Shown here one piece after another: positions 1 through 60,000 of a stretch of 60,000 bases of DNA. Origin of the DNA: Tubiluchus corallicola. Its lineage: Eukaryota > Priapulida > Priapulimorpha > Priapulimorphida > Tubiluchidae. Under the pieces are notes generated by a model that saw nothing but the letters and a program-made list of their open reading frames with translations, had not been told where the DNA came from and searched no databases. How positions within the stretch are numbered: the stretch's first letter is position 1; each line of letters starts with the position of its first letter. The position numbers and the translations under genes were made by a program. Where the stretch lies: the NCBI GenBank assembly GCA_030141605.1, contig JAQGDQ010000056.1, positions 498,001-558,000 of the forward strand. The letters are read 5' to 3'.

Positions 1-487
1 AATTATATACAGCTAAGAAAACTTGCCAAAAACTCAATGTTTATATTTAGCTGCACATATTTATCCAATTTTGGAAAAACTGAGGAAGAATCAAGTAAAT
101 GGGTACCATTTCCTATCAAAATTCCTGGGGAAGGCACTACATCCCCACGTGACGTACTCAGGATCTGCATCTATGTCCAATAGTACATTAGGATACGACT
201 TTTTAGTGTAAAAACTATTGTTAGTCAAGAGAACCCACCTCTGCACTATGACAACTGTTTTGAAAAAAAAATCGCAGTTCAATCCCTTCGGAATTCGTAG
301 GCAAATGCAATGATTTAAAGTCAATATTTCTGCATTTCACAGATGAACAAGATCAATTAAACCTCTCCTTGTTGACAAATCAATCCCAATTCTTATCTAA
401 CAAACCGTAACAGTTGACTATATATAATACACATAGGCTGACTTCTTGTTTAGGTGAATAATGTTTGAAGACTACGTCTAAGTAAAA
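1..487. other. 5' flank of the first WAP-lustrin gene
   Basis: No exon with a protein-like translation is seen here. The short open frames at 23-211 and 91-324 lie on both strands of the same AT-rich DNA and lack domain features. The only functional signal I can support is a TATA-like element near 419. Confidence 0.5.
419..425 (+). promoter_or_regulatory. candidate TATA box of the first WAP-lustrin gene
   Basis: A TATATAA string lies 63 bases upstream of the ATG at 488, which leaves room for a transcription start around 450 and a short leader. In an AT-rich window such strings arise by chance, so this rests on position only. Confidence 0.35.
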
Positions 488-3400
488 ATGAAACTGATAA
501 CTGCAACGATATTCATCATTGCCAGCCACAGCTGGACTGCAGAGGGTCAAAGTATGTACTGTTTAACTTTTCTTAGTCTGGTTTCAAAGTAAAATGCGAC
601 TGCAGAAATTATAAATTAATTTATAAACAATGAGCAGACAATTAATGGATCCTTTTTTGTATCTAAAAAAACATTACTAAAAAACAAAGGTATACTATGT
701 ACCAGGTGGTAAAATGATTCTAAAAAATTGCTATAAATCAGTGAGAATGTACATAACAAACTACATTACAAAAACATTGTAAAAATACAATAAAGACGTG
801 AATATTTTATTACATGACACAAACAAAACACGGATGCCTCTGTGATAATTTTGCTGAAATTGTTGTTAGAATGTTACTGCATGTATAAGTCGTACTTCAG
901 ATATCTAACATTTAATACTACAGGCCACAGTGGTACCTGTCCGGATCTTAGTAGCGTATTCTATTGTCCTGCAACAGAAGGATGCATCCGTGACCAAGAC
1001 TGTGAACAGGATGAGAAATGTTGCGATGCCCCAGGTGCATGTCGTGACATTCTGAAAATCTGTTCTAAAGCTGACACATCTGGAGCAACTGCAGGTACGT
1101 AAAGAGGCTGCATGCAATTGCCTATTATTTCAATAATGCAGTGTACATCAGTTTTGCTGGACAAATTTGCAGAAATTCATAGTCAAATCACGCTATATTT
1201 TATCAAATGTTGAAACATTTTTTTCAGGGTCCTTGAATGGAAGATGCAGTAAGGGATTTCCACTGCGCCGTAATGGAGGATTAGTTTATTGTGGACGGTA
1301 CAATCAATGTCCCTCTGGTTACTTCTGTGATATAAAAGGACCAGCTGACGGGCGGGCTTTCTGCTGTTCAAAAAGTGCCCAAGATCAAACATGCACTAAT
1401 AATCCAATTCTGAGCTGGCTTTTGGTGTTAATAAGTAGTATGTAGTTTTACCTACTGCATGACATTTCAAAATAGAGTTGGCGAGAATTTCATTTTAGTT
1501 TAGACATGGAAACAATGAGATAGAAATCCGCATTTGCATTTGCAGGTCAAAATGCACCTATTCAAGAAACATGTGACAGCGGAATACCACTTAGGCAGAA
1601 TGGAAACTTAATTCGTTGTGGAGGCCCTAATAATTTGTGTCCCCCTGGATACAACTGCCATCAATCAGGATCTGCAGATGGACAAGGCCTTTGCTGTTCA
1701 GGTTTTCAGTCAACATGTAAGTAATGTGAAATATTAATACTGAGCAAGTTAACTTAAATAAAACAAGTCTTTGAAACTCTAACAATGTTATCTCATGTAT
1801 AATTTAATATAGCTCCTCAACAGCCTGGACAAGGTCAGTGTACAAGTGGCACACCATTGAGACGAAATGGTGCATTAGTTTACTGTAGCCCGCTCAACAG
1901 ATGTCCTAGTGGTTATTACTGTGGCACATCACAACCTGGTGACAGAAGAGCAATCTGCTGTTCAGGGACAGGTAAGAAAAAACATCTTCTGTAATCTAGT
2001 GAGAAACAGATAGCAAATACAGTGTCATTTCAACAAGCAACCACCATCTATAGATTTTTGCTATAGCTTTCTTTGATAACTGACCATAATAAATTATGAA
2101 TGTTAGTAACAAAATATCAAAAAGATCTAATGAATAATACACAGACATACGCACTACAGTGGCTAGTCTTTAGAAATCAGATGCTTAGGCAGACAGTCTG
2201 CATGTGTTTTGGGCGTGTGTACAGAACTTATAGATCCTATGAGCAAATACACCCATATGGTATTAAAACGCCTTATTTTCATAGGTCGTACGCAACAAGG
2301 GCAGTGTACTAGGGGCAGTCCACTCATTGACCAAAGTGGTCAGTATGTCTACTGTGGTGGTATTCGCAGCACTAACAGATGTCCAAGTGGGTACTACTGT
2401 GACCAAACAGGCCCGATTGATGGACGGCCAAAGTGTTGCTCAGATGATAATAACAATCTGTGTAAGCTTTCAAATTGGAGATAAAATTCCCAAATTTCAT
2501 CGCTTATAAGATGATATAACTTATAAATGTGTAGTTACAATTCAATACAACCACATTTTTAAATTTTTTATCTTTTTAAACTCAGCAGTAAGACAGCAGA
2601 TGGCAACATGCAATTCTGGCATTGCACTAAGAAGAGGCGGCAATCTTGTCTATTGTGGTGGGACTAACTTGTGCCCAACTGGGTATCACTGCGAAACTGG
2701 ACATTCTGATGATGGTCAATCATATTGCTGCTCAGGACCTGCGTCTTCACAACCATTTGGTAATTATATTATTATTTCTGACATTTTTAAGGGTAACAGT
2801 TTCATTCATTTCCATCTGTAAAACTTTTACAGTCTGCAGGCTGCAACGGTAGAGTATCAACAAATGCCAAACTCCGAGAATTTGAAAAACAGAGAAAAGA
2901 AACATTACCCTTTTAAACAAATAAGATCCACTTTTATTGGATAATAGGTATGGTGTTTTTAAAGAAAAACGTTATTAAAGAAAAATGGAGAAAATTGCAA
3001 GTTACAATTGTAGAAAAAATGCCAATTAACTGCGAATCTAAACTGCAATCCCAAACAGAATTCATCATAACATATATTACAACAAGTCATAAAGTCATAA
3101 CAAGTTCTTCTGGAACATTTAAAAATGGCCCAGCATTTACTTAATGTGCTGGGTTTGGGAATTCTGCATAGAGTATAATAATAATTTCCATCACTGTTAA
3201 CGAACAATCTTTTTCATTACATCTGAAGTAATGATTATGTATTTCTCTAGATTCACAAGAACTAGATCGACAGTGCTCATCAGGACTACCACTAAGAAGA
3301 AACAGAAATCTGGTTTATTGTGGCGGAACATTGAATACATGTCCTACCGGATACTACTGTGATATTGGACCTGCAGATGGCAGATCATTTTGTTGCTCAG

Positions 3401-4055
3401 GATCTGGTGGTGCAAATACCCTGATCAGTACGTACTGAAAGTATTGGCACAAGTAATAGAAATAGATTCTGAAACAATTAAGTGAAAGACTCGGTAGTTT
3501 GTTATGTGAATGTTCTCAAACTTTCTCTGCATTTTTGTCTGTCTTTAGAAGAAAATTATTTCTGCTACCTCTATAAAAATTTCATCAGTTTAGCTTCAGT
3601 GCAAGTCTGCCATTATTACAATTAATGCGCAAAGAAATGTGCCCTTTTAAAGAATGATAATGTGCGATGTTTTGCCATTCATTTTAAATGTTCCACGTTG
3701 CTTAAAAAATGTAGGCAAGTAACGCATAGCATGTTAAACGTGTTATTTTAGAATTTACCATCTCATATCACTGCAATCAGTAGTATTTAAGTGAAAAACA
3801 GTCGAAGTAAACAAGTACAAATATGAGATCATTAACCACAATTTTGTTGCAGGAAACAGTCAATTGAATGCACCCTGTAACTCTGGCACTGCACTGCAGA
3901 GAGGCAATAACTTAGTGTACTGTGGAGGGACAAACCAATGTCCTATAGGAAGTCACTGTGAAACAGGACGTTTTGATGATGGACGATCATATTGCTGTAC
4001 CGGAAGCTCACAGTCAAATCAAATAGGAGCTATGACATACAGACAGTTCTTTTAA
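488..4055 (+). CDS. secreted WAP plus seven lustrin-type cysteine repeats
   Basis: Nine exons are read: 488-551, 924-1094, 1228-1434, 1546-1716, 1813-1971, 2285-2461, 2586-2759, 3251-3427 and 3853-4055. Together they give about 500 residues. Exon 1 encodes a hydrophobic signal peptide from an ATG preceded by AAAA. Exon 2 encodes a WAP-like four-disulfide domain with eight cysteines and the diagnostic adjacent pair in EKCCDAPGAC. Exons 3-9 each encode one six-cysteine repeat, seen as C-x-G-x-PL, VYCGG, CPxGYxC and a closing CC. This is the pattern of the Pfam lustrin cysteine-rich family. All internal introns are phase 1, so each exon is a removable module. WAP domains often inhibit serine proteases and lustrin repeats occur in matrix and shell proteins; the actual role here is inferred. 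The least certain limit is the end of exon 3 (GTAGTA donor at 1435). A homologous gene follows at 5000. Confidence 0.85.
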
Positions 4056-4999
4056 AATCAAAAATTCAGAATACACTTAGTTTTAGTGATCAGGTGTTAT
4101 TTCATTACAATACACAATAACAGTTTGTAAGTCATTGGCAATTGAAATACAATAAACTGATTGTCTGAAAACATCATAATAGAAGGAATTAATATCACTG
4201 TAATTAAATACTAAAATATTTAATGGACCAACAGAACGTGAATTATGTGAGCGGGCTTTAACAGCCCCACCCCCCACCCCATGCAGGCAGATTTCAGTTA
4301 AATTTATTCATTTAATTTATGTTGGAATTTTGAAAAACATAAACAAGAAGAGAGTATCTCCCAAATTCAGCTAAGTCAACATTTTGATACAAGGGTACAA
4401 GGCTAATTATAATCAAGCATCCCACATATGAAGAAAAACAAAGGTAGCTGCTTAATGAAATTCGTGACCGTTCTCTTACAGAAATGATAAACCAGTGCCA
4501 TCATTTATTTATATAAAGTGCCTGGAAGAATAATAAAATAGCAAGATTTTCATTACACTTGAGATAACACTAAGCCAGGTTTGACGGGAAGTTAAAAAGG
4601 TAAGACTTTCATCCAGTCAACTGTAACTGTGTTAACATGTGAAATTCTAAAGGCAAATAGACAACTTGGCAAATAGTCAAGTGGGAAATGTTCAAACAAA
4701 CAAAACAAAAGAACACCAGAGAATTTATTGTTGTCAAAAATGTATTTAAATATAAACAGGATTTCTGGGAAAAGTTACTGAAATAATTTCAATTTAAGAA
4801 GAAATGGTCCACTAGTCTAACAAAACAAGAACACATACTTAAAAGCAGCACAAATGGCAAGTCTCACAAAACTGGCTCATCCCCAAACAAACCAAAAGGC
4901 TGCATTAGAAACCTATCATTTTTGTGAGTACTATTAAAAGATCTTTGATGGTATACTGAAATCTCATCTTCTCATACTTGTGTATTGATCTTTAGCAAC
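4056..4999. other. intergenic spacer between two WAP-lustrin genes
   Basis: It holds the 3' flank and poly(A) signal of the upstream gene and, at 4271-4333, one copy of a 63-base direct repeat whose second copy lies in intron 1 of the next gene. No further exon is recognised. Confidence 0.5.
4151..4156 (+). terminator. AATAAA poly(A) signal of the first WAP-lustrin gene
   Basis: This is a canonical AATAAA 96 bases after the TAA stop at 4053-4055. It supports ending the gene here rather than fusing it with the next one. Confidence 0.6.
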
Positions 5000-5150
5000 A
5001 TGGCTTTTTTCGTGTATTGTTTGTTACTGAGTGGATGTCTTATTTTCGGAGAAGGTAAGCATTTTTTGAATATTATGCAATGTATGACCCCCACCCCATG
5101 CAGGCAGATTTCAGTTAAATTTATTCATTTAATTTATGTTGGAATTTTGA
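4271..5150. repeat. 63-bp identical direct repeat pair (4271-4333, 5088-5150)
   Basis: The stretch beginning with the CCCCCACCCC run and ending in TTGGAATTTTGA occurs twice without a difference, 817 bases apart. The first copy is intergenic. The second sits in intron 1 of the downstream gene. Confidence 0.9.
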
Positions 5151-8100
5151 TCTATGTATGCAGGTACTCAATTAATTAAAAAATTCGGTGGCACGTTGTT
5201 TATCATTTAGGAAAAAGCTCTCAAATTTTCCAAGTTGATGTAACTGAACTAAGTCCCGAAAGAATTAAAGCACGTCCTCCAAACTCATTGCTATCACATA
5301 CATTTTAGTGCAATTATTTTATTGTATTTCTAAAAACAACAAGATGGCAAAATTTTAAAAAATAATTTATCTACTATTACTATCATTAGAGAAAGAAACT
5401 GACAAAACAAGATGTGATAATAGTGGTGACCAGTTGGGTACAATATCTTTGAACGTACCTTAGGGTAGCCAGCATACAGAAATTGTTGAACTGGACAATA
5501 TTTGCTAAAGATAATTTGAATGTCTGTTTAAGTAGTCAATTGACAAAATTAATGTAGGACAGGTCTGTTAAATGCAGGTGTAACATGAGAAATTGTTTTT
5601 TTCTCCTAGGTATTATGCTACCCTACTCTTCTAGTATGCTCAGAAATAATTTTATTAAAAGTACACGTAAACGAGAAATTGTTTTTTTCTCCTAGGTATT
5701 ATGCTACCCTACTCTTCTAGTATGCTCAGAAATAATTTTATTAAAAGTACATGTAAACAACTACCTTTACAAATTTACATAGACACATTATACTTCAGAG
5801 ACAATAACTAACAGCAAAATTACTATTACTGTAGTGATCACTGCAATAATTATAATTACCGGCTCATAATATGTTTAAGTAATTCTTACTTATTTCAGCT
5901 GCGAGGAGAGAATGTCCAAACTTGTCTGGAGTGTTCTACTGTCCAGCAACACATGGCTGCAGAAGAGATTACCACTGCCCAAGAAACCAGAAATGTTGTG
6001 ATGCACCAGGTTCCTGTTTAGCACAAGGCTTTCAAAAAATCTGTGCCGATGTAGATGGCGGCTCTTACCAAACTACAACATCCAGTAAGAGCATAGCTGC
6101 ACGTTTTTCAGTGTGCTTCAATCGAAGAAAACACTTAATTTTTGTTAATTTTTCACAAAGCTCATCAGAATAATCTTGTATGTTAAAATAGAGGAATTTT
6201 AAGCCCTGTAAACACAAATGTTGACTAGCCTTTAACTCAAGATTAGTATTAATGAAACATTAAGAAACTAAATGATTTATTATAGAACCCCAACCAGCTG
6301 AAGAATGCAGCAGAGGGAAACCATTCACAGATCCCAATGGCCAATATGTTCACTGTGGTAGTCATTCCGCATGTCCATTCGGTTATCATTGTGACACATC
6401 AGGACCTGCTGATGCAGCTTCAATTTGCTGCACAGGCTTTGCTTACACCACCAGTACCACCACGACAGCAACAACAAGTGAGACCAATTCTTATTTTATT
6501 TTCTAATATGACAAAAAAAAAATTTGATCATCATTCTGAAATAATTTTTGGAAATAAAAAAACAGAATCCTTTAGTTGTATATTCTATTATAACATTAAC
6601 CAAGGTGGTGAGTACAGCGAGTACAGCCATAGTATAAGTCTGGCATACATAGATGCATATGGCATCTATAGTCAGCAGTCATAATACAAGTGTTATATTA
6701 AGATTGGTACTAAAACTAAGTGCAGATAGTATTGCTTTTATTCTACAACACAACAGTGTTAAAAAGATCCTTTAAACTAAGCTGTATTGTTCTGAGTGTA
6801 TTCAGAGTTTTAGAAAAACACTATAATCTGTTTTAGACAAAAATTGAATCTAGGTGAGATGAATCATTTTATGAGTGAATTTAAGAACAACTATAAAATG
6901 CAGTTTTTAATGCAGAGATTCAAGAAGTGTAAACTTACATACATCTTAAATCTCTACATCAAACTACAATAACTCTTATGTGCGATACCTCGAAAAAATA
7001 AAAACTTATTACAGACTATTATGCATAACCATTTTGACTTATTATATATATGTACATATAGGTGACAGCAGCAATGATAGATCATCACAAAAATACTGCA
7101 GTACTGTAATATATTATTGCAATGTTAATATATTACAGCTAAATTACAGTTTAGCAATTTCATGCTTATTTCAGCTGCAAGTAGAGAATGTCCAAATTTG
7201 TCTGGAGTGTTCTACTGTCCAGCAACATATGCTTGCACTAGAGATTACCACTGCTCAAGAGGCCAGAAATGTTGTGATGCACCGCGATCCTGTTTAGCGC
7301 AAGGCTTCCAGAAAATCTGTGCCGATGCGGATGGTGGTAGCTCCTACCAAACCACGACATCAAGTAAGAGTTAAATGTTTAAGTGTGTTTCAAACACTGA
7401 AGCTTCACTTACAATACAAAATGGATTCGTCGAACATAATTAAACTACCAACTCTAAATTTTCGTGTCATCACTTTATGTAATCAAAACAAAAATCAAGG
7501 ATTTTAAGTTCTGCAAACAAAGCTTTGAATGGATGAATTCAAAACTGGCAGTAATTACAGTAGTTCTAACTAGCTAAGAAAAGAAATGCACCAGTGATTG
7601 TATTTCAGTTCTAAAAACTTATTAAAAGTAGACACAAGCTGCAATACCAACAAGAGTTCGCTGTGTTCAAGTAGCAGACCTCACAGTGCTTTGAATAAGA
7701 AAATCAATTAATAAATCCAGAAACATATATATATATATGTAAAGTTAAGTTATAACTACTAATTAACTAATTAACCAATTTAGCAAATTCATCGCAGATT
7801 CACTAAGTTGAAAGTTATCTTGAATAAATCAACCTCATCTCAAGAAGTCATTTCATCTAATTATTTACTATAGAACCCCAGCCAGCTGAAGAATGCAGCA
7901 GAGGGAAACCTTTCACAGATCCAAACGGTCAGTATGTCCACTGTGGTAGTCATTCCGCATGCCCATTCGGTTATCATTGTGATACTTCAGGACCTGCTGA
8001 TGCAGCTTCAATTTGTTGCTCCGGTTTTGCTTACACCACCAGTACTACTACCATCTCAACAACAAGTGAGCTCAATTTTTGTTTTAATTTCTAATGTGCC

Positions 8101-9699
8101 TCATAACTTAATCATCACACTGCAGTGATTTTTTGTGCAAAAGAGCAGAGCTATTAGTATTCTAAACTTTATTAAAACTTTAAGTAAGGTGAACAGCAAA
8201 GGTACAAAATATAATGTCACACTATTCTAGAATATTGCTAAAAGAACCTAAGCCAAATTGCTCTCTAGCTGATCCTGAATGTTAAGACGTTGGGGTCTGT
8301 TTACAGTTCTAGAACAACAGTGTTATCTGTTATGCCTTAAGAAACAGATAGATACCGAGCCTGATGCTGGTGAGAGATGCCTAAAATAAAATGGAGTACC
8401 ATGTATACCGAATTAATTGACAGCAGATATAACAAGTGATTATCTCTTTTCTGCACATACATTTACCTGTCAGAAATGTCATTTCTGACTGGTAAAGTCA
8501 AAGCTTTTTTGAACTAACTTCACAGATCAGCAATCATTAGCATTTCACTGTGCTGATGCATCTATCAGTTATTTACACCAAATTAGAGGATGACTTAATG
8601 AAAGAACAAAACCTTTGATTTATAAAACTTTTGTGCTTCTCCATTATATTTATGAATGTATGTTATATAATAATTCTTATGTTTGAAACATTGAAAAAAT
8701 AAACTTAATAAGGAACTATGCATTTTGACTCATTAAAGAGCTAACAGAAATTATAAAAATGAACAGTCCAGTAAACCAATAAGGAAACTTGCAAAGGCCC
8801 TGCAAAAAAATTCGCACATAAACCCACAATGACAAACCATACTACATCCAACACCCCACACCACCCACAGCACTGCACAAACATCACTCACAACACATCA
8901 CATCACCACACCCACCACACTACACCAACATTGCACACAACACACTGCCCACACAATACCACCCCACCAAACTACACACACCACATCATCCACGCCACAC
9001 CAGACTCACCACACGAAACCCACCACATCACATGGTGATCATAATGATAATGATGATGACAACACCAACAACATCAACACCAACAGAGAGCATCATAGTG
9101 AAACCTTGCAAAACATTTTGCACAAAATTGAAACTGTATGCTGAACAAAAGCTCTTAGACTCAACCACAAATGATCAATAATGCACGAACATTCTACAAG
9201 GGATGTGAAAATACATGTGGTAAGTTGTCAAAAACAAGTTTAAGTAAATTTTGATTCCAATAAATTGCTATTTCCAATTCTTTCTCTAAATTAGAAAAGA
9301 ATCCTTTATCAAAATACTGCATATACCAAAGGCATAACTAGCACACATAAAACAGCCAGAAATGCTTAAATATTCATAGTTAAGAAGAGTTAAAGAAATT
9401 TTCCATAGAATGAAAATTGTAACATTAGCTTTAAACTATTTGCTCATTTACAACATGTAAAACTAAAACCACTAAAAACCACTTCTAAACACCTGATTAT
9501 TTCATGTACTTTTTCTGTTTTAGCCACAAGGCGACCGCAACAAGAATGGTGCTATTCTGGGCAGCCTCTCTATTCAGGTGATAGCCTAGTATACTGCGGT
9601 ACCAACAAAAGATGTCCATTTGGCTATCATTGTGAAAGTGGGCACTACGATGATGGTAGATCATACTGTTGCACGGGTCGGGGACGGGCACGATTTTAG
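5000..9699 (+). CDS. secreted protein of alternating WAP and lustrin-type domains
   Basis: Six exons are read: 5000-5054, 5899-6084, 6286-6477, 7175-7363, 7874-8065 and 9524-9699. They give about 329 residues. Exon 1 is a signal peptide (ATG at 5000, after CAAC). Exons 2 and 4 are nearly identical WAP-like domains (CPNLSGVFYCPAT, eight cysteines, QKCCDAP). Exons 3 and 5 are nearly identical six-cysteine lustrin-type domains (HCGSHSACPFGYHC) that end in a Thr-rich tail, likely an O-glycosylated spacer. Exon 6 is a more diverged lustrin-type domain followed by an Arg/Gly-rich C terminus and TAG. All introns are phase 1. The exon pair 2-3 was duplicated as 4-5 together with intron sequence. The product is presumably extracellular; inhibition of proteases is inferred from the WAP fold only. 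Confidence 0.85.
5587..5758. repeat. 86-bp tandem duplication in intron 1
   Basis: Two head-to-tail copies with period 86, starting at GAGAAATTG in both cases, differ at only one or two bases near their ends (ACACG versus ACATG). The duplication lies just upstream of the first WAP exon of the 5000-9699 gene. Confidence 0.9.
5899..8740 (+). repeat. tandem duplication of WAP-lustrin exon pair with flanking introns
   Basis: Unit 1 contains exons 5899-6084 and 6286-6477, and unit 2 contains 7175-7363 and 7874-8065. Similarity continues into introns: sequence after 6478 resembles that after 8066. The block near 6968-7043 resembles 8668-8737, so the start of a third unit is present, but no WAP exon follows there. 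Confidence 0.7.
8820..9040. repeat. CA/ACC-rich low-complexity tract
   Basis: About 220 bases consist almost only of A, C and T on the plus strand with irregular CAC, ACCAC and CACAC words. The Thr/His-rich open frame at 8829-9038 is a by-product of this composition and is not called as coding. Confidence 0.8.
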
Positions 9700-10048
9700 C
9701 TATAGTCTAGATAACTATCATTAGTGAATTAAATGCCTAGAAGAGCTTATTATTGCCAGAGCTAAGTTTTGTATAACGTCTAAAGTTTTGATGTAACCAT
9801 ACAGCTGAACGAAATTACGCAGATAATAAAACATTTAAATTGTTGTCTGTCAAATTGTTATAATTTTTCAGTTCGCTTTGGTAATTTTTTAGCTGACAAT
9901 CCTTTGCAATGTGAAACATTTTCTAAATAACGAGGAAACAATTTGGCAAATCAGTTTATAGAACACAGTATCCAAATTACATATCGGCACGGCAATAGCA
10001 ATGCCAGCTAGCAGCGGAAGTAGTAGCAGCAGCAGCAGAAGGTACACA
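9700..10048. other. convergent intergenic gap
   Basis: This short spacer lies between the plus-strand WAP-lustrin gene and the minus-strand TPR gene. It holds the poly(A) signal of the former. No AATAAA is visible on the minus strand for the latter. Confidence 0.5.
9825..9830 (+). terminator. AATAAA poly(A) signal of the second WAP-lustrin gene
   Basis: This canonical hexamer lies 126 bases past the TAG at 9697-9699 and before the convergent TPR gene. Confidence 0.6.
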
Positions 10049-13000
10049 CTATAAATGTACATGAGCAAGGAAAACACTGCAAAAATGGTCATCAGCATCA
10101 AATGTGGGTGCTAATAAGTTCAAATAATTTTAGAATTATATAACTTACCACAAAGGGTTGTCCTTGCCCACCAGATATATGCAACCAACACTAATCAGGA
10201 CAGCCACTAGATCAGGTTTCAGTTCAACAACTTTTAGCATGTCGAAAATTGCATCATCATAACTACATGGCAAAAAACAAATAAATTAAAATGTCAATAA
10301 TCAAATTAGGAAAGAGTTAAGAGAGGAAGGAGGAGATTATAACCACAAAAATACTTTTTCAACTTATTCCATTTTTTGAAAGATTCTAATTGATAAAATT
10401 CTTACTATGAGCATATTATAGCGCTCAACCATTCACCTCACTGCTGGCATGTTGCACACATTTTATTTTTATGCACATTACAGTAAAAAAATAAAAAAAA
10501 AGGTTTTTTACACAAAAACTTGAAAAGTTGGTAAATGATTGTTAGACACTTCTTTGACTACTAGATTTTACTGGTTGTTTTGGTCATTGACATAAACACA
10601 CAATTTAAATAAAATTGCAATCATTATATGCAAACCTTTATTAGCTAACTTAGAAATTGTCACCTGACTAAATCAAGTAAAACTGTGATATGTTGGCGTA
10701 CATATGAAATATTTTATTTATGTCGATTAGAAAAAAAAGCAGTGGTAAAAGCACAAGGTATCAAATTTCTGTGGAACATCACATGTGTATGTGTTAGCTG
10801 ACCTTTGTTTAGAGTAATACATGAGAGCTCTATGAAAAAATGCCATGTAGTTCGTAATGCTGCTGTCCAGTAACAGAGATACACTCAGATCTTGCAATGC
10901 TTTGTTGTATTTCACACTGAAATGAAACACAGGCTAATTAAAATCGAATAATCATTGATAAAAAATGGTGACAGCAATAAAAATGGTGTTTCAGAAAAGA
11001 CTGAGTTGTTTAAAAAAATAATTCTAGGACGTAGCATGTTCTAACAACCAAAAGTCAGTAAGCGCTTTCTCCTCTAACACTAGTACTGACACCATTAGTA
11101 TTGACTACTTATATCAGAGCTAGTAGTGAGTTAAAATCATATAACAAAGATTTAATGCAAAATGCAATGTAAAATTTTTCTAAGCATTTGGCTAAAGTTT
11201 TGAAGAGTACCTATCAATAGTACCTATCAATTATTATAATGGTGAATACATACAAAGTACTGTTTATTGTTACTTTTACTTGCAACCCATTTTCATCATA
11301 TGTTCTCTTCTTATGTGTTGCACAATTTGCTTTCTTTCAATAGTGTTACAAACAAACATTTTGTTGTATGCGGTTAGCTTCATGCACTTACTGTCGCAGC
11401 AAACATCCACGCTGATAAAAAGCTTGACTGTGGTTTGGCTCAATATGTATTACAATAGAGTAATCCTCTAAAGCATATTTCCATAATTCCCGAGCTACAT
11501 ACACCTTTGCTCTCAGCATCCGTGCTTCAGTATTCGTGGGATGATTGTTAAGAATCGACGAAAGAGCTATGTTGGCCCAGTGCCATTTCCTAAGTACAAG
11601 AAGCCTACATGTATCTTGTGTTTGATATCACCTTGCATTAAAATTTCTTAAAACAAAACAGCATTTGTCTTTGAATGAGAATGTCACGATGCCACAGTTA
11701 CACTTAGGTCTGTAAACACTGAATACCAAACACAAAAACTTCAAAAGTACACATGCAAAAGATGAATAACAAAAGCATGAAAGAACGATTATGTGAGACT
11801 ATGGTCTTTGATTCTTTTTTGGCTTGAATACAAATGATTTTGGTTAAGCATTGATCTCTTTTATCTACAAAATCAGGGTTTCTCGTGGCAAAATGGCAAA
11901 AATTTAGTATTTTTAATTAATTGAATTAAATACCGCCAGAATTTTATAAACATATTAATAATGTAAACAATTTTAATGATTCAAATTTAGTATAGTAATA
12001 TACAATTATGATAAAACTACTACATGGTGTAAAACAAATTTTCTGCACTTAAGGAACAATTGACGTCAAACATATTGGTCTATTGCTTCGCCTCCACTGT
12101 AAGGTAAGCACGCGCAGCGGCATTTGGGACAACAGCTCACGCTGGACAATAACTGTCTAAACTAAACTAAACAACGTGACAGTCACAACTAATGTCTAAT
12201 CAGTAGATAAACTGATTGCAATTTTTCATAAACATAAATTTGCAGAGCAGCAGCTATTTTACATGAAATTAACACTTCAAGTAGCCAAAAAATAACTTTT
12301 CAATTTAAAAAGACTGTAGAGAGGAAGTGTCAAAGGCACTACAAAATACAGAGGCATAAGTATTAATAAAGAAACTAAGCCAGTTATCCTTGCTTTACAA
12401 TAAATGAGGAACAACAACAAGTCCCTCTTGCCTTTAAACATACGAGCAGCATGCCAGCGACGTATTTTTTCCATATTAACTGATCATGTGCTCGTCTGCA
12501 AAATTTATCAAAGTTTTGTATTTTTCTGTTTGTAAGGCTACGGAAATGGAATAAATTGATTGTTCCATTCCACAGACGACTCTTATATTAAATACCCAAA
12601 TTACGTAAGTCCCAATGGCATCTTTTAGTGATGATTATGATCAGAAAAATAGCATAAAATTAACTAATATTGCAATGATGTATAATATTGATAATATTGG
12701 TTTTGACTGCATTTGAATTTATTTTGATGGTGGACATCTCATTGAGGTTTATAAAAACTGGCCAGAAAAGAAAACATTTTGTTTTGTCTTTATTTGAAGA
12801 TAATCAAATAGTTGTTTTTAACTAACTTGCAAAACCATAAACTAAACTAAACTAAACTAAACTGCGTATTTTTTTGATTTCCAAATGGTTTCATCAAGCA
12901 ACTCATAGACGTAAGCATAGTGCATTTCTTCCTATAAACGAAACTAGACTATATATTTCCACTAATTCACTTGACAATAATAAAATCTAGAACCAGACCA

Positions 13001-16000
13001 ATATTTCTCCCGCTAATGAAAGTTGAGCATTTTTCATAACAATATTACACAGATTTGTAGCTAAATGTCCCAAATGTACCTGCGTTAGTTAAGTTCTGCA
13101 GGGGTGTGAAATAACTTGCTCGCTGATTGGGCAATCAACGAAAATGATTGACATTATACTAGACGTCAGTTGTTTTACTAGATGATTTCTCCCTTAAGTA
13201 ATTTTATCTTGCATATCTTGCAAATACTTTGTCAGTTCACATTTACAAGAAACACCCAACAAGGTAAGGCTGGAAGTGAAGTCACCTATGAAAATAATTT
13301 TGGCTAAGAGGTCGAGCAAGATGTCTGTTTCAGTTTTTCAGCTTTCCTATTTTCCTATCTTATAAATAAGATGCAGATAGAGCATTAAAATGCAGAAAAA
13401 TAGCAAATCACTCATGAACAAGAAACTAAATTTTAGAAGTATGACAGGTTTTCCAAGTAAAATAACGTAGAACAAAGTTGGATGCTGGATGCATAAAACA
13501 ATTTAAGAAATTAATATAGAAAACATATGTAACTTTATCTTACTCAGCCTTGATGTACAGCGTTGCTTGTTTCATCTTGAGACTTATGTTAGTTGCATCA
13601 AATTGCAAAGCCTTTTCATAATCTAGGTTTGCCAAATCATAGCTTTTATTCTACATCCAGTAAAAAACACAAATTGAAAATTAGAGTTGTTTTTCTTGAA
13701 TCATGTTTCTCTGAGTTAAATAAAATTTAACATATTGGTTGTGTACAGAAGTATACAAAAATACACTGGACAGTTGTCTGGCCCAAGCTTATTTATTGAA
13801 CACTTTATGGTTATGGCAAAAAGATTTGACAAAGTGGATGTGAAACGCATAACATGCGGACTTGACAAAAATTAGTGTACAAAATAAATGAATTCACATA
13901 TTAAAATTTCATAAAAAAGAACAATAAACACCAAAGTGTTGAAAGCTTAGGAATGGAGCTTAGATTGAAACCTGGGGCAAATAGATTTACAAGTCTGAAA
14001 ACTTAGATCAAATAAACGGTCAGTTTGATGTAATCCATGACTTACTGGTTCAAATTGTGCTTAGTTTCCACTTTTTTCACATTTTTATTTCAGTTAAATT
14101 TCATTTTAAAAATTTAATAATTATACGTTCATTCAGCTAGAAGCCACTAGTTATGTAAAAATATGATTAGCTATATACAAGTGTGTTGCAAAATAGCTTA
14201 AACAGGAAAATGTGGCATGTTATGGAAATATGTCTTTATAATAAGCATTTTAGTAGCTAATAGTGATGGAATGTGTCTCAAATTTGCTGAACTGAGTTAC
14301 TGCTGGTTTTGGTGGAACAGTGCCAAACCAGGCTAAACCAAGCACAAAGCTTGTCAAGCTATTGCAGGGTTAGGTCAAGATGGACAAAAATTTTTACTTC
14401 CAAATCAAACTGAATGGGAAATTTTCAATAATAATGTTTCGAATAATGTTTTTAGAACTGCCTAATATAAAACAGCTACGGCTGTTTTTTTTGTAAATAA
14501 CACCCAAACAATGTTTCTCTCCCATTTTTACAAGGTGCAAAGAGCAGTGCAAAACTGAAAAGTTCTTTCTTTTTCAGGCACTTTTGTCAAGTTTCTGTTG
14601 CTGCCAGTTTCATTGCTCAGGGTTTTGAAAAGTCTCAATTTAGATTTGCAATTTTCTAGGTAAGGTAATACTTACAGTAGCAGTATGGAAGGCTGCTTTG
14701 TGAAAGGAAAATAACAACTTTAACGGAATAAATTTTGAGTTTTTTGGAATCATTCATAATTAATTAAGTGATTAGATACAATATAACACAATGTAATCTA
14801 ACCTCCCTGGTGTTACAACAAACCTCTTTCTTGCCTAGTCGAGTTTTCACAAGACAACCATTTGCCGAACCATTTTCTTACCTTTTCATGAAGCGCTGCT
14901 CGACGCAAAAGTAAATCATTATCTTTGGGTGTGGCCTTTATTGCCTCAGTGTAACAAACTAAAGCCATTTCAGTATTACTTTCAGATTCATATATTTCAG
15001 CCCTGCAAAACCAAGCTTCACATGATTGTGATTAATGTAGCAAGCTATAACTTCTTAGAATCACACATTCATTGACAAAGCCCAAATTGCAGAAAATTGC
15101 AGACATTCCTAATTAAAATATGCTTAGATACACATTGTTTTTTGTTTCTATTTATGGCACTTTACTTGCAATAGTATCAAGAAATAAATGCGCACAATTA
15201 ACTTGGCTCGGGAATTGTTACCAAGGCTAGATGACTTGGTTACTTCAGTGCTTTAATTTTCAGTTCACAGAAAGCATTTACAGTGACAACTATTGAAGTC
15301 ATTCATAACATAAGAACTTACAAGACCTTTCACTGCCCGCCACAAACTGTTGTTTCCTCATAGAGCAACAAATGTGTTGCGGAAGCACTGATAATCTATT
15401 AGAACCTTGCTCTAGAATGACACCTAGTCCACATGGAACAGATTCAGCATTAGACTCGAACTCACATTCTATGGATCACACAGTCACTTCAAAAAACTTT
15501 AATTAAACTGACTGGTTTTAGGAACTGTAACTGACAGTAATTATACAAATCACGACTTACTTCAGTAGTAATAATCAGTACACAAGACTAAAGGTGGTTA
15601 TGTTTGTCTGCATGACCAGTAAAAAATGGCTTTTTTATACAAGTGAAATGATGATTAGATCATATGAGACATATGTACAATGTAGCTACCAGATACTCAA
15701 TAATGAAACTTACTTAGCTTTATAAGCATCTGCAACAACTTGAGGGTTTGTTCCTGCTGCAGAGATAATGTGATCTAAATCTCTCATAGCTGCTGCAGTT
15801 TTTCCACGCTGTAGCAAAATCTTATATTTATACCAGTATGCATCAATCAGTTTGGGTTCCAATGAGATAGCTCTGCAAAAATGTTAATACAGTAAGTACT
15901 CGCTTAACAATTCCCCGTTTAGCAATATTTCATTTTAACAATGCAACGCTGAACATTTGACATCTTTTTTTTCATTTAATGATGCATGTTTCATTTTAAC

Positions 16001-19000
16001 AATGATTTCTTTTATTGGCCTAAAGTCTATTTTTATTTTATCAACAACTTTTTTGCCTAATATGAAGCATTAAAACAGAACGTATTGCATTCTATTCTAA
16101 AAATGCACTAGTAATTAAAACATTGTAGTCAATATATTATTTTTGCTTCCCGACTGGCTACTAAATGCCAGCCTTTTGTATCAAGCGAGATTCATTTGCG
16201 ATTTATATGCATTCAATTTATAGGCACCTGGGTGCAAATTTACGGGAAGTAATTTTGCGTGCAACCTGCTGTTATGACAACCAGACTAAGTATCTACATT
16301 TGTAGATATACATTGATGAAATAGTCGAAAGGTTGCCCCAGGGTTTAGTTTTGACAATGCAGCACTTATTGTATAACCACTGCCTAGGCTTCAACTTCGT
16401 TGCCACTGGATACTATTAGTAAAAAAGACAGATGGTTTCAAGCAAGCAATAAAAAATTAATCAGTAGAAATATGAATAAAACTCATGTATGATTTAAGCA
16501 GCAATGATTTTTGCCTTCGAAACATATCTTATATTTTTCAAATTACTTTCTACGGAAGTCCTGGCTTCCTTTAACAATGTTTCACTTAACGTCGCATACA
16601 GATGGAACACATTGACATTGTTAAGTGAGGAGCTAAAAATGTTCCTCATTTGTTCTTAGCAAACAAACAAAACCATTGCGTACTGAGGTAGAAAGAGCTC
16701 ATTCATTATTAATCGAGAAGGTGTTAAAATTCTTGTTTGACAGGTGAGACAATTAAATACCTTTCAATGTCTTTAAGAGCCATGGTGTACAGCTTCAGTC
16801 TAAAGTAGATTGCACCACGCCTACAAAGATAGGCTGCCACTAGCCCTTCACCGGACTCAATTACTTCATTCAAACTGTCCAACTCATCGCTAACTTCCTG
16901 TAAATAAAATATTTTTGTAAAATCATGTATCAATTCAAGACTAATAGCTGGAGTATCACTAGTATTAAAAATACTAATGAAGGTAAACCTTTCAATATCT
17001 GATCTTTCTTTTTTTCTACTTAAATTAAATCTGTCCTAACTACAAGGATTTTAAGTTGTTTCAGGATCCAAAAATGGTTTCTGGAAAACTATTTATAACA
17101 TTTTACTCAATCAGTCAATTTGTCAGCATCAACCAGCTCAAATCATGTAATCAAAACAATTAACATAAACGGAAAAGTAATACAAAAGTACTGATTTGAG
17201 TAACAACTCGGCGAATTCAACTTAACTGGTATAAGACACGAGAAAGAATGTAAACTTATACTTCTATAAGGTAATAAAAAAAATTATTATTATTATCAGC
17301 ATATCTGAATATCAGAATATAAATAAGGTTTTCAAAATTATTTTAAAAAACATTAAAAGGAAAATAACAGAATTTTCATTACCATGCAGTTTCCAACGCA
17401 CGTAGCCAGGACTTTACAAGGGGGAGCACTAATACATGTACTGTATAGTTTAATGCAGTTTGCACTCCCGTACCCCGTAAGCAAATTCTATTTGCCAAAT
17501 TGGGATCCACTGAAGGTGCCACATTTTGGTGGAGTATTCCAATCATTGATCAAAACAGCAAAACGTGCTATCCTGGCTGTCTTGAGCAATGCTGAAGTCG
17601 ACGACACAGTGTTACATACAACAATAATCTGAGCGGAAAGCCTGAATTAAGAATAATTCTGCCTTACCCAGATTTTACACACTCATTTTATGTTAAAATA
17701 AAAGTAAATCAACTTTGTTGATTTCATTGTGATAGGTTAGTTAGTTATTATCTTTCCTCCACTACAATGTTGAATGGGTCAGAATGACTCCAAAACTAGA
17801 GTAAATAAGAGTCATGAAACTTGCAGGGCAAAAACCCAGCATGGCTCAGACAATGATGCAGTGATCTTTAACTTTGGGTCAATGGATTAAGGATGTTGGA
17901 CGTCGGTCAATCTTACAATTGTCGCTAAGCTCCTCCTAGGGCTTGGAGTTAAATTCAAATTTTTTTTCACATGTATTTGAGTATTGTGGGGCAGATGTAC
18001 ACCTCGGGTTTCAAAGGTCATATTTAATGTAAAAACAAGTTTTCTTTCATTAAAAGAACTAACTGTAACTTAAATTTTTATACAAAATATATTAAATTTG
18101 ATGGTTTCTTTCTCAATAAAATCGGGCATCGAAGTTGTCATTCCTGCAATGGCTTCGTATGGATCATCACAATGTAAAGGGGGAGGGTCGAAAATAAATG
18201 GCATTCCGCCCCCCTAACACTGCATTCCTCGACAGAAAATGGCTCGTTCGTCTTCGAACCAGAATGGAGCATACGAGAAAGAAAACACATTTTATTGAAA
18301 TTTTTTAAATGTTACAAATGTAAGTAAATCGATTTTTAGCATAAAGCTTAACGTCTAAAAAATGTAAAACCTGTATTAACATGTTCAGAGCTGCATAACA
18401 TTACACAAAACGTGCATAATTTTTTTAAATTCAATGAAAGGTTGAGCCCAGGCTCCCATGGCTCCCTTCCCTGGCTACATGCCTGCAGTTTCCTTTCTAT
18501 TTGCACATAATTTTGTCACAACTGAATTAAAAGCTCAGGACCAGGGAACTTACGTTTCGCAAATTCAACAACACATGCATGGAAGCTTCAGAACTTTTAG
18601 CACGAGTAGACTCCGTCTTAAACATACACGTTTCATCTTCTGAGCTGGATTCGCGTATGTCTTTAATGTCCACGACTTTCTCCTTGACAAGAAATTGCTC
18701 ATCGAACCAATTATTCCAGATGTTGCGTGCAACTTCTCGGTCATCCAATGAATCACTTTAGAGGAAGAATTAATTGAGAAAAAAGAGCTTAGCAATTTAC
18801 AGTAAATTGCGAATTGTGAACAATAGTCATTTTAACACATAATAAAGCATGCAACTGTGGTCGGTCGGAAAGTTTGAAATTTCGAGTTACATGTCAAAGA
18901 ATGGGCAGAAACAATCAAACAAGATTAAATTTAAAAAATATGCAAAATTCAGCCCCAGGTTTAAATCAGAGATTTCAAGAACTTCCCACCAATCTCAGAG

Positions 19001-22000
19001 CTACGGGAAAAATTCCTTGTGTGTTAGTGTGTTTATACAGGGTATCTGGCAGAAGAAAAAGGTAATTATGATGATATAATGGAATTTACTGTACTATGAT
19101 AATTTCATGAGTTTAGATTGGTTTTTACAAAAGTGAATCGCAAAAATGCTGTACTTTAAGAAATCAATACATCATTGCAAAGCAGTTAACTATGAGACCT
19201 AAAAGGTGCTAGCAAGCAAAAGTTAAAATGCTTTAGTACGAATTTTTGTATGATAACGATATATGTGAATGAAGCAAGGACCACAGAAAATGACAAGCTA
19301 AGATCACGATGTCATTAATTTAGCCCAAGCATTTTAAAGGGGAAAAGAATCACATCAAAAACAGAAACTGGTTAGGCCTGTTCAAGGGTAATTAAGCATA
19401 AGGCTGAATAATGTGGCCTAAACTGTTTTCATTCTGTGTGTGATTTACATAGATAATTATAATACGCTAAACCATGCAAACCAGTTGGGTAAGAGTATAT
19501 CTACTTCAACCGTTGCAAAAAGAAGTTAGAACGTGTATCTGGAAGATATGCTGTTCATATACGAACAGCATAGTTCTCGACAACAGTTTATGATACCAAA
19601 CTATGAAAAACTGTTAGCAAAGTATGCTAACAGCTTTAATGCAAAAGTAGTAACTTGTGTGGACTTAAAAATATCCATTTCTTCAGTTTATATGGAGCAA
19701 CAGCAATGCTTCTGTCCTTAATATAAATCACTATATGCCAACAGTAAGTAGTCAACATAAGCAGAAGGTAACCCCATTTGAAACTATTACTTTAATATTA
19801 CTATTACATATAATAATCTTAATTACTGAATAGTCTACTTTCATTCATAAAATTGCCTCATCTAAAAAAGCGTACTAAATAAAAGAAATTGTTGGCTCTT
19901 GCTGTTATACATTACCAAAAATATTTCGCGATACTATTTATTATTTTTATGACGTTACTTACAAACCTTTTGTTGTCCCCAAAATTGCATTGTTTTGTTT
20001 AGATTTATGTATTTTGTTTTCAGTTTTTTTTTGATAATTTGTACTATTTTTTTCTTATTTGTTTTTGTTATCTGCAGCATCACCATTTATTTTTAATATA
20101 CCAATTTATCTATAAGAAAGGGCAGGAGACTAGATGACCCTATGGTCCCTCCTTGCCCTGCTCCATAATTACAATTATTTAATATTTAACAAACTTTTGC
20201 TGTAAAGCTATATTGGAGAAAATAAATGTTTTATGTCTGTGTCTATGTCTATGTAATGAATAAGCAAGTACCCTGCCAATTGCTTATTGACTGCAGTACG
20301 GACTTTTAGACACAAATAATCATCAAGTCAATATGCAATCGTTTAGCAAACTTTTAACAAATAAGCCCTGCAGTGACAGAATGAGAGTCAAACATGTAAT
20401 AAACTAAAATTGCTGCTCTGATTTAAAATATTACTGCCATACTAACAGTCAGTAAAATCTATTTAAAATTATATTAAAAGTTGTGTACGTGGGCAACTCT
20501 GGCAGCCAAGATACTCTAAGCTTTGTATGGGCACAAATAAGTGTATTGTCAACATAACTTCTTAAATTAACAACTTATTATTTAGCAAAATTAATTAAAT
20601 GTTGATTATTAAAAAGAATACAGCATCTTTTACTAAGCTGGAATAAAATTAATAATGTTGAGTTTAACGAAAACTATGGAAACATACATACTCAAGCATG
20701 CCTTGTTCCTCTTTACAATCACCCCAGTTTAATGATGAAGGGAAACTTCTTGTATATCGAATAGATTGCTGTTTTGATCTAATAAATATTCGCGAAATTT
20801 TACGGAGATCAATGCAATCATATGATACTGATCTGTAAAAAAACCGAGAAAATATCTAAAAATGTGAACATCCAGTGTCACAACTGTAACTTGTACCAGC
20901 AGCAAATGAGAAATGATGTGTGACAAATGTTCGAGAGAAGTACTCAAATATAAGTGTTAATCTTTCATGCTGAAACGTGTAATTACCCATGGCAAATAGA
21001 CTGAAAATAGTGAGCTGGGCCAAGTTGTGTTTCCAAAAATGTCATGGAAAAAATTGACATGCTTCTTTATTTAACAATTTACTTATATGAATGGAATTTC
21101 GAGTGATATCATAACAAATGACTGCAAAAATTCACATACATATTAATTATAACATAGTCTTATCAATTTATAAACAATATCATGCCAGAATAATGTGGAT
21201 GACATACTTTACAATATTTATTTTAATCACTCTTTATATAAAGAGAATATGCCTATAAAAAGGAGTTGCTGATGGAAAGTAGCTTCTTGTAGAACATTTA
21301 ATTTTACATGATGATGATACTGATGTGATTCGCACCATTTAATTCAAATAAATTGATAACCACTTTAGTTAAAAATACTAGTGAAGAGATTTGAAATCTA
21401 CTGAAATTAAAATAACTTTTATAGTACCAAAACTACCAACAGAGTACAGACTTTTTTCTGTCATCCATCTGCTATGATTTTAACTTTTGGCTGCAATTTC
21501 CTCCGGGATTTTTTTATGATTCTCTTTTGCAAAGTCAATCAATAGGACATAATGTCATGGAAAGAAAATTGCAACTGAGTGAAAAAAGATAATAGGAAAC
21601 TTTGCAGCAATATCTAATAGATTCTGTTGGAGACTGGGTCAGCTTTAGTCATTTCTTACACAGTGTTGGAGAATGAGCCAATTTTCCTCTTATACATATA
21701 TGAGCAATTTCACTGTATGCACAAAGCAGAACAAGGCACTCGTACTTTTAAGCCAGTCAAAGTCCTTGCAATAACCAGTTAGTGATCAAGCTAAATAACA
21801 AATTTTACAATCAGGGTGATAATGTTTAATATCAAACAGCAATTGTGGGATATCAGAACAAGATAACAATAGTAAATTTGTTTTTGGCAAGAGAAATAAT
21901 TATGAAATCCAGAATACTGATTTTAAAAATGATAGTGTCCCCTGACTTCCCAAGTGAAAAAAAGGCCCATAGCAATCTCTATTGATTTAGTTTGCTTAGT

Positions 22001-25000
22001 TAGCAGCACTGCCCTACAGCTTCATTGTTATTTCAATCAAAAAAGTTGGTTCACAGAAAAAATTATTTTTATAACACGACTGCAAATGTCTTTTATTTTT
22101 GAATATTATTTGATAAATGACGTAAGATTTTGTACCTGCTTGTACATATTAAGCCTCATTGTCAGGAACTTGCTCTCTAACAGATCATTTCATTTCATTA
22201 ATCGGCATCATTCCACCTAAATAATATGATAATGGCACAGTCCAATTTACTAACCTTGAAAGCACCCCAGATTCGTGACCTTCAGTATCACTGCTACTAC
22301 TCTTACTGCCAGATAAGTTCTATAAAATAATAAACACTGTTAGATATATAATAATGAAGAAAGGCAGAGCATAGTTGTCTTCTCTTGTCCAGTTTAGCAT
22401 ACTAGCTAACAAAACTTTAACTACATTTTTTTATTTTCTGTGAGTAAAATTCTAGGTACTCTACTATCAACTCACTCTCCCACTCTCAGCATTGCAAAAT
22501 GAAGCTATACGCATTATAAAGCCTGAATCATAAAACAAGGAATCCAAAATATGCAATACAAATTTGTTGTTCAATGACATGCAATAAGAATAATAGCCTA
22601 TACAGCAGTCCGAAGAACATGAAAATACATAAACAAGTGTACAAATATTATTCATGCAGCTAAAATACAAAAGTGCATATAATCTGCACATATATTATGA
22701 GCTTCTTGTATGCAGAATAATTGTTTGTAGCTACACTTATTTTGGGCTAATCCATAACACAAACATGTGCGTAGCAATCCAGGAAATGCCGTGGAGATTA
22801 TGCCACCTAAAATTAGTTTTACAATAAAAAAGAGGAGCATAAATATACTGAAATCCCAATTAGCGACTATTTTGAAGGGTGATAATTTTGGCAACCAAAA
22901 TTAAGCAAAGCGGATAATGCCAATTTGGGACAATAAATTTTTTGTGAAAGATTTCAACCTTTAATTTTTATTGCTTATGCTGGATTGTTGGATGATGCTG
23001 TAATTTATTATAGCCTCCACAGTTCAAATTAATTCAAGACCTTTTGCAACCATTTTTACAAAAAATATTTGCACATACATTAAGTCCTCCTTTGACGCTT
23101 TCTGGCTTAGCAATGTTTCGTTTTAATGACGCTGAACATTTGACATCTTTTTTCATTTAACGATGCACCGTTTCATATTAACAACAATTTTTTTACTTTG
23201 CTCGAAGCCAATTTTTATTTTGTCAACAATTTTTTACCTAATTTGATGCATTAAAACAGTACATATTGCGTTATTCTGTTCTAAAAAGGCACTAGTAACA
23301 TAAACAGCGCAATTATTATACAAGTATACGCTTTTGCTTCCCAACTGACCACGAAATTCTTGCCGCTTGTATCAAGCGAGATTGAGGGGCAAACTTTATG
23401 AGAAGAAATTTTGCCTGCATCCTGTTACTATAGCAACCAGACTAAGTATCCAGATAAAAGGTCGTCCCAGGGTTTGCCTTTGACTCTGCTGCAGCATTTA
23501 TTGTTTAACCGTTGCCTAGACTTAAATATCAACGAAAGACAAATCACTAGCTAGGTAAAAGTAAGGTGGCTTACTAGGTAAATATAGGTGGCTTCAAGCA
23601 AGCAGAAAGAAATTAATCAGTAGAATCATGAGTAAAACTCATGAAACATTTAATTTATATGATTTAAACATCATTGATTTTTCCCTCTGGAATGTACTTC
23701 AATTCTTTTACATTACTTTCTGTGAAAGTCTTGGCTTCATTTAACGATGTTTTACTCAATGTCGTGTTTTGCTGAAATGCATTAGTGTCGTTAAGCAAGG
23801 ACTCACTGTAATTGCAACGAGATCATAATTAAAGCACTGTACTTACCAAGATAGATTTAAGCAACTTATCCTTTTTGAAATCAAATTCTGGCACTTCAGT
23901 AAATGGTTTTATTGCAATAGTCATTGATTTACTAAGACGTTGTTCTGGAAGCAGTTTCAGCCAACTTGTAGTAAGCTTTCTTTTTGCATGACGATGCGCC
24001 CGTGGCTCGTTTGTCTCTAAGACTTCATGTTTTTTTGTTAATGAACTGTTACCAATTCTGGTGTCACTAAGGCGGTCACGATTTATCGTTCCACTTTTTC
24101 TTTCATAAATAGTCACCAACTGCTGGCTGTCAAGGTCTGCCAAAGTCCTCAATTCCTTCTCTAACTGCAACTTTTCTTCCTTCTCCTCAAGCACTGTCAC
24201 AGTTCTGTCCCGTTCTCTTATCAAATCTGTGAGTGACTGGTCAACTTTTTGCTGGACTGCGCTTATATTGTCCACTTTACTTGGAACTGTTACTTCTTCT
24301 TCCTTTAAAATAGAAGACTGCTGTCTCTCTTTATGTCTCAGGTGCTTTGGTGTCTTGGCCCTAGTGCTAGGAACTTGCAATGTTCCTGGTTGGACATGAC
24401 TAGTAGGTTTACTGGCAGAATCTTTCACTGTCTCAGATTTTTCAAGTTCGTCAATCTCACTGTGCAGGAATGCTGCTTGTTCCATAACTTCATCTTCGAC
24501 GTATTCTAATGACAGTTGTTTTGCAAAAGTCAGCCTGCAAGTAATAAACAATTTCACCAATAATAAACCAGTTTTTCATTTCCCAACCACAGTGCAGCAT
24601 TTAATACAACTGAAGTATACACATCTGTGAATAAATTAACAAAGGTTGTAGATGTGCCATTCAGACACAGATTAATCAACTTTCCCAACACGTTCATTTA
24701 AAACTTCAGCAATAAAATAAAAAAAGTTTTTACAGTGCTATATCAACATAAGGATTTGACACTTGAATTATTTTTTATTTTACAGTTTTGCTAGAAATAA
24801 AGAGCATATAAATGAACATTACCTTAAACAACTAAAAACAAAAACAATTATGAAAGATGATGCAAAAACTTAGGGAGGCGACATTTCACAAAAGTTTTGC
24901 TTGTTTCCTAAATAATAATATATGTTTCTATAATAATCTGATAAAAAGATTGCTCATTTTGTTGAAAATTTCACAACAAAACTGTCAAAGTGCTGATTAA

Positions 25001-28000
25001 AAGGCAAATTTCACATGAAACTGAATAAATCGCTTAGAATTTTAAATCTTCTACCTGTAATCTTAGTTGTAATGGCAATCTTAATCTTGTTTACGTAATC
25101 ATATTATATATTACAAATAGCACTACATAAAAAGGTTAACTTTTGCACTAACTACCAAACAGGATAGTCTATTTTAACGGTTGTCGTTTGCTAAGACATT
25201 TCAACAAGCATTGTTAATACATCTATTTTTGCAAAAAGAAAAAAGGCAAAAAATAAAAGTGGTGCACATTAGAATTTTGGGTCTCCAACATGCTAGATTC
25301 TTGGCCAAAGGAGTGACTTGTTTACATGTACTGCTGCTTACTTGTTTATAAAATCTAACTTCACTTTGCAAATTTTTGTAACCTGATTCAAAATTTTTCT
25401 CTCTCCATTCAATATGTTAATGGTCAAAAATATGACACAAGATACGGGAATGATGTAGACGTCAATAAATCAACAATAACCTCCTACGCAAATAGATGTC
25501 TGACTGTGTAAGTTTATATGCACTGAGTTTCTCCGGTGGCGGAGGTTCTAAATGTCTGGCCTGTTCTTCAGTTTTGGCCAATTTAGCATAGTCGGGTGCT
25601 TCTGTATATCTGTCCAGTGAGGTGGCTGGCAACAAAGTTTCTTGAAATTCGACTTTGCTTGAATCTGCAGTCCCGGATACTCTAAGCTCAGGTGGTACTA
25701 TGTGTTTAACAGACTCAACAGGTAAAATTGCAGGAAATAATGTTTCCTGGAAGACAACAGATTCATCTTCTTTAAAAAATATAAAAAATTTTATGCACTA
25801 AATAACAGCAACAATAATAAATTACGCTAAACACAAGCAGAAGATGATGTGGCTTTAATTTACAACTGTACTTAAGCAAAATATATTAAACATCTGAAAT
25901 TCCTGTTTTAGCAAGTGGAGAGATGGTAAAATTGCTGAAACTATAACCATAAGTCCTCAATGACACTAGCTTATATAAGCACAATTTGCATTCACTATAC
26001 AGTCAAAAATTTGCATTTACTACCATCACTGACAAAGGTCCTCAAGTTAGTCTCTTGACTAAAAGAGGAACCGTGAGATCAAAGACATGAACTATATTTG
26101 TAAAACAGTAAACAGAATATCTCTCAATTGCTTTTTTATATATGATGCCTAATTGGCTGCTTTATAAGAGTACATCTTTAATGACCTTGCACTCATTTGC
26201 CACTTATGTTGTTCGAACTACTCCTACTTTGAGAAAATTTACACGGTTTAATTAACCTAACTGCAAACTTTCAGAAGAAATGTTACCAAATGCACTCTTT
26301 TCCACAGCTCAAATGTTTTACTCCACCATGCCATAAATCCCACCTAAACACCACCTTCAGAAAACCTAAAGTGCCTTTAGAAATGAAAGTTCAATTTACC
26401 CGACCACCTTAAGCTCCAAACCTAAATATCGCAATCCACAACAATGCAGTATCAGTATGAATATCAATACAATTCAGATGTGTGATTTAGGTCTGTCTGT
26501 AAGAACAACAATATAAAAACAACAGAAACACAAACTGTGATGATGTGCATTGTGTAAATGTAAAAGTTTCACTACACTCATAAATATATAAAACATGGTG
26601 AAATTTGTTTATCCACAAGGACTTGAATCAACACTTTTGCATGATAACTGTGTCAGCTGTGAGTGCAGAGGAAAACACTCTAAATCAATTTAAGAACCTA
26701 TATCAGAAATGGATTAAGTTTCGTTCAATTTTGCAGCAATATGTCTACAACTGATTTTCTTTATTTTAATTTCAATAAATTTTGTGCAATGTCCAATCAT
26801 ATGATTTATCACATATTACGTAAAAAGTTAACCAAAAATCAAATCTTGGATGCCACATCTCCTGTCATCAGTTGTCTCTCATTCATCAATTCAACAGCTT
26901 ATTCATTATTGTGCTACCAACCATCCAGTTATCAATTCCTAGTGTCGAACCAATAGCGCACACACTTTTCACAAATGGTATATCAAAATACATTAACAAA
27001 ATTACTGACCTCTACATATGGTGGAGGAAGGCAAAGTTTGGGAGGTGCAGGGACACAGTACATGGTTGTAGCTGCAGTTGGTCCAGACAGTTCATTAGTG
27101 TTAAGATTTAATGTGGAAATTGGAAGTCCAACACGGTTCAAACGCCCCTAGAATAGATCATATGTCAGCTAAAAGTAAGCAGCCTTAGAAAACTAAGTAT
27201 CAACAGATATTTTAAACCCAATTAAACCACATTAGAGATGCTGTTACAGTGCTCAAAAATAGCAACACTTTTTGCATGACCTGCAAGTGTAACATTTAAC
27301 TTGTTTCTTTGCAAGCTGTTAACAATCCTGAATAACATAATTATGAACAATTTATGTACAGAAGTTCAGTGGGTCAGACTTACAGAATATAGAAATGGAG
27401 ATTTTACAGCTCCCGAAAAGCTGTCAACATGCCGCAGAAGATATTGCAAATGTTTTGGCAATTGTTCAACTGTCTCTGGAAGGGTACAGAAATGATGAAT
27501 TCTCTTTCTTTCCTTTGTGGAACTTGTGGCACTCTTGGGGTGAGATAATGCTCTTTTCGAATCACCAGTGCTTTCCGCAATTGCCTTGGCTCTAAGCTGC
27601 ATGTTTGAAGATTTTTTGAAAACATCTGGTTCTATTGTTGAAGAAACTAATTTCTCAGCTGGTTCAATTTTTACTGCAGTTTTTTGCAAACTTGTTGTTC
27701 TTAAAGCATGACAGTCATTAAACTCAGTTTCCTTTGCATTTATTTTAGTGACAGACAAATCTTCGTCAAATACAGGAGTAGTCGTCACCTGAAGCGAAGG
27801 CAAGATTGCGTGATTGCTAGAGTCATATCTGCTGACATTTTTCGTCATTACATTGGAGTCAGCCATTTTTTCTTCTTCAGTAGTTACATTGAATGCTTTT
27901 TCTTAAAAAAATGCAAACAAATAAAACTTATTAACCTATTAAAATTATTTAAAAGACTAAATGGAGACTAGTAGTAAATAAATCCTTTTGTATATGATGT

Positions 28001-29457
28001 TTTATGAATAATAACACACATTACATAAAAATATAATAGCGTAATTTAGAAATTATGGTTATTGAGTATTTAATTTTTTTTTGACAGGAATGAGTTGTAC
28101 GCCATACTAACATATCTTATTCCCACTTAATTATATGTATTCACATTCCTTACTAAACTTGTTAAATAATGTTATTTTGCTTGATTGATCTGTTTGTATA
28201 TTTGATGTGATTGCACCACGAGTACAAATTATGTGTGTGTGTGTGTGCGTGTGTGTGTGTGTGTGTGCATGGTACTTAGTGATTAAATTTCACATTTTGT
28301 GTAGAATGTTGGCTTGCAATGTTTTCCTTAGCTAATTTAATAAATTTCACAAAGTCCTATTAAGAAACATGGAGCATTTTGCATGACTAAATGTTACACA
28401 ATATACATTAAATTGCAGTTTACTGTACCAAAAAACTATTCAAGTTCAGTTTTTGCTGAAGTAAACATAATTTTATTGTATTCTGCCCCTTAAAAGCACT
28501 TTCATAATATATTACTAATAGTAATTTTCTACAAAAACCAGTGGAATGATAACTCAAACTTAAAGTGCAGAATACAATATACTAACAAGCAAAGTTTAAT
28601 AGCAAATAACAAAATTATTCCCTAAGAGACTGATGGCAAAAATGGCAGGTTATGCACAAACTGCCACACAGTTCCTGAAAAGGTACAGAGTTCAACAATG
28701 AATACAAATTATTGAGGAAGAAAAACAAACAATTGACAATAAAAATATATGCTCATAACAACAGTTTTTACCTAACTTATTTATAGTATAAGCAGAAAAG
28801 TAGTCGTCAGTAGAAGCTAAAGTTTCTGCCTAGCATAAAAGTGGGTGCAAAAACAAAGCACTATTATGTTAAAAGATCTCTTAGAAACACACTATTAAGC
28901 ATGATATGTTACATATGTTACGGTACGTCTTTCAGTGTTTCTACTGTGAATGCGTTGTGTATGAAAAAGCATATGCGTTTAGATGGCATTAGCTTTCACA
29001 CAGTCAAAAGTTACAAATGAAGAGGTTATAATAAAAAAAATTAAACTCTGGTACCTTGGAAGCTAACACATTCAGTGAATGCCATTGCTTCATCAACAAG
29101 TTCTTCTATAGTTTTCACACACTAAAAATAAACAATAGTTATACACATTTTGTGATGGAAAATTCGGTAGTTTTTTTTCTATACTTCTAATGCATGATCG
29201 TTTTTATGCATAAAAGTGTTTCTAAAATCTGAACTTTAATTTGAACGAAAAATCACAAATAATGCCATGAATCAGCAGTAAAATGTGGTCTACAAATGAC
29301 ATTCTTCAGATCGTAAGCTTAAGCTAAATAATAAAACTGCTTACAACTGACATTTAAAACACGTGGAAACAGTGGCTGGCTGGATGGTGCAGATCTGGAA
29401 TGCACGGAATTAATATGCACCTGATTCATGTAGTTTATATTTTGTCATGCATTTCAT

Positions 29458-29491
<34 letters not shown>

Positions 29492-31584
29492 GTATATTTC
29501 AAAGTGGCCAGTGGCCACATTAGTAAATGAAAAACCTTTTCGCAAACATTTTGCCTTAGCCAAGTGTTGCTAGGAGGTTTGTACTGATTGGCTTCCATTT
29601 GTCTATCTAATATTTCAAAATACCAAAAACATAAGAGGGATTTTAGTTAAATTAATTGGAGGGAAGCCCGTGTAACTAAAACTTTTTGATGATTGATTAA
29701 AAAAACAAATAGTTAACTACAACTTTTCTATGACAGAAATTATGTGAAACAGTAGGTCTACAAGGCATCTCAAAAAGTTGTGGATGGATTTTAGAGAGGA
29801 CATCATAAAGACAGGAAGTGGACTACACGAGAATTGATTAGATTAAAAAAATCTGCCATTTGTACCATAGGTTATAGAAAAAACCCAATAATGAGTGAAA
29901 GCATGATTGTCATTATCAGAATGACGCCAAAACAATTAACAATGTATTAACTTAATGGAGAAAACAATCAATAACTGTGTAATGAAAAGGTGCATTTTAT
30001 AACGTGCCCTTCTAGTTAATCCCGATTTTGTCAGAATCCTGACACATCTGTGGTTCTATATCTATGTCTTTGGGAACCCAGTTCTTTGCTACAAATAAGA
30101 GCACTTTTTCAAAAACTGTTCAAAATCATTGCCTAACGTTTGAGTCAGGCACTACTATCGTGGGAGAATGCATGCACAACACCTATCATATGACGAATTG
30201 GATCCTTACAGAATGCAGCACCTTACAGAAGTACCCTTAGGTTACACTCGGATAGTTTTCAGGCATTTTATCTTCGTGTAGTTCACATAAACTTGCACAT
30301 TCCACATAGCTTCACAGGTAGATAATTATTTCTTGTTCTAACATATAAAATGTAGTTACAAATTAAGTTGGTTGCACACAAAGCGAAGAAAGCTGCCGAG
30401 GTCTTGCAAAATAAAAGTATATAGAAATGAGTTCAAATGGTGACCTTGCAGTCCAAAATTTAACATTATATCACGAAATTCATGCAAAAATATTTCCTTT
30501 TCAGGTATTTTCTCTTAATAAAACTGTAACAAAAGTCTTGGGTTTTGTAATTGTAGGCCACCGTCTCATAGATTTGACTACAATGTAAATTCAGTTCAAT
30601 TTATTTTGTTACCTTTATGCTTTCTGGACGATAAGAACTTGGTAGTTTTTGAGTTTCATCATCGCCAGGCTGCTTGTCTGGAACTTCATCTGTTGTCGTG
30701 TCTGACTCCTTTTTTCCTGAATAAAAAAATCAATACTTTAAATCAGAGGTTTAAGTCAGGGGTGTGCAAATTATCTGACTAGCCGGGCCACATTAAACTT
30801 TCTTGCAATTCCTGCGGGCCACAGGCAGTTTGTCAAGGAGCCAAGTACAGAAAAGCCTAATCAGGATTTTTTTGCATCCGACCTGCGTACATCATTACTA
30901 CTACACTCAAGAAACTATTTTAGAAGTTATTAAAATTTATATTACAAACCATATATTTCTACTTTCAGGACACATAGTGGTAATTTCATTACAATGCATA
31001 TCAGTAATGTGTATCACACAGTATGTGTACTGCAGTGACATTAAGCTACATCCGTCTTAATGGCAGCCGATCTAGTAGAAAAAACTACCCACCCTATCTT
31101 TGGGATCGTGGCACGGACTTCAACTGGATACACTCAATTAATCGCCCGGGCCGCACTTTCATTAGGTTGACAAATCTCTTCGTGGGCCGCAAAAATTCTC
31201 TCGGCGGGCCGCAATTTGCACACCCCTGGTTAAGAGTTGAAACACAGGCTCATACAGCAAGTTGGAGTTGGGTCTTCTAAAATTCTAGGCGTGGGACTCG
31301 GAGTCAGGAGTTTCATGTAGTGACTCCAAAGCCCTCACCCAACTTTTAAAAATTCTCTTTATTTTACTTATCTAAACAATATCTAAACAAAATAGATTTT
31401 AAGAAGAGTTCTCATCTTTTGCAGAAAAAAGTACTTCAAAACTAGTGTGCTGCACATCAGCTAGATTACCTGTAAGTTTTTGAGCACGAGGTTTGCTCTT
31501 CCTTTCATGAAGTTTCACTTTTTGCAAGGTACCAAGAGAACTCAGAATGGCAGGCTTTGTTGATTTCAGCACATTTTCAGCCAT
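10049..31584 (-). CDS. TTC6: tetratricopeptide repeat protein, TTC6-like
   Basis: Nineteen exons in consistent phase, read right to left: 31470-31584, 30613-30716, 29055-29121, 28772-28825, 27384-27901, 27006-27147, 25481-25769, 23847-24534, 22255-22319, 20692-20832, 18554-18755, 16761-16897, 15714-15872, 14882-15002, 13544-13650, 11392-11589, 10803-10916, 10149-10262 and 10049-10076. They give about 1120 residues. Residues 1 to about 795 are hydrophilic and low in recognisable domains, with a charged, probably helical stretch near 470-580. Residues about 795-1112 form consecutive 34-residue TPR units, e.g. AISLEPKLIDAYW, AIKATPKDNDLLLRRAALHE and FYQRGCLLRQ. TPRs are scaffolds for protein binding, so an intracellular role is expected. 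The resemblance to TTC6 comes from remembered family features and needs alignment. The 3' end is doubtful: without the last splice the frame stops at 10145. Confidence 0.75.
12840..12863. repeat. (AAACT)n microsatellite
   Basis: About five units of the pentamer lie in the intron between TPR exons 13544-13650 and 11392-11589. A shorter related run occurs near 12160. Confidence 0.8.
15890..16640. mobile_element. Tigger/pogo-like DNA transposon relic, copy A
   Basis: It starts after a TA dinucleotide with CAGTAAGTACTCGCTTAAC, and the right end contains the inverted match GTTAAGTGAGGAGC. Internal copies of TTTAACAATG-type words recur. It is clearly related to 23078-23808. The right end is degraded, so the limit is approximate. 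No transposase is visible. It lies in an intron of the TPR gene. Confidence 0.6.
17395..18483. mobile_element. MULE-like non-autonomous DNA element with 10-bp target duplication
   Basis: The imperfect terminal inverted repeat GCACGTAGCCAGG / CCTGGCTACATGC (one mismatch) is flanked by the direct repeat TGCAGTTTCC at 17385-17394 and 18484-18493. A 9-10 bp target duplication fits the Mutator-like superfamily. The open frame at 17384-17632 lies inside it and shows no recognised motif. It sits in the intron between TPR-gene exons 18554-18755 and 16761-16897. Confidence 0.55.
20114..20255 (+). mobile_element. possible 3' tail of a non-LTR retrotransposon
   Basis: The segment has a GGGCAGGAG / CTCCTTGCCC hairpin, then AATAAA, and ends in short tandem TGTCTA-type repeats. 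This combination is typical of LINE or SINE 3' ends. There is no coding part and the family is not identified. It lies in the intron between TPR-gene exons 20692-20832 and 18554-18755. Confidence 0.35.
23078..23808. mobile_element. Tigger/pogo-like DNA transposon relic, copy B
   Basis: This 731-base copy is related to 15890-16640 throughout (shared GCTGAACATTTGACATC). It is bounded by TA on each side (23076-23077 and 23809-23810). The right terminus reads, in reverse, CAGTGAGTCCTTGCTTAACG, a pogo/Tigger-style inverted repeat. It is non-coding and lies in a TPR-gene intron. Confidence 0.65.
28232..28268. repeat. (TG)n microsatellite
   Basis: A dinucleotide run with one C interruption in the intron between exons 28772-28825 and 27384-27901 of the TPR gene. 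Confidence 0.95.
29458..29492. repeat. (CA)n(TA)n compound microsatellite
   Basis: A CA run passes directly into a TA run, inside the TPR-gene intron between exons 30613-30716 and 29055-29121. Confidence 0.95.
30757..31228. mobile_element. hAT-type MITE in intron 1 of the TPR gene
   Basis: The 472-base element has perfect 16-base inverted termini (CAGGGGTGTGCAAATT). GGGCCRCA motifs recur near both ends, resembling hAT subterminal binding sites. The flanks (GTTTAAGT and GTTAAGAG) are only partly alike, so the target duplication has decayed. No transposase is encoded. Confidence 0.75.
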
Positions 31585-32103
31585 TATGATCAAGATAAAA
31601 GTAGCTTGTGGTCAACTATACATCTAGCTAGACAAAACCAGCATTTTATTTTGCCTTTAATGTGTCCTTTGATAAGAAAGTTAAAACGTTTTTATTATGC
31701 TAAAAAATTACCAGTATCCTGTTACAGTGGAGATAGAGCGTATAAATTTTCATATATGGTCTCTCTCTATATATCAGTTTATAAATGTATTATACTATAG
31801 CAAGGACTTTAAACCGAGCTTAATATAGAAGGAAACAATCATCATGTATTCATAGTAACAATGAGTTATATATACTCATTAAACTACAATTCTTAAAAAA
31901 GTGAATATTATGACATGTATCCACTGCAGCATTAGTACAATTAACAATTTAAAGATTTATATAGCAAAATATAGGAACTATGAAACACTGTAGAATGCAG
32001 AGTTGTACAAATAGTGTCAAAGGCAAAAATAAAATGCATGTATAATTTCAATGAAATTCAAAAACTTTCAGTTTCCCTCAAAAAAGAAAAAAAATTATTG
32101 CTA

Positions 32104-32316
32104 TTGTATAAGGTTCAAAACCTCCCCAAGTTTTTCAGAAGGAGGGATAGTTCCCATAACATTTATCGCAGAATAATGGATAAAGCTTGAAACAAAGACT
32201 TGTCGAGAAACATTAATTATTGTAATGTCTTTGCTGTCCTCCAAAACCGTTCTATTTTGTCCAGTTCCAATCTCACTTGCAGATGAGCCACCATCTGAAG
32301 TTTTCAGGTTGTAATT
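32104..32316 (-). other. unassigned 71-codon open frame
   Basis: This stop-to-stop frame has no ATG except near its end. The translation has a protein-like composition, with a Ser/Gly/Asp-rich start followed by alternating hydrophobic residues. It begins just after the stop of the LINE relic on the same strand. It could be LINE 3' sequence, a lone exon or chance. I do not recognise it. Confidence 0.25.
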
Positions 32317-32340
32317 TCAAATTACTAATTTTTCTTTTTT

Positions 32341-32700
32341 TCAAAGTCTCATTCCACCCGTTGTAGGCATTGAGGTATCAACATTTATCAGAGTATTCCA
32401 CCCACTTCTCTCTGCAGCTAACAGCGTAAGTTCTTCTACTCCTAAAGATAGATTTGGTTGAAGTTGCTGAACATCTTTATTTATCTTAGCTATCCAAGTT
32501 GTTTTAGGTTTGCCAGGTGGCTTTTTGCAAGGTTTTAAGGCTTTCTTTAAGGCGATTCTTATAGGTAATCATTTGGTAATTTAGTCCTAGCCATCTTAAT
32601 CTTCGGACCTTGACTTTTGAACACCGAGAAATTTCTTTCGTTCTGGCATTCATTTTTGATTATGTACGGCATCTTACCTTTAAAACTTTAAAAGAAGACT
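32341..32700 (-). pseudogene. LINE reverse transcriptase C-terminal relic
   Basis: On the minus strand, RRLRWLG (near 32583-32606) is followed after a frame change by KPPGKPKTTW (near 32491-32525). Then come a helical segment ending AAERSGWNTLIN and a TGA at 32341-32343. RRLRWLGH and RPKTRW-like motifs in this order mark the C terminus of many RTE/CR1-like reverse transcriptases. The copy is frameshifted and lacks the catalytic core. Confidence 0.6.
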
Positions 32701-33336
32701 TCTAAGAAATGTGTCAATCTGAGTAATTGTTAAACCGAATTTTCGTTGTTGTACATAATTATACTGGTAATTTAAGTATTAAATAATCGAAGTCTTACGT
32801 TAAAACGTAATTTCTTGCTAGTTAATACATTTTTGTGCTGAAGAAAAGCAAGCATTGCTTGTTGCTTTCTAATTTTACTAATGGCAATGCTTTACGTGGT
32901 TATAATACTTATTACAATTAATTAGTTATAGAAAAGCTGAAAACAGGTAAACAAAGTAAAACTAAAACAGTAAAAGTAAAACTTGTAAAAGGTAAGGTAA
33001 CAACAATGCAAGTCACATCATCAATAAGAAAAATGCTACTAGTAAATTAAAAAAATCGAAACAGAGGAAAAACGGTTTTACTTTTGTTTTAGTAAATAGT
33101 TTATTTAAATATTTTAGTATCCTATGGTTTACTTCGCAATATCACAGTGAGCCGTCGGCAGCTAAAACTATTTGATTATGCTCAGCAGTTCTGCTACCTT
33201 TATTTGTTCGGCAAAAAGTTGAAAACTACAAACATTAATTTTATTTCGACTTCAGTCTTTTTACGTGCGTATCCCTCCATATTATGGTCCCTGCCGTTAA
33301 TTTATCATTGCAGCTTGTTGGAATCCAAATTGATGT

Positions 33337-33750
33337 TAGGGGTGAGCATCGAACGTTCGAGCTCGAACATTCGAATCGAATTCGATTCGAACGAGTTTTT
33401 TTAGTTCGAAATCCAAAACTATAGATTCGAATAATTCAGCACTTATCACATATGTTCCTGATCATTAAAACGATTGAAACATCATGCAATTAACATAATT
33501 TAGTTGTTATTTCTGTGCACAACTGCAAGCAAATTACTAGTCGTTTTATTGCAGAACAAAATCTAGTGATATGCATGATCTTTGTAAGACTAATTTTTAC
33601 TGGTGGTTCGAAAACTAGTTCGAAAATCGTTCAATCTCAATTCGAATTCGGTTCGAATTCGAAACACTGAAGTTCGGTTCGATGCAAATTCGAAAATCAC
33701 AAATTCGGTTCGATTCGAATTCGCTTTCTGGTAGAGAATGCTCACCCCTA
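33337..33750. mobile_element. hAT-type MITE with 8-bp target duplication
   Basis: The 414-base element has perfect 13-base termini TAGGGGTGAGCAT / ATGCTCACCCCTA and is flanked by ATTGATGT at 33329-33336 and 33751-33758. The 8-base duplication is diagnostic of hAT. Both ends are packed with TTCGAA and ATTCGAAT-type palindromes. There is no coding capacity. The intact duplication suggests a fairly recent insertion. Confidence 0.85.
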
Positions 33751-34316
33751 ATTGATGTTAGCAACTGGTGTAAAGGACGTTAGCAAGTAATTTACTAAAG
33801 CACATTATAAATACACTTAAAACAAAATTGCAGTAAAAGGCCTGTTGTGTTTAGCTGATGTTCGACATGTCAGACTTTTTTCAACTTCGATGCGCTTGCT
33901 TGATTTGTTGACGATGTGCAAACCACATGTTTGTATGCATTTTTGATTTGAATTTAAGTCCGTACGGTACCGCACTTGCTTAGAATTGGGCAGAATACCG
34001 AATTGGATAGAATTCTACCACTTATTGTGTACAATAGATCTAGTAGTAACAGGTATTCAATTGCAGTAATTGTTTAAGTTATTCAATTCAATCGATTTTA
34101 TTTCCTCGACATATGATTCACATTATAGAAGTATAATATTTCAATAATAATTGAGCTGGAGCAGCGAAAAACCGATTGGTCACTAATTCAGCTGCTCCTT
34201 TTTTAACAACAGAATTTTTTGATAGGCACAAATGAAAAAGCAAATAAAAATATCAATGCGTAAATATCTTATATCTAACAATCCAAAGGCAAAATAAAAG
34301 GCGAGTGAAAATCATA

Positions 34317-34434
34317 AATCAGTTCAAGGCAAAGCAAAACAAAAAGCAAGCAAGAAATCAGCTCAAAGCAAATGCAAACAAAAAGCAAGCAAAGAATCAG
34401 CTCAAAGCTAAGTAAAACAAAAGGCAAACAAAAA
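34317..34434. repeat. three-copy 39-bp minisatellite
   Basis: Three imperfect copies begin with AATCAG(C/T)TCAA at 34317, 34356 and 34395 and continue with AAACAAAAAGCAAGC. It lies just upstream of the Harbinger fragment. Confidence 0.8.
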
Positions 34435-34599
34435 ATAAAAATATCAACTCGTAAGTTAGCAATGTGGGCAGATTCACTGAGCTTGCATTCTTGTGCTTAC
34501 GATGGAATTCATAAAGATTTCGTAAGTTAAATTGTAGGTAAGTCCTTAAATTGTTTGTAACTTTATGAAAGCAAAAAATTGCATGTGTTGCTGCTATGC

Positions 34600-34990
34600 A
34601 CTATACAAACATGTGAAAAAATTCAGTGCACACAGTCAAGAGATCGCCTTGATATTTTTCGTGAAAATGATGATATGATAATTAATACATACTGGTTGCC
34701 AAGATATATACTCATTCAGCTTTACAATATATTAGAACCTCACTTAGAGCCAAAAAGAAGTTTTGCGGTAGCTGTAATATTACCGCTGGGGAATGACCTT
34801 AAATATTCTTGCTAGTGGAATATTTTAGAGGCATATCCGAAATCTTCATGGGGTCAGCCAGACACTAGTGAGCCATTTGTGTCAAAAGTGTTTACAACAC
34901 TCTTGTGCGAGCAACAAATATAAAAATGCTACATGCACAGTACCTTCCCATGCATATGTAGGATTTTTTGAGGTTGCAAAATCGTCGTTT
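34600..34990 (+). pseudogene. PIF/Harbinger (HARBI1-like) transposase fragment
   Basis: Frame 1 (34579-34815) gives RDRLDIFRENDD followed by LPRYILIQLYNILEPHLEP, like the N-terminal part of Harbinger transposases. A second frame supplies ILASGIF near 34807, and a third supplies HGVSQTLVSHLCQKCL near 34850-34895. These match the family order (LP-x-L, ASGSF, GVSQPTVSR) but need frame changes and cross stops, so it is a decayed copy. The DDE catalytic region is not seen. Confidence 0.6.
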
Positions 34991-36189
34991 TGTTTATTTT
35001 TAATAGTTATCGCCAAAACATCCCACTGTTTTTTTACTTTAAAATACATATTTTACTTCTTGTTATTGGTCATTAAAATAGTAACTTCATTCAGCAACTT
35101 AATTAGTCTCAGTAATCTATGATGCTATATTGTACTTCTTAGCGATTACATGGTGTGTCTGCCTTCATGTGAAAGGCTTCTATATAGGTTTTCCATAAAC
35201 TTGTTAGTTGATCAATTAGTACTGTTTAATGATTATAGCTGATTGCACATATGTACTCACTCAAGTGTTTTTTGTACAAATAAATATAGTTTAAACCAAG
35301 CATACCAATACAAAAAAGTTACTTCCTTAATATTGTGGAGAATTTCTACATACAAGAACTTATATTCGCAATAAATCTATGTGCTTGTTCCTATGTCAGC
35401 TCAAAAGCAAAACAAGTTGAAAACTCGGGTATCTGAACCAAACGATTGAATTCATTCATGCTGTATGTCATTATATTATTTCTCTCCCACTTTTGTTTGA
35501 TCAGTTCAAAGTTTTTATCTTTGTATAAGCTCTGTCATAATGGACCAAGCTTTTGCAATATATATATATATAATATATATTATTATTATTAAAGCTTGAT
35601 TTCAAGAAAGGACATCATGAGTGCTAGACTACAAGTGTCTTTTTGGTCCATGGTTCAAATCCACACTGTGTTCTAAGGTTTCCACGTTAGCATCTTTTGT
35701 GGAAGCTTTGATTCAAAAATTCAATTATTGTGGGTTAGTTACATCATTAATTAAAAATCTTGAACAATAAATTATAAGAATAAAAGCACTGAGTGACTTT
35801 CAATAACTTGTTACCATTAAATGGTCAGAATTTGTTTGCTCTTTTTTGCACAGCCAAACTACAGCTAGGTTTTCATGAAATTTTGCTATTAGGTTTGTTA
35901 GCTATGTTAGGATTTCAGTGACTGTATCCATGCTTCTAGGATCAGAAGAAGCTGTGAATTTCAGCCAGAGGATGCAGTGTAACTTATACTGTGGATGCTG
36001 GTTGAATTTCACCTCAATTGAAGGAAATCGTTTACAAAGTAAAGTTAAAAAATATTTAAAACAGTGTGATACTTAAATAGACAAAGATACCCTAATAGAT
36101 ACTGTATATACTTACAATAATCAAATTACTTTTATAAAAATTTTAGGCAACGTTTAAGGAAGATAGTCAGTAAGTCCATGTTCATCACA

Positions 36190-39100
36190 ATGATTGACAG
36201 TCACTGTCATCTTGCTGCTAAAGAATTTTTCGTGGTAAGACAGTTATAGTATATGACTGACCTATTTTTCTTAATCCAAATTTTACCGCTTTGGTATTGC
36301 AGAAATGGATTTTGTTCATGTTTGCATGTTTCCACTTTCTTTGCTTTATAACATATCGTGTGTTGAAAAATATTTCCAGGCTAAACTGGAGATAATTGTT
36401 TACATACAGTATAAAGTATACCAAAGTGCTGTGTATGTTTGAAAATGCAGTCTTGGTAAAGTTCTGATGTTTGTTGAGGATAAGGATTTTTAAAATGGTT
36501 TTTGAAGATCTGTTTACCTTGTCTGTCTTTTGTTTGCCATTACTTTTGGATGTTTGTTTTTAGGATATTGAGAAAGTACTTGATGAAGCGATAAAGGTAT
36601 ATGACATACTTGCATTTTAATTCTAACCATATGCTGTGTTCAAATGTTGCAAACATTATTTACTATCCATTCAAAGACGTGTGAAAAATCTGTCACGTTT
36701 TGTTCAAAGTTTGATTACTTTGTTATCATACACGTGCTAGGTAATATAATATTTTATAATGTCCTATGAAATACATTTTTAACCAGTTTCTTCGTTGTCA
36801 AACCAATCATACTTTCAGTAATATTCAATAGCTATTCAGTAATATATGTAAAACTGATAAACATGAATATAAACACAAGTGAAGTCTTTGGTTAGAACTT
36901 AAGATGTTACTTTTCAGGCTGGTGTTAAAGCCTGTCTTGTATGTGCTGAAAATGCTGGTGATTTTGATCGTATTTTGGAACTTAGTGACCGGTAGGTGTC
37001 ATCCTTTTTTAAATTCCTTACTGAAGTATTTGCTGTCAAATATCGAATGGCATTGAATTGAATAACCAACAAGGGTTTTGGCAATATTGTTTGTGATAAG
37101 TTGTATATTTTTACCATACTTGAAAATGCGGTGGCACTGAAAAATCACCTAGTTTTCCTTCAGGGCTTTAACAAAGAGTGAATGAGCCCACTAATGATGC
37201 GAGTGGACACGCTAGTGTGTGCGGAAATACATCCAATCAGCCTTTTGTATTTATTTATTCGTAGACTAACCCAACAATGTTTCAACTTATTAAGAAAAAT
37301 TAGCAATACAAGTTTACTTTAATAATACGAGCTGTATTATTTAACGGAATCTAACTTTTTCAAGGTGATTTTTCAAGGAGTTTGGCATCTTGCATGCTTT
37401 CATACATTGTGTCTCTGACATTTTTAGCATTGTTTGATTTTTCTTAGACATTTGGAGCTGCTGCCATGCTTTGGAGTTCATCCAGTACAGGAGGTTCTTA
37501 CTGATGACGGATCGTTTAAGCAAAGATGTGTTACGTTACAGGTGCTTTTTAAGATTTTTGTTAATTAACTTCCAGTGGGTGACTGTTTAATTTTGTTGGA
37601 AACATCGGTACCATTTTACTAGCTCGTTTTCTGCTATTTGCAGTTATCGTTGTGTCGGAAGGAAATAATTACTGTTTATATTTTGATAAACAGTACCATG
37701 TTGTATGCACCTGCAGATGTCAGGTGGTGGTGATGATGATAGTAAGTCTTGCCGGGTGTGCTTGTTTATAGTAATTGAAGAGATAATGATATTAGTATAC
37801 GCATACTATATGGAAGGTGTAAATTGCCTTTCAATTTATGTTTTTGGTTTTATGTTTAATAGGACCTACATGAGGCACTTCCCTTAATGCGTCAGCATGT
37901 AGATAGACTGTATGCTGTTGGTGAGGTAAGTCCTTTGTGGTCAAAATTGTAGTTCACGATATTTTATGCATTCCTTAGGTTGCAAATAATTTGGCCTAGA
38001 AACCTAAACTCTGACTTTGTTTATTTATTAATCGTTCTGCTTATTCAATAGCAAAATCGCAAATAGAAGTTTTTTCTAGAACAAATGTTCTGTGGGTTTT
38101 GCAGTTCTTTGCAGCAGTCTTGAATGCTCTCTTCATGCCATCTTTTTTGCCATCCATTACTCAGTTATTCTGAAATAGCTTTTCATTCTTTTTTTAACTA
38201 GGGACACATGGCACAGTAATTTTACTGGCGTGAGGTGTCATCCGTGCTTTTGGAGACTATAAAAATTGTATTGTCACAATTTAAGTACTACTGTCTTTAT
38301 GCCAAGTGTCTTTAATTCCTAGTTGATTTATTATTTTGAAATTATTATAGTTGCTCATAATCTTGGATACAGGATATGAAATCTGTAGCATAATGGATCC
38401 AGACATCAGTTTATATCCCGATCAGATTTTTGTTCCAGATATTAATTCTGCTTTTATTGCAAGATTTGGTTTAATTGTTATAATAAAATGTTTTCAAGAT
38501 TAAGCAGCTATTAATACAGCATATGGTAAGCTTGATTAAGAATCGTACAGAAATTGGAGAATTAAAGAGTCAAGTCCACATTGGCTTTTTGTAGACTTTT
38601 ATTGTAATACAGATGTGCTAGTCACCAGTAAATTTTCCTTGAAATAGAAATCATTATAATGACTGATTATATTATGCTAGATTACCTTATGGTAGCACAT
38701 CTGTTTTAGATTGGTCTCGATTTTACCCCCTTCAATGCTCCAACTCACGAACATCGGGACCTTCAGCGACAAATATTTCGTGAACAAATAGACTTTGCCC
38801 AGAAGCACTATCTCCCTCTGTAAGTTATTACATATTTTTTCTTTTATTAATGATAGATAGGTTTCATCTAGTTAGCGTTTTCTGTTCATAAACACATTTG
38901 CAAGGATAGTTTACTTTGAGTTACTATGAGTTATATTATTATTATATATAAATCCTATGATATATTATTTTATATATTCACTTGCTTCATTGTTTGAACT
39001 TAAAATTTATTATTTAGCGTCTGATTGACCAGCAAAATATCATTCCTGTCCAGCTAATTCAACCACCTGCTGGATGGTTTGACTGGCTAATCCCAGCCAT

Positions 39101-42100
39101 GGGATACTTGCATCTGTTTTCCTATCCTAAAGTGTTGATATGCTTTGGGAAACACGATTTGCATTTCAACTCCTTGTTTTAAAATTGGGCTTTTTACCAA
39201 AAAAAAACCTCCATTTTGTTTTTGCTTTTGAGTTTGTTTTCTTTTGTGGAAAAACATGATCTTATTAAATGGCACACTGGTTTTATTAACATTTAATTTT
39301 CTTAGCCAAGAGGGTAAACGTAGGTCATGCCGAGATAGTCTTAAAAAATGAGGCTTTGTTAGTCGTGGTTTTATTAAATGGCAGCTATTTTACTGTTATT
39401 TTTTATCATTGTTTTGCAACACATAACCTTTGTAAAAAATTAAATAACCTTTTTGTTATTTAATTTTTTACAAACTTTCTTCTTCAATATCACTAAACAA
39501 TGTCGCAAAATGTTTTGAGTAGTATGCATTTAGTTAAGAAACTATCTGAATCATATATAAACTTGCAAAAAACAAAAATTTGAAGTTAATAACTGTCTGG
39601 CAAAATGTTTTGTACCCTTGAAAAATTCCAATAATATTTTACTGTCTTGTTACTGTTAATAAGCCCGAACAAGACACATGTCCTGTCACTATTTTAAAAT
39701 ATGTTAAGCCCTAATAAACACATTTGTCTGTATTGTAATAAAAGTTGTCTGAATAGCCTATATACATTTCCTGCAGTAGCTGATCCTGTGTGCTTACAGC
39801 AAATAATTATATTCTGATGAGCTCATTGCGACAGTCTTGCTTTTTGTTGAAAATTTTAGTTTCCTGACTACAGTGTTCTTTTTTCCCCTTTACATAATTT
39901 TGAGATCAGTGCTGGAATTCCTATCTCCATTTGCAGATTTCAGATTTGTCCATATGAATTTAAGATCACTCAGATCAGCTTCAGAAATTTCCAAGTAAAT
40001 TTCAATTTTGTCCTAATGAATTTCAGACTTGTTCAGATGGATTTCAAATTAAGCCTGCTGTGTATTAGGTAATATGATGCTGATCATTTTAAAAAATGTG
40101 AAAACAGAATTGCTGTTAATCATTGAAAATTCTATGTAATTGCTTTTATCAAGTTGTCTGTAGATTTTATAATACTAAGTACCACGTAATAGGGCCAATA
40201 GCTTTGGTTTATTCTTGTTTAATCATTAAAATGTTTTGTTGAAAAATTTTATGTTGTTCATCAGAAGTAAATCAAATAAATAATTTAGAAATTACATTAG
40301 TTCAATACACATATTGGCATTAAGGATTTTTTAATTAAGTGAAGTGAATTTTTATACAAGTAAAACAAGAAAAAAATATAATACTGTACAATATAATACT
40401 TTTATTTTGTTGTTGCTGAATTTTTTGCCACTCCCTCTTTCCACATCCCATCTATTTGTTATTCAACTTATATGCTGTCTTTTGTTTAATGCTCTGCTGT
40501 CATGCCATTTGTCTGCTGTTTACCCTTTGTTTGCACATGTTACAATTCTTTCTTTGCCATTCGTGGATTTTCGAAAATAAAAAGACTGCGACTTAATGTA
40601 TGATAGGTAGCTGGTAAATGGTACTAGAGTGCAAAAAGTACCCGTAGAATGTAGGATGCTAAAAGTAACTGCCCCAAGTTCTCAATTATTGCTTATAAGC
40701 AATAAACAAAGTTCTAATTGACTCGAACAAACCTGGAATTGATTTTGAAACATCTGAAAATGACTTAGACAAATGCGACATTCGTTTGAAAATGCCTGAA
40801 GTAGAGATGAAAAATTTGAAATTGATCTGGACATTTCAGAAGTAGATGTAAAAAAAGTTTGCAAGGAATGCTTTTTAATGGAATTTTGCCAGTGCTCATG
40901 TTACATTTCTGCCTGCTTATAATATTGCGTAGTTTATGGGCAACATCAATAGAAATTTTTTTAGATTTTTGCAACATGGTAGATTCTCAATAGAATCTTG
41001 CTAGTTTTGTGAACCAGTTGTCTTACACTCTAACATTTTCTGTGTTTTCTCTGTATTACATAAAACTTATAATTGTCATTTTTAATTGTTGAGCAATATA
41101 GTTTATTGTTGTTTTGTTTTTTAGAAGTTGTCATTCTAGGTCAGCAGGAAAACCGACGATTGAAGTTCTAAAACAGTCTGGTGTGCAAAATGTTTTACTT
41201 CATGCATTTGATGGTAACTGGAAAGCGGCAATGCAGGGTGTTCAGCTTGGTTATTATTTTTCAGTGCCACCATCTGTAGTGAGGAGTGAACAGGTATAAT
41301 AGTTAAATGTCCCCTAAACATTTACTTCGGTCTTATTTACATAAAATATTTTGTTTTTGTTAGTGTCTTGTTATACTTTGAGGTTGAATGCATCATAAAA
41401 ATTTACTTTGGTTTATGCTGAGAAATTGTTATGTGATGCTTAGCAACGGGCATCTCATTAACCACCTTTGCCACAGATTCCACTGATTCCATTTTTTCAT
41501 TTTGCTTAATTGCAAGGTGTGTGATAATTTCTTTTTTCATATTACACCCAATTACTAATTTAAATCTTTTTGAAAGAACTATGATCCAGCAATAAAGTAA
41601 TATGAAGAAAATTTCTAAACGATTTCAAGCAAGCAAGGTTGTTAAAACGAATTAACTCATGCTGTAAATTTCTGCACATTACTTCTGACAAAATAAAAAC
41701 TGTACAAACCGTTTTATGCATCCTTGCTATCAAAGTTCTACTTCACTTTTGATTAAGGATGACACTGATAAAATCGTAAAAAAATTTCTTGATGACTAAA
41801 GATTGCCTTTATGAAGATATTGCACAGTCAGTAATTATTTAATTTATTTATGCAGTTTGCACAACCTTTAGGAATCCTCTTTTGTAGTTAAACAAAATTT
41901 AAATTTTGTTAGTTGATTGTTGTGATAACTGTGTGTGTGATGCAGCAGTTACTAAGTGGTCTCATCGTACAGAAGTATCTGAAACTTCTGACTAGAGCAT
42001 TTTCTTTATATTTATGTGCTGATTAATATAATAACACATATTTTACTTTTACGAGATTTATTTCTCTGATTGTTCTGCCACTTGTTATGTTTATAATATT

Positions 42101-44508
42101 TTCAGAAGCAGAAACTGGTAGAAAAAGTTCCTTTAGACAATTTATTGTTAGAAACTGACTCTCCGGCTCTTGGTCCAGCAAAACAGGTTACTATTATTTC
42201 CTTATTATTTAACAAACTTAATGACATTACTAATATGCTAAACATTAATACATGCTGAATGCAGTAGCATTCATTGTATCAAATGCCCTGTTTGTTAATA
42301 GGAGCTTCGTTGTTACGACCTGCATTTTATGTGCTGGATATTGAGGTCTAATTTAATATTAACAAAGCTGCCACTGTAGTCCTGAAGATATTAAAACATA
42401 TTCCACAATATCAAGTTAATTACAATAGTGATTATTAATACAGCATTAAGAACATCACTGCTTTATAATTGCTGTTGCTTCCAAATGATGCACGAGTGAT
42501 ATAAACAAGTGGTGTAGTCAGTTCTGCTTGAACTGATGCCTAACTTTTCTTGCATCTTAAAACCAGTGTGCAGTAAAAATGGCACAGGTAAATTGGCAGA
42601 TATGTTATAGTGATGCAATTGATCCGAACAATCCTAATAATGTTTGTCTGATTCTTTTAATTAAAATATTTTAATACAAGATAAACAAGCAAACATACTA
42701 AAATATGCCGGTATTATAAAGACTAGCAAATGTCTCGCAAAATATTTGTTCACTAAATAGATTTATGATCAATAATGAACAAATGTTCTACATGGTGTTT
42801 TTCTACCTTTTTTAATCATTTAGTTTGTCGATGGTAATTGACTGAGAAATATATATGCATTTACATGCCAAGTCACCTTATAAGGCTATACACATTAATT
42901 TGCAAAGGTTATAGACAGCATTACACGGTTTTACAAATTAGAATTTCTCGAAATGGAACTGGAACTTACTGAAAGTATGTTGTTTGTCTAGATGGAGATA
43001 ACAAAAAAGAGGTACTTAATATTTCTCTCAGACTTCCAAGAAGTGTTTCGCGTATGTTTTTCTTTTGTACGTGGTGTTCAGTCAAGTTATGCGAAAAAAG
43101 AACAGGCGAAAAGATTCTCATTTTGGCACTCAATTCCGTCTTCTCCACAATGTTTCATGGAAACCTATTAGATACTTGTTGCGTAATAGGCTTACTGCTA
43201 TAGCAGGCAAAAGACAACCAAACAGACAAACAAACAAACAAGCAAACAAACTGTATTGAAGCATAATTTCGTTGGCAGAGGCAAAAATAATTAAAATAGT
43301 TATTCCCTACTATAATCCGAACTCTAAACTCATATTTTACTAAGTGTACCATTTTTTTCCTGTGCCATTTTCTATCTACTTTCAATTTGTGCCATTTTTT
43401 CTTGTGCCATTTTTACTTACATTCCTTAGAACCATTGAGACAATTGTTCTTTCCACTGTATTTTTGCCTTTCAATGCGTCGTTAGAATCAAACTAAAATA
43501 ATAGAAACAAGTGCAGTAAAGCTCAAGGGAAAAATTACCGATTGTGTTAAGATGAGAGGAAAGCTACATTAATATTTTTAAAATTTAAATTTTAAACTTG
43601 CCGCAATAGCCAAACAAGTAACCATGAATTTAGGTAGATTTTACCAAATGGTCTTACCAGTCCTATCCTACAAAATGTAGACATCAGTGTTCATTAATGT
43701 TGGGTCTGGAAATACATATACATATTTCTTTTAATATCATGGTGCGGGTCCTGTCACTAGAGGCTATAATACCAGAATTCACTGCCATGTGACTGAGTAT
43801 CAAACAGTTGTTATCATTCATAGGAACACACCATATTTAATGCATTTGTTGCTGGTATACTGCTAGGCAGTTGATGTAGTCTGCTTATTGTCTAGTCACC
43901 AATTTTTTTATTATATGGTTTTACCCATTTAATCTGATAGAACAGTAAAGGAATACAGTATTTAAAGAAGAAGTTTAATGTTAGTTCTGTTGTGGCCTGT
44001 TATTATTTGTTATTTAGCCCCGTTATAAATAGAGCTTGTTTAATTTGTTTCATGTGGAAGCCAGGTACATAATAGTGATATAGCATGTAATCGCTTGGAT
44101 AATTCTCAAATGGATAATTAAGAGTACGCAGTATTGAATTTGTTTTTGTGGTTCTCTTTGTTATTCTAATAAAACCTAGAATAGTAGAAATATATTAAAG
44201 TTGAAATACAGGAGTTGTTATGGCTTTAGAGCACGAGTGGGTCTGGTGGATACTATTATACATTAGTGCTGCTATTTTTTTGTAAAGTTCTACAACATGA
44301 GGATTCTTTAATGAGAAAAAAGTGATTGAATTTTTAGTGAGTTAATTAACGATTTCTATTTTAGGAAAGAAATGTGCCTGCTAATATTCGAGTATCTTGC
44401 GAGTACATTGCAAAAATCAAAGGAATTTCCATTGATACAGTTATGGAAGTCACAACGACAAATGCACTTAAACTATTCCCCAAACTAAAAGGACTAATTA
44501 TACTATGA
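36190..44508 (+). CDS. TATDN3: TatD-family metal-dependent hydrolase (TATDN3)
   Basis: Nine exons: 36190-36234, 36564-36596, 36918-36991, 37448-37541, 37863-37925, 38710-38819, 41125-41293, 42106-42186 and 44365-44508. They give about 270 residues, close to the roughly 274 of human TATDN3. The product is a TIM-barrel metallohydrolase of the TatD nuclease family, probably acting on nucleic acid in the cell. Expected metal ligands are all visible: H5 and H7 (SHCHL), E103 (AVGEIGLDF), H143 (CHSRSAG), H166 (LLHAFDG) and D214 (ETDSPALGP). The segment [20 protein letters not shown] and the FGVHPVQ motif place it in the TATDN3 rather than the TATDN1/2 branch. The start was chosen next to MIDSHCH; an in-frame ATG at 36178 would add four residues. 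The last exon overlaps a small downstream ORF. Confidence 0.9.
39429..39474. repeat. perfect 20-bp inverted repeat, hairpin
   Basis: TTTGTAAAAAATTAAATAAC is followed after a 6-base loop by its exact reverse complement. It lies in the long intron between TATDN3 exons 38710-38819 and 41125-41293. Confidence 0.9.
43214..43251. repeat. (ACAA)n-type microsatellite
   Basis: Tandem ACAA/AGCA units in the last TATDN3 intron. Confidence 0.8.
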
Positions 44509-45645
44509 CTGTTCATTTCTACACCCGAGAAGGCATCCGTTTATGGCTTGCAAATAAGTAAGTTTAGAAAGTTTTAATTTCACCTGTTTAAAACCATGCA
44601 CTTTTTATTAAAACTACACAGATATAGATGCTGGTGTTTTCTATTAAGTATTTCTTATAAAACATTTGTATTTTTGCGAGTTAGATAGGTTTATGTAGTA
44701 ACATGCAGTCCAGATTGACATAAATATTATTTAATCAATTATTAACTGAGCAAGTTAAGACAGAATGAAGTGGTTTCCGAAAGTTAAAACTTTTCTAAGA
44801 TTAATTCTGGGATTGATGGCAGAATTTCCATACACAACTAGACAGCTATTTATTTAATGTTAGTGTATGTATATATATCACATGTAATATGTGTATATCA
44901 CATTTAGACGCTATATGGCTAATGAGCTCTAATACAAAAAATGTCCAGTCAGTGTCAAAACCAAGCAGTAGACTATTCTAGATGTTTATTTCTTCAATTC
45001 TATTGCTGTTCCATCTTTGCCTTGATATTGTGGCTGGTCTTCTGTGTGAATGTATAGCATCTGAAGCTCTATGCTGATTTTGTTAAACTGCATTACTGCT
45101 ACTCGCCACAAACTGATGTTTACAACCAATGTTATTATTACCGGAGTCTAGTGAAATATGATTGACATTACAGAAATATAGGAAATATTTCTAGAGAAAT
45201 TATATTAAAGTTTCCTTGTTAGTTGTGATATTACTGTTGCAAATGCAATAAAAGCCGAGCAACTGAATGACCAGATGGCTAGGATCATCTAGAATATTCT
45301 TGTGTTAGTGTTTTGTTGTGCATACTCTAGCGGCCTCTTGATCAGTAGAAGAGGCATGCAGAAGGGGAGACAGAGGGTGTGGTGGCCCAGGCATCCATAT
45401 CGGGAGGGCTTTAATTAAAGAGTGAAATAAAAATTTAGTTTTTGAAATTTAAATTGTCAAATTGTCTTGTACATTATGTCTTGTACATTATTACATTGTA
45501 GTATTATGTCTTGCACATGTAAAACCTTGAAAAATTCAGTTGGTTTTAAGTGCTTGTTTATTCTAATTTCTTAGTTGTTTTTTGTACTTTTAGAAACTTA
45601 GAAGAAAAATTCAAACTCACTGTTCTGCGTTTTCACAGCTGGTAA
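44505..45645 (+). CDS. candidate spliced small ORF overlapping the TATDN3 stop
   Basis: An ATG at 44505-44507 overlaps the TATDN3 TGA (44506-44508) as ATGA. The frame runs [17 protein letters not shown] to a strong GTAAGT donor at 44558. An acceptor TTTTAG at 45591-45593 restores the frame ([15 protein letters not shown]), ending with TAA at 45643-45645. The total is about 35 residues. An alternative donor (TG|GTAACT) at 45641 would extend it further. I do not recognise a family. It could be a second cistron on the TATDN3 mRNA, a downstream gene sharing the exon, or chance. AATAAA lies at 46079-46084. Confidence 0.35.
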
Positions 45646-45689
45646 CTTCCTCTGTCGCTAATGCATTTTACATTACTGAAGTGGGATTA

Positions 45690-45858
45690 AAAATATTCAG
45701 GGATTTGTACACATTTAAATGCTCTTTATGCCTTTACTTGGTAGGCTTTGTTGCAATTTTCAAGCTTTTATCGAAAATATTCAGGGATTTGTAGCACCTT
45801 TAATGGTTCTTTATGCCTTTACTTAGTAGGCTTTGTTTCAATTTTCAAGCTTTTATCG
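45690..45858. repeat. 84-bp tandem duplication
   Basis: Two copies, each beginning AAAATATTCAGGGATTTG, start at 45690 and 45774 and end at TTTTATCG. They differ by a few substitutions and a small indel. Confidence 0.9.
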
Positions 45859-46812
45859 TAACTGGATTGCCAATATTCTGTAGCGGCTAAAGCATGTCGC
45901 ATAATACATATTACTACACCGAGTCATTAATTGGACCGATTTTTATATTTCATCATATTTAAAATTCTGTAATTTGTATTTTGAAAGTTGAAGTACTTTG
46001 ACACTATCATCTCACTTGAAATTGAAATTTTATATGGTAATGAACCTTCTGTTTTGTATGTAAATCACAACCCTAGGTAATAAAAAATAGGTCAGGTAAT
46101 TTTAATAAAAAAACTGATTTTGTACTTTTCTTATCGCTGTTAGTCAACACTTAACGAACTTTAGTACCATTAGTTCATTGAAATTCTACACAGTTGTGCC
46201 CAAGTTTGATGGGTAGAGTTTGACCTAAGTGTGTTAGATTCATGACTTTTTTAAGGATGTAGGATTTTGTATGAGCAAAATTGAAATGGTTTTGGAACCG
46301 TAACACGTGTTACTTTAAACCGAATTTTTTGTAATTTAGTGTTGTAATAGTTCATAATAAAGGTCAAGTTATTCACATAAGGTAATATCTTTAATCCCGT
46401 GTGACTCCAATTTGCCAAATTAGTATCAGGGAAGCAGAGTCCAGCCATTGTTCTATTTATTGTTAAAAATATTCATGGTAGAGGAGAAAAACAAAGTGTT
46501 AATTAAATAGTTGCTTAAGAGCAGAAAGTATCATAGACACACGTTCATTTTATTATTGTAATTAATATGTGCAATAGTTATCCACTTTTGATAAAACATA
46601 ATCTTTGTAATATATATATATATATATGTGTGTATATAGATTATACACATAGGTTATAGGTATTACTAAATAAAATGGATCTCATAAGTTTCAAAACAAA
46701 ATTACATGCAAAAGCATACATTATACCTGCATCATCCATATCATTTTTTATCATCTAACTTAAATTCTTAAAAGTGCAGAATTGCAAATGGCAAGTTAGT
46801 ACATCAGAGATT

Positions 46813-46818
46813 TTTATT
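46813..46818 (-). terminator. AATAAA poly(A) signal of the multi-inhibitor gene
   Basis: TTTATT on the plus strand reads AATAAA on the minus strand, about 305 bases after the stop at 47123-47125. The position is plausible but not unique. Confidence 0.4.
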
Positions 46819-47122
46819 CAGGGAATCAGTTAACTGTCAGCAAATTAAAAGTTACTAATTCTTTTTCCTAACAATCGGGCACATATTGATTGCCTAAATG
46901 AGATTGCAGGAATAATCAAAATAGCTACGACAGACACTAAAAACATGATCTTTTCCAACACGCACTCTACTGTGAATTTCAAAAAGTGAACCTGTTCTAG
47001 TGTAGAAACTGCAAAGTATATTTTTTCAGGATAAGAGCATCGACTAATTATATATTTATGTTGAATCAGAATGCTTGTTTTCCTGTTTTATAATTAACAC
47101 TTGAGTGCTTTTGATCTGGAAG

Positions 47123-50100
47123 TCACTGTGAAAGGCAAGTGCTCGCACAATCACCTTTTGATAAAAAGTTGTTACCATTTCCGCCACAACCGCTGTACTC
47201 AAAGCGTTTACATTCTCTTGTGTGCGAATCGTAGAACCAGCGCTCCCATTTTCCATAGCATTTACCATAATCAGGCATATTGAGACAGAACAAAAATCGT
47301 GGCTCATTTTGTGTGGTGTTGCTACATCGTTCTGTGCAAGCATCTTGTGTCTTGAAGTTATTTGCATTGCCTCCACAGCCTCCATATACAAATTTTTCAC
47401 AATGGTAACTGGTTGTATTAAAGAACCAGCGAGTTACTTTATCACCGCATGGTCCTTTTTTAATTGGCATCTTACAATGAGCTGAAAATGAATATTTATA
47501 ATGTGATGTAAGTTTATAAACTCTTGTTATTTTTAGTGCTGCACCAGTATGACAGATGAAACTGTACAGAAGCCGTTTTCTCAACACCCAACCATTCTTC
47601 CATTAGCTAGGACCTACTTAATCTCATTAGTTATGCATATCATGTAACTGTAGTTTCAGCCGTAAAGCGACAGCATGCTAAAGCTTACATTTTACATACA
47701 ATCCTATCCTGTTATGTCCTGTTTAATTTCATTAGTGATGCAAATCCGGTAACTATAGTTGTAGTTGTAAAGTGACAGCATGCTAAAGTTTACATTTTAT
47801 ATACAATCCTATCCTGGTAGGATTTTTGGTAAGCATATGTATATTATACAAATATATTTAATGGTTGCCAGTGAGTAACCAACATTAAAATTGTTTCTTA
47901 GTTTTTGTTTTATCAGCTTCTCCTGTTGTCACACCAAAGCAAATCACTCCAAACAAACCAGGAGGCACTCAAGGTAAGGGCTGCAGTTAAAAAGCGAAAA
48001 TACAAATACAGTTCCAGAAAAAGGGGGTTTTGATAAGAGGTGTGGGCAGATGTTCCAAAAATGATATTGTCCCAATTTATCAGAAAAACTGATATCTGGT
48101 AATGAATTCCATAGGTAAGAGAGAGTCAAGAGCAGCAGAAAAATAAATAAATCCTCATTTAGTATGTATTTAAAGACCTCATTGATTACTACTAGTGTAG
48201 ACTTGGACTTGTACTATATTACCAATTTGTCGATGCATAGTTTCAATAAGTTTCAATAAGTAAATTTCTACCAGCGGCATGGTGTTAACAAGGTACGGCA
48301 ACAGTAATGCTTTCTTTAATGATACATACTTAAAGTTGAGTGAGTGAGTGAGTGAGTGAGCTAGTGAGAGAGAGAGAGAGTGAGAAGTGCTGCAGTGTAC
48401 AAGTTACAACAAGCAAAATGCTCATTAATCATCAATAAATTGGTTATGTTTTGGCCAGCTTTGTAGCATCTTAGTATCATTAAATACAGCAATGATAAAA
48501 AAATTTACCTGGTATAAATAAAGTGTCATCCATTTGCTTTTTGCTCTCTGAAAATAAATATTAATACTATCAAAAACCAGTAAGAAAGATCAATGTTTTT
48601 TACTTTTCTTAAAGCCATGTTATCTAGGATGGCAACCATTACAGTTTTTGTACTAATGTAACAAACTTTCTGTTCCTGAGTCTTGCAAACTGGTTTGTGA
48701 AATGTTTAAAATATTTGTTTGAAATGTACTTTTTGGATTTCCTGTTTCCTGACGGAGTAGGGGAATATTTTAGGGAAGAGAGGGTAAAGGTGTGCGTAGG
48801 CAGTAACAAGAAAGAACTAATATAGAAATGTATTACTGATATTTTACAAATTACAAAAAACTGCCAAAAGTGAAAGGTCATTTGCACTTGGGAAGCATTT
48901 AATTTTGAATACTGTGATGATTAATAAAGCTGTGCAGCTGCAAGCATTTATTAGTTGTTTTCTAGTGAAGATAGCGACTGAGCTGCCTATTAAGCTAAAC
49001 GTAATTAGGATACGTTTCACGTAAGTGTTACAGGTGGAGTGACTTAATCTTTATTGTTTTTGACAGAACAAAAACCACCAATTTTTGGCTACTGATACAT
49101 AAATAGAAAGTGGTTTAAAATAATGTTATCACATTTCCACATTTATTTCCCGAATTACTTTGCAAACAAAAATAATTTGCAGAAACGTTATTTTTATAAG
49201 GGAATGAGCTGTATAGTGGTAAATTATACGTACACTTACGAGACGGTACTTCTACACAAATGTATTCGCATCCAGCCCGACCTGTCCAACAACATTGCTG
49301 ATTATCTCCAAATCTTTCGCAGTGAGAGTTATCATTGCAAACAACTTCTTGTCGGTTTGGACATGCTTCGAGAGTGGACAAATCAGGACATTGACCTTCT
49401 GTGCAAAGAAAATTATATTTTTTGCTAATAAAACTAACTGAAAAAGCCTTTCTAGGTTCTGCGATATTGAACACTGTTATTATTCAAGAAACAAGATGTA
49501 GCAGTTTTTGCCAAGTTGGTAAGCATTTATAAGGCCCATCTGACTGTGCGCTTTACTGGAATTAACCGTGGTAAACTTGCCATGCTTTTCACACCAAGTC
49601 CTGCCTGGGACTATTCTCAGTTTATGCTCTGTCTGGGTTCGTCAAGTTCAACGTTTTTGAATTAAAACAAGGGGCTGACCTCATTCTCAACTTGGTTCTT
49701 CCATAAAGCAAGCAGTCTTTGCAATGCAGATCAGACATCATTAGCTTACACAAAACACTTATGTTATATTAAAATTTGATATAAATTACAGTGCTGAACA
49801 ACTTAACTTAACACAAACTATGTAAGCACAATGCCCCTGTTGCAAAAGTAAATTACATTTAAAATAACATTGAGTTACAGTTTATTATATATTTTTAGTT
49901 TGATCATGCACGTATGCCTTACCAATTACAAAAGGCGTCATTCTGTTTCCCCCTCCAACAACAACATCACTACCTGGAAGCGTGAGATACTATTAGTTGC
50001 GAAATAACATTAGCTTGTTAATTTGGCATACAGTGGTTAGCTGATAATAAGAAAGCAACTCCAATTCACCAAACGTGCTTAATGTTAATTTATGAATGCA

Positions 50101-53100
50101 TAGTAATTAAATACAAGGGTTATTGTAAGGAGAGGCAAGAAGGACAAAAACGTGATGCCTGGATTCCGGAATGTAAAATTTACATACTCCTTTTGCAAAA
50201 TTACTAATGTACTTGGGAGTCCAGTTATTCAATGTTTATGAATGTTGTCGGAAATTCATTTTTCACTAGCTGTTATGCTGTCAAAAGTTGTTTTTCTAAA
50301 GTTTTTCTTTATATTTTGGATTGATTCATACTCTTTTTATTCTGTTCTGCAATAGATTTCTTTCTTTGTTTTTTTAAGGCGAGTTTAGTCTCGGATCACG
50401 TGAAGTTTTGAATGCTATTTTTAAAATAAAAAAAACTACATTTTTATTAAATTCTGATCTCAAATTTGATCTATAATTAAGACTTGTAGGCTACTGCAAA
50501 TAGAGCATCACTTCAACAGCATTAATTTCTATAGTTATTACACTTCATTAGCAATACAAAAAAGCACAAATTACTAAACATTATCACATTAATACAAATA
50601 TGATCTTTATGCACTAAATGCAACAGTTTTTTGCTTTATAGCCTGCTGTAAGTGAGCACACTTAAAGACACAGTGGCTTTTATTGACGTGAACACTTCAA
50701 AAGCTCTCTGCACATTGTTAAACATCAGCTACAATAGCATCGTCAAGCTGTTTTGTGAATCCTGAAAATCTTGCTGTTTTTGAGATTTTTGTTCACAGTG
50801 ATCAGTCAACAGTTCATACCTTTCTTAGGTACAAGATCAACGCAAAGTTTCCTGCCAAAGCAGACAGATGGACCAGGACAACAGCCTTGACCTTGAATGG
50901 TGCAGTGTGATGGGTCGTTGCACACAGCAGGAAAAGGACACGAGCGTAAACCCGATAGATTCGGGCACACAAGTCGTACTGCAAGATTTGCTCCTGTAAT
51001 ATTTACAGCAAAATTGGTGACAAACACAATCAGGAAATAAAGTATGCTCAGCTAATTTGCTCAACATTGCAATGTTTGTGAAATGTAAATATTTGTAAAG
51101 TAGCATTTTGACTGTTTTATTATTGCACATAACTATATCGTCTAAGCCAATTTCATTATGCAAACAATTTTATTTGCATCAAGTCGTTTGATTTGTGGAT
51201 AAGCTACAAATAAGGCTATGAAACGATGCTAGGAAGAATTCTATGTAAAACAATGCTGAATGAAAAATCTAAATGAGCAATATATGAATAAACTAATAAG
51301 GTAATGAAAATATTGCATCTCACAAAAATTATTGAATTCCTTGCACTTCAATTTATTTTTCAAAGTAATACACTAATATCAGGACTTGTAATTACTTACT
51401 ACAAAATGTTCTCACACTTAAGTAAAATAAAGTAGATTCGACATAACTCACATTATGAAGGATTAGACTGAAGGACTAAGACTAGAATTTTTAAAAGAAC
51501 TACGCTAGATACACAAGCAGTCATTACTTTCTACATGGAATTCGTACATTTACAGCTGACAAGTCAAAAAGATTCGTGTCTGTAGTAACCTTACATAGGC
51601 ATGTTTAGAATTCTGGTTTGCTATCTTGAAACAAGTCTTTAAAGACTATAATATTTACTTAACTATTGCTTTACCTAAGTGTTTTGATGGATTTACACTC
51701 ACTCTGGCTAGTTATATAGGTAAGGAGTGTATAAGAAACAGCATGATGTCTACACAGTATTTGTACAGCAATCTGCAAGTGGAGCCAGTTCTCTGCAACA
51801 AGGGCTAATAAATATAGACATTGTGGCAGAAAAAGAACCCGTTTTATTTTCAAGGATAATGCTCTAAGATGAGATGCTGAATTGATAGAGAACTAGAGGT
51901 GTCTAGCATTAATACACTTCCTCCCAAGAGTTAATGCCATAGGTTGTAATTGCAGGTCAAATATCTGTGCATCCCAGATAAGCCAGTTTTGAAGTAAATG
52001 CTCAAAGTCTCACAATAAAATTTGTTATGTGTACAAAGTTTCCAATTTAGTTCAGTATCAAAACACATAAAAGCATTGCAGGTTCTTTTTAGAATTTGTT
52101 GTGAACCATATGCCAAGTTGCACAATACCAAGTTATGCAGAATCTACTGTTTACCTGATTATTTTTATTTTTTTATATCCAAAGTAGAAACACTAAGTGA
52201 TCAACATTTAATGAGACAAACCTTCCTGACATTGCCCAGAATGCTCCACATTAAGTTTTGGGTTGGATAATTTTGCGCAGTCTAGGTGGCACTTGTTGTC
52301 ATAGGTTTGCCCATCAGATCCACATACCGGATCTAGCACAGTTGGACAAAAGCATGTTGGCGGCTCAGTTGGACATTCACCTTCTCTGTCCATTGAGAGT
52401 GTTGGATCTTGTCTTTGGGCACACTGCAGCTTACAGATATTGCCATATGTTTTTTTATCAGTTCCACAGACGGGACGGTAGGCTCTGTTGCAGTGGCAGA
52501 CAATGGACTTCGAGCTGCATTCTCCATCTGATACCTTCTGTATGTCTGGATTGCTGGCTTGTGCACATTGCAACTCACAAAGATTGCTGTACGTTATTCC
52601 GTCATTACCGCACACTGGTGTGTAATCTTCTGTGCATCTGCACAACTTGTCGCATTCACCATCAGTTAACTTTCTAAGATTTTGATCATTTTTCTGGGCA
52701 CACCTAAGGCGACACTGATTGTCATAAGTTTTTCCATCAGTTCCGCAAACAGGAGTGTAGTCTGTTGTGCAAGGACAAACTGACTGTGAACCACACTCAC
52801 CATCATAGCGCTTTATTAAATGAGGGTTATCTCTTTGAGCACATTCCAAACCACACTGATTGCCATATGTTTTTCCATCACTTCCACATACAGGGGTGTA
52901 ATCTGCAGTACAAATGCAAGGAGACGGTTTACGACATTCACCGTTATAAAGTTTAGTCAATTCAGGGTTATCTTTCTGAGCACATTCCAAACCACACTGA
53001 TTGCCGTACGTTTCTCCATCACTTCCGCAAACAGGGTTGTAGTCAGCAGTACAAACACAAGAAGATTGTTTGCCACATTCGCCTTCATAAAGCTTAGTCA

Positions 53101-56100
53101 GCCGTGGGTTATCTTTCTGAGCACATTCCAATCCACACTGATTGCCATATGTTTTTCCATCACTTCCACAAACAGGGGTGTAATCTGCAGTACAAACACA
53201 AGGTGACTGTCTACCACATTCTCCATCATGGCGCTTAACCAGTTGTGGGTTAGATTTTTGTGCACACTCTAGTCTGCACTGATTGCTGTAAGTTTTCCCA
53301 TCACTTCCACAGACAGGCCTGTAGTCTGCAGTGCAGATACAAATAGACCGACTTTCACACTCCCCACTGTAAAGTCTTGTCAAGTGGGGGTTATCTTTCT
53401 GGGCACACTCGAGATTGCACAGATTACTGTATGTTTTACCATCACTTCCACATACAGGATCATATTCGCGTGTACAGGAACAAGCTGCCAAACCAGTGCC
53501 ACATGGGCCAGATGAAGCTTTTGTAAGCTGTGGATTTTTTCTCTGAGCGCAGCCCAATAGGCAGGGATTGTTGTAAGTCTCACCATCGCTCCCGCAAACA
53601 GGATCTAATATTCGTGTACAGAAGCACCTGTCACGACTGCCTCCAGTAGGACAAGCACCTCTGTGGACTTGTTCTAATTCAGGCTTATCCTTTTGCGCAC
53701 AACTGAGAAGACACGGGTTGTTGTAGGTTAGGCCATCACTGCCACAAACTTCATTTAATTCCCTAGTGCAGAAGCAGAGCTTACTTTCCGTATCAGATTC
53801 GCACGGGCCATCTTTTAACTTTCTTAATTGTGGATTCGAGAACTGGGCACATGTGAGAAGACAGGGATTATTATATGTTGTATCATCATTTCCGCAGACT
53901 TGGTTCAATTCTCGAGAGCACGCACAAGGTTCTATAGCAAAATCCTGTACTGGACATTCACCTGCACTGATTTGTGCTAACTGCGGGTCGTTTTTCTCCA
54001 TGCATCTAAGAAAACATGGATTGTGATAGGTTATTCCATCAGAGCCACAGACTGGTTCTCTCTGCCTTGTACACTTGCACGATGGCTCATTAATTGTTGT
54101 GCAAGGACCATCACTCATCTTTAATAGTTGAGGCTGCTGTTGCTGTACACACAGTAGCTCACACAAATTACTGTAAGTTTTGAAGTCATTTCCACAGACA
54201 GGATTATTATCTAATGTGCAGCGACAAGCAGGAGGTGAATTCACAGTCTTGGAAACTGAAGATTTGAAAAATATTAGTTAAACTATTAGAAAATTAACTT
54301 ATCTGCACAATGAGAGCGCCTATGTCTTAAGTGCCTTTTCATTACTGATTTTTCAAGCTATTAGATATGAAGAAACCTAAAAATTAATAATATACGTACA
54401 CTAATATCCTGCCCGTGATGCCACATCTATTCTTAGATACTGTACATCAGAAAACCATCTATGCTGTGTGATTGCTTGATTTTCACGTGGATTCACAACA
54501 ACTTATACAAGCTTGCTTGGCTTCTTGCTCATAAATTTACAAGACATATCTTCTAGTTGTGAATCTTGTTTACCAACTTGACTTGATCTCTCCAAATTAA
54601 GATGTTGTACACTTATAGTACACAGCGGTTTAGAGGTGTTGTTCTTTTATCTTGCATTACTTGTAGTATTCATTATATAAGAGTATATTACTACCACAGA
54701 CACAAAATAGTTCCTATAATCAAATAACTTAATTGCCAAATTGTGCCAGTAAGCCTGCAATTCCGGACAAAGGGTCATACAAATTAAATATCATGCATTT
54801 CACTTAATATTTGTTTATTTGCTAACCAGTTTATCTTAAAATTAATTGTTTAATATATACTACCACATTTTTTTGCAATTTTATTTCAAAATTGAGGCTT
54901 TGTTTAATTCAGCACAAGTGCAAGAGGCCATCTTTAAATAAATGAAAGCAAAAGCTTTAGGCCTTGCTCGAACCATGTCAGTTTGTAAAAAATTAGGAGT
55001 CAAAGAATTAAACTACGGAATTATTGCTCTTGCAATAGCACTGAGTTATTTACGCACCTACACACTTTTCCTCACATGCTTGAATTGATTTAAAATTGTT
55101 GCCATTTCCTTGACAACCACCGTAGATGAACTCTTCACAGGATTTTGATTCTTCGTTGTAATAGTAGCGTCGGAAAGCGCCGCGGCAACGGCCTACTTTC
55201 TTTGGCAAGAGGCACCGTGCTGGTAATGCAAATAATATGTTTAGTTTTCACGAGAGTGTAAAACATACTTGAATAAATATTTTCAAGGCACCTCTGAATC
55301 CACCTGTTGTACAATTAAGAAAGAAGCTAGTTTGTTATCTTGCTCAGTTACAGTAATTGTTATAGGTAATGTAGCAAAAAGATTTTTCACTAATAATCTG
55401 ACCAGTTGAAAGTGAAAAATTGTATTTTGTTAACCATCTGTTTATTGTCCAATTTTGGTATAATGAACATCTATGTTACATATAATATATTGTTTTTCTG
55501 TTGCTATTATTAAAATGCACTTTTTAACTCAAAAATTTGATATGACTGAAATATGATTTTTTTCTTTTTTTAAATGCTTTTAATTTTTCGTTTTAGCCCT
55601 ATTTGTCAGAAACCATTTAGGGATGTAAAATATGTACTTCATGTAACAGAAAGCCATAAAACAGGCATCAATAAAATTACATCACAGTTTATATATGCAT
55701 GTTGTGAACTGGAACCTCCTTGCAACTTGCCTGGGTGTGCATTTCGTATTGTTTGTTGTTTCTGTTGACAACATGTGCCTCTATTTGTTCCTGCATTTGC
55801 TCTTGAAGGACCTTGACACTCTCCACCGGGACATGGATTAAAACCAACGACAAGGTTGCACAGTAATGGGGTATCGGGCATGTTGGGATCCTCCATGGGT
55901 GTATAGCCATCATAGCAAGCATCGGCATCAATGCCTAATTAAACATTTTGGCAAAAAAATTACCCACTTTCGCATTTATAAGTCACGTCATAAGAACACG
56001 TTGTTAATGGCACTATATTTCTAAACTATTATACAGCATGCATGCATATATTGGAATGACATGACTTTGTTACTCACAACCATTGTTAGACATGTTACCT

Positions 56101-57566
56101 GGAAAGCTTGTGTTACTTGTCAAAAGTTTTAATAAAGTCATTATACTTCTAAATTGCCTTACCTGGTAATTCAGTTGTAGACTCAGTTGTAGGTTCAGTA
56201 GTCGTATCTACTATAGGACAACACACAGCTTTGCGGTCGGCTATAGCTGTGAAGCATTCATAGCCATCCGGACAGAGAATTGCTGGCTTATTGAACAACC
56301 TGGGTGCGCATGTCAACTCAATGCTTGGGTTGTCTGGATCGGTTGCAGGCTTGCCTTCGTAACACGGGTTGAATTTTGGTTCTGGAGGGTGTTCAACTGG
56401 ACAGCACACCGCTGGAGCATCTGCTATATTGTCAAAGCACACATAGTTTTCTGGACATGGAAGACCTGGTCTGCCACCAAATCCACGTGAACATGGCCTG
56501 TTTTTGTCTGGATTATTTGGATCGGATGCTGGCTGGCCAGATTTACACGGATTAAATCTAGGTGGAGCCTCTGCAAAGATTATTGATTGTATTTGTGTAA
56601 AACTTGTTACTTAAACTTTTAAGTAAAATTTAAAAAAATATTTATGTTGTAGTGGGCATACGAAAGACAGTGTGGCATTTAATTACTATATTTTCGGTAC
56701 TGACATAGCTTACTGTATACCTGATTTCTTTATAGGGTCTACACAAGTCTTTGAAATTTCGCAGCTTGACACTTCACAGCAAAATTTTCCATCAGTGCAA
56801 TCCTGGTTAGTATCACATGCAAGATCTTTGATAGGTGTGGGAAGTGCATCCAAGATACAGAAGAAAAAGTTAGTTAAGTCTGGACATATTAATTCATCTG
56901 GAGGTCCTCCCAACACCTGAAACATAAATAGTTTGTATAAATATATATACAGCTTACAATCATACACATATCCTCAACCATCAGTTTGGTGACTATAAGT
57001 AGCCAAGTGGAGGGTTAGACGTTTTCATACTCGCTAATGTACTTCTTACAGTTAAACAGTTAAGGTTTAAAAGTTACAGAAAGTGTAGTTAACTATGCTT
57101 GCAGTTTATGTAGTTCAATGATAGATGATTTTGTTGTAGGTTATTTGTGACAAGAAAATAAAATTTAGATATTTTTTATGTACTATAGTTACATGACACC
57201 TAAAAGGCATACATCGAATTAATTTTCTTAATTTACAAAACAAAATCTATGAATGATCAATGTGTCAACCAGAAAAACTTTCACAGACAATTCTTAGTTA
57301 GGCCTATTTTACTACTTAATTTAGTATCGTTTGCAGACATCAGTAAAATTTCGTCTTTTTCAATAGCTTAACTGATTTGCGTTTTTGTCAGGCAACACTA
57401 TCAGGACTTGGGACGTAGTGATTAATAGTCATATGATTATTGTTGTGCACTCTTGAGGGCTGACAAAATTGTGAGGGCAGTATTTTTGAATAGACTGACT
57501 GTTGCAGTGAGAATTAGGAGTAAACAATCAAGGTATAGAAGCAATAAGGAAGAAAATGCAAGCAGA

Positions 57567-57599
<33 letters not shown>

Positions 57600-59581
57600 G
57601 GAGGGAGGGAGGGAGGGAGGTAGAGAGAGAGAGAGAGAGGGAGGGAGGGAGGTAGAGAGAGAGAGAGAGAGAGAGGGGGAGGGAGAGAGAGAGAGAGAGA
57701 GAGAGGGAGGAGGAAGACAGAGAGAGGAGGGAAGGAGTGAGAGAAAGAGAGAGAGAATAAAGGCAAAGAATAAAGCTCTGTGTATTGGAATGTGTGTTGC
57801 AAGGGGATAATTAACACATTTCCTTTCATTTAAAATGTATGGCTACTGGACTCCATACAAAACATCACTATTGATGAAGTACATATTTTCTTCTTTTGGT
57901 AATGTAGAAAAAAATCATTCTTTATTAATAAGATTTTGAAGTAAACTGACAAATTTTGCAAACGTCCAAATTTGCTTGCAGAATCTTAATAACTTCTTAC
58001 CTTTCTTACTTAATCAGTATATGTGTGCTTGCAAACCAAAACCGTCCATAAGTCGGCATAGTTGAAACTACGTTATGATGCTTCAAAGTAGAATGCACCA
58101 AAATTTTGGTCTAATAATAATTTTTTGTTTTTTATAAAAACAAATGCTAAATATACTGGACTTTTATATTCTAGCATCAAATTATCTAGAAAATGTCCAA
58201 AAAGTATTAAAAATTTAATTTTATAACCCCATGCAGAATTCTCTGCCTAGAAACTAGAAGTGCAATTGCAAAAAACTTTATTTTGAAACTTGGATAATAG
58301 CTCTTGGAAGCAGTCATTTTGCTTCCGTTTTTTCTGTTGCGAAGCCCAGACTTTTGTCAGGAAGAGCCATCTACTGGATTTAAACATAACTTTAATGTGC
58401 TCTTGTAAAGTCCATGGCAACCACACTTTAGTACGGTTGCTAAGTGTTTTGCAAAGGCATGACAAAAAACAATGGCTGACTTTAACAGAGATTTTCTCAA
58501 GATTATGTTTTTCACTGCATAGCATGCTCCTCAACTTCAATGTGGATTATCTCAGCTTAGAATTAACATAGAGTGATGAACTTGGTATCACATTGATCCT
58601 CATGAAATGGAGATGCAGGATACGTGAATAACTAGAAAACATTAATTGCCGATATATGGAGGATTTTGCTATGCATCCTCCTATAGCACACATATAATCT
58701 CCTTACACTTACAGTGTCTGGTTCAGAATCCTGTGAATCTGCAGCAAAAGCTTGGGGCTCCTCATTTTCTGTGAATAGAAAACATATTATACCATTGCAA
58801 TGAATACTGTAAAGCTTGAAAATATACACAGTTCATTCCTGAAATAATTTGCAACATAAAAATTCAAGAAATGAGTATGTCTTAGTAAAAACCATTTTAG
58901 GTAATGTGAGAACATTTTATCAAATTAACAAAAACTACATTTTCTGTGACATTAGCAGAATGGCTATTTATTAGCACTAAATTATTTTAGGAAGACACAT
59001 GTGGGATAAGGCAGCCTGAGAAATTCTCAAGAAGGTACATGATACAAAGAGATGAAAGTTATGACTGTTTTCATCAACTACCTCAGTAGTCTTAGGAGTG
59101 TAATAAGTGCTGGATCCCTGGTTCAATTCCTGGCTTCACAGTGCATTTTACATCACTTTGGGTCTTGAATATTTGAATAGAAAGAATCATCAAAAGAAAG
59201 GAATTAAGAAAACCTTTAATATATTACTACAGCATTACTCACCATCGCAAAAAGTGTAGCCTGGGCAATATTGCCCATTACATTGCAGTTTCAGTGTATG
59301 ACAGAACTGATTTCTTGGGCAAAGCGTTACCTAAATAAATGAAATACATTTACAAAATGCACCAGATAGGCACATATCATTGCAAAACTGCAACAAAAAA
59401 CTCATTGTTACTGTATTTCATTTTTTAAGAATTCAGTGATTAAGTGATTGATTTGTAAGCATACTAACCCTGCATGGATTAGACTGGCATTTACATACAG
59501 GACATTGTGTGTCTTCATCAATTTCAAAAATGTGACCATAATTGCAGTCCAAATTACAAGATCGGTCACAATGGGATGTAT
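47123..59581 (-). CDS. multi-domain protease inhibitor: antistasin-WAP-lustrin-Kunitz-Kazal(14), 5' partial
   Basis: Thirteen exons read right to left: 59469-59581, 59243-59330, 58713-58768, 56721-56916, 56163-56570, 55731-55934, 55058-55219, 52222-54255, 50820-50993, 49923-49973, 49240-49398, 48509-48547 and 47123-47481. They give at least 1346 residues. Domain order: an antistasin-like unit (CNLDCNYG..CPVCKC) and a PC-rich unit (NPCRVTLCP); an acidic linker; a WAP (KFCCE); two DPNNP-containing six-cysteine lustrin-like units with a Thr-rich tail; one variant of that unit; a Kunitz (FIYGGCQGNGNNF); fourteen Kazals; a WAP; a Gly linker; a WAP; a linker; and two Kunitz domains. All are secreted inhibitor folds, so the protein is probably an extracellular inhibitor of several serine proteases. 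The first exon begins in phase 1, so a signal-peptide exon must lie further right. One intron uses a GC donor at 55730. Confidence 0.85.
47619..47822. repeat. 105-bp tandem duplication
   Basis: Two diverged copies (47619-47723 and 47724-47822) share GACAGCATGCTAAAG and CATACAATCCTATCCTG-like segments. They lie in the intron before the terminal Kunitz exon. Confidence 0.8.
48337..48383. repeat. (GAGT)n(GA)n microsatellite
   Basis: A tetranucleotide run that passes into a GA run, in the last intron of the multi-inhibitor gene. Confidence 0.9.
52222..54255 (-). repeat. fourteen Kazal repeats in a single exon
   Basis: This 2034-base exon, phase 1 at both ends, has no intron and encodes fourteen Kazal domains of about 45 residues. 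Each shows C-x-C, PVCGxDxxTYxNxC and a closing GEC or GPC. The first two cysteines are one residue apart, a non-classical Kazal form. Repeats 7-10 are the most alike (CTADYxPVCGSDGKTYGNQC), which suggests recent unit expansion in the middle. Repeats 1, 13 and 14 are the most diverged. The residue two after the second cysteine, usually P1, varies: L in 1, R in 2-6 and 13, A in 7-10, T in 11 and 14, E in 12. Confidence 0.9.
57558..57760. repeat. GA/GGGA purine tract
   Basis: About 200 bases are almost purely purine on the plus strand, (GA)n alternating with (GGGA)n blocks, in a 1.8-kb intron of the multi-inhibitor gene. The Arg/Glu and Leu/Ser open frames over it are compositional artefacts. 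Confidence 0.95.
59078..59150 (+). mobile_element. possible tRNA-derived SINE head
   Basis: GGTTCAATTCC at 59120-59130 matches the polymerase III B box. A one-mismatch A box (TACCTCAGTAG) lies 41 bases upstream at 59079-59089, the tRNA spacing. It does not fold into a complete tRNA by eye, so a SINE head is likelier than a tRNA gene. It is in an intron, antisense to the host gene. Confidence 0.4.
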
Positions 59582-60000
59582 CTAAAATGTTAAGCAGAAA
59601 ATGAAACAAGCCTGCAGCTATACAGTACATTACATAATTATATCTTGTCAATATAACACGACACGTGCTGTGAGGTTCACCCATCAAATATTAATAAAAC
59701 ATGAGGTTTATTATACTAGCAATAAATTATAATGAGCCAAATTTAAATAATTCATGATGTAACAATAATAACTCGGTGATCTTGCAATTTCTTCCCTCTA
59801 ATGGGACTATCACATAGCTCCTAAAATAGGCCAGTTTTCGATAATAGCTCAATGCAAAAACCCAAGTCTTTCAGAAAACAAAAACCAGTTTTTAGCACAG
59901 CAAATGAACTTTTGGATGATAGGAAGTATTCAAGTTTATAATTTTGCAACAATGCTCTGAAGCAGTCAATGGGTCATTTTTGCTTCTCGTTTTCTTCCAC
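59582..60000. other. right edge, expected intron of the multi-inhibitor gene
   Basis: The first visible exon starts in phase 1 at 59581, so this stretch should be intron leading to an upstream exon. I find no signal peptide or cysteine-rich exon in it. Confidence 0.5.

What the first reader, a model, noticed from the sequence alone, without database searches (positions are those of the whole stretch)
47123..59581. A single gene combining at least five inhibitor folds and over twenty domains
The sequence shows antistasin-like, WAP, lustrin-like, Kunitz and Kazal modules joined in phase: 14 Kazals, 3 Kunitz and 3 WAPs in one frame-consistent gene. Each fold is known, but I do not know of this exact order. 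It may act as a broad extracellular protease shield, or be cleaved into separate inhibitors.
Basis: partly seen in the sequence, partly recalled or inferred. Interest (0 to 1): 0.8.

Follow-up and report, generated by a model that had tools for sequence, protein, structure and literature searches.

The report
Giant mosaic protease-inhibitor gene, animal
This stretch of animal DNA holds most of one very large gene for a probably secreted protein strung together from about forty small modules, mostly of kinds known from protease inhibitors; a similar gene exists in the penis worm Priapulus, so it is a striking but not unprecedented design.

Summary
Observation confirmed, and the gene is larger than the window shows. 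A minus-strand gene runs from an ATG at window coordinate 74581 (beyond the right edge) to the stop at 47123: 30 exons, 2,313 aa, signal-peptide-like start, no internal stop. The window holds its last 13 exons: antistasin, an unnamed six-cysteine module X, 3 WAP, 3 lustrin, 3 Kunitz and 14 Kazal, the Kazals all in one 2,034-base exon. The 5' part adds thyroglobulin-1 x2, WAP x2, Kunitz x2 and antistasins. By far the best relative is the uncharacterised Priapulus protein LOC106813254 (P0002, 2,289 aa): the same six named folds, collinear through the 5' half, and also ending in two Kunitz domains. Arthropod proteins share a WAP-Tg1-antistasin-X block. More inhibitor-module clusters lie in the same genome, one apparently a paralogue. 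So: one real gene, a lineage-specific variant of a mosaic-inhibitor family not described in the papers I could search. Likeliest role, inferred only: a polyvalent protease inhibitor of an apical or cuticular matrix, like nematode MLT-11. Transcripts, species and activity are untested.

The parts
59469..59581 (-). exon 18 of 30: antistasin-like domain (residues about 971-998); enters in phase 1 from an exon beyond the window
   Evidence: Pfam Antistasin E 0.0065, below cut-off; aligned to P0002 CPDTSHC...DEDTQC; exon table
59243..59330 (-). exon 19: six-cysteine module X (fifth copy in the protein)
   Evidence: profile from 26 arthropod copies, 27.4 bits, 0 of 500 cysteine-preserving shuffles as high; no Pfam hit for it
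58713..58768 (-). exon 20: short acidic linker, enters in phase 1, leaves in phase 0
   Evidence: splice sites and frame only; gap in P0002
56721..56916 (-). exon 21: WAP domain 3
   Evidence: Pfam WAP E 0.048, below cut-off; general profile 14.8 bits, 0 of 200 shuffles as high; aligned to P0002 ICPDLT..FFC
56163..56570 (-). exon 22: lustrin domains 1 and 2
   Evidence: Pfam Lustrin_cystein 6.3e-8, 2 stretches; in a longer query E 0.001, below cut-off
55731..55934 (-). exon 23: lustrin-like domain 3; GC donor at 55730
   Evidence: no Pfam hit; family profile 13.4 bits, 0 of 1000 shuffles as high; general profile 62 of 200 as high
55058..55219 (-). exon 24: Kunitz domain 3, Arg at the reactive position
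   Evidence: Pfam 2.2e-21
52222..54255 (-). exon 25: 14 Kazal domains in one intron-free exon
   Evidence: Pfam Kazal_1 14 stretches E 5.1e-144; AlphaFold model with 14 Kazal-like units
50820..50993 (-). exon 26: WAP-like domain 4
   Evidence: family profile 27.7 bits, 0 of 1000 shuffles as high; general profile inconclusive, 46 of 200 as high; no Pfam hit
49923..49973 (-). exon 27: short linker exon, phase 1-1
   Evidence: splice sites and frame only
49240..49398 (-). exon 28: WAP-like domain 5
   Evidence: general profile 14.5 bits, 0 of 200 shuffles as high; no Pfam WAP hit
48509..48547 (-). exon 29: short linker exon, phase 1-1
   Evidence: splice sites and frame only
47123..47481 (-). exon 30: Kunitz domains 4 and 5, then TGA stop
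   Evidence: Pfam 1e-36, 2 stretches; P0002 also ends in a Kunitz pair, but the Kunitz tree does not pair these domains one to one
59582..60000 (-). intron 17 (part); the gene continues beyond the window for 17 more exons, ATG at window coordinate 74581 (L010:4581)

Best explanation
One animal gene encodes a 2,313-residue mosaic of about 40 small disulphide-rich modules. Shown by sequence: one collinear reading frame over 30 exons, six named inhibitor-type folds plus an unnamed six-cysteine module, homology to Priapulus LOC106813254. Judged by eye: a signal-peptide-like start and no membrane anchor. Inferred: the protein is deposited outside epithelial cells (cuticle or other apical matrix) and works as a polyvalent inhibitor. 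Modules hold proteases by their exposed loops; different loop residues would cover trypsin-like (Arg), elastase-like (Ala, Leu, Thr) and chymotrypsin-like (Tyr, Leu) targets, Tg1 modules perhaps cysteine proteases, and WAP, lustrin, antistasin and X modules also serve as spacers or matrix anchors. The 14-Kazal exon arose by tandem duplication inside one exon and raises valency. The functional steps are untested.
For: 30-exon model with one stop at the end, 280 cysteines. P0002 is top hit at E 0 / 1205 bits, next 446 bits. Pairwise alignment collinear through WAP-Tg1-antistasin...Kunitz-Kunitz-WAP-Tg1-antistasin-X-WAP-lustrin, and both proteins end in a Kunitz pair. P0002's two Tg1, missed in the whole-protein scan, are clear when scanned as pieces (2.9e-13, 9.1e-13). 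First Kunitz groups with Priapulus' first at 99/95, second with second at 93/68. Exons 2-5 and 16-19 repeat one four-exon block WAP-Tg1-Ant-X with identical phases. All 14 Kazals are 42 residues Cys to Cys; among the 32 of 91 pairs with usable dS the median dN/dS is 0.25, the three closest copies (K8-K9-K10) 0.09-0.10, i.e. purifying selection. Structure model: 14 Kazal-like units, 457 of 677 residues at pLDDT 70 or more, 11 of 13 linkers below 50, pTM 0.18; matches include rhodniin with thrombin (E 6.5e-8) and infestin 1 with trypsin (E 1.8e-3, TM 0.86 by target). Analogy: MLT-11 (signal, Tg1, 3 lustrin, 10 Kunitz) is needed for cuticle and moulting (PMC13181417: abstract and outline, found passages, section 21).
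Against: No transcript, proteomic or localisation data. Several loops look non-canonical (Kunitz 2 and 4 have Gly then Glu/Asp; Kazal 12 Glu), so some modules may not inhibit. The best Foldseek hits by E-value are follistatins, solved as complexes with activin, myostatin or GDF11. The last Kunitz pair and Kunitz 3 are not paired with their Priapulus counterparts in the Kunitz tree, most of whose forks are open. The two arthropod members I read (P0086, P0089) look membrane-anchored by eye, this one does not. The phylum is not established (COX1: 0 matches in the assembly).
Confidence: 0.6

Rival explanations
1. Same single gene, but the protein is a precursor cut into separate small inhibitors, as reported for pacifastins (PMC13388995, passages seen) and recalled for insect Kazal precursors.
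For: MLT-11 is processed into at least two fragments (PMC13181417); linkers between Kazals look flexible; 22 dibasic pairs exist in the protein, about six of them in linkers by eye.
Against: No R-x-[KR]-R site; of 13 Kazal linkers only 1 holds a dibasic pair; linkers are 3-9 residues.
Confidence: 0.17
2. A structural or binding matrix protein: the modules are disulphide-rich building blocks (as in lustrin, or the Kazal-like domains of follistatin and agrin) and inhibition is secondary or lost.
For: Non-canonical loops in Kunitz 2 and 4; lustrin and X modules are not known inhibitors (recalled); in MLT-11 the lustrin domains and the Tg1 domain were dispensable; follistatins top the Foldseek list.
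Against: Loop residues typical of inhibitors in Kunitz 1, 3, 5 and most Kazals; Kunitz-1 loop CLAYIPRWW kept in P0002 and as CLAYMPRWY in the C2314 paralogue.
Confidence: 0.18
3. Two or more genes run together by eye (for example a break at the Kazal exon).
For: Introns up to 1.8 kb in the window (2.0 kb in the whole gene); linker exons 20, 27 and 29 rest on splice signals only. AATAAA on the minus strand of 47123-59581: 19, against a mean of 13.3 and a maximum of 22 in 200 single-base shuffles, so not informative.
Against: P0002 is one predicted protein with the same 5' order and a last Kunitz pair; locus C2314 shows Kunitz-Kunitz-WAP-Tg1-WAP-lustrin-Kunitz-Kazals-...-Kunitz-Kunitz and then a stop codon, in that order.
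Confidence: 0.05

Closest known systems
Priapulus caudatus LOC106813254 isoform X3 (P0002), uncharacterised protein
   Same: Signal-like start, WAP-Tg1-antistasin-X, antistasin run, Kunitz pair, WAP-Tg1-antistasin-X-WAP-lustrin, later Kazals, two Kunitz at the end; similar length (2,289 vs 2,313 aa)
   Different: Five Kazals at the N-terminus and Kazals interspersed with lustrins, no 14-Kazal block; no WAP pair before the last Kunitz pair; Kazal sets probably expanded separately (split in 74% of 200 bootstrap trees)
Arthropod WAP-Tg1-antistasin-lustrin proteins (P0085-P0091: Timema, Chamberlinius, beetles, mosquito)
   Same: Repeated WAP-Tg1-antistasin-X block with lustrins between some copies; same X module
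   Different: No Kazal in their Pfam columns, fewer or no Kunitz, 1,344-1,841 aa; hydrophobic C-terminal stretch in P0086 and P0089 by eye
C. elegans MLT-11
   Same: Secreted, Tg1, 3 lustrin, many Kunitz; cuticle matrix role (PMC13181417)
   Different: 10 Kunitz; the paper's text names no Kazal; WAP and antistasin are not in its domain list; collinearity not tested (sequence not fetched)
Papilin, agrin, follistatin, rhodniin, infestin
   Same: Share single module kinds (Kunitz or Kazal)
   Different: Different partner domains; collinearity not expected and not tested

Membership tests
Priapulus LOC106813254-like mosaic inhibitors | Two WAP-Tg1-antistasin-X blocks around an antistasin run and a Kunitz pair | tested here: met
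Priapulus LOC106813254-like mosaic inhibitors | Two Kunitz domains at the C-terminus | tested here: met
   one-to-one descent of these two domains not resolved
Priapulus LOC106813254-like mosaic inhibitors | Closest by sequence among all hits | tested here: met
   top hit at 1205 bits against 446; 115 of 227 positions identical to P0002 against 101 of 223 to the C2314 paralogue over a shared block
MLT-11 | One Tg1, three lustrin and ten Kunitz domains | tested here: not met
   five Kunitz, two Tg1, plus Kazal, WAP, antistasin; definition from PMC13181417
Papilin | ADAMTS-like thrombospondin type-1 cassette (recalled) | tested here: not met
   no such Pfam hit in scans that together cover the whole model
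Agrin | Laminin G and SEA domains after the Kazals (recalled) | tested here: not met
   no such Pfam hit in scans that together cover the whole model
Active protease inhibitor | Measured inhibition | not testable with these tools
   loop residues only

The most novel reading that the evidence does not exclude
An undescribed, ancient family of giant mosaic inhibitors, built on a WAP-Tg1-antistasin-X block already present before the lineages of Priapulus and arthropods split, has been expanded in this animal into several loci; one (C2314:66-137 kb) carries 125 profile hits to six inhibitor-type folds on one strand. These proteins would form a dense, polyvalent protease trap in the body covering, needed to control moulting or matrix turnover.
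Probability: 0.35. Interest if true: 0.65.

Novelty: new variant of a known kind. Interest (0 to 1): 0.42.

Why it matters
It ties an uncharacterised Priapulus protein, arthropod Tg1-lustrin proteins and, by likeness, nematode MLT-11 into one testable idea: that moulting or cuticle-bearing animals keep very large mosaic inhibitors in the matrix. The Kazal exon is also a clean case of domain multiplication inside one exon with changing reactive-site residues.

Tried and rejected
Separate-gene reading: not favoured, on collinearity with P0002 and the C2314 paralogue. Reading the ATG in the stop-to-stop frame ahead of exon 18 (MYCIAAGL...) as a start: rejected, because it reads through a pyrimidine-rich stretch and AG, and the fetched flank holds 17 more exons, most of them with homology to P0002. 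Naming the species: a COX1 search of the own assembly gave 0 matches, so COX1 was not found there; no protein search was left for a nuclear marker. Trees: few columns, mostly open forks, Kunitz bootstrap not settled; only the Kunitz-1 pairing is starred, and Kunitz 3-5 are not paired with Priapulus counterparts. In the Kazal tree my pattern took 10 of 11 Priapulus Kazals and none of P0003, P0004 and P0023, so the only outgroup was P0007 with 5 of its 16 matched Kazals. My first Tg1 profile was too loose and matched Kunitz domains; replaced, where the seeds included P0002's own two segments, so P0002's Tg1 were checked separately with Pfam. Low 'kunitz' scores on X modules are false. The profiles were seeded in part with modules of this gene and with one WAP and two lustrins of the left neighbour. 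General profiles did not support exon 26 or lustrin-3. Literature (open-licence PMC only): Kazal+Kunitz+WAP+lustrin+antistasin 0 papers; Kazal+Kunitz+lustrin 3 (one of them seen in passages, two only as listing); mlt-11+Kunitz 9; antistasin+Kunitz+'thyroglobulin type-1'+WAP 1 (listing only); Priapulus+Kunitz 0; Kunitz+Kazal+'multidomain protease inhibitor' 0; lustrin+thyroglobulin+antistasin 0. CG5639 (recalled as a fly member, not tested) appears in Grainy head tables as 'serpin' and as SLPI orthologue (PMC3348937, PMC6896185: passages only); not used as evidence.
Full report
What is there. The window lies at G000:C1961:498001-558000 in an assembly of 343.5 Mb and 2,344 contigs; introns and domain content show an animal. 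On its minus strand, stop-to-stop frames and splice sites give 13 exons between 59581 and 47123 that read as one frame ending in TGA. Pfam finds 14 Kazal (E 5.1e-144), 3 Kunitz (2.2e-21; 1e-36 for the pair) and 2 lustrin (6.3e-8) above cut-off, antistasin (0.0065) and one WAP (0.048) below it, and nothing for a third lustrin and two more WAPs. In a longer query the lustrins drop below the cut-off (E 0.001). The weak modules were tested with shuffles that keep the cysteines in place. A profile built from eight WAPs of this gene, its left neighbour and P0002 gives exon 26 27.7 bits, 0 of 1000 shuffles as high; a profile from seven lustrins gives lustrin-3 13.4 bits, 0 of 1000. With profiles built from other proteins exon 28 stands (0 of 200) but exon 26 (46 of 200) and lustrin-3 (62 of 200) do not.

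The gene is bigger. Exon 18 begins in phase 1 with no start codon of its own. Of the next 40 kb of the contig (L009-L012) the first 13 kb align by tblastn to the Priapulus protein P0002 in broadly the same order, and 17 further exons lead to an ATG at window coordinate 74581. The model has 30 exons, 2,313 residues, 280 cysteines and one stop; 23 of 29 introns are phase 1, five phase 0, one phase 2; 28 donors are GT and one GC (counted from the table). Site choice was manual, so the frame itself is weak evidence; the homology is the strong one. The first 1,003 residues hold Kunitz x2, Tg1 x2 and six antistasin stretches by Pfam, plus two WAPs (E 0.00043, just over the cut-off, and 3.2e-9). A six-cysteine module of about 31 residues, here called X, occurs five times; a profile from 26 arthropod copies scores the five at 25.0-27.6 bits, 0 of 500 shuffles as high for each. 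The five copies have no Pfam name in the pieces scanned (only a weak TILa match at E 0.94).

Inner structure. Exons 2-5 and 16-19 are two copies of one block, WAP-Tg1-antistasin-X, with the same phases (1-1, 1-1, 1-0, 0-1) and similar lengths (156/171, 198/213, 107/113, 88/88). The arthropod proteins P0085-P0091 repeat a block of the same kind, with lustrins between some copies. The 14 Kazals lie in one exon; each is 42 residues from first to last cysteine. The closest repeats are K8, K9 and K10 (82-87% DNA identity); 32 of 91 pairs have usable dS, median dN/dS 0.25. In the C2314 paralogue no open frame holds more than four Kazals and 4 of 18 sit alone in theirs, so the 14-Kazal exon is probably derived. 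AlphaFold on the exon with a six-row alignment shows 14 repeats of strand, helix and strand, mean pLDDT 71.3 for the best of five models (the worst 26.3), pTM 0.18, and confidence under 50 in 11 of 13 linkers: beads on a flexible string. Foldseek's best E-values are mostly follistatins, with rhodniin at rank 6; single-domain matches include infestin 1 with trypsin (E 1.8e-3, TM by target 0.86).

Relatives. Three protein searches returned 81, 12 and 14 hits. In their Pfam columns only P0002 of Priapulus combines Kazal, Kunitz, WAP, lustrin and antistasin. Its two Tg1 were missed in the whole-protein scan but are clear as cut-out pieces (2.9e-13 and 9.1e-13). The alignment is collinear over the 5' half, and both proteins end in a Kunitz pair; the rest of the 3' half differs. 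In the Kunitz tree the first Kunitz pairs with Priapulus' first (99/95) and the second with the second (93/68, not starred); Kunitz 3, 4 and 5 are not paired with their counterparts, and 28 of 44 inner branches are open. Kazals of the two proteins separate in 74% of 200 bootstrap trees, suggesting separate expansions.

Same genome. A Pfam Kazal search gave 139 matches and a lustrin search 47, both lower bounds. At C2314:112.8-137.6 kb an apparent paralogue shows the order antistasin, Kunitz, Kunitz, WAP, Tg1, WAP, lustrin, Kunitz, Kazals, lustrin-Kazal-WAP repeats, lustrin, Kunitz, lustrin, Kunitz-Kunitz, then a stop codon; I did not splice it. Next to it, 66-111 kb is packed with lustrin-WAP exons and more Kunitz and Tg1. 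In all, 125 profile hits lie on the minus strand of those 80 kb (42 WAP, 42 lustrin, 18 Kunitz, 18 Kazal, 4 Tg1, 1 antistasin). Over a shared block the window's gene is identical to P0002 at 115 of 227 positions and to C2314 at 101 of 223; C2314 and P0002 agree at 101 of 225. This hints, without a tree, that the duplication is older than the split from Priapulus.

How it may work. Shown: domain content, order, family. Inferred: secretion (signal-like start, no anchor, both by eye) and inhibition. Kazal loop residues, read by the rule 'second residue after the second cysteine' (recalled from ovomucoid), are Arg in six, Ala in four, Thr in two, Leu and Glu in one each. For Kunitz the residue after the second cysteine is Leu, Gly, Arg, Gly, Tyr (read). 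Kunitz 1 keeps CLAYIPRWW in P0002 and CLAYMPRWY in C2314, which hints at a fixed target; Kunitz 2 and 4 look non-canonical. [quoted passage not shown]). I file the gene as a lineage variant of the Priapulus-type family, working like a matrix inhibitor such as MLT-11, without claiming that it is MLT-11.

Limits. No RNA evidence, no species name, no assay. The literature was searched only in an open-licence library.

Noticed in passing
window 932-9675 (+) and contig left of it to window coordinate about -11561 (L013, L014): One or more further inhibitor-type genes, convergent with this one: WAP x3 and lustrin x10 in the window, and to the left on the same strand five Kunitz hits (one partial), a WAP fragment and one Kazal (Pfam lustrin in three of the frames, two above cut-off; seven lustrins over the cut-off).
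   Followed up: partly
L016-L023 (G000:C2314:66,000-137,600, minus): 125 hits to six inhibitor-type folds on one strand, including 28 lustrin-WAP exon units, some nearly identical to each other, and an apparent paralogue of the window's gene ending near 112,775.
   Followed up: partly
residues 197-1032 of the model; window 59243-59330: An unnamed six-cysteine module of about 31 residues shared with arthropods, five copies here.
   Followed up: yes
window 55730: A GC splice donor (GCAAGT) after exon 23 is used in the model to keep the frame.
   Followed up: no
window 16724-27902 (-): Four long open frames; one has a weak TPR match (E 0.00031, below cut-off), the others no clear family.
   Followed up: no
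window 57520-57760: Long CT/AG-rich simple repeat inside the intron between exons 20 and 21.
   Followed up: no
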